Below, piece after piece: positions 1 through 41,835 of a DNA stretch of 41,835 bases. A model generated the notes under the pieces. The model saw only the letters and a list, made by a program, of their open reading frames with translations. It had not been told where the DNA came from and did no database searches. A program made the position numbers and the translations under genes. Within the stretch, counting starts at the first letter, position 1; every line of letters starts with the position of its first letter. This stretch comes from Aurantiacibacter aquimixticola (GTDB lineage Bacteria; Pseudomonadota; Alphaproteobacteria; Sphingomonadales; Sphingomonadaceae): assembly GCF_003605475.1 (NCBI RefSeq), contig NZ_RAHX01000002.1:1-41835 (forward strand), read 5' to 3'.

Positions 1-64
1 GATCTCGCCCGATCGAACGACTGCGCGCGGCGTCATCGAGGAGCTGGTGCCCCAGCTTCCGCCA
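1..64. repeat. Terminal direct repeat (circular join)
   Basis: Bases 1-64 are identical to 41772-41835, the last 64 bases. The reading frame of the restriction enzyme gene continues correctly through the join, from 41143 to 157. This is what an assembler leaves when it walks round a circle, so the unique molecule is 41,771 bp. A true 64-bp terminal repeat of a linear element is possible but would have to cut an open gene. Confidence 0.93.
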
Positions 65-157
65 GGTTGGCAGGCCACGGCCCTTTCGGCGGTGCTGATC
101 CTCTACAAGGAAAAGAACGACAAATACCCGCAGGCAAACGTGCTGGCGCGATCCTAG
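1..157 (+). CDS. Eco29kI-like GIY-YIG restriction endonuclease, 3' part
   Basis: This is the C-terminal end of the restriction enzyme whose gene begins at 41143 and crosses the circular join. Codons start at position 2, and the frame closes with TAG at 155-157. The joined protein is 261 residues. The tail here (after residue 208 or so) follows the conserved GIY-YIG core and probably contributes to folding or DNA contact. The next gene ends at 185 on the other strand, so the two transcripts converge with only 27 bp between them. See the entry at 41143 for motifs and function. Confidence 0.9.
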   Translation, partial: ISPDRTTARGVIEELVPQLPPGWQATALSAVLILYKEKNDKYPQANVLARS

Positions 158-184
158 GGACCGGCCAGGCACGGCCGCCCGTGT

Positions 185-448
185 TTAGCAATCGGGCAGG
201 TCATCGAGATTGTTGCGGGTCGTGTCATCGCGATCGGTCCGGAGATATTTTCCGTTCGATCCCTGGACGACCCTGATCTGCGTAACCTTCCCGTCGCTCC
301 AAGACACGTGATAGCTGTGCGAGCCGCCCTCGATATCGCTGATCGCATCGGCCTTGAGCCGCGGCGACCAGCTTTCGCCGGCATTGCACAAGGCCGTGAT
401 GTCGCCATCGCGGTCCTTTCTCGACTTGTTCACATAGCGCGTCGCCAT
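185..448 (-). CDS. DUF3892 family small protein
   Basis: An 87-residue protein of the DUF3892 type. It begins with the family signature RYVNKSRKDRDGDITALCN, then W-x-P and K-x-DAI-x-DIE, followed by a Y-x-V strand and a basic middle part. Members are short, have no established biochemical role, and occur widely in mobile DNA. The start at 448 is chosen because AGGAAAGGA lies just upstream on the minus strand. A longer in-frame extension to 616 reads through the neighbouring gene in another frame and has no family match. It lies 19 bp downstream of the duplicated-motif gene, so the two are probably one transcript. No function is claimed. Confidence 0.82.
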   Translation of the reverse strand: MATRYVNKSRKDRDGDITALCNAGESWSPRLKADAISDIEGGSHSYHVSWSDGKVTQIRVVQGSNGKYLRTDRDDTTRNNLDDLPDC

Positions 449-467
449 CGTCTTATCCTTTCCTGGC

Positions 468-680
468 TTACTTCTCGCGAACCGTGGTGTTCGGACTCGC
501 CTTTCCATGCTTGGTGGTGACGTAGCGCCCGCTGATCGCGCTACGATACCGAGAGCCCGAGCTTCCGCTCTTGCCCGATGCCTCGCGAACCGTTGTTCGC
601 GGACTTGCCTTCCCATGTTTCGATGTCACGAAGCGCCCAGAGATCGCGCTTCGGTAGTTTCCGCCTTTCTTGCCCGCCAT
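468..680 (-). CDS. Small basic protein with two copies of a YRSAISGR motif
   Basis: A 70-residue basic protein made of two near-identical units. Residues 9-33 and 45-69 both read YRSAISGR-(F/Y)VT-(S/T)KHGKASP-(R/N)TTVRE. A Gly/Ser/Lys linker, GKSGSSGS, separates them. Short proteins with a single YRSA-x-(T/S)GRFVT unit are common hypothetical proteins in proteobacteria. A tandem copy suggests duplication inside the gene, and the DNA copies are also alike. The start at 680 fits the motif; the extension to 758 runs through the promoter. It is first in a two-gene leftward operon with the DUF3892 gene. Its function is unknown; the charge and repeat would suit nucleic-acid or surface binding, but that is speculation. 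Confidence 0.75.
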   Translation of the reverse strand: MAGKKGGNYRSAISGRFVTSKHGKASPRTTVREASGKSGSSGSRYRSAISGRYVTTKHGKASPNTTVREK

Positions 681-729
681 TTCTAATCTCCAATCCCGCC
701 TGTCCCAGGTTCGGAACAGCGATACAGAA

Positions 730-780
730 AGTATGGTTAGCGCGAGTTCGCTTGTCAAGTAGGAAAACTATTGCCATACC
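730..780. promoter_or_regulatory. Divergent promoters sharing an overlapping -35 box
   Basis: On the minus strand, TTGACA (758-753) is followed after exactly 17 bp by CATACT (735-730), a good sigma-70-type promoter for the two small genes. On the plus strand, TTGTCA (752-757) and CATACC (775-780), also 17 bp apart, could drive the XRE regulator at 805. Both -35 boxes lie in the near-palindrome CTTGTCAAG. A repressor bound there would control both directions. The XRE protein encoded next door is the obvious candidate, by inference. Confidence 0.5.
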
Positions 781-804
781 GAACCGACGCAATCGGGAGC
801 GAAT

Positions 805-1128
805 ATGTCATCGGTATTAGGGCGAAAGGTCCGCGATCTTCGCCAAAAAAAGGGCATGACCCTGGAACAGCTCGCCACGGCGACGGGCAGCAGCAAGAGC
901 TACATGTGGGAGATCGAGAACAAGCCGGTCGCCCGCCCCTCCGCGGAAAAATTGGGGCGGATCGCTAGCGTGCTGGGCGTGACGAGCGAATATCTGGTAG
1001 ACGAGGAGCGCACCGAGCCGCCGGTCGCGGACGACTTCGACCGGGCGTTCTATCGCAAGTATCAGGGCGCGTCCGACCCGGTGAAACAAAAACTCAAGCG
1101 CATTCTGGACGTGCTGGACGACGAATGA
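805..1128 (+). CDS. XRE-family helix-turn-helix regulator paired with ImmA/IrrE
   Basis: A 107-residue DNA-binding protein. Residues about 6-60 form an HTH_3 domain: LGRKVRDLRQKKGMTLEQLA, then a recognition helix around SSKSYMWEIENK and the closing helix LGRIASVLGVTSEYL. The C-terminal 45 residues are acidic and probably form the dimer or protease-contact part. The stop overlaps the start of the ImmA/IrrE gene as ATGA, so the two are translationally coupled. In phages and integrative elements this pair acts as a repressor and the metalloprotease that cleaves it. GGGAG lies 7 bp before the ATG. It probably represses its own divergent promoter region (730-780). As it sits next to a restriction-modification operon, a controller role for that operon is possible but unproven. 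Confidence 0.88.
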   Translation: MSSVLGRKVRDLRQKKGMTLEQLATATGSSKSYMWEIENKPVARPSAEKLGRIASVLGVTSEYLVDEERTEPPVADDFDRAFYRKYQGASDPVKQKLKRILDVLDDE

Positions 1129-1980
1129 TCTTGGAGCCCACCCGACCGAAGGCGTGGGCCAACTTCCTAGGGCGTCTGTGGGGCGCGCGCTTCCCCGTGG
1201 ACGTGCGCCAGATCGCGCTCGAATATTCGAGCCGCTACCCCGATCGCATCAAGAAGATTCAGGAGTTCGCCGACTTCGAGGGCGCGCTGTTCCCGCTTCC
1301 CAAGAGCGGCCAATGGGCGATCCTCTATAATCCCGACGCGCCACCGGGGCGGATCAATTTCACGATCGGGCACGAGCTGGGCCATTATCTCGTTCACCGC
1401 GCCGCCGAGCCGCAGGGCTTCCAATGCGGCGAGAAGCAGGTGCTTGGCTACGATCGGGACGCCGACAGGCGACGGATCGAGCAGGAGGCCGACGAGTTCG
1501 CGTCCTATTTGCTCATGCCGATGGACGATTTTCGCGGTCAGGTAAGGGCGGGCGGAGATGACCTTGGATCTCCTGGGCCATTGCGCCGATCGCTACGATG
1601 TGTCGCGGACCGCGGCGGCGATCAAGTGGATCGATTGCACCTCGGAATGCGCGGTCCTGGTCGTCGCGACGAACGGACACGTGCTTTGGTGCTGGCGAAG
1701 CCGCAGCGCCAAGAAGCGGCGCATCTTTCTCCAATCCGGAATGGAGCTTCCTGCGTCATCATGGAGCGCCAGACCGGGACTAATCGTATCGGAAAGGCGT
1801 GGCCTTGAGCTGCCCGGCGACGTATGGCCGACCGGAACGCCCACGCGGGAAATGACGATCTTCGCCGATCGTTACGAGATGACGATGTCCCTGCTTGTCA
1901 TCGAGGACGATCAGTGGGGTTACGACTGCGAGGATGAGCCGGTGGAAGATACCTTCGATAGGTTCATGGCCCGCCAATAG
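1125..1980 (+). pseudogene. ImmA/IrrE metallopeptidase, split by a +1 frameshift
   Basis: The first frame (from ATG 1125) encodes the zinc protease core, with HELGH at residues 83-87 and the third-ligand helix EADEFASYLLMP near 121-132. After about residue 140 this frame loses all similarity. The frame starting at 1558 then continues the expected family sequence: TLDLLGHCADRYDVSRTAAA, then an ECAVLVVATNGHVLW strand and an acidic tail, to TAG at 1980. Removing one G from the GGG around 1550-1552 restores one 284-codon gene. In the sequence as given, the product keeps the catalytic motif but has the wrong C-terminus. This is either a real lesion or a homopolymer error. Known relatives cleave XRE repressors, and the upstream XRE gene overlaps this one by ATGA. 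Confidence 0.85.
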
Positions 1981-1988
1981 GGTTGTTT

Positions 1989-2011
1989 GCGCGTCCCTGC
2001 CGGGAACGCGC
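1989..2011 (+). terminator. GC-rich hairpin after the ImmA/IrrE gene
   Basis: GCGCGTCCC (1989-1997) pairs with GGGAACGCGC (2002-2011) across a short loop, with one unpaired base. It begins 8 bp after the stop codon. There is no strong T run after it, so termination efficiency is doubtful. Confidence 0.35.
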
Positions 2012-2503
2012 TCTGTCCTGCGACTTGTATCGCTCCTAGAGGGCGCGGCGTTTTCATAGCTGATTCGCAGGCTCTCCCGCCCCTCTCCATCGCCGCGCGC
2101 CCGCTGTCGCGCTCAATCCGCGCGCAGGGCGTCCGGCGGCTTCGTGCCGTAAAAGGGGTGCTGTCCTCTTTTGCCGCTGGAGCGGCGGCTTGACGCTTCC
2201 CCGCGCCGTTTCCGTGTGTGGGGAACACCAGACGCTCCACCCTCTCGTTCTCGAAGCCAAATAGCTGCCCCGTGTAGCGGGCTTCGCCCGCTAATCCGCG
2301 CGAAAAGGCCATTGGGCATCCCCCTACCCCGCCCATCCTTGCTGGAGGATAGGTTCGTGGGGGCGAAGGCTGCGAAATCGCCGCAACGAACAATGAGGGG
2401 CATCGCGACCGAAAGTGGGCCGAGAGCAGTCGGTCCGCTATGTGATCAAGTCCCATGGAAAGCGGACCTTGGTTTGAATTCCAGCATTCACACAGGGATC
2501 ATG
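2012..2503. other. GC-rich stretch without a recognised gene
   Basis: About 490 bp with short overlapping frames on both strands, none of which shows a family motif or a good ribosome site. A perfect hairpin, AGCGGGC-TTC-GCCCGCT, lies at 2276-2292. The stretch marks the boundary between the restriction/regulator block and the metabolic block and may be remains of an older plasmid backbone. Nothing more can be supported. Confidence 0.5.
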
Positions 2504-3673
2504 TCATTTTGCAGCCGCCGCTGTCCAGATGGGCCATGCCGGTTTGCTTTGCAATTCCGCATCGAGGAGTCCTGCATACTGCCATATCCGAAGCAGATCG
2601 AGCGCCTCGCCCGTGGCACCGGTCTTGTCGACTAGGGCGGTGTAATCGACGGGCACGAACCAGACGACGAACAGGTAGTCATCCCGCCTCGCCGCAGCAA
2701 CAAGGTCGGTCAGGAACTGTCTCTGCCTGGAAGCATCTCCTTGTAGTCGGATGCCGATGGTGGGGAGGTCCACGTCGCGGGTAATGTAGCCGGTCTCGGC
2801 AATTGCTATGGGCGTATCGGTATAGTCCCTGAGCCAGTCGAGCGGCTCTTGCCACTGGGCTGGTGGATCGGGAAGCGCCGGCGCGCCCATCGCTTCACCT
2901 ATCGGGGAGGCATAGGGATAGAAGCTGATACCGAGAAAATCGCTTTGCTCGACGAGTGGACGAACGGTCGTTCCAATAGGTCCCATCAAGGTTTGCAACA
3001 CCATTTCCGGCCCGACTGAAAGATCAGGATGGCTCTGGTCTAGTTCCTGATAGACCGTGGTATAGAGCCGTTCGAACGCAGGCCATTTTGCAGGCGCCTG
3101 TAGTGCGAGTTCGCTGATTTCGATGCCAACAACAAGATATCTCGGCTCAAACACCTCAAGCACTCGCCGGTTATACTCCAGATAGGCCCCAACCAGCTGC
3201 GGATTGTCAAAGGCTGCACCCTTCAGCGCAGCAGGCAGCGGACCCGGCTCGCCCTCTGTCGCACCACATTGCGGTGCGACATTGATCCGGTTCTGCGCCG
3301 TGGGTGTGGTTGAAACATAGGTGAAGTGTGCAGGCGGTATTCGCGCCTTGATGGCCGCGAACTCATCTGCCAGCCACTCAGGCAGTTTTTCGCCCTCAAG
3401 CATCTCGGCCCACGGTACGCAGCCAATCAGATCAAGGTGAACCGCTGTGAAATCGGCATGAGCATCAGTGAGATCGTGGACCCGTTGCAGGCTCCCCGCA
3501 GTCCGATCGAAAGGGAACGGCACAAACCCGAAGGCGGTATTTGAAGTGGAGGATGGTTGGGTCGGCGGCGTAAAGACGGGCGGCGGTGCGGGCGAAGTCT
3601 GAGTATCATCGCCGCCACATCCTGCGAGAACTAGCGCCGCAGCTGTCGTAAAAGCGATAAGCCTATCAATCAT
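2504..3673 (-). CDS. Lipoprotein with a glycoside-hydrolase-like (TIM-barrel) domain
   Basis: A 389-residue exported lipoprotein. The start at 3673 gives a clean signal, MIDRLIAFTTAAALVLAGC, with lipobox LAGC and Cys19 as the lipidated residue. A Pro/Ser/Thr linker (about 26-50) follows, then a domain of about 330 residues. Two segments resemble the acid/base and nucleophile strands of clan-A glycosidases: YLVVGIEISEL and PIAIAETGY, the latter like the ETG(Y/W) strand of GH53/GH5 enzymes. The substrate cannot be told; a surface or periplasmic sugar-cleaving role is inferred. An upstream in-frame extension to 3772 would bury the signal peptide and is rejected. The gene stands alone, with 265 bp of non-coding DNA upstream. 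Confidence 0.7.
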   Translation of the reverse strand: MIDRLIAFTTAAALVLAGCGGDDTQTSPAPPPVFTPPTQPSSTSNTAFGFVPFPFDRTAGSLQRVHDLTDAHADFTAVHLDLIGCVPWAEMLEGEKLPEWLADEFAAIKARIPPAHFTYVSTTPTAQNRINVAPQCGATEGEPGPLPAALKGAAFDNPQLVGAYLEYNRRVLEVFEPRYLVVGIEISELALQAPAKWPAFERLYTTVYQELDQSHPDLSVGPEMVLQTLMGPIGTTVRPLVEQSDFLGISFYPYASPIGEAMGAPALPDPPAQWQEPLDWLRDYTDTPIAIAETGYITRDVDLPTIGIRLQGDASRQRQFLTDLVAAARRDDYLFVVWFVPVDYTALVDKTGATGEALDLLRIWQYAGLLDAELQSKPAWPIWTAAAAK

Positions 3674-3938
3674 AGCACTGCCTCTTCCGTGGATGGAGAA
3701 TGCACGACGATTCTTTCTTGCCACCGGTCTGGCGTTTCGATGCTGAACAATTCTAGAATACTCGAGCAACAAGAAGCGCTTGCAGACAGGAATTGGGCCG
3801 GAAGCGGATCGTCTGGTTTTGGGTAGTTCCGTTCGGATAACCGCCGTTTGGTTCTGCGTTAAGACCCCATCCGAAATGCATTTGCTGATATCGACCTACT
3901 CGTGTTTGCGCTTGTAATTTACGTCTTCGAAGTGACAC

Positions 3939-4829
3939 TCACTTTCGAATCTCGATCTTCCCCGCCAATTCCGTTTCGCACCATTTTCTAAACGATGTTG
4001 GCGAAGCGCGAAGCTCTTCAGGCGACCGCTCGATCAAATGGTCCAGGCCGTCATTCTTCGCGGTGAGCATGCTTGTCATCGCAGTCGCCATACCTTCAGA
4101 TGCACCATTTGACAGCATCATTGACCTCACTTCGTCCATTGCGGTTTGCTGGAAGACAATCTCCCGACCTAGACAATCGCTTATTGTGCTCGCGATCTCA
4201 TTGAAGGACAGGTCAACCGGACCAAGCATAGGAACCTCGATAAAGCCCTTCCAATCGCGGTCGCGCAGCAATTGCGCGCTTTTTGTGGCCACATCGACAG
4301 GCGCCACGTGTCTTAGCTCCAGATCGGGCGGAGCCGGCGCATAAAAGGTGTTTTGATGTGCGATTGCTTGGACTTGCCGCGCGACATTCGACATTAACGA
4401 GACACAAGCCAAAGCTGCGTAGTTAACCCCTGTTGCCGCCAGCATGCCGTCCATTCGAATTGACGCTGAGGCATGTCCCGCGTCACCTGACCAATTGCGG
4501 CCTACGGCACTAATGCTGACAACATGCGTCACGTTAGAGTTCTCAAGCGCTCTTGCGACCGGACGTGCGAAATCGACATAAACGGCTTCCGCGCTATGTG
4601 CCGTAATGTCTGATGGCACGAGCCAAAACAGGCTATCCGCGCCAATGAGTGCTTTTTCGACAACTGATAGATCGCTGTGGCTGCCTTCGACGACCTCTGC
4701 TTTCTGACGAATACCTGCCGACAGTTTTGACGGATCGCGAGCGATCAGGCGGACCGGCTCCGGCCCATCGATCAAATCGGACACGACCCTGCTGGCGATA
4801 TCGCCCGTTGGCGCGGTAATAACGATCAT
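3939..4829 (-). CDS. NmrA-like NAD(P)-binding oxidoreductase
   Basis: A 296-residue atypical short-chain dehydrogenase of the NmrA/NAD(P)H-binding group. The N-terminal Rossmann motif is ITAPTGDIASRVVSDLI (residues 4-20). Then come the second strand RLIARDPSKL and the GADSLFWLVPSD strand that contacts the cofactor. A typical central HVVSISAVG strand follows, and the C-terminal half forms the substrate lid. Relatives act as azoreductase-like or quinone reductases, or as redox-sensing regulators without catalysis; the substrate cannot be assigned. The start at 4829 overlaps the stop of the AraC gene by ATGA. That coupling suggests the regulator controls, and is made together with, this enzyme. 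Confidence 0.85.
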   Translation of the reverse strand: MIVITAPTGDIASRVVSDLIDGPEPVRLIARDPSKLSAGIRQKAEVVEGSHSDLSVVEKALIGADSLFWLVPSDITAHSAEAVYVDFARPVARALENSNVTHVVSISAVGRNWSGDAGHASASIRMDGMLAATGVNYAALACVSLMSNVARQVQAIAHQNTFYAPAPPDLELRHVAPVDVATKSAQLLRDRDWKGFIEVPMLGPVDLSFNEIASTISDCLGREIVFQQTAMDEVRSMMLSNGASEGMATAMTSMLTAKNDGLDHLIERSPEELRASPTSFRKWCETELAGKIEIRK

Positions 4830-5749
4830 CCACTTTTCCTTTCACGCGTTTCTTGCGCGGGTGTTGCGGTAGACGTCCGGAGCCGCGAGATGTCTTCGGC
4901 GGGCGGGCGTCCATAAAGCTTGCGATAATCGCGGCTGAGCTGCGCCGGGCTGTCATAGCCCACGGCAAAGCCAGCCTCCGCTGCGCCACACCGTTCCGTG
5001 AGCATCAGTCGGCGGACTTCCTGCAACCGAAGCCTAGTACGGAATTGCAGCGGGCTGAGGCCGGTAGCGTCTTTGAAGTCGCGATAAAGCGAGGACTGGC
5101 TCCGTCCGGCCACTCGCAGGAGCTGCTCTACATCAAACCGCTGCGAGTAGGTCTTGCGCAAATGAGCGATTGCGCGTTCGATCGGGGCCGCACGGTTATC
5201 GACATAGGCGAACTTTCGAAGTTGCGCGCCAAAGGGGCCGGAAAATAGGCGGTACAGAAGTTCCCGCTCGTAAATAGGCGCTAGAACCGGCGCGTCAGCT
5301 GGATGGTCCAGGAGCCCGACAAACCTGGCCACTGCATCCAGCAAATCGGACGGCGTATCAGCAATTCCAATCGCCGTGATGGGTTCGGCAGGCGGCATTC
5401 CGTCACGCATTTCGATCAAAATACTTTTGTCGAAGAGGAGCTGGACGCAGACGTACGGTTCGTCTTCGCTCGCATCGATGATCATGCCGATTACCGGCAC
5501 GTCGAAGCCGGCAATCAGGTACTGCCCAGCCCCGTAGGCAATATCTCCAATTCCCGATCGCACGGCCTTCGATCCCTGAACTATCGCGCAGAACGAGGGC
5601 TCGTAAAATGCTGGCACAGGTTCACTTGGCGAAAGCGCCTGGTGAAGGATCAAACGAGGGACGCCCGTAGCAACTGTCGCGGTGCCATCGACATGGCGAC
5701 GCGCCAAAGAGACAATATCGGCGACATTCCTTTCCATACAATCAGGCAT
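4826..5749 (-). CDS. AraC-family transcriptional regulator (AraC_N type)
   Basis: A 307-residue regulator. Residues about 25-180 match the AraC_N cupin-type sensor, with EPSFCAIVQGSKAVRSG near the start. Residues about 195-295 contain the two AraC HTH units: FDVEQLLRVAGRSQSSLYRDF, then AAEAGFAVGYDSPAQLSRDY. Family members bind a small ligand in the N-terminal domain and activate neighbouring oxidoreductase genes. It overlaps the NmrA-like gene by 4 bp and starts 21 bp after the SDR gene. SDR, regulator and NmrA-like gene are therefore likely one leftward operon, an arrangement typical of stress or xenobiotic dehydrogenases. A start at an internal Met (residue 5) is equally possible. Confidence 0.88.
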   Translation of the reverse strand: MPDCMERNVADIVSLARRHVDGTATVATGVPRLILHQALSPSEPVPAFYEPSFCAIVQGSKAVRSGIGDIAYGAGQYLIAGFDVPVIGMIIDASEDEPYVCVQLLFDKSILIEMRDGMPPAEPITAIGIADTPSDLLDAVARFVGLLDHPADAPVLAPIYERELLYRLFSGPFGAQLRKFAYVDNRAAPIERAIAHLRKTYSQRFDVEQLLRVAGRSQSSLYRDFKDATGLSPLQFRTRLRLQEVRRLMLTERCGAAEAGFAVGYDSPAQLSRDYRKLYGRPPAEDISRLRTSTATPAQETRERKSG

Positions 5750-5770
5750 GCTAGTCGTGTTCGTAACCTA

Positions 5771-6607
5771 TCAATCGAAATCGGTCGACGCGGTCAGTTT
5801 AGACCATTTCGCGAGTTCCAGTTGGCGGTTTGCAAAATCTGTTCCGATGATTTCGAGGGCATCCGATCCGGCTGCGAAGCGCATGGGCGGATTGTCCTCT
5901 CGTGTCAGGGCGACCAGCGCATCGCCGAGCTTTGAAGGGTCACCTGGCTGGTTGTGGCTGATCTCGTCGAAGGTATTTTTGTGAACGGCATTGCCTTCGG
6001 CATAAGCGGGTACGTCGATATCCCCGTAACGGACCGAATGCGCATCGAGAAAATCAGTCCGGAAAAAGCCGGGCTCGACGATTGTGACTTTGATCCCGAA
6101 CGGCTCGACTTCGGCGGCCAAGCCTTCGGACAGGCCTTCGACGGTGAACTTGCTCGCGCAATAGATCGCGGAGCCTGCATATCCCCGCGCACCGCCGATG
6201 GATGAGATATTGAAGATGTGGCCCGATTTCTGCTCACGCATGATCGGCAGGACTGCGCGGGTGACATCCATCAAGCCGAAGACATTGACGGCAAACTGAC
6301 GCTGGATCGCGTAGCGGCTCACCGTCTCGAAACGGCCCATTTGCCCGTATCCGGCATTGTTGACCAATATATCGATACGCCCAAAATGCTTGAAGGCGTG
6401 AGCAACGCTTGTTTCGACTTCGACGCCATCGGTCACATCCATGGAAAGCACCATAACGTCATCTTCTGCTCCACCGATCAGATCCGCAACGCCGTCCGTA
6501 TCTCGTGCTGTTGCCACAACGCGGTGGCCTGCTCTCAAGGCTGCGCGCGCCATGTCAAGGCCAAGTCCGCGCGATGCGCCGGTGATGAACCATACTCTAC
6601 TCGCCAA
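5771..6607 (-). CDS. Classical short-chain dehydrogenase/reductase
   Basis: A 278-residue SDR. Visible features are the cofactor motif TGASRGLG at residues 9-16, the NNAG strand, the catalytic Ser in ISSIGG, and the YCASK tetrad Tyr/Lys. The segment VEPGFFRTDF follows the active site. An Arg near the end of strand 2 (ATARD) favours NADP(H), by the usual rule. The substrate is unknown; this length and the PGFFRT segment are common in SDRs annotated as oxidoreductases of small aldehydes or ketones. It is the first gene of a leftward cluster with the AraC regulator and the NmrA-like protein. Confidence 0.9.
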   Translation of the reverse strand: MASRVWFITGASRGLGLDMARAALRAGHRVVATARDTDGVADLIGGAEDDVMVLSMDVTDGVEVETSVAHAFKHFGRIDILVNNAGYGQMGRFETVSRYAIQRQFAVNVFGLMDVTRAVLPIMREQKSGHIFNISSIGGARGYAGSAIYCASKFTVEGLSEGLAAEVEPFGIKVTIVEPGFFRTDFLDAHSVRYGDIDVPAYAEGNAVHKNTFDEISHNQPGDPSKLGDALVALTREDNPPMRFAAGSDALEIIGTDFANRQLELAKWSKLTASTDFD

Positions 6608-6720
6608 TTTGCTTCTCCAGCTTGAGACTTGGAGAGATAGGCGCGATTGGTCATCAGCGTTAGAACAATCCGGTCAACGTCTTGCACGATATTCCCAAAG
6701 CGGAGATCAGTGTCAGACCG

Positions 6721-7149
6721 CTAGCCCGGCTTGACCACCGCGAGAACGGCGATGCAGAGCACGCTGCCGGTTGTCAGGAGGGTCAAAGCTGTAGAGGGCC
6801 TAGCGGTCGCCGGAGACGCGCTTACATCCAACCTGCGCAATCTTCCGGCGAGAACGCCGTGCAGGCCTGAAAGCAGGATCACGAGCAATAGTTTGGCCTG
6901 AAGCCATCCGCTCGTAAACCATCCACCCGAAACGGCGATCCAGATGCCAAACCCCCAAGCAGCAATCATAGCGGGTGCGGTGACCCGGCCATCCCACCAC
7001 CGGACCACGGCTCGCAGAGAATTGGCCTGCTCCGTATCGTCTGCTCGGCGCGCTCCCAAAGCCGCGCCCGCAAGCAGGAGTGCAAGCGTGCCACCGACGA
7101 ACAGCAAGACCGAAGCGACATGCGCGGCCTTCAGCCAGAGATACATCAT
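6721..7149 (-). CDS. CopD/DUF2269-like four-helix membrane protein
   Basis: A 142-residue integral membrane protein with about four hydrophobic helices: WLKAAHVASVLLFVGG, a second near residues 50-75 with WWDGRVTAPAMIAAWG, a third with LLLVILLSGLHGVLAG, and a C-terminal one. The N-terminal AAHV histidine and the later LHG histidine resemble haem-binding His in the CopD/HemJ-like superfamily. Start 7149 is chosen because its ATG overlaps the TGA of the DUF3817 gene; upstream in-frame codons to 7242 lie within that gene. It is the last gene of the DJ-1 - DUF3817 - CopD-like operon. Electron transfer or metal handling is plausible but only inferred. Confidence 0.75.
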   Translation of the reverse strand: MMYLWLKAAHVASVLLFVGGTLALLLAGAALGARRADDTEQANSLRAVVRWWDGRVTAPAMIAAWGFGIWIAVSGGWFTSGWLQAKLLLVILLSGLHGVLAGRLRRLDVSASPATARPSTALTLLTTGSVLCIAVLAVVKPG

Positions 7150-7472
7150 GCTGCGGCCTTCGCCTTCTTCGCGAGCCAGCGTTCGTTGAAGAAGCCACCG
7201 AACGGGATCATCGCGCCGATGAACAGCCGCACAGCTGCCCACCCACCAATCATGCGGGCCGCCAAGGCTTCTATCAGTAAGTAGACAAACAACAGGAAGG
7301 CGAGGCCATGGACAGGCCCCATGACCTGCACCACGATCGGCATGTCGGCAAAGTGCTTGAGCGTCGATCCGACCAGTACGAGCGTGATGAGCGTGAAACC
7401 TTCAAGCGCGACCGCGAACCGAAGCCTGCCCCATCCTTCATTGGTGATCGGATGAGTTTTCACATTGCCCAT
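7146..7472 (-). CDS. DUF3817 family membrane protein
   Basis: A 108-residue protein with three hydrophobic helices. It carries the DUF3817 hallmarks: a first helix containing E-x-x-T with the following KHFAD segment, the central MGPVHGLAFLLFVYLL, and the end FIGAMIPFGGFFNERWL. Proteins of this family are small inner-membrane proteins of unknown function, often beside transport or redox genes. ATG at 7472 shares a base with the TGA of the DJ-1 gene, and a GTG one codon earlier is an alternative. Its own stop overlaps the following gene, so all three are translationally coupled. Confidence 0.85.
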   Translation of the reverse strand: MGNVKTHPITNEGWGRLRFAVALEGFTLITLVLVGSTLKHFADMPIVVQVMGPVHGLAFLLFVYLLIEALAARMIGGWAAVRLFIGAMIPFGGFFNERWLAKKAKAAA

Positions 7473-8194
7473 CACTGGGAACGCGATTCCGCAATCCGCT
7501 GCGCGATGTCCATCGTGCTGCTGTCCATCTCACCCGTCATCTGCTTGACCATTGCGAGAATTTCCGGCTCGGCCGATGCGGGCGTGCCTCCCTTGAAGGG
7601 CGGATCGGGGTCGTACTCCATCGCCAGCGTCGTGGCCTTTGCCACCGCTTCGCCGCGCAATTCAGCGAGCAGAGTGAGACCGAAATCAATGCCAGCTGTT
7701 ACGCCGCCGCCGGTCATCCGGTTGCGGTCGATCACAACGCGCTCCTCGCCGACCTCGACGCCCATGGCAGCCAAAGCGCCCCGCGCGGCCCAGTGCGTGC
7801 CCGCACGATAACCGTCGAGCAGACCGGCAGCCGCCAGCAGCAGAGATCCGCTGCAAACCGAGGTGATGTATTTCGCGTCTTTACCAGCTTCGGCGAGGAA
7901 GCCGATCACCTCCTCATCTTCCAGCCAGTCGGACGTTCCAAATCCGCCCGGTGCGAACAGGACGTCCAGGTCGCGCGGATAATCATCGAAGGTGTGGGTC
8001 GGCATGATGGTGATGCCGCTATCGGTGAGAACCGGCTCTCGGTCTTTCCACACCAGATAGGTCTCGCCATGCATTCCGAGCGCCGACTGCGGACCAGCCA
8101 TATCGAGCAAAGTCATCATGGGATGGATCAGCATCGCAATGCGGAGCGGCGGCATTTGGCCTCCGCCAAGAGCAATCTCGGATACGGCAGACAT
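7472..8194 (-). CDS. DJ-1/PfpI family protein (isonitrile-hydratase-like)
   Basis: A 240-residue cytoplasmic protein of the DJ-1/PfpI superfamily. It shows the strand IAMLIHPMMTLLDMAGP, with an Asp (D31) as in isonitrile hydratase InhA. The nucleophile elbow SVCSGS has Cys114, then GTHWA and the VVIDRNRMTGGGVTAG strand follow. Relatives hydrate isonitriles, deglycate proteins or act as amidase-like enzymes; the substrate is not evident. It starts a leftward three-gene operon and faces a divergent GlxA-type regulator whose sensor domain is also DJ-1-like. A Tat-exported paralogue lies at 12150. Confidence 0.88.
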   Translation of the reverse strand: MSAVSEIALGGGQMPPLRIAMLIHPMMTLLDMAGPQSALGMHGETYLVWKDREPVLTDSGITIMPTHTFDDYPRDLDVLFAPGGFGTSDWLEDEEVIGFLAEAGKDAKYITSVCSGSLLLAAAGLLDGYRAGTHWAARGALAAMGVEVGEERVVIDRNRMTGGGVTAGIDFGLTLLAELRGEAVAKATTLAMEYDPDPPFKGGTPASAEPEILAMVKQMTGEMDSSTMDIAQRIAESRSQ

Positions 8195-8369
8195 GGTGTT
8201 TTCTCCTTTTTCGATAGCTGTGTCCTATCGCATGCCTATCAACTCTGCCGTGGCATTCTGGACATATTCCGGTAGAATTTTGCCAAAGTGATCCGACGCG
8301 CGGTCAGAGCCTTGCAAAGCCAGTGCAGGGCGAGTGTCGCGGCAGTTCGGAAAAGTCTGGAAGCTCGTT

Positions 8370-9323
8370 ATGCGTATCGTCGCAGTATTGGTTCCCCACG
8401 GCGTCGTGCCGTTCGATCTCGGCATACCGTGCGACATCTTCGAGCATGCGCGGCTCGCCGACGGTTCGAAGCCGTATGAGGTTCGCGTATGCGGGCAGGC
8501 GCGTCGCGTGCGCTCGAGGCCGTTCGATATCGTTGTTGAGCGCACTTTGGATGGTCTGGAAGAGACCGATACGATCATCGTGCTTGGCACGGACGAGCCG
8601 TGGCAGCCAATCCCCGCATCCATCCGCGGCGCGTTGCAGGATGCAGCCGAAAAGGGAACGCGTATCGCCTCGATCTGCACCGGTGCGTTCGTTCTGGCAG
8701 GGGCGGGGTTGCTCGACGGTCGACGCGCGACCACCCATTGGCGTGCGGCAGATATACTCGCTGCCAGCTATCCCGAAGTCGAGGTTCATCCGAATGTTCT
8801 TTATGTCGACGAAGGCGAGATCGTCACATCGGCGGGTGCGTCGGCGGGGATCGACATGTGCCTGCATCTTGTTGCGCGCGATTTCGGCCATTCGGTCGCT
8901 GCCAACTCCTCGCGCGCTGCCGTTGCCCCCTTCGGCCGAGCAGGCGGGCAGAAGCAATTCATTTTGCACGATTTAGCCGCAGAGAGGATTGCTGGCGGCC
9001 ATATCGCTGAGGCTATGAGCTGGGCAGAAGAGCGCCTCGATACGCCGATCACGGTTGCGCAGATGGCTGCCAAGGCCGGGATGAGTTCGCGCACATTTGC
9101 GCGCCGTTTTGCAGAGGATGCGTGTACTACGCCCGGACAATGGCTTATCGATGCCCGGACCCGGCGCGCGCGCCTATTGCTGGAGACGACCGATATACCG
9201 GTCGGGGAAGTCGCCGCGCAAAGCGGTTTTGCCGAGGCGTCGGGTCTGCGCGATCGCTTTCGCCGCGTGCTTGGGGTAAGCCCGAAGGCATACCGAGCAA
9301 GTTTTGGCTGCCGTCAGACTTAG
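8370..9323 (+). CDS. GlxA/FtrA-type AraC regulator with DJ-1-like sensor
   Basis: A 317-residue regulator. The N-terminal half (about 1-190) is a DJ-1/PfpI-like sensor with SICTGAF at the elbow and the TSAGASAGIDMCLHL helix. The C-terminal 100 residues are an AraC DNA-binding domain, TVAQMAAKAGMSSRTFARRF and VGEVAAQSGFAEASGLRDRF. Start 8370 (MRIVAVLV) begins the first strand; the 12-residue extension to 8334 is unlikely. Members regulate catabolic operons and sense small amines or amides. It is divergent from the DJ-1 - DUF3817 - CopD-like operon (175 bp between starts), so control of that operon is the natural inference. Confidence 0.88.
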   Translation: MRIVAVLVPHGVVPFDLGIPCDIFEHARLADGSKPYEVRVCGQARRVRSRPFDIVVERTLDGLEETDTIIVLGTDEPWQPIPASIRGALQDAAEKGTRIASICTGAFVLAGAGLLDGRRATTHWRAADILAASYPEVEVHPNVLYVDEGEIVTSAGASAGIDMCLHLVARDFGHSVAANSSRAAVAPFGRAGGQKQFILHDLAAERIAGGHIAEAMSWAEERLDTPITVAQMAAKAGMSSRTFARRFAEDACTTPGQWLIDARTRRARLLLETTDIPVGEVAAQSGFAEASGLRDRFRRVLGVSPKAYRASFGCRQT

Positions 9324-9426
9324 TCTGAAACCATAGGAGGTTGTTAGCTTTATCAGGTGTCACAATAGACTCTGAGTGCTTTCCCTATCCGCCGGAACAA
9401 CCTATACGGCAATGCTTGAAGGCCCT

Positions 9427-9888
9427 ATGCGAGTAAGCGTGCCGCGCCCTCTGACGCCCTTCTTGGCGATAGCCTACCTCTTCGCAGTCTTTTCTGCGGT
9501 GCTGCAATGGTCGGTCCCCTATGGATGGATGCTTTCCAGCAATGATCGCGGTTATGTCACGCTCGTCCCGTGTCCGAGTTCCTATGGCGCTCTGACCCTC
9601 GGCGGCGCGAGCAGCGAGGCGACGGATCACGAAGATTATGCTTCGCACGATCCATCGGCGAATGGCGGAATGGATCACTCCGATCATCATGACGGATCTG
9701 GAGATGGTCAGTCGGGTTGCGATTTCGCTTCACTGAACGCGCCATTCCTCTCGCCCGCAGCAGCCGAATTATCGGCTCCTCCGATTTCTGGCAGCGCCGA
9801 TGTTGCCGCGCAATTTGAAGCGTTCCCCGGGCGCGGTCTCGCGGCACCTCCTCCGCCTGCTACCGGACCCCCAATCCTGATTGTTTGA
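9427..9888 (+). CDS. DUF2946-like exported protein before a TonB receptor
   Basis: About 153 residues with one N-terminal hydrophobic segment (PFLAIAYLFAVFSAVLQW) that could be a signal or anchor. A stretch rich in His, Asp and Gly around HEDYASHDP and MDHSDHHDG could bind copper or another metal. Two Cys (VPCPSS and SGCDF) flank it. Short proteins of this kind (DUF2946-like) commonly precede TonB receptors for copper or siderophores. The start is uncertain: ATG 9427, ATG 9412 and GTG 9376 are all in frame, and 9427 gives the most compact signal sequence. The TonB receptor follows after 117 bp on the same strand. Confidence 0.6.
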   Translation: MRVSVPRPLTPFLAIAYLFAVFSAVLQWSVPYGWMLSSNDRGYVTLVPCPSSYGALTLGGASSEATDHEDYASHDPSANGGMDHSDHHDGSGDGQSGCDFASLNAPFLSPAAAELSAPPISGSADVAAQFEAFPGRGLAAPPPPATGPPILIV

Positions 9889-10005
9889 CCTTTGTTGATG
9901 CGGGCCATTCGGCGCTGCAAGCACTCCCGCATCCCTCGATAATCGGCATGATTGTTCCGCTCTCCTGCAAGGGCTGAGCGGGCCGTGCGATCAGGACCAT
10001 ATTCC

Positions 10006-12153
10006 ATGTTTTTCAATCGTTTCGGGCGAGCGCTGTTCGTCCCCGCACTTGTGTTTAACCCTGCATCCGTTCTCCACGCACAGGAAGCGGAGAGCACTGA
10101 ATCGAGCGTGTCTGCGGAAGACCGCCGCACCATACTTGTCACGGGCGAGCGGGAAAGATCAGATGCCGCGATCAGCGCCAACAAGGATGGCGGGCCGATC
10201 CTGACCACGCCGCAAGCCATATCGGTTGTCGATGATGCCTTTATCGATGATCTCAATCTGCGCACAATCTCCGAGGCGCTAAACTACAGTTCCGGGGTGC
10301 GCTCGCAGAGCTTTGGCAGCGATACGCGGCTTGAGTATTACCAATTGCGCGGCTTTCGCAGCGACAATCTCGTCAAAGACGGTCTGGTGCTCACCAATTC
10401 AGGCGTGTTCCTGTCATGGACGACACCCGCCGAAGGGATCGAGCGGATCGAAGTGCTCAAGGGGCCCTCCTCGGTGCTCTACGGAGGCGGCAGCGTCGGC
10501 GGGATCGTCAATATCGTTTCGAAGCTTCCCGATGGGCGGAGCGTTGCCGCGGTCGAGGTCGGTGCCGACGAGTTCGGAAGTGTCTATAGTTCGGCCGATC
10601 TCGGAGCCTCGATCTCCGACACACTGGCCGTGCGCGCCAACGCTTTGGTTCGGCGCGGCGATACGCAGGTTGAACTGGCCGAAGACAACAGAACCTACGG
10701 CGCGCTTGCAGTGGGGTGGACCCCTACGCCTGACGCTTCACTGGTACTGCGCGGAAGTTACACGCGTGATCGCTCGCAGCGCCCAACGGGCTTTCTGCCG
10801 TTTGAGGGTTTCGTCACGCCACTGCCGGATGGACGCCGCATTCCCATCGACCTGTTCGTGTCCGATCCCGAAGCTGATCGCTATGACCGCGACCAGTACG
10901 AAATCGGGTATACGTTTGATGTCGCGCTTTCGGACAATCTGGGGTTTGTGTCGAACGCGCGCTATGCGGAGATCGATCTGGTCTATGCAGGTCTGTTCGG
11001 GCAGTTTTTCGGTAACCCGGTCATCGAAAGCGACCGCGTATTGATCAACCGCGGTAATTCGCGGCTTGATGCGTTTCTCGACAATTTAACCATCGATAAT
11101 CGGCTCGATGCGAAATTTTCGACCGGCAGCATCTCCCACTCGCTGCTCGGCGGTATCGATTATGCTTGGTCGCAGAACCGCAATGCGCAAGCGGTCGGCA
11201 GCGCACCGGCGCTCGATGTGTTTGATCCTCAATACTGGATCGCATTGCCTCTGCTACGGGCCTTTCCGCCGGTCGATCAAAAGCTCGATCAAACAGGCTT
11301 GTATTTGCAGGACAGAATCGAGGCCGCGGGGTTCACCGGCCTGCTTTCGATCCGGCACGACTGGATCGGATCGACAACCGTCCAGGGCGGGAATGCACCG
11401 AACCGCCAAGAGAACGAGCGAACCACCTATCGCGCTGGGCTTAGCTACCTGACGCCCTTGGGGCTGGCTCCATTCGTCAGCTACGCAACATCGTTCACAC
11501 CAGTATTCGGTTTCGATGAGGCGCTCGGGGAATCGTTTCGGCCCGAGACCGGCGAGGCGTTCGAAGCGGGCCTGAAATACGAGGCGCGAGGACTGCCGCT
11601 GTTTCTGACCGCCTCACTGTTTTCGATTGAGCGTGACGGCGTTCTCATCTCCGACCCCGCTCCCGGTTTTCCGCGTAATCAGTCCCAGAGCGGTCTGGTT
11701 CGTTCGCGCGGCGGTGAATTCGAACTTCAGGCGCGGCCGATTGAGGGCCTCAACATGACCGCCACGATCACAGCCTTCGATATCGAAAACAGAGAGGGCG
11801 ATCCGGCTCTCATCGGCCTCGCACCCCCTGCGACACCTGAATTCATCGCGTCCGCATTCGTCGATTACACGCTGCCCGACGGAACTATATTACCAGGTCT
11901 CGGGCTCGGTATCGGTCTGCGTCATACTGGCAGGAGTTTTGCAGATCCTGCCAACACTCTGGTGGTGCCCGAAGTGACCGTGTTCGACGCGCTCATCCGC
12001 TATGATTTCAGTGGGCTTCGTTTCGCGGCCAGTATCTCGAACCTGTTCGACAAGGAATATGTCGCAGCATGCCCCGCGCCGGGGACATGCTATGCCGCCA
12101 ATGTGCGGCGCGTCACCATCAGTCTCAGCTATCGTTTTGGAGAAGTGCAATGA
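10006..12153 (+). CDS. TonB-dependent siderophore receptor
   Basis: A 715-residue outer-membrane receptor. Residues 1-26 look like a signal peptide cleaved after LHA. A TonB-box-like stretch, TILVTGERE, is followed by the plug domain with TTPQAISVV, QLRGF and VLKGPSSVLYGGGSVGGIVNIVSK. The rest is the beta-barrel, ending in the aromatic C-terminal strand ISLSYRF. The pattern resembles ferrichrome/ferric-siderophore receptors. Start 10006 is chosen for the signal; the extension to 9952 is not supported. TGA overlaps the ATG of the Tat-exported DJ-1 gene (ATGA), an unusual coupling between an outer-membrane receptor and a periplasmic enzyme. The ligand is unknown. Confidence 0.92.
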   Translation: MFFNRFGRALFVPALVFNPASVLHAQEAESTESSVSAEDRRTILVTGERERSDAAISANKDGGPILTTPQAISVVDDAFIDDLNLRTISEALNYSSGVRSQSFGSDTRLEYYQLRGFRSDNLVKDGLVLTNSGVFLSWTTPAEGIERIEVLKGPSSVLYGGGSVGGIVNIVSKLPDGRSVAAVEVGADEFGSVYSSADLGASISDTLAVRANALVRRGDTQVELAEDNRTYGALAVGWTPTPDASLVLRGSYTRDRSQRPTGFLPFEGFVTPLPDGRRIPIDLFVSDPEADRYDRDQYEIGYTFDVALSDNLGFVSNARYAEIDLVYAGLFGQFFGNPVIESDRVLINRGNSRLDAFLDNLTIDNRLDAKFSTGSISHSLLGGIDYAWSQNRNAQAVGSAPALDVFDPQYWIALPLLRAFPPVDQKLDQTGLYLQDRIEAAGFTGLLSIRHDWIGSTTVQGGNAPNRQENERTTYRAGLSYLTPLGLAPFVSYATSFTPVFGFDEALGESFRPETGEAFEAGLKYEARGLPLFLTASLFSIERDGVLISDPAPGFPRNQSQSGLVRSRGGEFELQARPIEGLNMTATITAFDIENREGDPALIGLAPPATPEFIASAFVDYTLPDGTILPGLGLGIGLRHTGRSFADPANTLVVPEVTVFDALIRYDFSGLRFAASISNLFDKEYVAACPAPGTCYAANVRRVTISLSYRFGEVQ

Positions 12154-12962
12154 CCCTCGACCGTCGCCAGATTCTGGCCCTTGCAGCGCTTGCGGGGGGC
12201 GCTGGTGCGTTTGAGACCGCCAGCGCAGAAGCCCACGATGCACAGGGCCGGATGCCGCCATTACCGGAGGATGCCCCGAAGATCGCGATGCTGGTCCATC
12301 CGCGCATGATTGCGCTCGACCTCATCAATCCCATGACGGTGTTCAATATCCTTCGTTCGAACATTATGCTGGTTGGCAAGACAATGGAACCTGCCGCGAC
12401 CGATGTGCGCATCCCCATCGGCGCTACGCATACGTTCGATCAGGTTCCGCGCGAGGTCGACGTGCTGTTCGTGCCCGGCGGTATCATGGGCACCATCGCG
12501 GCGATGGATGATCCGGAAACGCTCACTTTCCTGTCCGATTGCGGCAGGCGCGCCAAGTGGGTGACGAGCGTGTGCACGGGCAGCCTGCTGCTCGGCGCAG
12601 CCGGACTACTGCAGGGATACCGGGCAGCCTCTCACTGGACCGTCAGCGATCTCTTGCCGAAACTGGGCGCGACGAAAGTCGATGAGCGCGTGGTGATCGA
12701 CCGCAACCGCATGACCGGCGGAGGCGCGACAGCCGGGCTGGATTTCGGTCTGACCCTCGCGGCGAAGCTGGTCGACGAAGAGGCCGCCCGCCGTATCCAG
12801 CTCATCCTGGAATATGCGCCGGAGCCACCCTTCGCCAATGGCACGCCGGCCCAAGCTGGTCCGGAGCGGGTAGCCACGATGCGCGCCGGGCGGCCATGGA
12901 TGGATGCGCAGGCGTTGAAAGCCGTCGAAGCGGCAGCCGAGCGACTTGGGCTTCCTGCCTGA
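12150..12962 (+). CDS. Tat-exported DJ-1/PfpI family protein
   Basis: A 270-residue protein. It starts with a twin-arginine signal, LDRRQILALAALAGGAGA, and an alanine-rich cleavage region near residue 30. The mature part is a DJ-1/PfpI domain with IAMLVHPRMIALDLINP, the elbow SVCTGS, ASHWT and VVIDRNRMTGGGATAG. It is clearly paralogous to the cytoplasmic protein at 7472; the VIDRNRMTGGG block is identical. Export by Tat implies folding before secretion and a periplasmic place of action beside the TonB receptor it is coupled to. Processing of an imported ligand is an attractive but untested role. Confidence 0.87.
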   Translation: MTLDRRQILALAALAGGAGAFETASAEAHDAQGRMPPLPEDAPKIAMLVHPRMIALDLINPMTVFNILRSNIMLVGKTMEPAATDVRIPIGATHTFDQVPREVDVLFVPGGIMGTIAAMDDPETLTFLSDCGRRAKWVTSVCTGSLLLGAAGLLQGYRAASHWTVSDLLPKLGATKVDERVVIDRNRMTGGGATAGLDFGLTLAAKLVDEEAARRIQLILEYAPEPPFANGTPAQAGPERVATMRAGRPWMDAQALKAVEAAAERLGLPA

Positions 12963-12992
12963 AACAAAAGACCATCCTTGCTATTCAGCGGT

Positions 12993-13766
12993 TTAACGCC
13001 GTGCAGAAACCAGGAATGCCATATCCCAGACGATTGTTCCGCCGACGGCTCGCCGCTCGTGTTCGATCTGTTCGGCAAGGCGGTCCGGATCGACGGCATC
13101 GCGATCTACGATGCCTTGTTCCGCCATGCGCGGTAGCATCAGCCGGGCCAGCTGCGGGATGAAACTGGGATCGTTTTCCTGCAGGAGTATCGCCTCGCTC
13201 GTTATCTGTTCCGGCGCAAGCCCGCATTCCCGCAGGATACCTTCCAGACGCAGGCCGAGCCGGTCATCTCCGCCCTCCGCCACTATCGTATCCCAAACCC
13301 AATTGTGGATTAGGCGATGGACGGGAAGGTCGCTCAGTCCGCGAGGCAGCCCGGCCCTTGCATGCTCCTGAAACCCGAGCACGCCGCCTCCCCTTGTCAT
13401 CTCGCGCAAGCGAGACAGCACGTCTTTTACGTTCGGCAAATACATCAGCACACGGCGACCAACGACCGCATCGAAGGTGCCGAGTTCGGACAACGCGGTG
13501 GACAGGTCGGCAAGGCGGTACTCGATGTTCGCTACCGATCTATCCACCGCCTTGCTTCGCGCCATTGCCAGCGCCGTCTCGCTTCGATCAATCGCAATGA
13601 TTTCGCCATCAAGTCCCGTGAGTGCGGCGACAAACCGGCTCAGCTCGCCATCTCCGCAGCCGACATCGAGCACTCTCATACCCGGCCCGATACCGACACT
13701 TCCGAAAAACCTCTCGCTCGGCGCATTGGCAGGATTGGCAACAGCGTTCGCATTCGAATGAGACAT
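12993..13766 (-). CDS. Class I SAM-dependent methyltransferase
   Basis: A 257-residue methyltransferase. Motif I is VLDVGCGDGE at residues 32-41. The acidic end of strand 2 is IIAIDRS, motif II is RLADLSTALSELGTFDAVVGRRVLMYL, and motif III follows at GGGVLGFQE. The core resembles the UbiE/Methyltransf_11-type fold, with a C-terminal helical lid of about 100 residues. The acceptor is unknown. It lies 76 bp downstream of the second TonB receptor on the same strand and may be the last gene of the PepSY - small membrane protein - receptor operon. It converges with the Tat DJ-1 gene, with 30 bp between stops. Confidence 0.85.
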   Translation of the reverse strand: MSHSNANAVANPANAPSERFFGSVGIGPGMRVLDVGCGDGELSRFVAALTGLDGEIIAIDRSETALAMARSKAVDRSVANIEYRLADLSTALSELGTFDAVVGRRVLMYLPNVKDVLSRLREMTRGGGVLGFQEHARAGLPRGLSDLPVHRLIHNWVWDTIVAEGGDDRLGLRLEGILRECGLAPEQITSEAILLQENDPSFIPQLARLMLPRMAEQGIVDRDAVDPDRLAEQIEHERRAVGGTIVWDMAFLVSARR

Positions 13767-13842
13767 TGTTACGTAATAGATCTGTCGCGGATAAGCACAA
13801 GATAGCTGATGACCACGAACATTCGATGCTCGGCATCTGCGC

Positions 13843-15951
13843 TCAGAAATCTGCCGAAATCGACGCTTTTACAGTGCGCGGACCGCCTTGTAGCAGGGCG
13901 GCGGAGAATACATCGAAGGCCGATGCCCAATAGCGTTCGTCGGCGATATTATCGACCGTCACGCGCAGCGTAACCGGGGTGTCGCCTGCCGCAAAGACAT
14001 AGCGCGCGCCCAGGTCGAAGCGGATCCAGCTATCGATTTCCAGCGTGTTAGCCGCATCGACGAATTGCTCGCCGGTATGTACTGCGCGGCCGGTCAAAGT
14101 GAAGCCGGGCGCAAAAGGCAGATCCCACTCGATATCAGCATTGGCGGTGAAGTCCGGCACTCCGGCCACATCGTTGCCGCCAATCAATTCCGCATCGGTC
14201 ACGGCAGCCCCGCCGATGAACCGCAGTCCCGGTGCAACTTCGCCATTGAGCGTCAGTTCCAGCCCGCGATGCCGCTGGTCGCCGCGATAGCCGAAGCTGC
14301 CATCGTCCAGCACCCCTTCGCCTGGACGCTCGATCTGATAGGCGGCGAGGCTGGCAAACATATTGCCAATCCGCACCTTGCCGCCGATTTCGTATTGCGT
14401 TGAGCGGCGCGGGGCGAGCACTTCACCCGGATTGATGATCGAGGGGTCGACGGGCGCTGTCGCTCCTTGCTGCAATGCCTCGATCCGGTTGGCATAAAGC
14501 GAGATACCGTCGGCAGGCTTTACAACCAGCCCGGCGACCGGAGTGATTGCGTCTTCGTCATACTCCGTGCCGAGAGTGCCATCTGCGAAGCTGAAACTCT
14601 TGGCATTGATTGCCTGTAATCGCAGGCCACCGGTCAGCAGGATACGGTCATCCAGAAAGCCGAGCGTATTGGATGCAAAGGCACTGAATTGCCGGATTTT
14701 CGCGAGCGGAAACGGATCTTCCAGATTCCCGCCGACGAAGCTCGACGAGGGCAAGTCGACCTGTACCGGATCGAAGAGGTTCGTATCGAACCCCGCAAAG
14801 CCCGGACCGAAGCGAAAATCGAAGGCGTTGCGATTGGTTTGCCAAACAGCGTTGCCACCGAAATTGATTTCATGCGTTACGCTCTCACCTAGGGAAACGC
14901 GCAAACCGGCCTCGACCGCTTCGTTATTGTCGGTGCGGGGCACGACCAGCGCGGTTCCATTTGCCGCGCCAGTGACGGCGCCGAGCACGGTGATCGTATC
15001 GTAAATACCGTCCTCGCGACCATCGCGCAGGCCAGCTTTTGCATAAAGCAGCGCATTGTCCGCGACGTCATATTCCAATGACAGCGTGCCGAACACGTCG
15101 CGCATTTCCGTGAAGGCGAAATCCTGCGCGTAATTTGCATCACTTTGCGGCACGGCAGGGACCGCGCCGCTGGCGATCGTGACCTTGGGCCGCAGGCTGT
15201 CGATGCGGATTTCCTGATAGGCAAGGTCAAGCGCCGCACGGATATGGCCGCCATCATAATCGAAGCTGGCGCCTAGAACCTGCGACCGGCGATCCTCGCC
15301 TTCTATCGCCAGCTCACCATCGCGGTATGCACCATTGATCCGCACGCCCAGTGCATCATCCGCGCCAATGCGGCGGGCAACATCGAAACTGCCGCCGAAA
15401 TGCCCATCCTGCGTAAAGCTCGCGGTTACCCGTGTCAGCGGCTGGTCCCCAGCACGCTTGAGCTGGAGATTTACGCTGCCGCCAAGGCCCGATCCGCCTG
15501 GCGCGGCACCATTCAGGAAGGCGCTGGCCCCGTTTAGCACCTGCACGCTTTCGAACAATTCGGGCGAGACAAGCTGTCGCGGGGTAATACCGTACAGGCC
15601 GTTCAGCCCGACATCGTCACCAAAAAGCGTGAAGCCGCGAATGACGAACTGCTCCGCAGCATTGCCGAATCCGTAAGTTGTGCGAATGGTCGGATCATTC
15701 TCCAGCACTTCGCCCAGCGTTTGCGGCTGCTGGTTGAGGATTAACGATTCGTCATAGGACCGGATGGCGAAGGGAAGATCTTCGGCCGGTTTATCACCCA
15801 GCACACCAGCACTCCCGGAATTCAGGACCAGCGTCTCATTCTCCCGCTGGGCGGTGACGACGATCGTGTCCTGCCCCTCTTGACCGAAGGCAGGCGTGGC
15901 AATTGCGGCAGCGACAACAAATACAGGCAGGGTCTGTTTACGAAAATGCAT
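13843..15951 (-). CDS. TonB-dependent receptor next to a PepSY protein
   Basis: A 702-residue outer-membrane receptor. The signal sequence runs to AFG (about residue 23), followed by a TonB box DTIVVTAQRE. The plug contains FAIRSYDESLILNQQP, FVIRGFTLFGDDVGLNGLYG and VQVLNGASAFLNGAAPGGSGLGGSVNL. The barrel ends in TVKASISADF. The plug is of the ferric-siderophore/ferrichrome kind. Start 15951 gives the signal directly; the ORF start at 15993 adds a non-signal leader. The gene follows a PepSY transmembrane protein and a small membrane protein, the usual order for receptors that deliver ferric siderophore to a membrane reductase. It differs clearly from the receptor at 10006. Confidence 0.92.
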   Translation of the reverse strand: MHFRKQTLPVFVVAAAIATPAFGQEGQDTIVVTAQRENETLVLNSGSAGVLGDKPAEDLPFAIRSYDESLILNQQPQTLGEVLENDPTIRTTYGFGNAAEQFVIRGFTLFGDDVGLNGLYGITPRQLVSPELFESVQVLNGASAFLNGAAPGGSGLGGSVNLQLKRAGDQPLTRVTASFTQDGHFGGSFDVARRIGADDALGVRINGAYRDGELAIEGEDRRSQVLGASFDYDGGHIRAALDLAYQEIRIDSLRPKVTIASGAVPAVPQSDANYAQDFAFTEMRDVFGTLSLEYDVADNALLYAKAGLRDGREDGIYDTITVLGAVTGAANGTALVVPRTDNNEAVEAGLRVSLGESVTHEINFGGNAVWQTNRNAFDFRFGPGFAGFDTNLFDPVQVDLPSSSFVGGNLEDPFPLAKIRQFSAFASNTLGFLDDRILLTGGLRLQAINAKSFSFADGTLGTEYDEDAITPVAGLVVKPADGISLYANRIEALQQGATAPVDPSIINPGEVLAPRRSTQYEIGGKVRIGNMFASLAAYQIERPGEGVLDDGSFGYRGDQRHRGLELTLNGEVAPGLRFIGGAAVTDAELIGGNDVAGVPDFTANADIEWDLPFAPGFTLTGRAVHTGEQFVDAANTLEIDSWIRFDLGARYVFAAGDTPVTLRVTVDNIADERYWASAFDVFSAALLQGGPRTVKASISADF

Positions 15952-15970
15952 CAGATAACTTTCAGATTTT

Positions 15971-16195
15971 TCAAGGAATTCTTGAACGAACAAAAGCGGT
16001 GACGATCACGCACGGCACCGCGCCCAACAGTAGCCAGGATACCATGTCGCGCACGCCATCACCGGTCAGGCCGAGCAGCAACCCCGCCAGCGTCATCACC
16101 GCGATCAGAAGCGGGCTGGCAAAAACGCGCACGGCGGAGCGGCGTTGCGAGAGGCGTGGGCGGGCCCGTCTCGTAGGGGCGATAGCGGCTGTCAC
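15971..16195 (-). CDS. Small two-helix membrane protein of the receptor operon
   Basis: A 74-residue protein with a basic N-terminus (PTRRARPRLSQRRSAVRV) and two hydrophobic helices, PLLIAVMTLAGLLLGL and MVSWLLLGAVPCVIVTAF. Its start overlaps the stop of the PepSY gene by 4 bp, and it ends 19 bp before the TonB receptor start. Small proteins like this are common between PepSY and TonB genes in sphingomonads and are usually left unnamed. A helper role for the reductase is inferred from position only. Confidence 0.75.
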   Translation of the reverse strand: MTAAIAPTRRARPRLSQRRSAVRVFASPLLIAVMTLAGLLLGLTGDGVRDMVSWLLLGAVPCVIVTAFVRSRIP

Positions 16196-17376
16196 GCTGG
16201 TTTTCCTGCGACCGATCGCCCAACAGAACGGTCATCCGAAGCGCCCGCCGTGATCGCATCCACGCGGCGTTCGACATAACCGGGGCGGCGGCGCAGCCAC
16301 AGCATGATGCCGGTCCACAGCACCCAGATCGTAGCCAGCGTCAACAAGGCCCAGATAATCTTGAGCGGCAAGCCGCCATAATCCCCGAAATGCAACGGCT
16401 TCGACATCATCAGCGCCTGGTTGAGCGGCGGCATGTCGCGCGCGGTGGTCAGCTCTGCCGTCTGCGCATCGATCAGCGCAGGTGTCAGTAAATGCTGCGT
16501 CAGCGGCGTGTCGCCCTGGAAAAAGATCGCATAGTGATGAGGCGAACTCCAGTCGCCACCGGGAAACCCGATGAATTGCGGTGAGCGCCCCGGCAGCGCT
16601 ATGTGTGCAGCCGCCATCGCCGCATCGAGCGAGCCATAATCTGCCGGATCCAATGGTGCATCGTCCGCATATTCCGCCGTCATCGCCGCCAGTTCGCCAT
16701 CGCGCCAGCTATCCGTCAGCGGGTCGGCGAAGGCGTTGATTGCGCCGGTCAGGCCGATCACCAAGGCCCACGCCAGCACAACCATGCCAAGGAAATTATG
16801 CTGGTCGAGCCGGGCAACGCGCTTGTTGGCGGACCCACGCAGCGTGCCGAACCGCAGCCGCCGCATGAACGGCGCATAGAGCACCGTGCCCGATATGAGC
16901 GCCACCACGAAACTCAGCCCCATCACGCCGAGAAACAGCATGCCTGGTAAGCCCAGCAGCAAATCTGTGTGCAAATCCAGAATGAATTGCATGACTCCGC
17001 CCGTGGGCGCTGGACCCAGCGGCGCACCCGTGGCGCGGTCGAAATACAGCAAAGTCATCTCGCCAACATCGGCATCCGGCGCAGGGCCGGTTGTAACAGT
17101 CAAGAGCGAGCTATCCTGGCTGAACGCCATGAACAAGGGAACATCACCCGGCTGTTGCCGCAGCGCCCGCGCCAACATGGCATCGAGCGGGAGCCCTGTT
17201 TCAGCCGACGTTTCAGCGGACAACGATGCGCTATAGCCCTGCTCCGCAAAAGCATCGATCTCATCATGAAAAATCAGCGGCAGGCCCGTGCTGCACAGCA
17301 TCAACAAGAACAGCGTGGGCACGAGGCTGCTCCATTTATGAACGAGGTACCAGCTACGGATCGTATTGCGAGTCAC
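16192..17376 (-). CDS. PepSY-associated transmembrane protein (ferric-reductase-like)
   Basis: A 394-residue inner-membrane protein of the PepSY-TM family. The first helix carries the family pattern WYLVHKWSSLVPTLFLLMLCSTGLPLIF with His in HKW. Helices near 150-180 include LDLHTDLLLGLPGMLFLG, followed by DQHNFLGM and a final pair around IIWALLTLATIWVLWTGIMLWL. The recurring His residues (HKW, DLHTDL, DQHN) are those proposed as haem ligands. A large periplasmic loop lies between. Relatives reduce ferric siderophores after TonB-dependent uptake. It opens a leftward operon with a small membrane protein and a TonB receptor. Confidence 0.87.
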   Translation of the reverse strand: MTRNTIRSWYLVHKWSSLVPTLFLLMLCSTGLPLIFHDEIDAFAEQGYSASLSAETSAETGLPLDAMLARALRQQPGDVPLFMAFSQDSSLLTVTTGPAPDADVGEMTLLYFDRATGAPLGPAPTGGVMQFILDLHTDLLLGLPGMLFLGVMGLSFVVALISGTVLYAPFMRRLRFGTLRGSANKRVARLDQHNFLGMVVLAWALVIGLTGAINAFADPLTDSWRDGELAAMTAEYADDAPLDPADYGSLDAAMAAAHIALPGRSPQFIGFPGGDWSSPHHYAIFFQGDTPLTQHLLTPALIDAQTAELTTARDMPPLNQALMMSKPLHFGDYGGLPLKIIWALLTLATIWVLWTGIMLWLRRRPGYVERRVDAITAGASDDRSVGRSVAGKPA

Positions 17377-18050
17377 GGGCGCCTGATAATGCGACTTGTT
17401 TGCAATAGCAATGTCGGCTGGATGGTCGGTCGGCTTATTTTGAGTTATTGTTCTTGGTCGCTCCCGATCGACATGTCTTGTTATGGGCCGATAACAGACC
17501 GGCAGCTATCGGGCAGCCAACCGAAGATAGCTGCCATTCCCCGCGGCGAGGCAGCTTTGACGGCTATCAATCAGGATCACGCCCTTTCAGTGCAACGCTG
17601 GTATGTCGACTTATAACATTATCGGCCAATCTGCTGGCACGCTAGGCATCAACAAGCAGTCGACGACCATTGTCATGGCGACTGGCACCGACAAATCGAA
17701 GCATTATTGGCGGTCCTGACAGCCCAAGGGCGGCGGCTGAAGCGGTCGTTCAGCGCGACTAGTGATTGTAGGTGGAAGGCCAGCGCGAACAGCGGTAGAT
17801 CGCCGGCAAGGCGCGCATCGAGATCGCCTCTGCCCCTCATTAAGCATTTTTCGGCTTCTCAGATCGTTCGGCAAGTTAATATGTATTTCTCCGCGCTTAG
17901 AAACTATGTCGAATCCGTGGGGAGATCTCGAATTTATGCGCAAACCGCTGCAACGGCCCGCATTGCGGACACACCAGTTCGGCAACGCCGGTGCTTCTCC
18001 GCAAGCCACGGCTCGCAGCCGTCACCCACGTGTACAGATCGGCGGTCGTC
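17377..18050. other. Intergenic region between PepSY operon and ABC-3C system
   Basis: About 670 bp without a recognised gene. Near the PepSY start, at 17389-17406, the sequence ATGCGACTTGTTTGCAAT has loosely inverted TGCGA/TTGCA halves. It could be an iron-regulator site, but the match to a Fur box is weak. The remaining short frames have no motif, and the sequence is less GC-biased at the third codon position than the flanking genes. It may hold the promoter of the ABC-3C operon, but no convincing -35/-10 pair was picked out. Confidence 0.4.
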
Positions 18051-18794
18051 GTGAGCGCTAGTTATCCAACGAGAATCATCCTGGCCTTTCGAAGCGGCGG
18101 CGTCTGTGCCTTTCCGAAGTGCGACAAACATCTCACCTACGACGCGCAGGTGGGAGACGACACATACGTGGGCGAGGCGGCGCACATCCGTGGTGAAAAG
18201 CCAGCCGCTGCCCGCTATGATGCGTCGATGACGGATGACGAGCGCGATAACGTCCGGAACCTGATCTATCTTTGCACTGATCACCACACGGTCATCGACA
18301 AGGTCGAAGCCGATTGGCCCACCGCAACCCTTCAGCAACTCAAGGCAAGCCACGAAAAGCAAGTCCGCGACGCCATGGAAGAGGCGTTTGCGGACGTCGC
18401 CTTTCCCGAACTGCAGAATGCAGTCTCTTGGGTTGCGAACCAAGCGCCGGCTGCCAATGGCTCTTTCGAACTTATCGAGCCTGATGAGAAGATCAAAAAG
18501 AACGTGCTCTCGAATGGGTCCCGTCACATTATCGCTGCCGGCCTGACTTCGCGAACGACCGTTAGCGATTATGTCGAGGCCGAAGCGCAGCTCGACCCTG
18601 AATTTCCAGAGCGTCTGAAAGCCGGCTTCCTGGAGGAGTATTACGCTCGCCGGAAAGAGGGTCATAAGGGCGATGAGCTTTTCGAGCTGATGTGCGCTTT
18701 TGCTCAACGCGGTTTGCGCCGGCAGGCGGACAAGACCGCAGGCATTGCCGTTCTGATCTATCTTTTCGAGATCTGCGACGTGTTTGAGAAATGA
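18051..18794 (+). CDS. HNH nuclease effector of an ABC-3C system
   Basis: A 247-residue protein. The N-terminal 90 residues form an HNH nuclease: GGVCAFPKCDKHL supplies two zinc-type Cys, GEAAHIRGEKP the first His, and NVRNLIYLCTDHHTVID the Asn and final His pair. The C-terminal part is a helical domain that in ABC-three-component systems links the effector to the other components. Start GTG 18051 (SASYPTRIILAFRSGG) is chosen because the family starts at this point; GTG 17991 would add 20 unrelated residues. Its TGA overlaps the ATG of the middle component (ATGA). Predicted role: DNA cleavage when the ATPase senses invading or abnormal nucleoprotein. Confidence 0.8.
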   Translation: MSASYPTRIILAFRSGGVCAFPKCDKHLTYDAQVGDDTYVGEAAHIRGEKPAAARYDASMTDDERDNVRNLIYLCTDHHTVIDKVEADWPTATLQQLKASHEKQVRDAMEEAFADVAFPELQNAVSWVANQAPAANGSFELIEPDEKIKKNVLSNGSRHIIAAGLTSRTTVSDYVEAEAQLDPEFPERLKAGFLEEYYARRKEGHKGDELFELMCAFAQRGLRRQADKTAGIAVLIYLFEICDVFEK

Positions 18795-19017
18795 TTCTTC
18801 CGACCAAACATATTTCGCAGGACGAGGCGCTGATCGGCGTCGGCGCCTCGCTTCTTGCGCATCTCAGTATGCCCATGACCGTTCCGGTCTTTGGGAACGA
18901 TTGCGCACGGAACCGAACGTTGGGACCTTCGAGCGGTTTGTGCTGGCGTCGAACCTCCTCTATCTGATCGGCGCCATCGAGATCCGGGACGGCCTTGTCG
19001 TCAGAACCACCTCATGA
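18791..19017 (+). pseudogene. ABC-3C middle component 6, broken by a 1-base deletion
   Basis: From ATG 18791 the frame encodes MILPTKHISQDEALIGVGAS and continues to codon 31 (GTT, 18881-18883). The next frame then continues the family sequence, SGLWERLRTEPNVGTFERF and LLYLIGAIEIRDG, to TGA at 19015-19017. Adding one T between 18883 and 18884 (GTTCC to GTTTCC) gives a 75-residue protein that matches middle component 6 over its whole length. As written, the first frame ends early after an unrelated tail. It overlaps the HNH gene at its start and the ATPase at its end (ATGA twice), so loss of frame should also hurt ATPase translation. It is either a natural knock-out of the system or a sequence error. 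Confidence 0.82.
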
Positions 19018-20759
19018 TCAAAGCTGTTCGCGCCAACCGGAAAGGCTTCCACACCGCTCTCCTGCAGTCGGGGGTCAATCTTATCCTGGCAGACCGATCC
19101 ACCTCGGCTGGTGATAAGGACACAACGACCGCCTTGGGCAAATCGACCCTCATCGAGATCATCGATTTCTGCCTAGGCAGCAATACTTCTCCTGGGAAAG
19201 GGCTTCGCATCGACGCTTTGCAGGGTTGGGCATTCACGCTGGAGCTCTCCCTGTCCGGCTGTGATGTCACTGTGACGCGAGCGACCGATACACCCGGATT
19301 TTTCACAATCGAAGGAGCTACCGACGATTGGCCTGTCCGGCCGACGCCGAACAAGGAAGGCGTTCCGGGTCTCGACGCCAAGAAATGGCGAGCCGTTCTC
19401 GCATGGGCGTTATTTGGTCTCAGCGACCTGTCGGCGGAATCAGGATACAAGCCCTCGGCGCGGTCGCTGCTTTCCTATTTCGTGCGTGACCAAACAGCCG
19501 CCTATAACACCCCTTTCAAGCACTTCGACAACCAGAAGACGTGGAATATTCAGGTCCACAATGCTTTCCTTCTCGGCTTGAATTGGGAGAAAGCCGCGAC
19601 CTGGCAGCAGCTCAAAGATCAAAAGAACGCGCTCGCTGCTCTCAAGCAGGCGATCAAAACAGGAGCCGTCGATGGCGAGCTAGCGTCACTCGGTGAACTC
19701 GAAGCCGAACGCTTGCGCCTCACAACTCAACTTGAGCATGAACGCGAGGCTTTGTCGAATTTTCGGGTTCTCCCCCAGTATCGTGAAATCGAGAATCAGG
19801 CGAACTTCCTGACCAGCGAGATCCACGGCTTGGTCAACGCCAATGTCGTCGATAAACGCCGGCTTGATCGCTACCGCGACTCGTTAGTGAGCGAAGACGC
19901 TCCGACGGAAGATCGGCTGGAAGCCCTATACGGCGAGGCGGGTATCGCCCTGCCTGGCGCCGTCAAGAAGACACTGGAGGATGCGCGGGCATTCAATGCC
20001 CAGATTATCGCAAATCGCCGTCAGTTCATCGCTGGCGAGGTTGCCGCGCTCGAAGCTGCCGTCAGTGAGCGCGAGTCTGCCGTCGCAATCCTAACGGATC
20101 GCCGGGCCGACTACCTCAGCGCGCTTGCAGGTCAAGGCGCACTGGAAGAATTGACTCAATTGCAGGAGCTGCATTCGGCCACCAGGCTGAAGATCGACGA
20201 ACTGACCAATAGGATCACCCAGCTTCGCCAGATGACCACGAAGGCCGACACGATTAAAGTCGAGACTGTCGAGCTAAAGCGCGCGACAACGATCGACTAT
20301 GAAGAGCGGCGTGCGCTGTGGTCACAGGCACTCAGTCTCTTTTCGGAATTCTCGGAGAATCTCTATAAATCGCCCGGTCGCCTGGTCATCGATATTGATG
20401 ACACCGGCTACAAATTCGATGTCGAGATCGCGGGCAGCCCGAGCGAGGGCATCAGCAAAATGAAAATCTTTTGCTACGATCTCATGCTGATCTCGTTCGC
20501 GCGCCAGCGTGGTCTCGGAATCGACTTCCTGATCCACGATAGCACGATTTTCGACGGGGTTGACCCGCGGCAGCGCGCGCATGCACTGGAACTTGCCGCC
20601 GCAATGGCGGAAAAACATGGATTCCAGTACATCTGCACCCTCAACTCAGACATGGTGCCTGCGGGTGACTTCACTTCAGGCTTTGAATACGAGAGCCTCG
20701 TCCGCCTCCGGCTCACCGACACTGATCCGAGCGGAAGCCTCCTCGGGTTCCGTTATTAA
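19014..20759 (+). CDS. ABC-3C ATPase with C-terminal DUF2326
   Basis: A 581-residue SMC/RecN-like ATPase. The Walker A is LGKSTLIEIIDFCLG (GKS at 42-44), preceded by a long insert, DRSTSAGDKDTTT, typical of this family. A coiled coil runs from about 205 to 460 (ELEAERLRLTTQLEHEREAL and similar heptads). The C-terminal DUF2326 region includes KIFCYDLMLISFARQRGLGIDFLIHDSTIFDGVD, quoted here as two adjoining motifs (the KIFCYDLMLISFA helix and the IDFLIHDS Walker-B-like strand). Start 19014 is set by ATGA overlap with the middle component. Such ATPases are predicted to sense nucleoprotein structures and gate the HNH effector. This protein appears intact. Confidence 0.85.
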   Translation: MIKAVRANRKGFHTALLQSGVNLILADRSTSAGDKDTTTALGKSTLIEIIDFCLGSNTSPGKGLRIDALQGWAFTLELSLSGCDVTVTRATDTPGFFTIEGATDDWPVRPTPNKEGVPGLDAKKWRAVLAWALFGLSDLSAESGYKPSARSLLSYFVRDQTAAYNTPFKHFDNQKTWNIQVHNAFLLGLNWEKAATWQQLKDQKNALAALKQAIKTGAVDGELASLGELEAERLRLTTQLEHEREALSNFRVLPQYREIENQANFLTSEIHGLVNANVVDKRRLDRYRDSLVSEDAPTEDRLEALYGEAGIALPGAVKKTLEDARAFNAQIIANRRQFIAGEVAALEAAVSERESAVAILTDRRADYLSALAGQGALEELTQLQELHSATRLKIDELTNRITQLRQMTTKADTIKVETVELKRATTIDYEERRALWSQALSLFSEFSENLYKSPGRLVIDIDDTGYKFDVEIAGSPSEGISKMKIFCYDLMLISFARQRGLGIDFLIHDSTIFDGVDPRQRAHALELAAAMAEKHGFQYICTLNSDMVPAGDFTSGFEYESLVRLRLTDTDPSGSLLGFRY

Positions 20760-20896
20760 GCGCAGGATAGATGACGCACTATCATGCCCAACGAGCATCC
20801 CAGGCACGAAGCCAATCATCAAAACCGTCCGCTTCCGGGCAATAGCCAAGCGAACCGCAATGGCCGAGATTGGGGCGCAAAGCTGACGCTGTCGAA

Positions 20897-20941
20897 ACGA
20901 CGAAAGACACTTTCAGTCGTGAAACCATATCTCGCAGATAT
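20897..20941. promoter_or_regulatory. Two inverted repeats upstream of parA
   Basis: ACGACGAAAG (20897-20906) faces CTTTCAGTCGT (20910-20920), perfect except for one bulged base. ATATCT-CGC-AGATAT (20927-20941) is perfect. Both lie 60-100 bp before the parA start within the 240-bp gap after the ABC-3C operon. ParA proteins with an N-terminal DNA-binding domain repress their own operon, so these are candidate operators. AGGAAAG at 20989-20995 is the likely parA ribosome site. Confidence 0.45.
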
Positions 20942-20999
20942 TGCATATTTGAACCTCTTCTCCTAAACGTGCAACGAAACAGGTTCAGGAAAGCGATCC

Positions 21000-22202
21000 A
21001 TGGTCGATCCGCATTCAATTGTATCGCAAATTGGCGATCTCGCGCAATCGGGCGAGCGGATGATTGAGCGGCTGCGGCGCAAGGCGTTTTTGCCGGAAAG
21101 CCGTAAGGGGCTCAATGTACGGTTTGGGATTGCCGAGGCGGCGCAATTGCTCGGCTGCTCAACCAATCGCATCCGAATGGCCGAGGAAGACGGGCGCCTT
21201 CCACCTCCCCCGCCCAGCGAAAACGGCCGCCGCCCAGGCTACACCGTCGAGGAACTGCTCAACATGCGCGAGGTGATGGGCGCTTCCCCTGCCCGCGCGC
21301 CAATGGATGTGCCGGCGATAATCGCGGTGCAGAATTTCAAGGGTGGCGTCGGCAAAAGCACCGTAACTACCCACCTAGCTCATTATTTCGCTGTGCAGGG
21401 GTATCGCGTGCTGGTGGTCGATTGCGACAGCCAGGCGACGACGACCACGCTGTTCGGTTTCAACCCGCATTTCAACATCACGCGCGAGGAAACGCTCTAC
21501 CCCTATCTCTCGATTGATCCGACGCAAGCGGACCTGCTCTATGCAGTGAAACAGACGCCCTGGCCCAATGTCGACCTGATTCCTTCCAACCTCGAACTGT
21601 TCGATGTGGAATACGAACTAGCGGCGGCGGGGGCGGACGGGCAGAGCGTGCTGGCTGCGCGGTTTCGCAAGCTGAAACAAGGGCTTATGGATTTGGCGCG
21701 CGGTTATGACGTGGTCATTCTCGATCCGCCCCCGGCGCTGGGCACAATCAGCCTGGCGGTGATGCAGGCGGCTAACGCACTGCTGGTGCCGCTCGCCGCG
21801 ACGACTCCGGATTTTTGCTCTACCGTGCAATTCCTCTCGATGATGGACCAGGTCCTCGACCAGCTGCTCGAAGCCGGGATCGAGGTCGATTACAGCTTCG
21901 TGCGGTTGCTGTGTTCCAAGTTCGATACCAACGATCCCAGCCATGACATGGTGCGCGCGATCATGGAGCAGAGCTTCGGCCCTGCCCTGCTGCCGGTCCC
22001 GATCCTCGAAAGCGCAGAAATCAGCCATGCGGCTCTGCGCATGATGACGGTGTACGAGCTGGAAAAACCGATCGGCACCCCGCGCACGCACAAGCGCTGC
22101 AAGGCCAATCTGGACGAAGCGCTAGGCCAGGTCGAGCAACTCGTGCGCAGTGGCTGGGGCCGAGTTGAGAAGGTGGACGAGGAGTTGCTGGTCAATGGCT
22201 GA
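21000..22202 (+). CDS. parA: ParA-type partition ATPase
   Basis: A 400-residue type Ia ParA. Residues about 40-70 form a MerR-like HTH (RFGIAEAAQLLGCSTNRIRM) for autoregulation. The deviant Walker A KGGVGKST is at 114-121. Walker A' VLVVDCDSQA and Walker B YDVVILDPPPALG follow. The length and the N-terminal DNA-binding domain fit plasmid ParA/RepA-like proteins that both segregate the plasmid and repress the operon. parB begins 77 bp downstream on the same strand and the initiator follows, so this is a compact Par-Rep block comparable in logic to repABC. It acts on the nucleoid with ParB bound at parS. Confidence 0.93.
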   Translation: MVDPHSIVSQIGDLAQSGERMIERLRRKAFLPESRKGLNVRFGIAEAAQLLGCSTNRIRMAEEDGRLPPPPPSENGRRPGYTVEELLNMREVMGASPARAPMDVPAIIAVQNFKGGVGKSTVTTHLAHYFAVQGYRVLVVDCDSQATTTTLFGFNPHFNITREETLYPYLSIDPTQADLLYAVKQTPWPNVDLIPSNLELFDVEYELAAAGADGQSVLAARFRKLKQGLMDLARGYDVVILDPPPALGTISLAVMQAANALLVPLAATTPDFCSTVQFLSMMDQVLDQLLEAGIEVDYSFVRLLCSKFDTNDPSHDMVRAIMEQSFGPALLPVPILESAEISHAALRMMTVYELEKPIGTPRTHKRCKANLDEALGQVEQLVRSGWGRVEKVDEELLVNG

Positions 22203-22279
22203 CGCTGCACTTTCCTACATCGCGATCATCTGTTTAACGCCGCCGATCTTTCGGGAACGCGGCAGAAAAGCTGGCTAAC

Positions 22280-23401
22280 ATGGCGAAGAAGCAGAAAGAT
22301 TATCTGGCAGACCTGCTGGCAGATGACGAGCAGAATACAGACAAGGTAGAAAGGGGAGCGGCCTCCCCTGCCCCGGCCTCTCGCCCGAATCGCCCCTTCG
22401 CACCGTCACCCAAGGCCAAGATACAGCTTGCCGGCTCGCAAGACGCCAAGCAGCGCGAACGGGCGCGCGGGACGACACTGCTCAGCCGCGAGAGCGCCCT
22501 TGCCCGTGTGGCGACGGGCGAGGTGCGGCAAGTCACACAATTGGTGCTCGATCCCGCGCGGGTGCGGGTGTGGCCCGGCAATGCCCGTTCCTACGAGCAT
22601 CTCACCGAAGCAAACTGCCGGGAGCTGATCGATTCGATCATAGCCGAGGGTGGGCAGAAGGTCCCCGCGATCGTTCGCCGGGTGGAGGGCGACGCCGACC
22701 ACGATTACGAGGTGATTGCTGGCACGCGGCGGCACTGGTCGATCAGCTGGCTGCGCGCCAATTCCTATCCGGATATCAAATTCGTCGCGCAGGTGGCGGA
22801 CCTTGACAATGAAGCCGCCTTCCGCCTCGCCGACCTCGAAAACCGCGCGCGCAAAGATGTGTCCGACCTCGAACGTGCGCGCAATTATGCCGATGCGCTA
22901 AAAGCGCATTATGGCAATCACCTCACCCGTATGGCGGAGCGGCTGAAGCTGTCTAAAGGCTGGCTGTCCAAGATGCTGAAGGTGGCGAGCATTCCCGACA
23001 GCGTGATCGCGGCCTTCGCTTCGCCCGCCGAGGTACAGCTCAAGCCCTCCTATCCGCTGGCACAGGCCATGGTCGAGAAGGACCGCGCTGCTGCCATCCG
23101 GAAAGCAGCAGGGCGGATCGCTAAGGAACAGGCTGCACGGCAGGCGGAGGGTCAGACCCCCCTACCCTCCGCCGACGTCATCGCGCGGCTGCTCGCTGCA
23201 GGTCAGGACGACACGAAGCCTGAGAAGCTTACAATGGAAGGCGCGCATGGGCGCCCTGCCCTCACTGTGCAATCGAGTAACCGCCAAGGCGTGACCTTTC
23301 GCCTGCATTCTGGCCATGGACTGTCGGAGGCCGATCTGCTCGAAACGGTGCGCGAAGCACTCTGCACGTTGAACAGCGAGGGCCGCGGGCTCCAACGGTG
23401 A
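22280..23401 (+). CDS. parB: ParB-type centromere-binding protein
   Basis: A 373-residue ParB. The N-terminal 80 residues are charged and likely contact ParA. Residues about 85-190 hold the ParB/Srx nuclease-like CTP-binding domain: VWPGNARSYEHLTEANCRELIDSI, then VIAGTRRHWS and LADLENRARKDVSDLERARNY. The HTH follows with ERLKLSKGWLSKMLKVA. The C-terminal end serves dimerisation. It binds parS and spreads along DNA to load ParA. The probable parS palindromes lie 28-70 bp after its stop codon. It belongs to the same transcript direction as parA and repA. Confidence 0.93.
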   Translation: MAKKQKDYLADLLADDEQNTDKVERGAASPAPASRPNRPFAPSPKAKIQLAGSQDAKQRERARGTTLLSRESALARVATGEVRQVTQLVLDPARVRVWPGNARSYEHLTEANCRELIDSIIAEGGQKVPAIVRRVEGDADHDYEVIAGTRRHWSISWLRANSYPDIKFVAQVADLDNEAAFRLADLENRARKDVSDLERARNYADALKAHYGNHLTRMAERLKLSKGWLSKMLKVASIPDSVIAAFASPAEVQLKPSYPLAQAMVEKDRAAAIRKAAGRIAKEQAARQAEGQTPLPSADVIARLLAAGQDDTKPEKLTMEGAHGRPALTVQSSNRQGVTFRLHSGHGLSEADLLETVREALCTLNSEGRGLQR

Positions 23402-23428
23402 GCGCCCTGCCCTGCCCCCTGGACGAAA

Positions 23429-23444
23429 GTTTCCCCGAGGAAAC
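23429..23444. promoter_or_regulatory. Probable parS site 1 (imperfect)
   Basis: GTTTCCCCGAGGAAAC, a 16-bp palindrome with one mismatched pair, lies between parB and repA. It shares the GTTTCC...GGAAAC arms with two other copies nearby. The size, symmetry and place match plasmid centromere sites bound by ParB-like proteins. Confidence 0.75.
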
Positions 23445-23454
23445 GATGTCCGTT

Positions 23455-23470
23455 GTTTCCCCGGGGAAAC
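23455..23470. promoter_or_regulatory. Probable parS site 2 (perfect palindrome)
   Basis: GTTTCCCCGGGGAAAC is a perfect 16-bp palindrome, 26 bp centre-to-centre from site 1. That is close to 2.5 helical turns. It lies 20 bp before the repA start, so ParB binding here could also affect repA expression. It resembles the general form of alphaproteobacterial plasmid parS (GTT...AAC, 16 bp). Confidence 0.8.
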
Positions 23471-23489
23471 ACCGTGCGGCGAACGCGGC

Positions 23490-24770
23490 ATGACCCGCGC
23501 CCGGCACGCGACAGTCGACAACCAGTTCGACCTGTTCCTGCCTTACCTGGCAGACCTGCCTCTGCGCGACCAACGCGAGATGATGGAGCGGCCTTTCTTC
23601 AGCTTGGCCAAGTCCAAGCGGGTCAGGCCGATCGATTACACCAGCCCCGACGGCAAGCTGTGGGTCCACGTCAGCGCCAGCCCCGATTATGGCATGGCGA
23701 CGATCTGGGATGCCGACATTCTGATCTATTGCGCCAGCCAGCTCGCCGACATGGCACGACGAGGACATAACGACGTGCCGCGCAAGCTGCATATCATGCC
23801 CTACGACCTGCTTCGCTCGATCGGCCGCCCGACGACTGGGCGTGCCTATGAATTGCTTGCGCAATCGCTGGATCGCCTGGTCTCGACCACGATCAAGACC
23901 AATATTCGTGCGGAAAACCGTCGCGAGGCAACGTTCAGCTGGCTCGATGGCTGGACCCAGCTTGTGGACGAGAAAACTGAGCGCAGCCGCGGCATGACCT
24001 TGGAGCTATCGAACTGGTTCTGGGAAGGCGTGATGATGCAGGGCGGGGTACTCAGCATCGATCGCGCCTATTTCGACATCACGGGCGGCCGCGAACGATG
24101 GCTCTACCGCGTGGCGCGCAAGCATGCGGGCGGGGCAGGGGAGGGGGGCTTTGCTATCTCCATGCCAGTGCTTTTCGAAAAATCGGGTGCAGAGGGGCAA
24201 TATCGGCGCTTCAAGTTCGAAATGCTCAAGCTTGCCGAGAAGAATGCATTGCCCGGCTATGCGCTGGCAGTGGAAACCTCGGCCCGCGACGGTGAGCCCA
24301 AGCTCCGGATGACACGTGTCGATGGTAAGGACGGTGCGGAGAGCGGGCTGGAGGGCAGGGCGGTCCCAGTAGCTTCACCTCCTCAAGGATCCGAGGCGAA
24401 GACTGTTTCCCTGGGGAAACAAGCCGCAGGCCAGCATCGCGACGCGAAACAGGCGCGCGAAACCAGTGTACATGCCGAGTCTAAAACGGAAACCAAGGCA
24501 GTGGAGGAAGCGGAAACAGTCGACGTCTCTGCACTGGTCCGCTCGACCGTAGCCGGGCTATCCGACAAGACCACCCGCGGCTTTATGACAGAAGATACCA
24601 TCGCACACCTGCGCGAGAAATGCCCTGGCTGGGATCTCTATGCCCTCCACGCCGATTTCGAGCGCTGGGTCGATGCCGACAGCGCGCGCTTACCCGCAAA
24701 CTGGCAAAAAGCCTTTATCGGGTGGGTCAAACGCCATCACGAAAAGCATAAACACGAGCTGCGCGGGTAG
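23490..24770 (+). CDS. repA: Replication initiator protein (RPA/RepA family)
   Basis: A 426-residue plasmid initiator of the replication initiator protein A (RPA) type. The N-terminal 280 residues carry the conserved core: NQFDLFLPYLADLPLRDQRE, MMERPFFSLAK, VHVSASPDYGMATIWDADIL, and the winged-helix segments RAYELLAQSLDRLVSTTI and GGRERWLYRVARKHAG. A low-complexity Lys/Glu/Ala linker of about 80 residues leads to a C-terminal helical part (MTEDTIAHLREKCPGWDLYA). A third GTTTCC/GGAAAC palindrome lies inside the linker codons. The protein should bind the iterons near 25872 and open the origin. ATG 23490 is directly preceded by the parS pair. Confidence 0.9.
   Translation: MTRARHATVDNQFDLFLPYLADLPLRDQREMMERPFFSLAKSKRVRPIDYTSPDGKLWVHVSASPDYGMATIWDADILIYCASQLADMARRGHNDVPRKLHIMPYDLLRSIGRPTTGRAYELLAQSLDRLVSTTIKTNIRAENRREATFSWLDGWTQLVDEKTERSRGMTLELSNWFWEGVMMQGGVLSIDRAYFDITGGRERWLYRVARKHAGGAGEGGFAISMPVLFEKSGAEGQYRRFKFEMLKLAEKNALPGYALAVETSARDGEPKLRMTRVDGKDGAESGLEGRAVPVASPPQGSEAKTVSLGKQAAGQHRDAKQARETSVHAESKTETKAVEEAETVDVSALVRSTVAGLSDKTTRGFMTEDTIAHLREKCPGWDLYALHADFERWVDADSARLPANWQKAFIGWVKRHHEKHKHELRG
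24405..24420. promoter_or_regulatory. Third parS-like palindrome inside repA
   Basis: GTTTCCCTGGGGAAAC differs from the perfect site by one base and is embedded in repA codons for VSLGK, within the unconserved linker. Being coding and yet keeping 15 of 16 positions suggests it was retained for ParB binding. Confidence 0.6.
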
Positions 24771-24835
24771 AATCATAAGGTAATTGCAAGGTTCGATCCT
24801 TTAACCTAGATTTCACTCATCAGCAGGAGTTTTCG

Positions 24836-25081
24836 ATGGCCAAGATTAAGCGCTCAGATGGCAAGTCCCTCCAGACGGTCAATGTCGTGCTGCGCTCTGC
24901 CCCAAATGGTAAGATTGAAAGCGTCGAGCCTAGCGGCGCCGATAGGGATGCTCGCATCCGCTTCCTGCGAAATGCCAGTCTCAATTCCGTATCAAAGAAA
25001 TCCTCTCTTACGCAGGCCAAGGCACAAGCCGCCGTGCGTAAATATTTCAACGACCACGCCGAGCTCGCCACAGGCAGTTAG
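24836..25081 (+). CDS. Small basic protein upstream of a TIR/Rossmann-like gene
   Basis: An 81-residue basic protein (about 14 Lys/Arg in the first 60 residues) with predicted strands at VNVVLRSAPNGKIESV and a C-terminal helix TQAKAQAAVRKYFNDHAEL. AGGAG lies 7 bp before the ATG, a strong ribosome site. No family is recognised. It ends 8 bp before the GTG start of the next gene, so the two are almost surely one unit. Such a short partner could be an antitoxin-like or sensor subunit of the downstream protein, but only position supports that. Confidence 0.65.
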   Translation: MAKIKRSDGKSLQTVNVVLRSAPNGKIESVEPSGADRDARIRFLRNASLNSVSKKSSLTQAKAQAAVRKYFNDHAELATGS

Positions 25082-25089
25082 TCGGCCTA

Positions 25090-25728
25090 GTGTCCGCTGG
25101 TTCGACAAACTCGCAGGACGTATTCGTCAATTGCCGTTTCGATCCCGACTGGAATTCCCGATTCGAAGCGCTGGTATTCGCGGTCATCGCGTGCGGCTTT
25201 CGCGTCCGCTGCGCCCGCGAGGTCGATAACGCGGCCGAAACGCGCATCGACAAGCTCTATCGCATCATCGCCGAAAGCCGGTACGGAGTGCATGACTTGT
25301 CCTGCGTCCAACTCGACCGAGACAGCAACCTGCCACGATTCAACATGCCGCTGGAACTCGGCTTCTTCCTCGCCGCGCGAAAATATGGCGGGGAAAGACA
25401 GAAAGAGAAGCGCTGCCTGATCTTCGATGCCGAACTTTACCGCTATCAGCAGTTCATCTCCGACCTGAATGGCATGGATATCACCGCCCACCAAGACGAC
25501 CCGACCCACATGGTCGTGGCTGTGCGCAACTTCCTACAAACAGAATCCCGCCGCAAGACTATCCCCACCGGTCAGAACATCGAGCTTAGTTATGCGGCAT
25601 TTGTCACTGCTCGACACGACCTGCTTGCCAGCGCGGAGCTAGCTCAAGACAACCTGTTGTTCGCCGATTTCGAAAAACTCGTTATCGCCTGGGTGCGAGA
25701 AGACGACCGCCTTGGCTCGCACGCTTGA
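25090..25728 (+). CDS. TIR/nucleotide-processing Rossmann-like protein (unclassified)
   Basis: A 212-residue protein with a GTG start. The first strand, DVFVNCRFD, and the helix LVFAVIACGFRVRCA resemble the opening of TIR-like and nucleoside-deoxyribosyltransferase-like folds. RIDKLYRIIAESRYGVHDLS follows, and the block LPRFNMPLELGFFLAARKYG carries a conserved-looking Glu where such enzymes place their catalytic Glu. Then come a CLIFDAELYRYQQFISDL strand-helix and a more variable tail. I recall similar proteins as unnamed families in bacteria but cannot name a Pfam entry. An NAD-consuming or nucleotide-sensing defence effector is a reasonable guess, given the plasmid's other conflict genes. 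It is translated with the small basic protein upstream. Confidence 0.6.
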   Translation: MSAGSTNSQDVFVNCRFDPDWNSRFEALVFAVIACGFRVRCAREVDNAAETRIDKLYRIIAESRYGVHDLSCVQLDRDSNLPRFNMPLELGFFLAARKYGGERQKEKRCLIFDAELYRYQQFISDLNGMDITAHQDDPTHMVVAVRNFLQTESRRKTIPTGQNIELSYAAFVTARHDLLASAELAQDNLLFADFEKLVIAWVREDDRLGSHA

Positions 25729-25736
25729 GTAGATCC

Positions 25737-25997
25737 GTTCCTAAAGTGTCGCGTGGCATCGCTCGACCATGTCCTAAAAAGTTAGCCATGCGGCGAATTG
25801 AACGAGTTCGAAAGTCGAACAGCGAGAACTGATTCAAAAATCCCATCCAATTCCGGCGTCAGAAAGGCACTCGACACTCCGGGAACAACTAGCGACACGA
25901 CGGGAACGGATCGTCGCCACTTTAGGAACATTGGAAGCGACATTTTAGGAACATGCCATTGACACATCAGGAACCGAAGAAACCGACATTGCTCGCT
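25737..25997. repeat. oriV: Iterons of about 22 bp: probable origin of replication
   Basis: Five direct copies start at 25872, 25893, 25915, 25938 and 25960, a period of 21-23 bp, with a decayed sixth at 25984. The shared core is CGACAC-nnnn-GGAAC (for example CGCCACTTTAGGAAC and CGACATTTTAGGAAC). A perfect consensus copy, CGACACTTTAGGAAC, is present in the opposite direction at 25751-25737, and a weaker inverted one near 25771-25785. AT-richer DNA follows. Iterons of this period beside an initiator gene are the hallmark of iteron-controlled plasmid origins. They should bind RepA (23490). No exact DnaA box was found. Confidence 0.78.
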
Positions 25998-26020
25998 TTA
26001 TCAAAGGGTTATTGAAGATC

Positions 26021-26088
26021 GAATGGTGCGTAACCATTCTAAAGAATCCTGTAACCCCTCTAACCTCAAGAAATTCGAAATCGAATTT
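26021..26088. other. Two perfect inverted repeats beside the iterons
   Basis: GAATGGT-(GCGTA)-ACCATTC spans 26021-26039, and AAATTCGA-AA-TCGAATTT spans 26071-26088. They lie in the AT-richer flank of the iterons. They could be helicase-loading or repressor sites of the origin, or small hairpins in a transcript. No gene is seen between 25729 and 26395. Confidence 0.45.
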
Positions 26089-26209
26089 TGAATGACGATG
26101 AGGGGAGCAATGACGCGTTCCTGTCGATCCAAGAGTGGATTCTTTCCCGTGACCTGAGACAATGCACATGCGCTTTCGGTTGCGACCATAGTTTGTTAAG
26201 CAGTCCCTG

Positions 26210-26390
26210 CCCGTCGGTCCGTCCCGGCGGGTGAGGCGTCAGAACCTCCAATCGTCACCGCCGGTCAGCAGACATGCTGGCCGGGTGGCCGTCGCGCATG
26301 TCCAGGGCACCGCCTAAAGGCGGCGGCGCCTTGTGGTGACGCAGGGTTCTGAACACCCGGCTTCGGCCCGCCTCCAATCGACGATGGAGG
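26210..26390 (+). ncRNA. Candidate structured leader RNA that can mask a ribosome site
   Basis: Nested pairings can be drawn by eye. TCAGAACC (26239-26246) pairs GGTTCTGA (26345-26352). CGTCACC (26253-26259) pairs GGTGACG (26335-26341). A 10-bp hairpin with a GACA loop covers 26261-26284, and CCGCC-TAAA-GGCGG covers 26310-26323. A further 8-bp hairpin (one G-U) sits upstream at 26210-26231. The Shine-Dalgarno GGAGG (26386-26390), 6 bp before ATG 26396, can pair with CCTCCA at 26371-26376. It can also pair, more extensively, with a second copy of CCTCCAATCG at 26245-26254, which is otherwise held in the closing helix. Such exclusive pairing is typical of riboswitches, but no known class is recognised. 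Confidence 0.55.
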
Positions 26391-26395
26391 CTTAA

Positions 26396-27214
26396 ATGGT
26401 CCGCAGTCTTTTCCTTATTTTCCTGCTCGGTCTTGGGGCGCCAGCGCTGGCGCAGTCGCAGCCACCGTCATCGACTGAGATGCAGGTCCAAGACTTCATG
26501 GCGGCGATCCCGCAGCTTGATGAGGTTCAATACGAGCAGAACACCAACAGATTTGGTGTCAGCGAACCGGTGCACCGCGAGCACATGACCTATCACCACC
26601 ACCGCGAAAACGTGGTGGCGCACAGGTTCATCCGCGATCGGAATGCGCGCGAGGGGCGAGGGCAGGCGCTCGGCGAAACGGCGCTGACAGGCTTCACGGA
26701 AGAATGCGTGGCAAAGGGCGGCTATCTCGAGCCGATGAACCAGCGTCCATTCGAGGCGACCCTCCAGCACCTTTTCGACGACGCGTATCAATCGCTTTGG
26801 TACAAGCGACTCAATCCCACCGACCCCATTTTCGATCTCGTTATCTGCTCGGCGTCGCCCGACCGCTCGCTGGGCGTGCTGACCGTCACACACGATCATC
26901 TGACCGACCAGACCGCGATCGTCCTGTTCGCGCCTTCGGCCGTCGTCACGCAGGGCGACCTCGATCGTGACGTGGCGGCGCGCGAAGCCGAGTGGCAGCG
27001 CAGAAGGGCACAGGAGGAACGCGAAGCGGCCCGCCTGCCCGAATGGCGAAATAATCTCGCCAGCGGCTCCGAGACCGCCTGCGGGCCGGTCCTGCGCACC
27101 AATGGCGACCTGGTCGAGGTCGTCGATCCCCAAACGCGCCAACCGCGCTGGTACCGGCGCGGCGAGCTGCTGCCCGCGGTTCGCCTCGATGGGCAATCCA
27201 ATACCTGCCGCTGA
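26396..27214 (+). CDS. Secreted protein of unknown function behind the structured leader
   Basis: A 272-residue protein with a classic signal peptide, MVRSLFLIFLLGLGAPALA, cleaved before QSQ. The mature part is mixed alpha/beta with HREHMTYHHHREN (a cluster of His). Four Cys residues (in EECVAKGG, LVICSAS, ETACGPV and the final NTCR) may form disulfides. A charged helix, RDVAAREAEWQRRRAQEERE, lies near residue 195-215. No family is recognised. Its Shine-Dalgarno GGAGG lies in the hairpin of the leader described at 26210, so translation may be controlled by the leader's fold. The His cluster could bind metal, which is only a thought. The next gene starts 23 bp later on the same strand. Confidence 0.7.
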   Translation: MVRSLFLIFLLGLGAPALAQSQPPSSTEMQVQDFMAAIPQLDEVQYEQNTNRFGVSEPVHREHMTYHHHRENVVAHRFIRDRNAREGRGQALGETALTGFTEECVAKGGYLEPMNQRPFEATLQHLFDDAYQSLWYKRLNPTDPIFDLVICSASPDRSLGVLTVTHDHLTDQTAIVLFAPSAVVTQGDLDRDVAAREAEWQRRRAQEEREAARLPEWRNNLASGSETACGPVLRTNGDLVEVVDPQTRQPRWYRRGELLPAVRLDGQSNTCR

Positions 27215-27237
27215 ACCCACCGAATGAGGATGACCGC

Positions 27238-28647
27238 ATGAAGAACAATCGAAGGAAAGCCCGCAATCGCGCCGCGCCAAAGCAGACGATGAGCGCGCAG
27301 ATCGAGAAACCCAACATCTGGTCGGACTGGTTTCCGGGGCTGTGGATCGGCCCGCTGTCCTGGATCCAGATGGCCGCGCTGCTGATGCGCGACACCAAGC
27401 CCGAGGCGATCGTGGACCGGCTTGCGCCGATGCTCGATAGCATCCGCGAGGCTATTGAAGCCAAGTGCCGCGAATGGGCGAAGGATGCGCCCGATGAGCC
27501 TGAGTTCCTGATTACCTATGACGATTACCGGGAGCACTTTCTGGACGAGCTGTACGAGCAGTTTGGCGGGTTTCTGACAACGCTCAAAAGCAATACCGAT
27601 CTCGAATGGCTGCGCGACCATCTGAGCGATTCCGGGCCGAGCGCGGAGAGCTTCGTCTCGTTTCTCCTGAACGGCATCGCCACCGCCCAGGTCGAGGAGC
27701 AGCTGGACCCGGAGCGCGTCGCGCCGGATGCGCGCTGGCTGGCCGAGATCTTCTTCTACGAACCCGCGCATACCACGGGCGAAGAAGTGGTCCTGCGGGA
27801 GTTCTACAGCAAGTTCCGCAAGACGTTCGAACGGGCGGCACCGCTGTCCGAGCGTCCATGGGAGCAGCGTTCGGGAGACATGCCGCTCGCGAGCGAGGAC
27901 GATCCCTACATCGAGCGCCAGGCGGCAATCGAAGCGCGGCAGGCAAGGCGCGCGGCGCGCGAACATGTTCCCGTGCCCAATGAGGTCGACCTGCCACAGG
28001 ATGCCTGGTGCCGTGCCATGCACACCAATACATGGGCGAGGGCGATCGAACTCACCAGTTTTCCCAGGTTCGGATGGCAGCGGCAGCTCGCCTTCATGCT
28101 GCGCGATGTCTCGCTCGACGAGGTCGTGCTGCGGACCGAGCGCGCGCTGCTCGAGATGGCCGATCTCACCGACCGCAATGCGATCGAGGATGCCGACGCG
28201 CGCGGGAAAGGACCAGGGGAAGTCCGGTTCGGTCTTTAGTTCAAATGGTGGCGCGAGCATTTCCGGCACTGGACCGATCCGCTGCGCACCGAGCTGGCGC
28301 AGCTGTGCAAGGCCGAGGATGCTGATCTCGTGGCACACTGGCTGCCCCGCTTCGATGGAGCGGTGTTCGCCAACTTTCTGATCCAGTCCGCGCATGCCCG
28401 CGTGATCGATGCCCGACTCGGCATCGGTTCGCGCGACGAGCGTTTGCTGGCCTCGCAGCTGTTCAATGTGGAATCCGAAACCTCGCTCTCCGCCAATGGA
28501 TTGTATGCCATGACACTTCGGTTCTGGGAGCGGTTCTGCGAGTGCCACGGCATCGACGATCATGGCGGCCACATAATCCTAGACTTCGGGGTGGATGGCG
28601 GCTTCGTGCTGTCATCCGATCAGCCGGGCTCCGAGACGCGCCTGTGA
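27238..28647 (+). pseudogene. Long unknown gene interrupted by an in-frame amber codon
   Basis: The frame from ATG 27238 runs 333 codons to TAG at 28237-28239. It then continues without any shift for another 136 sense codons to TGA at 28645-28647. The downstream part keeps coding character (FKWWREHF, ELAQLCKAEDADLVAHWLP, LFNVESETSLSANGLYAMTLRFWERF). Changing TAG to CAG (Gln) would give one protein of 469 residues. The sequence is Trp-, Glu- and Asp-rich and helical, with no recognised domain. The amber codon may be a recent C-to-T mutation, or it may be read through by a suppressor tRNA. GAGGA before the ATG supports the start. It probably shares a transcript with the secreted protein upstream. 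Confidence 0.72.
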
Positions 28648-28728
28648 GCGCATTTGGCGGCGTGAATAGAGTAGGGTAGCCTGCATGGGCAGAACGGCCT
28701 CCAGCCCGCCTTAAAAGAGGACTGACGC

Positions 28729-29286
28729 ATGATTGAAGACGATGACCGCTCCCGGTTCGACAGTGATACTCTTCCGATACCGGGAGTTTCCGCGCGACTG
28801 CGATTTTTCATGCGCCTCCATCCGGTCGCCCTAGCGGTCCTCGGCGGATTTTTTGCGGGCGGCGGCGGAGCACTCCTGATCGTGCTGGCATCAAACCTCT
28901 GGTCCGCCGGAAACGCGGCCATCTTTATCGTCTGCGCCGCCATCGCGTTTGCCACGCTTCTGACCGGCCTCATGCCACTGTTCGTGACCCAAGAAAGAAC
29001 GGCGACCGGCGAAGATATCGCGACCGCGCTGACGGCTGCAACCGGGCAAGAGCGGTCCCATCTTCTCGCCGCGATCGAGAACCGGCTTACATCCAAGCTG
29101 TGGTTGAAACCGATGACGACATTCGAACTCGCTGTGGTGTTCGAGAATGTGCGCGGACAGCATGGCGATCAGGCCCGGCACCGACAACACTTTGAACAGC
29201 GCGGCAAAATCGAACAGCAGCGTTTCATCGGCGCACTGGAGAGCATCATCGGTGCTCCGGAAGAAAAAGGACAGGGGGCTCTCTGA
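28729..29286 (+). CDS. Two-helix membrane protein of unknown function
   Basis: A 185-residue protein. Two transmembrane helices, VALAVLGGFFAGGGGALLIVL and AAIFIVCAAIAFATLLTGL, lie at about 33-80. Cytoplasmic tails flank them, and the C-terminal 100 residues are helical and charged (EDIATALTAATGQERSHLLA and similar). AGAGGA lies 7 bp before the ATG. No family is recognised. It follows the amber-split gene after 81 bp on the same strand. Confidence 0.6.
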   Translation: MIEDDDRSRFDSDTLPIPGVSARLRFFMRLHPVALAVLGGFFAGGGGALLIVLASNLWSAGNAAIFIVCAAIAFATLLTGLMPLFVTQERTATGEDIATALTAATGQERSHLLAAIENRLTSKLWLKPMTTFELAVVFENVRGQHGDQARHRQHFEQRGKIEQQRFIGALESIIGAPEEKGQGAL

Positions 29287-29661
29287 CGCAACCCGTTGCA
29301 ATCGATCGAGCGTCGTTTTCGAATGTTCCGCCTGCGGCGGAACTGGCGCGGATGAAGGCCCGGATCATTGGCGGAAAGCACGGATCTGACCGTTCGCAAT
29401 CCATCAGCATTCAGTCCCTTTTTTCTATAGCACACCCTATACGGTAAAACCGTGGTCATTTCAGCTCGTTTTCCATTTCATTTCAGTAGTTTAATGAACA
29501 TTAACAGGCCCGAAATATATTTCAGCTCTCGCGGGTTTTTGGATTTTCCTAAAATAACCGCGCGTTACCAATGGGTTGGAGCCGCAATATATTTCGACTT
29601 GGATTTCTGTTTCCAACCTGTTTCAGCTCGGCTATCATCGCCTTGCGATAGGAAAACCATG
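29287..29661. other. AT-rich region with repeated TTTCAGCTC
   Basis: No gene is seen. The stretch is far more AT-rich than its flanks. TTTCAGCTC occurs at 29459, 29520 and 29621, with a related TTTCATTTCAG at 29475-29485. A 12-bp palindrome, GAAATATATTTC, lies at about 29512-29523. GGTAAAACC is near 29444. Such repeats could be binding sites for the ribbon-helix-helix protein encoded next, a second centromere, or part of a promoter. Confidence 0.5.
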
Positions 29662-29680
29662 CGAAATTTTAGGAATTTCG
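29662..29680. promoter_or_regulatory. Operator or hairpin at the start of the RHH gene
   Basis: CGAAATT-TTAGG-AATTTCG is a perfect inverted repeat (7-bp arms, 5-bp spacer) ending one base before the ATG at 29682. The ribosome-binding AGGA is in and beside the spacer. It can act as a DNA operator for the ribbon-helix-helix protein or as an RNA hairpin with the ribosome site in the loop. Confidence 0.6.
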
Positions 29681-29681
29681 T

Positions 29682-29972
29682 ATGGGTAAGAATATTCACG
29701 GAATTGGTGTCGGTCTCAGCGCGCCGGCGTTGTCAGAACTCGACGCTTTTGCAAAAGAAAAAGGGGTGTCGCGCAGCGAAGCCGCGCGTATCGCCATCGC
29801 GATCGGATTGCCGATGCTTAAGCTAGGCATTTCCATCAACCCGCAGCGTGCCCTGACTATCCTCGAGCACACACAACTTGCCCTCTCCCTGATCGTCGAG
29901 CGAGAATGGCCCGAGGACTCGGACGAATTGATCCGGGTGCCCATGCGGAACGTGCGAGAACATCATGCATGA
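29682..29972 (+). CDS. Ribbon-helix-helix (CopG/MetJ-like) DNA-binding protein
   Basis: A 96-residue protein. Residues about 8-45 form the ribbon-helix-helix: strand IGVGLSAPALSELD, helix LDAFAKEKG and the capped turn VSRSEAARIAIAIGL. The rest is helical, with a C-terminal basic end. RHH proteins bind palindromic operators as dimers and usually repress their own promoter; the inverted repeat at 29662 fits. They also serve as antitoxins or partition proteins. No toxin gene follows: the neighbour on the other strand is a decayed nuclease. The upstream TTTCAGCTC repeats leave open a centromere-binding role. Confidence 0.75.
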   Translation: MGKNIHGIGVGLSAPALSELDAFAKEKGVSRSEAARIAIAIGLPMLKLGISINPQRALTILEHTQLALSLIVEREWPEDSDELIRVPMRNVREHHA

Positions 29973-30003
29973 CGGGTACTAATGTCGGCCCGTTCCTGTG
30001 ATC

Positions 30004-30485
30004 TTATCGGGCCTGGCGGGGGCACCATAACCGGTGCCAAAATCACCAGGGCAGCACGGTGTCCGATCGGAGCATTTCCTCGGCCAGATCGCGGCCGTCG
30101 GGAAGCCTGCAGCTCGCCAAGACACGCTCGAAGCTCGTTCCCTTTCTGGTGCATTCGCGAGAGGCGCGAACGCAACACTGACATGACCGCTTTTCAATCG
30201 TCCCTTCTCGCCCCCGAGAAGATCGACGAGCGCGTCCCTGGCGGCTTCGGTGGACGCGGCGGGGCAGGGGTGCTCGGGCCGGCAGGTACTGTCCATCTCG
30301 CGCGCCGCGATGCCCGTCAGGCGGATCCTGGGGCCCTCATAGCACCAGATAGGACCATCGCCGTCCCAGACGGCCACGGGCGTACAGACGAAGATCGATG
30401 CAGGGTCTTCCCGGGCTTCGCCCGCCGCGTCGTGGCAGCCGCTCAAACCGAGCAACGAAAACGCGGCGATGGCGCGGATGCTCAT
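30004..30485 (-). pseudogene. Decayed SNase-like (thermonuclease) lipoprotein
   Basis: The start at 30485 gives a lipoprotein signal (MSIRAIAAFSLLGLSGC) and the first SNase part: VCTPVAVWDGDGP, PRIRLTGIAAREMD, AARDALVDLL. After GHVSV (near 30190) this frame loses similarity. A different frame then carries ERVLASCRLPDGRDLAEEML, a typical later SNase motif, followed by a stop at 30043-30045 after PW and more family-like residues (FWHRLWCPRQAR) to 30004. At least one frameshift and one nonsense change are needed to explain this. Relatives are small secreted nuclease-like proteins common on alphaproteobacterial plasmids. It is most likely non-functional. Confidence 0.75.
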
Positions 30486-30516
30486 GGTCGTTCCTTGGCC
30501 TCCGACCGACGGAATG

Positions 30517-30885
30517 TCAGGCGCTTTTCCGTGCCCACGGATCGGTCGTCCGGTTGACCGCCATCGCGCCATCGAACGGTACGCAAAGCGCGCGCGCCTG
30601 TTCGGGTTCTTCGGTCGTCCAGACCGGCCAGTCCTCGCGTTTCAGCACCACCGGCATGCGGTCGTGGACACCCGCGACGCGGACGCAGGCATCGGTCATC
30701 ACCATGCTGTAGGCATCGCCCCATTCGGGTGTAGATCGCCATATTCCCGCGACTACGAATACCGGCTCGTCCGGTATCGTGAATCAGGTCCGCGTCTTGC
30801 GGCCTTTTAGCACTTCCGCCTCGGCGAAGGCGGTCATCGGAATGAGGCAACGCCACTCCTCGAAACTGTAGCGCCATATATAGCT
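30517..30885 (-). pseudogene. 3' remnant of an SRAP/YedK (HMCES-like) gene
   Basis: The minus-strand frame ending at 30517 reads SFEEWRCLIPMTAFAEAE, then GRKTRT-stop-FTIPDEPVF, VAGIWRSTPEWGDAYSMV, TDACVRVAGVHDRMPVVL and a terminal PWARKSA. These are the middle and C-terminal blocks of SOS-response-associated peptidases, which shield abasic sites in single-stranded DNA. The HDRMP histidine is present. The catalytic N-terminal Cys2 part is missing, so the gene is 5'-truncated near 30885. An in-frame TGA where relatives have Trp cuts the rest. It lies 31 bp from the decayed SNase gene on the same strand. Confidence 0.75.
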
Positions 30886-31202
30886 GTCAACTTGCCGGAA
30901 ACCTCCTCGTCATCATAGCAGCCGTATCTAACATGAATTGGAGGCTGCCGACTTTCGATCTCAATTAAGGGTATTGCAGAGGCCGAACGACTGTCTTGCA
31001 AGCAGACGTTTCAACTGTGACTAAAAACTGCAGCTAGCGCATCGCCGATTTGTGTGCATCGACAAAGTGCAACACCCGGACCGGGCTTGCCCGGACGCAG
31101 ATCGATCATTGTAACGTGACATTTGTCGTTGATCGATTATCTGTCTTCAACAACAACGCGCTTGGCAGTCGCGCTGCAATACCAGGAAAAACAGGTCCTA
31201 TA
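30886..31202. other. Intergenic region before the M16 peptidase
   Basis: About 315 bp without a gene. ATCGATCA (31101-31108) and TGATCGAT (31130-31137) are perfect inverted arms 21 bp apart, 66 bp before the start. CCGGGC-TT-GCCCGG at 31081-31094 is a perfect hairpin. Either could regulate the peptidase. The left edge is where the SRAP remnant has lost its 5' end, so a recombination junction near 30885 is likely. Confidence 0.45.
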
Positions 31203-34055
31203 ATGCGCAACCATTCCTTATTTGTGTCCCTGATCGCATTGGCGGTCGGCATGACAGTTTCACCCGGCTCGGCCAAATCCCAGGAAACAGTCGCCGAACA
31301 GCCGGCATCGCCGTGCGGTATACCGGAATGGAATGTGGGTTCCCCCGATTTCGAGGCGGACTTGGCCGTGGTGTTCGGCAGGCTGCCCAACGGCATGCGC
31401 TATGCGATCCGCCGCAACACGACACCGCCCGGCGAGGCGGTCATCCGCTTCAACGTCCAGGTCGGCGGCCGGGACGAAACCGATGCAGAGCACGGGGCTG
31501 CGCATTTTGTTGAACATATGGCTTTCAACGGATCGACGAACATTCCCGAAGGCGAATTGCTGCCCATGCTCGAACGGCTCGGCCTTGCGTTCGGCGCGGA
31601 TACGAATGCTGAGACATCGCTGGACTACACCACCTACAAACTCGGTCTGCCCAATACCGATGAGGAAACGGTCAATACCGCGTTCATGGTCATGCGCGAG
31701 ATGGCGGGCAACCTGACGTTCGATCCAGCGGCGGTCGAGCGGGAGCGCGGCGTCATCCTTCGTGAAGCGCAGGACCGCAACGATGCCAACCGGCGCCGGG
31801 CGGCAGATTATCTGCGAACAGCACTGCCCGGAACGCCGCTAGGCGAGCGGATCACCGCCGATGCCGAACGCATCCGCGAAATTTCGGCGCGGGATCTAAG
31901 AGGGTTTTACCAAGCCTATTATCGGCCAGATCGCGCGACACTCGTTGTGGTCGGCGATATTGATCCGGTAGTGATCGAGGCGAAGATCGAAGAGCTCTTC
32001 GCCGATTGGCAGGGTGAAGGCGAGCCACGAGCGCTCTACGCCGCTGCTGACATCAATCCGAGCGCGCCGGCATTCTCCAATTTCGTCGATCCGGCTACAC
32101 CGGAAATCGTCGAGATCCAGACGATCGAGGAATGGAGTCCGAGCGATAACACGGTTGCTAGCGCGCGGGATGAAGTGCTCCGCGCCATCGCCGGGGCGGT
32201 AATCGCCAACCGAATCAACGAACTCTCCCGCAGTGCGGACTCACCGACCCTTGGCGGGCAAGTGACCGAGCAGCCTCTGTTTCGCACCGCCATCGCATAT
32301 GGCCTCCTGATCGTGGCGAAGGACGGGCAGTGGCAACCGACCCTGGAACTGGCGGAACGCGAATTGCGACGCGCCGCTCGATACGGCTTCGCCCAGAGCG
32401 AAGTTGACGAGATCAAGGCCGGTGTCGAAACCGCGCTGCGCAACGCCGCCGCGCAGGCCGATGGACGCGACAGCGTCAGCCTCGCAGACGCCTTGATCAC
32501 CGCCAGCCTTACCGACGCGGTCGTCACAACGCCCGAGGTCGATCTCGCCTTCTATCAGCAGATCGCACCCACCATCACGGCGGAAACGACGAGCGAGGCT
32601 TTTGCCAAGGCTTTCGAGGATGGGCCGGATATCGTTCACCTGTCCACCAAAATACCGGTCGAAGGGGGAACGCAAGCCATCGCCGCCGTCCTTGCGGCGA
32701 GCGCCCAAGTCGCGGTCACACCTCCCGAAGAAGCCGAGACGGTCGCATTCGCCTATACCGATTGGGGCGAGCCGGGCACGATCGTCGCGGATGAGAGGAT
32801 CGAGGATCTCGGCATACGCACGATCCGGTTCGCGAACGGGCTGCAATTGAACCTCAAACGGACCGGGTTCGAACCGGGCAAGATCAACTTTACCATGCGT
32901 GTCGGGTCCGGATCCTCCGCCTTCCCATCGGACGTGCCGGGTCTTGCGCTGATGCTGCCCATCTTCGCAACCATCGATGGCTTCGAGGCGCATGGACCGG
33001 ACGAGTTGCGCCGTGCGCTCGCGGGCCGGCAAATCGAGCTGACATTGTCCGCGAACAATGCGGGGCTCGTATCGGAAGGCGCGACGACGCCGGACGACCT
33101 GCTTCTGCAAATGCAGCTTCTGGCGGCACGTTTGACAGCGACGGGCTATCGCGAGGAGACGCGAGGGCAACTGGTCGGGGTGGTGCCGCTCCTGGTCGAG
33201 AACCTGCGCGCTGCGCCGATCCAAGTTTGGAGTAATGCGTTCAACGCCGTGCTTAGCGGCGGGGACGCGCGCCTCGGCGTTGCCGATCCGGTCTCGCTCG
33301 GCAACCTGTCGCTCGACGATCTGCGGCAAGCGATCGAACCGCAACTGGCACAAGGAAGCGTGGCGCTGGGGCTCGTCGGCGATTTCGACGAGGACGCGGC
33401 CATCGAGGCGGTAGCGGCGACCCTTGGGACCCTGCCGGCGCGGCCCTCACGGGTCGAGGTCGGCAAACCGCCCCGTGCTGTGGCTTTCACAGGCGAGGCC
33501 GGTCCGATCGTCCTCACACATGCCGGGCAGGACGACCAAGGGGTTCTTTCGCTCAGCTGGCCTAGCGATGACGGGCAGGATCTGCCCGACGATCTGGCGC
33601 GCGACGTGCTTGCCAGTGTCTTCAATCTGCGCATGACCGAGATTCTGCGCGAGGAACTGAGCGCTGCCTACTCGCCTCAGGCGTTCAGCTTCTCGACCAC
33701 GACCTATGACGGGTTCGGCCATATCACGGCGTTGGTCACCACGCCGGCTGAGGATATGGACAGGATCGCCGAGATCATCGAGGAGATCGCCGGAGGCCTT
33801 ACGAGCGAGCCGGTGTCGGCCGACCTTCTGGAACGGGCGCGCAGCCCGATCCGCGAAGGGTTTGAACGGGCGGAGAACATTAACAGTGCCTGGACCGGTT
33901 TGGTTGCCATGGCGCAAAGTGACCCAGAAGAGCTTGATCGGCGGAGGCAGCGCTTGGACGCGCTGAACGCTCTTACTCCCCAGACACTCCAGCGCGTAGC
34001 CGCGCAATATCTCAGGGCTGGGCAGGCACGGCAGATACGGGTCGTTCCCGAATAG
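31203..34055 (+). CDS. Secreted M16-family zinc metalloprotease
   Basis: A 950-residue protein. Start 31203 gives a signal peptide, MRNHSLFVSLIALAVGMTVS, ending near GSAKS; the ORF extends back to 31050 without a signal. The inverted zinc motif HFVEH is at residues 101-105. The distal glutamate is in the ERERGVILREAQ helix about 75 residues later, as in pitrilysin-type enzymes. A second, non-catalytic M16 domain follows the HLSTKIPVEGG linker, with FANGLQLNLKRTGFEPG at its start. Both halves in one chain form the clamshell that degrades peptides in the periplasm. It stands beside the microcin exporter, convergent with it, so a role in peptide clearance is conceivable, but no operon link exists. 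Confidence 0.9.
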   Translation: MRNHSLFVSLIALAVGMTVSPGSAKSQETVAEQPASPCGIPEWNVGSPDFEADLAVVFGRLPNGMRYAIRRNTTPPGEAVIRFNVQVGGRDETDAEHGAAHFVEHMAFNGSTNIPEGELLPMLERLGLAFGADTNAETSLDYTTYKLGLPNTDEETVNTAFMVMREMAGNLTFDPAAVERERGVILREAQDRNDANRRRAADYLRTALPGTPLGERITADAERIREISARDLRGFYQAYYRPDRATLVVVGDIDPVVIEAKIEELFADWQGEGEPRALYAAADINPSAPAFSNFVDPATPEIVEIQTIEEWSPSDNTVASARDEVLRAIAGAVIANRINELSRSADSPTLGGQVTEQPLFRTAIAYGLLIVAKDGQWQPTLELAERELRRAARYGFAQSEVDEIKAGVETALRNAAAQADGRDSVSLADALITASLTDAVVTTPEVDLAFYQQIAPTITAETTSEAFAKAFEDGPDIVHLSTKIPVEGGTQAIAAVLAASAQVAVTPPEEAETVAFAYTDWGEPGTIVADERIEDLGIRTIRFANGLQLNLKRTGFEPGKINFTMRVGSGSSAFPSDVPGLALMLPIFATIDGFEAHGPDELRRALAGRQIELTLSANNAGLVSEGATTPDDLLLQMQLLAARLTATGYREETRGQLVGVVPLLVENLRAAPIQVWSNAFNAVLSGGDARLGVADPVSLGNLSLDDLRQAIEPQLAQGSVALGLVGDFDEDAAIEAVAATLGTLPARPSRVEVGKPPRAVAFTGEAGPIVLTHAGQDDQGVLSLSWPSDDGQDLPDDLARDVLASVFNLRMTEILREELSAAYSPQAFSFSTTTYDGFGHITALVTTPAEDMDRIAEIIEEIAGGLTSEPVSADLLERARSPIREGFERAENINSAWTGLVAMAQSDPEELDRRRQRLDALNALTPQTLQRVAAQYLRAGQARQIRVVPE

Positions 34056-34139
34056 ATGGGAATGGCGCATGGAAATCAAATCAGAGCGCAGCCGCCGGCC
34101 GATCGACTACACATCTTAAACTTGATCGCGAGAAAGTAA

Positions 34140-34286
34140 TGGACTCGAGGCCATTGGTGTGGTGACAAGCTGCGCGCGTTTCCATGCGACGTCCATACCG
34201 ACTGCCGCGAGCAGCTGATCGACGCGATCGCACTGCGGTCGGGCGGGCGGTTGACAGCGCTGGAGCGGCAGAATGCGGGCTTGTGA
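34140..34286 (+). pseudogene. Short coding remnant of unknown family
   Basis: A frame without a start codon reads GHWCGDKLRAFPCDVHTDCR and then EQLIDAIALRSGGRLTALER before TGA at 34284-34286. The amino-acid pattern and codon use look like real coding DNA, but no start or ribosome site exists. It may be the 3' end of a gene lost by deletion between the protease and exporter genes. The family is not recognised. Confidence 0.35.
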
Positions 34287-34329
34287 GCGATGGCCTAAGG
34301 CTGTGCCAAGACCCGTAGCGGCCATGGTT

Positions 34330-36447
34330 CTAGGTTTCTGACGGCTCCAACTGGGCCTTGTGTAACTGTCCGGCCGCCATCACCAGTATGCGCTCGGCCG
34401 CCTCGATGGTTTCCTTACGGTGGGCGATGATGATACGGGTAATTCCCATCGCCGATATGGCTTCATTGACCGCGCGCTCGTGATCGCTATCGAGATGTGC
34501 CGTGCCTTCATCCATCACGAGTATTCTGGGCTGGCGATAGAGAGCTCGGGCAAGCAGCACACGCTGTTTTTGTCCGCCCGACAGTGTCGATCCCATGTCG
34601 CCGACGAGGGTTTCATACTGCATCGGCATTTGTCCGATATCGCTGTGGATCGACGCGGCACTCGCTGCTCCTACTACACGTTCCATATCGACGCTTTCAT
34701 CGAACAGGGCGATATTGTCGGCAAGAGTCCCTGCAAACAGGCTGTCTTCCTGCAGTACTGCCGCAATCTGGCTGTGGAAGCTTTTGTATCCGAACCGATT
34801 GAGAGGAAGGCCATCTACCAGTACCTCGCCGCTTTCAGGTTCGACAAGACCGAGGAGAAGCTTCACGAGCGTGGACTTGCCGCCTCCCGATGGTCCCGTA
34901 ATGGCTACGAACTCGCCTTGTTCGACGGTCAGGTTCACACCTTCAAGAACAAGTGGGTCGCTTGGGGCATAGCGATAGAACACATCGCGCAGTTCAATAC
35001 GCCCTTTCAGTTCGGTTTCCCGATCCAGGCTGTCGCCAAAACTCCGGTCTTCTTCGGAAAGAGCAATGTCGGAGAGTCGTTCGAGGTGCAGACCAAGCAT
35101 CTTGAAGGCTATTGCTGTGTCAACAAGGGCCGCCGATTTCCCGATGAACTGGCCTTTGTAGGCCATATAGGCGAACACCATACCCACACTGAATCCGCTG
35201 CCCTCGATGACAAAACTGATGGCGAGGTAGATCGTGAGAATATTCTCCAGCCCAAAAATGAGGCCGTTGGCGGTTCCCTGCCAGATCCCGATACGCGCAA
35301 GACGGACGTCAGAATTGACAGCATCAGTGAGCTTGGTCTGCCATAATGCATGGCGCAGCGTTTCGCGACCGAACAGCCGCAACGTCGTCATGCCGCGCAG
35401 CGTCTCAATGAGCGTGGATTGTTCCTTGCCTCCCATGATGATCGATGCTTCCTGCGCCTCGCGCTCGAAAGAGAACGATACGGCGCGCACAATGCCGTAA
35501 AGAACGAAGGCCACTATCGCGATCGCGGCAAGGAGCGGGCTATACCAGAACATCAGAGCCAGCGTCAGCACCGCCATCAGTCCATCGACGATTGCCGACA
35601 CCGCGCCTTGGGTCAGCATTTCCTGTATGGGACCGACCGATTGGAAACGCGAAAGAATGTCGCCCGTATGGCGCTTCTCGAACCAATCGACAGGGAGCCG
35701 GAACAGACGGCGAGCTACGTTTGAGGCGAGGGTAAAGCCGAGCGTGGTCCCGGCAACCAGCAATACGAACGAGCGCAGCAACGCCGCTCCCGCATTGACC
35801 AGTGTGAACAACCCAAAACCGATCGCTAGGACGGCCAGCAGATCCAGATCCAAGGCCGGCAGGGCGTTATCGATGGCGACCTGCATATAGTAGGGAGACG
35901 CCAGCACATAAGCTTGCAGAACAAGAGTGAGCACGAGGATCTGCGCGATCGCACGCTTAAGTCCGGTCATGCGCCGCCAGAGCTGCGAAAGTTTCAACCG
36001 CTCACGATGCTTGCCGCCCTCGAAATCGTCGCTTGGTCGCAACTCCAGTGCAACGCCCGTGAAATGCTTGGACACTTCATCCATCGGCATATTGGTCGAA
36101 CGGCCATCGGGATTGTGAATGAGTGCCTTGTCGCTTCGGACATGCTCAAGCACCACGTAGTGGTTCATATCCCAATGCAGGATGCAGGGCGTATGGAGGT
36201 TCTTCAGCTCCTCAAGCGGCAGTTTGACCGCGCGTGGAGTCAGACCAATTTTGTCAGCAAGGCCGATAAGCGAGCGCAGGGGTGCCCCACGCAAGGATGG
36301 AGCGAAGCGGCGACGCAGTGTGCCGAGGTCAATGTCGAGGCCGTGATAATTGGCGACCATTGCGAGGGAAGCGAGGCCGCATTCGGCGATCTCGGTCTGG
36401 CGCACCAAGCGCACCCGCGAACGGGTAAAGAACCCCAGATCAAGCAT
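34330..36447 (-). CDS. Peptidase-containing ABC exporter (CvaB/RaxB type)
   Basis: A 705-residue transporter. Residues 1-135 are a C39 peptidase: Q17 (oxyanion), catalytic C23 in TEIAECGLAS, and H96 in NHYVVLE. The third position is N112 in IHNPDG, where CvaB-like enzymes carry Asp; Asn is tolerated in papain-like triads. Six transmembrane helices span about 160-450. The ABC domain has Walker A GPSGGGKST, signature LSGGQKQR and Walker B ILVMDEGTAHLD. Such proteins cut double-glycine leaders and export the peptide. It follows the HlyD-like gene after 9 bp. The matching substrate is the double-glycine peptide at 37882. Confidence 0.93.
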   Translation of the reverse strand: MLDLGFFTRSRVRLVRQTEIAECGLASLAMVANYHGLDIDLGTLRRRFAPSLRGAPLRSLIGLADKIGLTPRAVKLPLEELKNLHTPCILHWDMNHYVVLEHVRSDKALIHNPDGRSTNMPMDEVSKHFTGVALELRPSDDFEGGKHRERLKLSQLWRRMTGLKRAIAQILVLTLVLQAYVLASPYYMQVAIDNALPALDLDLLAVLAIGFGLFTLVNAGAALLRSFVLLVAGTTLGFTLASNVARRLFRLPVDWFEKRHTGDILSRFQSVGPIQEMLTQGAVSAIVDGLMAVLTLALMFWYSPLLAAIAIVAFVLYGIVRAVSFSFEREAQEASIIMGGKEQSTLIETLRGMTTLRLFGRETLRHALWQTKLTDAVNSDVRLARIGIWQGTANGLIFGLENILTIYLAISFVIEGSGFSVGMVFAYMAYKGQFIGKSAALVDTAIAFKMLGLHLERLSDIALSEEDRSFGDSLDRETELKGRIELRDVFYRYAPSDPLVLEGVNLTVEQGEFVAITGPSGGGKSTLVKLLLGLVEPESGEVLVDGLPLNRFGYKSFHSQIAAVLQEDSLFAGTLADNIALFDESVDMERVVGAASAASIHSDIGQMPMQYETLVGDMGSTLSGGQKQRVLLARALYRQPRILVMDEGTAHLDSDHERAVNEAISAMGITRIIIAHRKETIEAAERILVMAAGQLHKAQLEPSET

Positions 36448-36456
36448 GATATCTCC

Positions 36457-37683
36457 CTATCGCCGTCTTACGGCATAGAGAGGTTCGAACAGCCATTCGA
36501 GCAGCGATTGCTTTTCCGTGACGATCCGTGCCGAGAGCGTCATGCCCGAAACGAGAGGCTCGCTTCGACCAAAAGCAGTAACCGCAGCGGAATCCAGTTT
36601 CACGCGAACAGGATAGACCGATACGATTTCGCCATTCGCACCCTGCTGGCTGAGCGCGCTTTCGGCTACGGTAAGAACTTCGCCCTTAATCGTGCCGAAC
36701 CGTTGATACGGGAACGCGTCAATCGCGAGGCTCACTTCCTGTCCCTCTTCTACGAAGCCAATGGCCGAGCTGGGCACGGCCAGTTCGGCTTGCAATTCTG
36801 CACCTGTGGGAATGATCGTCATGAGCGGAGTTTGTGAATTGGCAGGTTGCCCGACGCGAGCAGTTAAAGCCGTCACTGTGCCGGCGATTGGTGCACGAAT
36901 CGCATAGGAGCGGGAGCCTTCCGCGCTCGCTGCTTGTTGTCCTACCTGAGCGCGTGCAGCGGCGAGATCTGCGGATTGCGCCCGGGCCTGCGCCGCTATC
37001 AATGCCGATGAGCGCACCGATTCAATCAAGGTCGCGCCTTTCGCCGAAAGGCTCTGGTTGAGTTGAGACAATCCTTGCTGACGGGCGAGCAATGTTTCTT
37101 CGCGAACTTGTAGGTCACGTTGACTGATGAAACCCCGTTCGGCGACTTCCTGTGCGCGTCTGAGGTCGGCTTGAGCAGTCTCGATCAAGTCTTGCTGAAT
37201 TTTGATTTGGGACTGGATTTGACTAATTTCCGAGCGCAAACCTGCTTGTTGCGCGGTAAGCTGGCTTTGTTGTGCCGAAGCGGCTGCACTGGCCGCATCC
37301 ATCTGTGAGGCAAGGCTTGCATCCTGACGGGCTATTGCCTGTTCGATTTGCTCTGCAGAAGAAAGGTCCTGTCCACTATCTTCTTCCGTACGGATCTGCG
37401 CCAAAAGATCGCCCGCTTTTACGCGCTGCCCTTCCATAACAGCCAGTTCGACTACGGTGCCTGGCCGTGTGGGTAGGAGAGCGGAAACCCCTTTGTCTGG
37501 GGTGACCGTGCCAGATGCGGTTTCAACGCGGGAATAGTTGGCCAATGATAAAAAAATCACTGCACAAACCAAACCGGAAAGCAGCAACATTCCAATTGTT
37601 TGCCACGAAACTGGAATCGCAACCGCGCTCGCGCCTTCTAAGTTGCTTTGGTGAATACCCTTGTTCACCTGACTCCTGAACAT
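36457..37683 (-). CDS. HlyD/CvaA-type membrane fusion protein
   Basis: A 408-residue periplasmic adaptor. A single N-terminal transmembrane helix (WQTIGMLLLSGLVCAVIFLSL) is followed by a lipoyl half-motif, GTVVELAVMEGQRVKAGDLL. A long Gln/Ala-rich coiled-coil hairpin (about 105-250) comes next, then the second lipoyl half, IRAPIAGTVTALTARVGQ, and the beta-barrel LAVPSSAIGFVEEGQEVSL. This is the order of CvaA/RaxA-like adaptors that join a peptidase-ABC exporter to an outer-membrane channel. No TolC gene is in the plasmid, so a chromosomal one must be used. AAAGG lies 6 bp before the ATG. It is divergent from the peptide gene, with 198 bp between starts. Confidence 0.92.
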   Translation of the reverse strand: MFRSQVNKGIHQSNLEGASAVAIPVSWQTIGMLLLSGLVCAVIFLSLANYSRVETASGTVTPDKGVSALLPTRPGTVVELAVMEGQRVKAGDLLAQIRTEEDSGQDLSSAEQIEQAIARQDASLASQMDAASAAASAQQSQLTAQQAGLRSEISQIQSQIKIQQDLIETAQADLRRAQEVAERGFISQRDLQVREETLLARQQGLSQLNQSLSAKGATLIESVRSSALIAAQARAQSADLAAARAQVGQQAASAEGSRSYAIRAPIAGTVTALTARVGQPANSQTPLMTIIPTGAELQAELAVPSSAIGFVEEGQEVSLAIDAFPYQRFGTIKGEVLTVAESALSQQGANGEIVSVYPVRVKLDSAAVTAFGRSEPLVSGMTLSARIVTEKQSLLEWLFEPLYAVRRR

Positions 37684-37822
37684 CAGCTACCTTTCCATTC
37701 CGGGTTTCAAACTGGGCTATTGAGAAGCCCTCAACCAAGGGCTCTTTGTCTGGTCTGATTTGATGCGCAGCACCGTTGGATTGTTTGACTGAGGACTACG
37801 ATATAGCCTTGCTAATGGATAA

Positions 37823-37858
37823 AATGGAATCCATTCTTCGCTAGCCGAATCATTCGGC
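37823..37858. promoter_or_regulatory. Two palindromes between exporter and microcin genes
   Basis: AATGGA-A-TCCATT (37823-37835) and GCCGAAT-C-ATTCGGC (37844-37858) are perfect inverted repeats 21-22 bp apart centre to centre, two helical turns. They lie 24-59 bp before the peptide start in the divergent promoter region. This layout fits a dimeric repressor or activator that controls both directions. No regulator gene is adjacent. Confidence 0.55.
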
Positions 37859-37881
37859 CACCTAAATTGGAGTTTTTTGAA

Positions 37882-38169
37882 ATGGCTATCCAAGAGCTTT
37901 CTAATTTTGAGATCGCGTATGTTGCAGGTGGCAACGGTCAAAATTCGTCGGGCAGCAATTCAAGCTCCGGCGGAAGCAACCCGTTCGCGGTAGCCGCAGT
38001 TGGTATGGCCGCTGCCTCGACAGCCGCTCGAGCACTGGCGCTGGTTCCGACGCCAGCTACACCCGCTCTCGCCGCTTTCTCGGTTGTTACCGGTGCGCTG
38101 GCGATCGGATTCGGAGCGGCGGCCACGTCTACTTCAGGTTCTTCCTCTAGCGGATCAGGTAAGAAATAG
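37882..38169 (+). CDS. Double-glycine leader peptide: candidate novel microcin
   Basis: A 95-residue precursor. Leader MAIQELSNFEIAYVAGG fits the colicin V-type pattern (ELS/T-x-x-E-x-x-x-V-x-GG), with cleavage after residue 17. The 78-residue mature peptide has a Ser/Asn/Gly head (NGQNSSGSNSSSGG), a hydrophobic Ala/Val-rich middle with a central PTPATP break (two helix-length segments), and a Ser/Gly tail STSGSSSSGSGKK. Class II microcins share the hydrophobic core, and the IIb subgroup has a Ser-rich end that carries a siderophore; the KK ending here differs. TTGGAG precedes the ATG. The C39 exporter and adaptor lie divergently, and a small membrane protein follows after 11 bp. No known microcin sequence is recognised. 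Confidence 0.8.
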   Translation: MAIQELSNFEIAYVAGGNGQNSSGSNSSSGGSNPFAVAAVGMAAASTAARALALVPTPATPALAAFSVVTGALAIGFGAAATSTSGSSSSGSGKK

Positions 38170-38180
38170 GATCGTCAGAA

Positions 38181-38390
38181 GTGAATAGTCGTAAACGAAA
38201 ACTGCTTTCGATCACCTTGGCAGCCATATTGACGATATGCGTTATTGCGGCCGCGTCGATCATGGTGCCGGTAATGTTGAAAGCCGTCTTTTCGAGTACT
38301 TCAAGCCTTCTTGTTATCGGTTTAGGATTTCTCGCACTCTGGTTAATGCTAGATGCGGTCCAGATCGTCCTTCTCCGTAAAAAGTCCTAA
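38181..38390 (+). CDS. Small two-helix membrane protein, candidate immunity protein
   Basis: A 69-residue protein with a GTG start. The basic N-terminus NSRKRKLL is followed by two transmembrane helices, ITLAAILTICVIAAASIMVPV and LLVIGLGFLALWLMLDAVQIV, and a short basic end LLRKKS. It starts 11 bp after the microcin gene and ends just before a terminator. Known class II microcin immunity proteins are likewise small, basic, two- or three-helix inner-membrane proteins co-transcribed with the toxin. The assignment rests on position and topology; the sequence matches no family I know. Confidence 0.7.
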   Translation: MNSRKRKLLSITLAAILTICVIAAASIMVPVMLKAVFSSTSSLLVIGLGFLALWLMLDAVQIVLLRKKS

Positions 38391-38409
38391 TTGAGGTTAC
38401 GGTGCGAAG

Positions 38410-38444
38410 GGGCTTCGCTGCTTGCGGCGAAGCCCTTTCATTTT
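38410..38444 (+). terminator. Rho-independent terminator of the microcin operon
   Basis: GGGCTTCGC (38410-38418) pairs perfectly with GCGAAGCCC (38427-38435), followed by TTTCATTTT. It begins 20 bp after the candidate immunity gene stop and is the clearest intrinsic terminator in the plasmid. Confidence 0.85.
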
Positions 38445-38974
38445 ACGCGGATCAGTCACTCGTAATGACGTGACGCACAGCCTTCCTTCACGAGCAATTC
38501 AAGTCTGGCCTGAAGTGCACTGCTACCCAACGTCGGACCACACGGGTCTGGAGTTTCTCACATTGGTGAGGTGCGGTGAGCTTATCTGACCGAGTGAGTT
38601 TGCAAGTGTCACCGGGGAGTATTCCCGATCGTGCTATGCGGTCTCTCTTCGTTGTGATGTCTACGCCACGCCTTCAGCAGCTTCGCCTTCGCCCGTCGCT
38701 TCGGGGTCTCGTTGCGGAGCTGAAGGCCCAACTCCCTAAAAAGTCGCTAAACCATCTTCAGGCTCACGACCCAGCCATCGCGACGAAGCATATAACATAC
38801 CCACCTGTAGCCATAAGATATTCGATAAACTCTGTAGCTCAATCGTCGCTTCGTGCAGATTTGTTCGACGCAAGTACAAATATGATGTCAAAACCGAACG
38901 GTTTTGACACCTAATCCACAGCCACGCTTTTCCGCGCCATTGCGAGTGTCACAACCCCGTGTCAAAGAGATCGG
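38445..38974. other. Intergenic region between microcin and restriction operons
   Basis: About 530 bp. A 112-residue open frame on the plus strand (38576-38914) has no motif, ribosome site or coding bias and is not called. The main structure is the recombinase-type inverted repeat at 38886. Partial copies of its half (TGTCACAACC at about 38947 and GTGTCAAAG at about 38959) lie closer to the recombinase gene. Confidence 0.5.
38886..38909. promoter_or_regulatory. Inverted repeat, probable serine-recombinase crossover or operator site
   Basis: TGTCAAAACCG-AA-CGGTTTTGACA is a perfect 11-bp inverted repeat with a 2-bp centre, 66 bp before the recombinase start. Serine recombinases bind inverted 12-bp halves around a 2-bp crossover, and TTTTGACA-type halves are usual for this group. 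Partial halves follow at about 38947 and 38959, as accessory sites would. It could equally be the autoregulatory site of the operon. Confidence 0.65.
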
Positions 38975-39547
38975 GTGCAAATCGGCTACGCCAGAGTGTC
39001 CCGAGGGGACTCCCAGGACCTGGACCCGCAGCTCCGCGCGCTAACCGACGCGGGCTGTTCGATTATCTACCAAGAAGAGGCATCGGGCGCGAAATCCGAC
39101 CGCCCCGAGCTGGCGCTGGCGATCGAGGCGTTGAAGCCCGGCGACGTTCTGACCGTGTGGAAGCTGGACCGCCTGTCCCGTTCGCTCCGCGACCTCCTGT
39201 TCACGCTGGAGGCGATCACGGAAGCCGAGGCCGGGTTCCGGTCGCTGACCGAGGCGGTCGATACCACCACGCCAGCGGGACGGTTGATGACGCAGACCCT
39301 TGGCGCGTTCGCCGAGTTCGAGCGCGCCATGATCCGCGAGCGGACCATGAACGGCCTGGCGCACGCCCGTAAGGCAGGCAAACATATCGGCCGCAAGCGC
39401 GCCCTCTCCCCCCAGCAGCGCGCCGAGATCATCGAGAAGGCCGAGAACGGGCAAGGCTCCCCCGCCCAGCTCGCCTCGCTGTTCCGCGTGTCGCGATCGA
39501 CCGTGCAGCGTGTGTTGCGCGAGCATCGGGCGAAGATGGCGAGCTGA
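38975..39547 (+). CDS. Serine recombinase (resolvase/invertase)
   Basis: A 190-residue small serine recombinase. The N-terminal catalytic domain has QIGYARVSRGDSQDLDPQL (nucleophile Ser in RVS), then LDRLSRSLRDLL and a TPAGRLMTQTLGAFAEFERAM helix with RERT. A C-terminal HTH follows: GSPAQLASLFRVSRSTVQRVL. GTG 38975 is the natural start; an overlapping frame from 38959 is a shadow. Its TGA overlaps the ATG of the vsr gene (TGATG), so it is the first gene of the restriction-modification operon. It may resolve plasmid multimers, or have moved the operon, using the inverted repeat at 38886. Coupling a recombinase to a restriction operon by overlapping codons is unusual. Confidence 0.92.
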   Translation: MQIGYARVSRGDSQDLDPQLRALTDAGCSIIYQEEASGAKSDRPELALAIEALKPGDVLTVWKLDRLSRSLRDLLFTLEAITEAEAGFRSLTEAVDTTTPAGRLMTQTLGAFAEFERAMIRERTMNGLAHARKAGKHIGRKRALSPQQRAEIIEKAENGQGSPAQLASLFRVSRSTVQRVLREHRAKMAS

Positions 39548-39987
39548 TGGTGGACACCCTCACCGCCGTAGCGCGATCGGAGCGCATGAGCCGGGTTCGC
39601 GCCAAGGACACGAAGCCCGAAATGATCGTGCGGCGCTTGGTTCATGGCATGGGCTATCGCTATCGCCTGCACGATCGCAGGCTTCCCGGCAGCCCCGACC
39701 TTGTGTTCCGGGGTCGTCGAAAAGTCATTTTCGTGCATGGTTGCTTCTGGCACCGGCATCCGGACCCATCATGCAAGCTGGCGCGGATGCCCAAGTCGCG
39801 CCAGGACTTCTGGGTACCAAAACTGGAGGGCAATCGCGAGCGCGACGAGCGCAACCGCGTAGCGCTCGATCGCGAGGGATGGCGACAAATGGTTGTCTGG
39901 GAATGCGAATGCCGCCATGAAGAACAATTGAGGAACAAATTGCGAGATTTCTTGGAGGACGACAATGCCGGACATGCGCGCCATTGA
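39547..39987 (+). CDS. vsr: Very short patch repair endonuclease
   Basis: A 146-residue Vsr nuclease. It shows SERMSRVRAKDTKPEMIVRRL, YRYRLHDRRLPGSPDLVF (with the catalytic Asp in SPD), FVHGCFWHRHPDPSCKLA with zinc Cys/His residues, PKSRQDFW, and WECEC near the end. Vsr nicks beside T in T:G mismatches made by deamination of 5-methylcytosine, so it protects the recognition site of its partner methylase. The gene overlaps the methyltransferase start by 23 bp and the recombinase stop by 1 bp. Presence of Vsr supports the view that the adjacent methylase makes 5-methylcytosine. Confidence 0.95.
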   Translation: MVDTLTAVARSERMSRVRAKDTKPEMIVRRLVHGMGYRYRLHDRRLPGSPDLVFRGRRKVIFVHGCFWHRHPDPSCKLARMPKSRQDFWVPKLEGNRERDERNRVALDREGWRQMVVWECECRHEEQLRNKLRDFLEDDNAGHARH

Positions 39988-41146
39988 GCTATTCGCCGGT
40001 GCGGGCGGCCTAGGCATGGGCATCAGCAAGGCGGGATTCCATCCGGCGCGTATCGTCGAGTGGGACCGGTGGTGCTGCGACACGATACGCGAGAACCGCC
40101 GCGCCAAGGCGGGCGGTATCGGCCGCTGGCCCGACCCGATCGAGGGCGACATTCGCCAGATCGATTTCCGGGGGCACGAGGGCAAGATCGACCTGGTGAG
40201 CGGCGGCCCCCCCTGTCAGCCCTTCTCGCTAGGTGGCAAGCATCGCGCACACGCCGACACGCGCGACATGTGGCCAGAGGCGGTCCGCGTCGTGCGGGAG
40301 ACCCGTCCCAAGGCGTTCGTGTTCGAGAACGTGAAGGGGCTGACCCGCGCGAGCTTCGCGACTTATCTCGCCCATATCGTCCACCAGCTCACCTATCCGG
40401 AGCTGACGCCCCAGCCCGGCGAGGCTTGGATCGATCACATGGAGCGCCTTGAGCGCCATCATACCGCCAGGGGCGGCCGAGACGGACTTCGCTACAATGT
40501 CGTGCACCGAGTGCTGAACGCCGCCAACCACGGCGTTCCCCAGCGCCGCGAGCGCGTGGTGTTCGTTGGCTTCCGGGCCGACCTGGGCATCGAGTGGAGT
40601 TTTCCCGACGAGACGCATTCGATCGAAGCGCTGCTATGGGAGCAGGTGCGATCGGGCGAGTATTGGGAGCGCCACCGGGTCGCTTCGCGCGACCGCGTGC
40701 TCGACCCTCGCCACGTGGCGCGCGCCAAGAAGATGACCGAACGACCCGAGACCGCGGCTTGGCGCACGGTTCGGGACGCGATCGGCGACTTGCCCGATCC
40801 TGAGACCGCGCCCAAGCAGGCGGCGCTATGCCTCAATCACCGGTTCCAGGCGGGCGCGCGCAGCTATATCGGCCATACGGGCAGCCCGATGGACGAACCC
40901 GCCAAGACCTTGAAGGCGGGCGTCCACGGCGTTCCGGGCGGCGAGAACATGTTGCGCCGCGCCGATGGCAGCGTGCGCTATTTCAGCGTGCGCGAGAGCG
41001 CCCGCCTCCAGACCTTTCCCGACGACTATCGCTTTCATGGATCGTGGACGGAATCGATGCGCCAGCTCGGCAACGCCGTTCCCGTCCAGCTCGCCGAGGT
41101 CATCGCGCGCAATGTCTCGCACGAGCTAAGGGCGGTGGCTGGATGA
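39965..41146 (+). CDS. C5-cytosine DNA methyltransferase of the restriction system
   Basis: A 393-residue DNA methylase. Motif I is IELFAGAGGLGMG, motif IV GGPPCQPFS with catalytic C84, motif VI FVFENVKGL, and motif VIII VPQRRERVVFVG. The variable target region spans about 200-310. Motif IX is SVRESARLQTFPDDY and motif X QLGNAVPVQLAEVIA. It transfers methyl from SAM to cytosine C5 in the target sequence to protect it. By pairing with an Eco29kI-like nuclease the site may be CCGCGG, but this is homology only; CCGCGG occurs in this plasmid (for example at 941 and 1610), so it must be methylated if so. Its TGA overlaps the nuclease ATG. Confidence 0.95.
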   Translation: MPDMRAIELFAGAGGLGMGISKAGFHPARIVEWDRWCCDTIRENRRAKAGGIGRWPDPIEGDIRQIDFRGHEGKIDLVSGGPPCQPFSLGGKHRAHADTRDMWPEAVRVVRETRPKAFVFENVKGLTRASFATYLAHIVHQLTYPELTPQPGEAWIDHMERLERHHTARGGRDGLRYNVVHRVLNAANHGVPQRRERVVFVGFRADLGIEWSFPDETHSIEALLWEQVRSGEYWERHRVASRDRVLDPRHVARAKKMTERPETAAWRTVRDAIGDLPDPETAPKQAALCLNHRFQAGARSYIGHTGSPMDEPAKTLKAGVHGVPGGENMLRRADGSVRYFSVRESARLQTFPDDYRFHGSWTESMRQLGNAVPVQLAEVIARNVSHELRAVAG

Positions 41147-41835
41147 CGAAGGAAACAGCCACCGGTCCGGAAGTGCCGGGATATCGGGAGTTCGAGTTCG
41201 ACCTACCCGGCGCGTTGCTCGACCATCTCGTTCGCGCCCTCGACGAGATGGAGTCGGCTCCGCTCGATCCAGAGGGACTGGCGATCGTTCCGGAGGCGCA
41301 AGGCGTCTATCAACTCTTCCTGGACGACGCGCTGGTCTATATCGGCAAGACCGACGCCGAGGCGGGCCTTTTCCGCAGACTCGTTCGCCACTCGACCAAG
41401 ACCCAGCATCGCGCGAACCTCAATCCGGCGCGCGTCCGCTTCAAGGCGATCCGCATCTTCGTGTTCACCGCGATGGACTTGGAGACGCAGCTCATTAAGC
41501 ATTACACCGCCGGGGCTGGAACCCGATGGAATGGCAGTGGCTTCGGGGCGAACGATCCAGGCCGCAATCGCGACAACTCGAAGCCCGGCACGTTCGACCA
41601 AGATTTTCCGATCAATATCGACCACGATATCGGAACCGACCTCGCTGACACCAAGACCGCGGCGGAGGTGGTTTCCGAGCTAAAAACCGCCCTGCCCTAC
41701 ACGTTCCGCTTCGACACCGGACCGGGCCGGTCGCGCAAGCCGCATCCGGACCTCGCCAACACCATGGTCACGATCTCGCCCGATCGAACGACTGCGCGCG
41801 GCGTCATCGAGGAGCTGGTGCCCCAGCTTCCGCCA
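41143..41835 (+). CDS. Eco29kI-like GIY-YIG restriction endonuclease, 5' part
   Basis: ATG 41143 overlaps the methylase stop (ATGA). The gene runs through the circular join to TAG at 157, 261 residues in all. The GIY-YIG core is GVYQLFL (Tyr56) and LVYIGKTD (Tyr66), then GLFRRLVRHS with Arg79 and His83. Glu114 in MDLETQLIKHY and Asn130 in TRWNGSGFG follow. These correspond to the catalytic Tyr, Tyr, Arg, His, Glu and Asn of Eco29kI. The following PGTFDQDFPINID block is typical of the same family. It cleaves unmethylated target DNA. The whole recombinase - vsr - methylase - nuclease set is translated as an overlapping chain. Confidence 0.9.
   Translation, partial: MTKETATGPEVPGYREFEFDLPGALLDHLVRALDEMESAPLDPEGLAIVPEAQGVYQLFLDDALVYIGKTDAEAGLFRRLVRHSTKTQHRANLNPARVRFKAIRIFVFTAMDLETQLIKHYTAGAGTRWNGSGFGANDPGRNRDNSKPGTFDQDFPINIDHDIGTDLADTKTAAEVVSELKTALPYTFRFDTGPGRSRKPHPDLANTMVTISPDRTTARGVIEELVPQLPP
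41772..41835. repeat. Second copy of the terminal 64-bp overlap
   Basis: Identical to bases 1-64; see that entry. It should be removed when the circle is closed. Confidence 0.93.

Follow-up and report, generated by a model that had tools for sequence, protein, structure and literature searches.

A candidate class II microcin-like bacteriocin module on a plasmid of Aurantiacibacter aquimixticola, with a C39 exporter that has asparagine at the catalytic aspartate position

Described systems of this build and the plasmid module

Class II microcin systems consist of five components, and the leader of the precursor ends in GG or GA (PMC9746304). One proven system is found on plasmid pLQ510 of Moraxella catarrhalis, where exporter, adaptor and precursor are all required, killing being lost on knockout of mcbA, mcbB or mcbC, and the small protein encoded by mcbI gives immunity; McbC activity was not found in the culture supernatant, and apart from the leader the small proteins showed hardly any resemblance, or none, to known proteins (PMC2761928). 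In the Cdz system of Caulobacter crescentus the exporter operon is divergent from the toxin-immunity operon (PMC5380434). The exporter CvaB uses a triad of Cys32, His105 and Asp121, and the substitution D121N abolishes colicin V secretion (PMC3335142), while for the peptidase LahT the leader residues -4, -7 and -12 are important (PMC6363468). Class IIb microcins have a C-terminus rich in Gly and Ser and carry a siderophore that is linked through the C-terminal serine (PMC10233263). Bacteriocin clusters have been predicted earlier in Alphaproteobacteria, apparently including Erythrobacter, so that the mere presence of such a cluster is not new (PMC6374434). A description of the particular kind of bacteriocin considered below was not found in the one open literature collection searched, which is a thin basis.

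The window, that is, the whole stretch of 41,835 b under analysis, is the complete second contig of a 2.55-Mb genome assembled in two contigs. Its ParA, ParB and RepA genes resemble those of sphingomonad plasmids; the best record, from Qipengyuania citrea, covers 24% of the query at 79.6%. A sequence-only reading had placed a C39 exporter, an HlyD adaptor, a divergent 95-aa precursor and a 69-aa protein on this contig, and open reading frames together with domain matches found all four in the same positions. The features are as follows:

31203-34055, plus strand: M16 (insulinase-type) peptidase, a possible but unproven associate, convergent with the exporter operon (domain match)
34330-36447, minus strand: C39-peptidase ABC exporter (PCAT), 705 aa (domain matches)
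36457-37683, minus strand: HlyD-family membrane fusion protein, 408 aa (domain match)
37684-37881, no strand: divergent promoter region with operator-like inverted repeats (repeat and promoter scans)
37882-38169, plus strand: precursor ORF, 95 aa (ORF and leader score)
37882-37932, plus strand: double-glycine leader, 17 aa, with L-12, E-8, I-7, V-4 and GG
37933-38169, plus strand: mature peptide, 78 aa plus stop, with a Ser/Gly head, two hydrophobic stretches around PTPATP and a Ser/Gly tail ending in KK
38181-38390, plus strand: two-helix membrane protein, 69 aa, candidate immunity protein (hydropathy, AlphaFold model)
38406-38439, plus strand: hairpin with an interrupted T run after it, probably terminating the precursor-immunity operon (folding)

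The exporter matches the domains Peptidase_C39 (E 6.6e-31), ABC_membrane (8.3e-34) and ABC_tran (1.8e-31), and the adaptor matches HlyD_3 (7.6e-22). A match of the ABC protein to mad3 in PADLOC is best over residues 602-691 and was set aside, as it most likely reflects the shared ATPase domain. With the pLQ510 system (L135) the module has in common a plasmid-borne HlyD protein and C39 exporter, a short double-glycine precursor that is otherwise of unfamiliar sequence, and a coupled small immunity protein, which is 74 aa there and a candidate here; the exporter is 42% identical to McbB over 687 aa and the HlyD protein 30% identical. The mcbABCI genes form a single co-directional transcript, whereas the present layout is divergent, and the precursors of the two systems do not align. 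The resemblance to Cdz, drawn by description, comprises the alphaproteobacterial host, the divergent layout, a leader ending in small residues, a small membrane protein and a polar C-terminus; Cdz differs in having two toxins rather than one, a glycine zipper that is missing here, and an immunity protein with three predicted membrane helices as against two in our candidate (PMC5380434). The MccV-type class II microcins of Enterobacterales, likewise set beside the module by description, show the same five-part build and a core of 60-90 aa, a range that includes the present 78 aa, but here the host is alphaproteobacterial, the core is an orphan and the third triad residue is Asn (PMC10233263, PMC9746304). 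The statement that microcins of this class are described mainly in enterobacteria is right for the name microcin; working systems of the same build, however, are known from Moraxella and Caulobacter (PMC2761928, PMC5380434).

Exporter, adaptor, precursor and membrane protein stand together, as had been proposed, but the TolC homologue that scores over the cut-off (277.8 bits) is chromosomal, and the module is therefore not fully self-contained. Palindromes had been noticed between the divergent genes, and inverted repeats do lie at 37726-37743, 37814-37835 and 37844-37858. Six repeat pairs were counted, overlapping counts included, and as many occur in only 0.15% of 2000 Markov shuffles; a single 7-bp pair alone is reached in 10.6%. 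No match to a sigma-70 type promoter was found in 33900-38900, where shuffles give 3.0. The terminator that the sequence-only reading called strong corresponds to a hairpin of -28.1 kcal/mol (z -2.2), but the terminator scan does not list it because the T run is too broken for the rule of the scan. The GC3 values of the two small ORFs (0.52 and 0.54) and of the HlyD gene (0.54) lie below those of ten of the eleven larger plasmid genes (0.66-0.87), which would fit recently acquired cargo in the case of the small ORFs. Their codon usage is weak evidence and by itself cannot prove them, with 68 and 87 of 1000 random synonymous versions scoring as high.

The M16 peptidase on the far side of the exporter has a start that by eye looks like a signal peptide. 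M16 genes also adjoin the exporter in L113 (12045-14885), in L045 (9687-12413; the same contig as L104) and in L074 (2943-5516), where it immediately precedes the ABC gene on the same strand and comes after the leader-peptide genes. Besides the present locus the search set contains 66 distinct exporter loci, some with short flanks, of which these are 3; each of ten genomes holds 4 to 7 M16 domain matches; membership of the peptidase in the system is suggestive only. Proteins of 215 aa that are 52% identical to each other adjoin the exporter and the M16 gene in L113 (11379-12026) and L045 (8973-9620). The L113 copy has no Pfam or NCBIfam match; by eye these proteins resemble a 2-oxoglutarate Fe(II) oxygenase, and they are possibly peptide-modifying enzymes.

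The precursor and the adjoining membrane protein

The precursor begins with an ATG that follows GGAG at a distance of 9 nt, and its leader reads MAIQELSNFEIAYVAGG. Leaders were scored with a matrix derived from 53 leaders of 19 related loci, excluding the contig itself. On this scale the precursor leader reaches 21.2, where relatives range from 14.9 to 31.9, the runner-up among 423 contig ORFs scores 5.3, and the maximum over 20 shuffled contigs is 6.9. The double-glycine leader seen in the letters is thereby upheld, and its fit to the exporter clade is far above chance. The criteria of the scan were G[GAS] and a hydrophobic residue at both -4 and -7; the leaders retained for the matrix additionally had D/E at -8 and V/I/L at -4. 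The 53 leaders therefore show these features partly by construction. A leader profile, which contains the leader of the precursor itself, finds one place in the whole genome at E<=10, and that place is the precursor.

The mature peptide has a calculated mass of 7,015.6, is rich in Ser, Gly and Ala and ends in the tail STSGSSSSGSGKK. Counting with what we take to be the strict zipper pattern, no glycine zipper is found in the precursor (0 motifs); prolines interrupt its core, which holds three loose small-xxx-small motifs, as many as are reached by 93% of shuffles. The AlphaFold model of the precursor is of low confidence (pLDDT 54.4), and the two helices it places at 34-54 and 60-81, flanking PTPATP, are only suggestive. 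Measured against the description of Cdz-like proteins in PMC5380434, the length of 95 aa lies within 60-151, the leader is of the type G[G/A/S] and the C-terminus is short and charged or polar; with 0 strict motifs, we do not class the precursor as a Cdz-like glycine-zipper protein. The traits that mark class II microcins are present in the form of a GG-leader precursor, a nearby C39 ABC exporter, an HlyD protein and a chromosomal TolC, but the Cys/His/Asp triad used as a filter by the cinful pipeline is not, as Asn occupies the aligned Asp position.

Searches for relatives were carried out at several levels. Against 5.8 billion protein sequences, in a search of limited sensitivity toward low-complexity sequence, the 95-aa precursor gave 349 candidates and the 69-aa protein 2, none of them at E<=10. 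The precursor found nothing among plasmids by tblastn, and the small proteins gave weak matches among PDB sequences (best E 0.024). Of 397 genomes of the family, 94 matched the precursor at E<=0.05, own genome included, with a best other E of 8.3e-5. Four of these matches (L116, L119, L125, L129) were inspected and rejected as homologues, as none carries the leader of the precursor, and the best of them, L116, sits inside another, larger protein; the remaining ones we read as composition matches. The protein, plasmid and family-genome searches thus returned no homologue at all, and hence none standing apart from an exporter. When tblastn is run without composition correction, the mature part matches peptides of related loci at E about 3e-5 to 1e-4; after shuffling of the mature part alone, z is 2.3 for L038, 0.35 for L112, 0.04 for L086 and -0.86 for L039. 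For the L112, L086 and L039 peptides the likeness is no better than that of shuffles and was not taken as evidence of common descent. The likeness of the precursor to those of its relatives sits mainly in the leader, with L038 excepted at z 2.3.

The gene of the 69-aa protein starts with GTG, 11 nt past the precursor stop. Hydropathy gives two hydrophobic stretches, and an AlphaFold model from the single sequence gives a two-helix pair with a mean pLDDT of 73.8, in agreement with the two-helix membrane protein that had been described from the letters. With a length within the 51-216 aa of class II immunity proteins, which are usually membrane proteins, a place beside the precursor and two predicted helices, it is a candidate immunity protein. 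Neither the function of the mature peptide nor that of the 69-aa protein rests on sequence, because no homologue was found.

An exporter clade with asparagine in the C39 site

The C39 domain of the exporter has Cys23 and His96, with Asn112 at the usual place of the catalytic Asp and Asp114 two residues on (codons 112-114, 36106-36114, minus strand). The position was set by alignment to McbB, to its relatives and to solved C39 domains, and Asn112 lies 16 residues beyond the His, the same spacing as in CvaB. McbB has Asp there. The solved PCAT/LahT-type C39 peptidases (6mpz, 4ry2) belong to the same domain family and their Cys and His align, but their third residue is Asp, where the present exporter has Asn and then an acidic residue two positions further on.

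Within one clade (support 95/95), each of the 26 members compared, own exporter included, has Asn at the triad position, as against Asp in 35 of the 37 other rows compared, McbB included. L046 and L076 have Asn too, though outside the clade, and were excluded from the 26-versus-35 comparison, in which 26/26 clade members and 4/35 others have an acidic residue two positions after it. Since L046 and L076 lack the acid, a strict coupling of the two residues is doubtful. The tree calls for three label changes, not one; L076 sits on a very long branch, and L052, a partial match, was used in the residue comparison and is absent from the tree. The other loci with Asn and the acid are L037-L045, L087-L092, L094, L095, L098, L101, L103, L107, L108 and L112-L114, after removal of L093, L096, L097, L104 and L106 as same-contig duplicates, of L115 (like L110) and of the truncated L102, the visible part of which has Asn. 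The 26 members are not all independent, as L041, L042, L091 and L092 are near-identical.

How such a site would cut leaders is a puzzle, given that CvaB D121N is dead. Asn can be chemically sound in this place, as the papain-like peptidase superfamily has Asn, Gln, Asp or Glu there (PMC10318531), and yet it failed in CvaB. We consider that the enzyme seems to be maintained, since Cys23 and His96 are kept, Asn is clade-wide, and leader peptides lie beside the exporter at 20 of the 23 other clade loci with readable upstream flanks (25 other loci, less L108 and L114, which are cut upstream). These leader peptides were judged by eye, and implausible hits such as a TTG-started one in L045 were set aside; no leader peptide was accepted in L045, in L103 (1.1 kb of upstream sequence present) or in L113. 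A literature search on a thin basis found no published exporter with such an Asn. The cinful pipeline retains only exporters with Cys/His/Asp (PMC9746304) and, owing to this filter, would drop the Asn clade; microcin searches that filter on the triad may in this way miss a clade along with its candidate peptides. With a natural Asn in 26 exporters, it also becomes possible to test directly which residue of a leader peptidase steadies the histidine.

An HlyD search of 396 genomes of the order matched 82 at E<=1e-20, own genome included; the HlyD protein is 54-62% identical in nine other genomes of the order sample, and several Sphingomonadales genera have close exporters. A pattern-based scan of genome contigs from 84,980 species gave 29 loci, and none of the 74 viral contig stretches that matched a pattern encodes a relative. 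The order sample includes 13 further genomes of the genus, and all of them lack the close exporter, although one, G318, gives a 25% match; this is to be expected of a plasmid-borne trait. The nearest exporter (94%) belongs to L108, a Parerythrobacter metagenome genome, on a contig that begins inside the HlyD gene, before any cargo.

The cargo around close exporters differs widely, and we conclude that the exporter is kept while the cargo varies. In L112, the gene after a glycine-zipper precursor encodes 89 aa with three hydrophobic stretches. L038 carries two cassettes, one with a zipper precursor directly followed by a 64-aa membrane protein of two stretches, the other with a precursor and a 168-aa membrane protein of four stretches (weak PrsW match below cut-off, E 0.0044). 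The two are separated by a remnant of an HlyD gene (6137-6355), its first 73 codons, which is 78% identical to the HlyD of the same locus; recombination within the start of HlyD, exchanging cassettes, would likely have left such a scar. Strict zipper matches number 9 in L038, 13 in L112 and 26 in L039, the patterns overlapping and some being counted twice. Arrays of five to seven leader peptides, accompanied by a NarL/LuxR-type response regulator, lie upstream in L037, L039, L040, L098, L101, L102 and L107; some of the array peptides are zippers and some Pro-rich, and many are short, Pro-rich or Cys-containing and not toxin-like. A short peptide with a motif like EGPxGxGCTEP occurs in several array loci and in L043 and L044. 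On a Rhizobium plasmid (L086, exporter 65% identical), a zipper precursor and a 63-aa membrane protein of two stretches lie beside the exporter, the 63-aa gene overlapping the end of a 223-aa leader protein rather than standing directly 3' of the zipper gene. On a Sphingomonas parapaucimobilis plasmid (L085, 64% identical), a leader of this kind is missing from the annotated divergent ORF, and a leader peptide is about 3 kb away. Adjacent membrane ORFs were sought by hydropathy in 10 loci, plus L038, L086 and L109, and among the 10 they accompany a leader peptide in L112, L095 and L089.

We tentatively propose, as a broader idea that we would ourselves rate at clearly below even odds, that this Sphingomonadales exporter clade has rebuilt its C39 site from Asp-Pro-Ala to Asn-Pro-Asp/Glu and uses a papain-like Cys-His-Asn triad, or else an acid shifted by two residues. 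The clade would serve fast-changing leader peptides, some of which would be exchanged as cassettes together with the membrane proteins that partner them. The present plasmid would hold a pared-down one-toxin version, its orphan two-helix toxin being among those that a Cys/His/Asp-filtered pipeline would discard.

The bacteriocin reading and its alternatives

In our assessment, with a probability of roughly two in three, the module is a class II microcin-like bacteriocin with its immunity protein, leaving the cell via the chromosomal TolC. The C39 domain of the exporter would bind the 95-aa precursor by its leader, docking possibly through L-12, I-7 and V-4 by analogy with described peptidases, and would cut after Gly-Gly. 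The 78-aa peptide could then pass, as in related systems, from the exporter through the HlyD adaptor and TolC to the outside, where its two hydrophobic stretches, joined by PTPATP, may lodge in the inner membrane of related competitors. The 69-aa protein, probably co-transcribed with the precursor, would sit in the inner membrane of the producer and block self-killing, as immunity proteins do elsewhere. This is the best-supported reading in view of the exporter-type leader, the adjacent exporter, the coupled small membrane protein and the 42% identity to the proven pLQ510 exporter, and the direct succession of zipper precursor and small membrane protein in L112 and L038, with the 63-aa protein beside the exporter of L086, speaks for it as well. 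Against it stand the orphan small proteins, the weak codon evidence and the Asn in place of the catalytic Asp, as do the non-toxin-like arrays with their NarL-type regulator, the leaderless divergent ORF of L085 and the placement of the 63-aa gene in L086. The microcin call of the sequence-only reading is likely right in the broad sense of a microcin-like bacteriocin, without the siderophore link. Apart from its orphan toxin, the module adds a further well-formed case to a widespread kind; if it kills, it would be a mobile bacteriocin with toxin and immunity proteins outside any family found in the searches.

Killing could also be contact-dependent, the same export route delivering a peptide that is retained and aggregated on the producer surface as in Cdz. 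This sub-case of the bacteriocin reading has a modest chance: the divergence of exporter and toxin-immunity genes is the same as in cdz (PMC5380434), McbC activity was not found in the supernatant (PMC2761928), the composition is rich in Ser, Gly and Ala, and the L038, L112 and L039 precursors do have strict zipper matches. The present precursor, however, lacks the strict motif, has loose ones only at the level of shuffles and a core broken by prolines. We give a similarly modest chance to the peptide being secreted without being toxic, as a signal, matrix or surface component, with the 69-aa protein acting as part of a sensor or as an export helper. Related exporters do have arrays to serve, in which five to seven different leader peptides are accompanied by a NarL-type response regulator, and many array peptides have by eye no evident membrane-protein partner, but the present locus holds a single hydrophobic leader peptide with a two-helix neighbour and no such regulator alongside, which is the bacteriocin pattern, and an orphan mature sequence would suit fast-diversifying toxins better than conserved signals.

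That the locus is decayed or spurious, its small ORFs unexpressed or the peptidase dead through Asn112, seems quite improbable. The weak codon evidence and the inactivity of CvaB D121N (PMC3335142) would be in line with it; the leader score far above chance, the conserved Cys23 and His96, the presence of Asn112 in 26/26 clade exporters (95/95) and the leader peptides at 20/23 other readable loci all argue the opposite. Least credible of all, with hardly any weight in our estimate, is a microcin of class IIb that carries a siderophore and enters its target by way of TonB receptors, at which the Ser/Gly-rich tail had seemed to hint. The HlyC acyltransferase family includes the siderophore-microcin enzyme, and one chromosomal gene matches it (G000:C1:1347885-1348229, E 1.2e-11), away from the plasmid locus. 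The plasmid, by contrast, has no gene of the HlyC family, other modification genes having been sought by eye in its ORF list, and the tail ends in KK, which goes against an attachment through a C-terminal serine (PMC10233263). The two TonB receptors named in the sequence-only reading were found on the plasmid by a domain scan.

The receptors and a PepSY protein lie at 9952-17376, a region that probably serves iron uptake and has no relation to the peptide locus. At 18891-20759, a DUF2326 protein has a match just below the cut-off to a domain of an ABC-three-component system, and together with the preceding gene it forms a possible defence-type pair. Beyond the module, at 39547-41146, a Vsr mismatch endonuclease gene is followed by a gene that by eye resembles a DNA cytosine methyltransferase.
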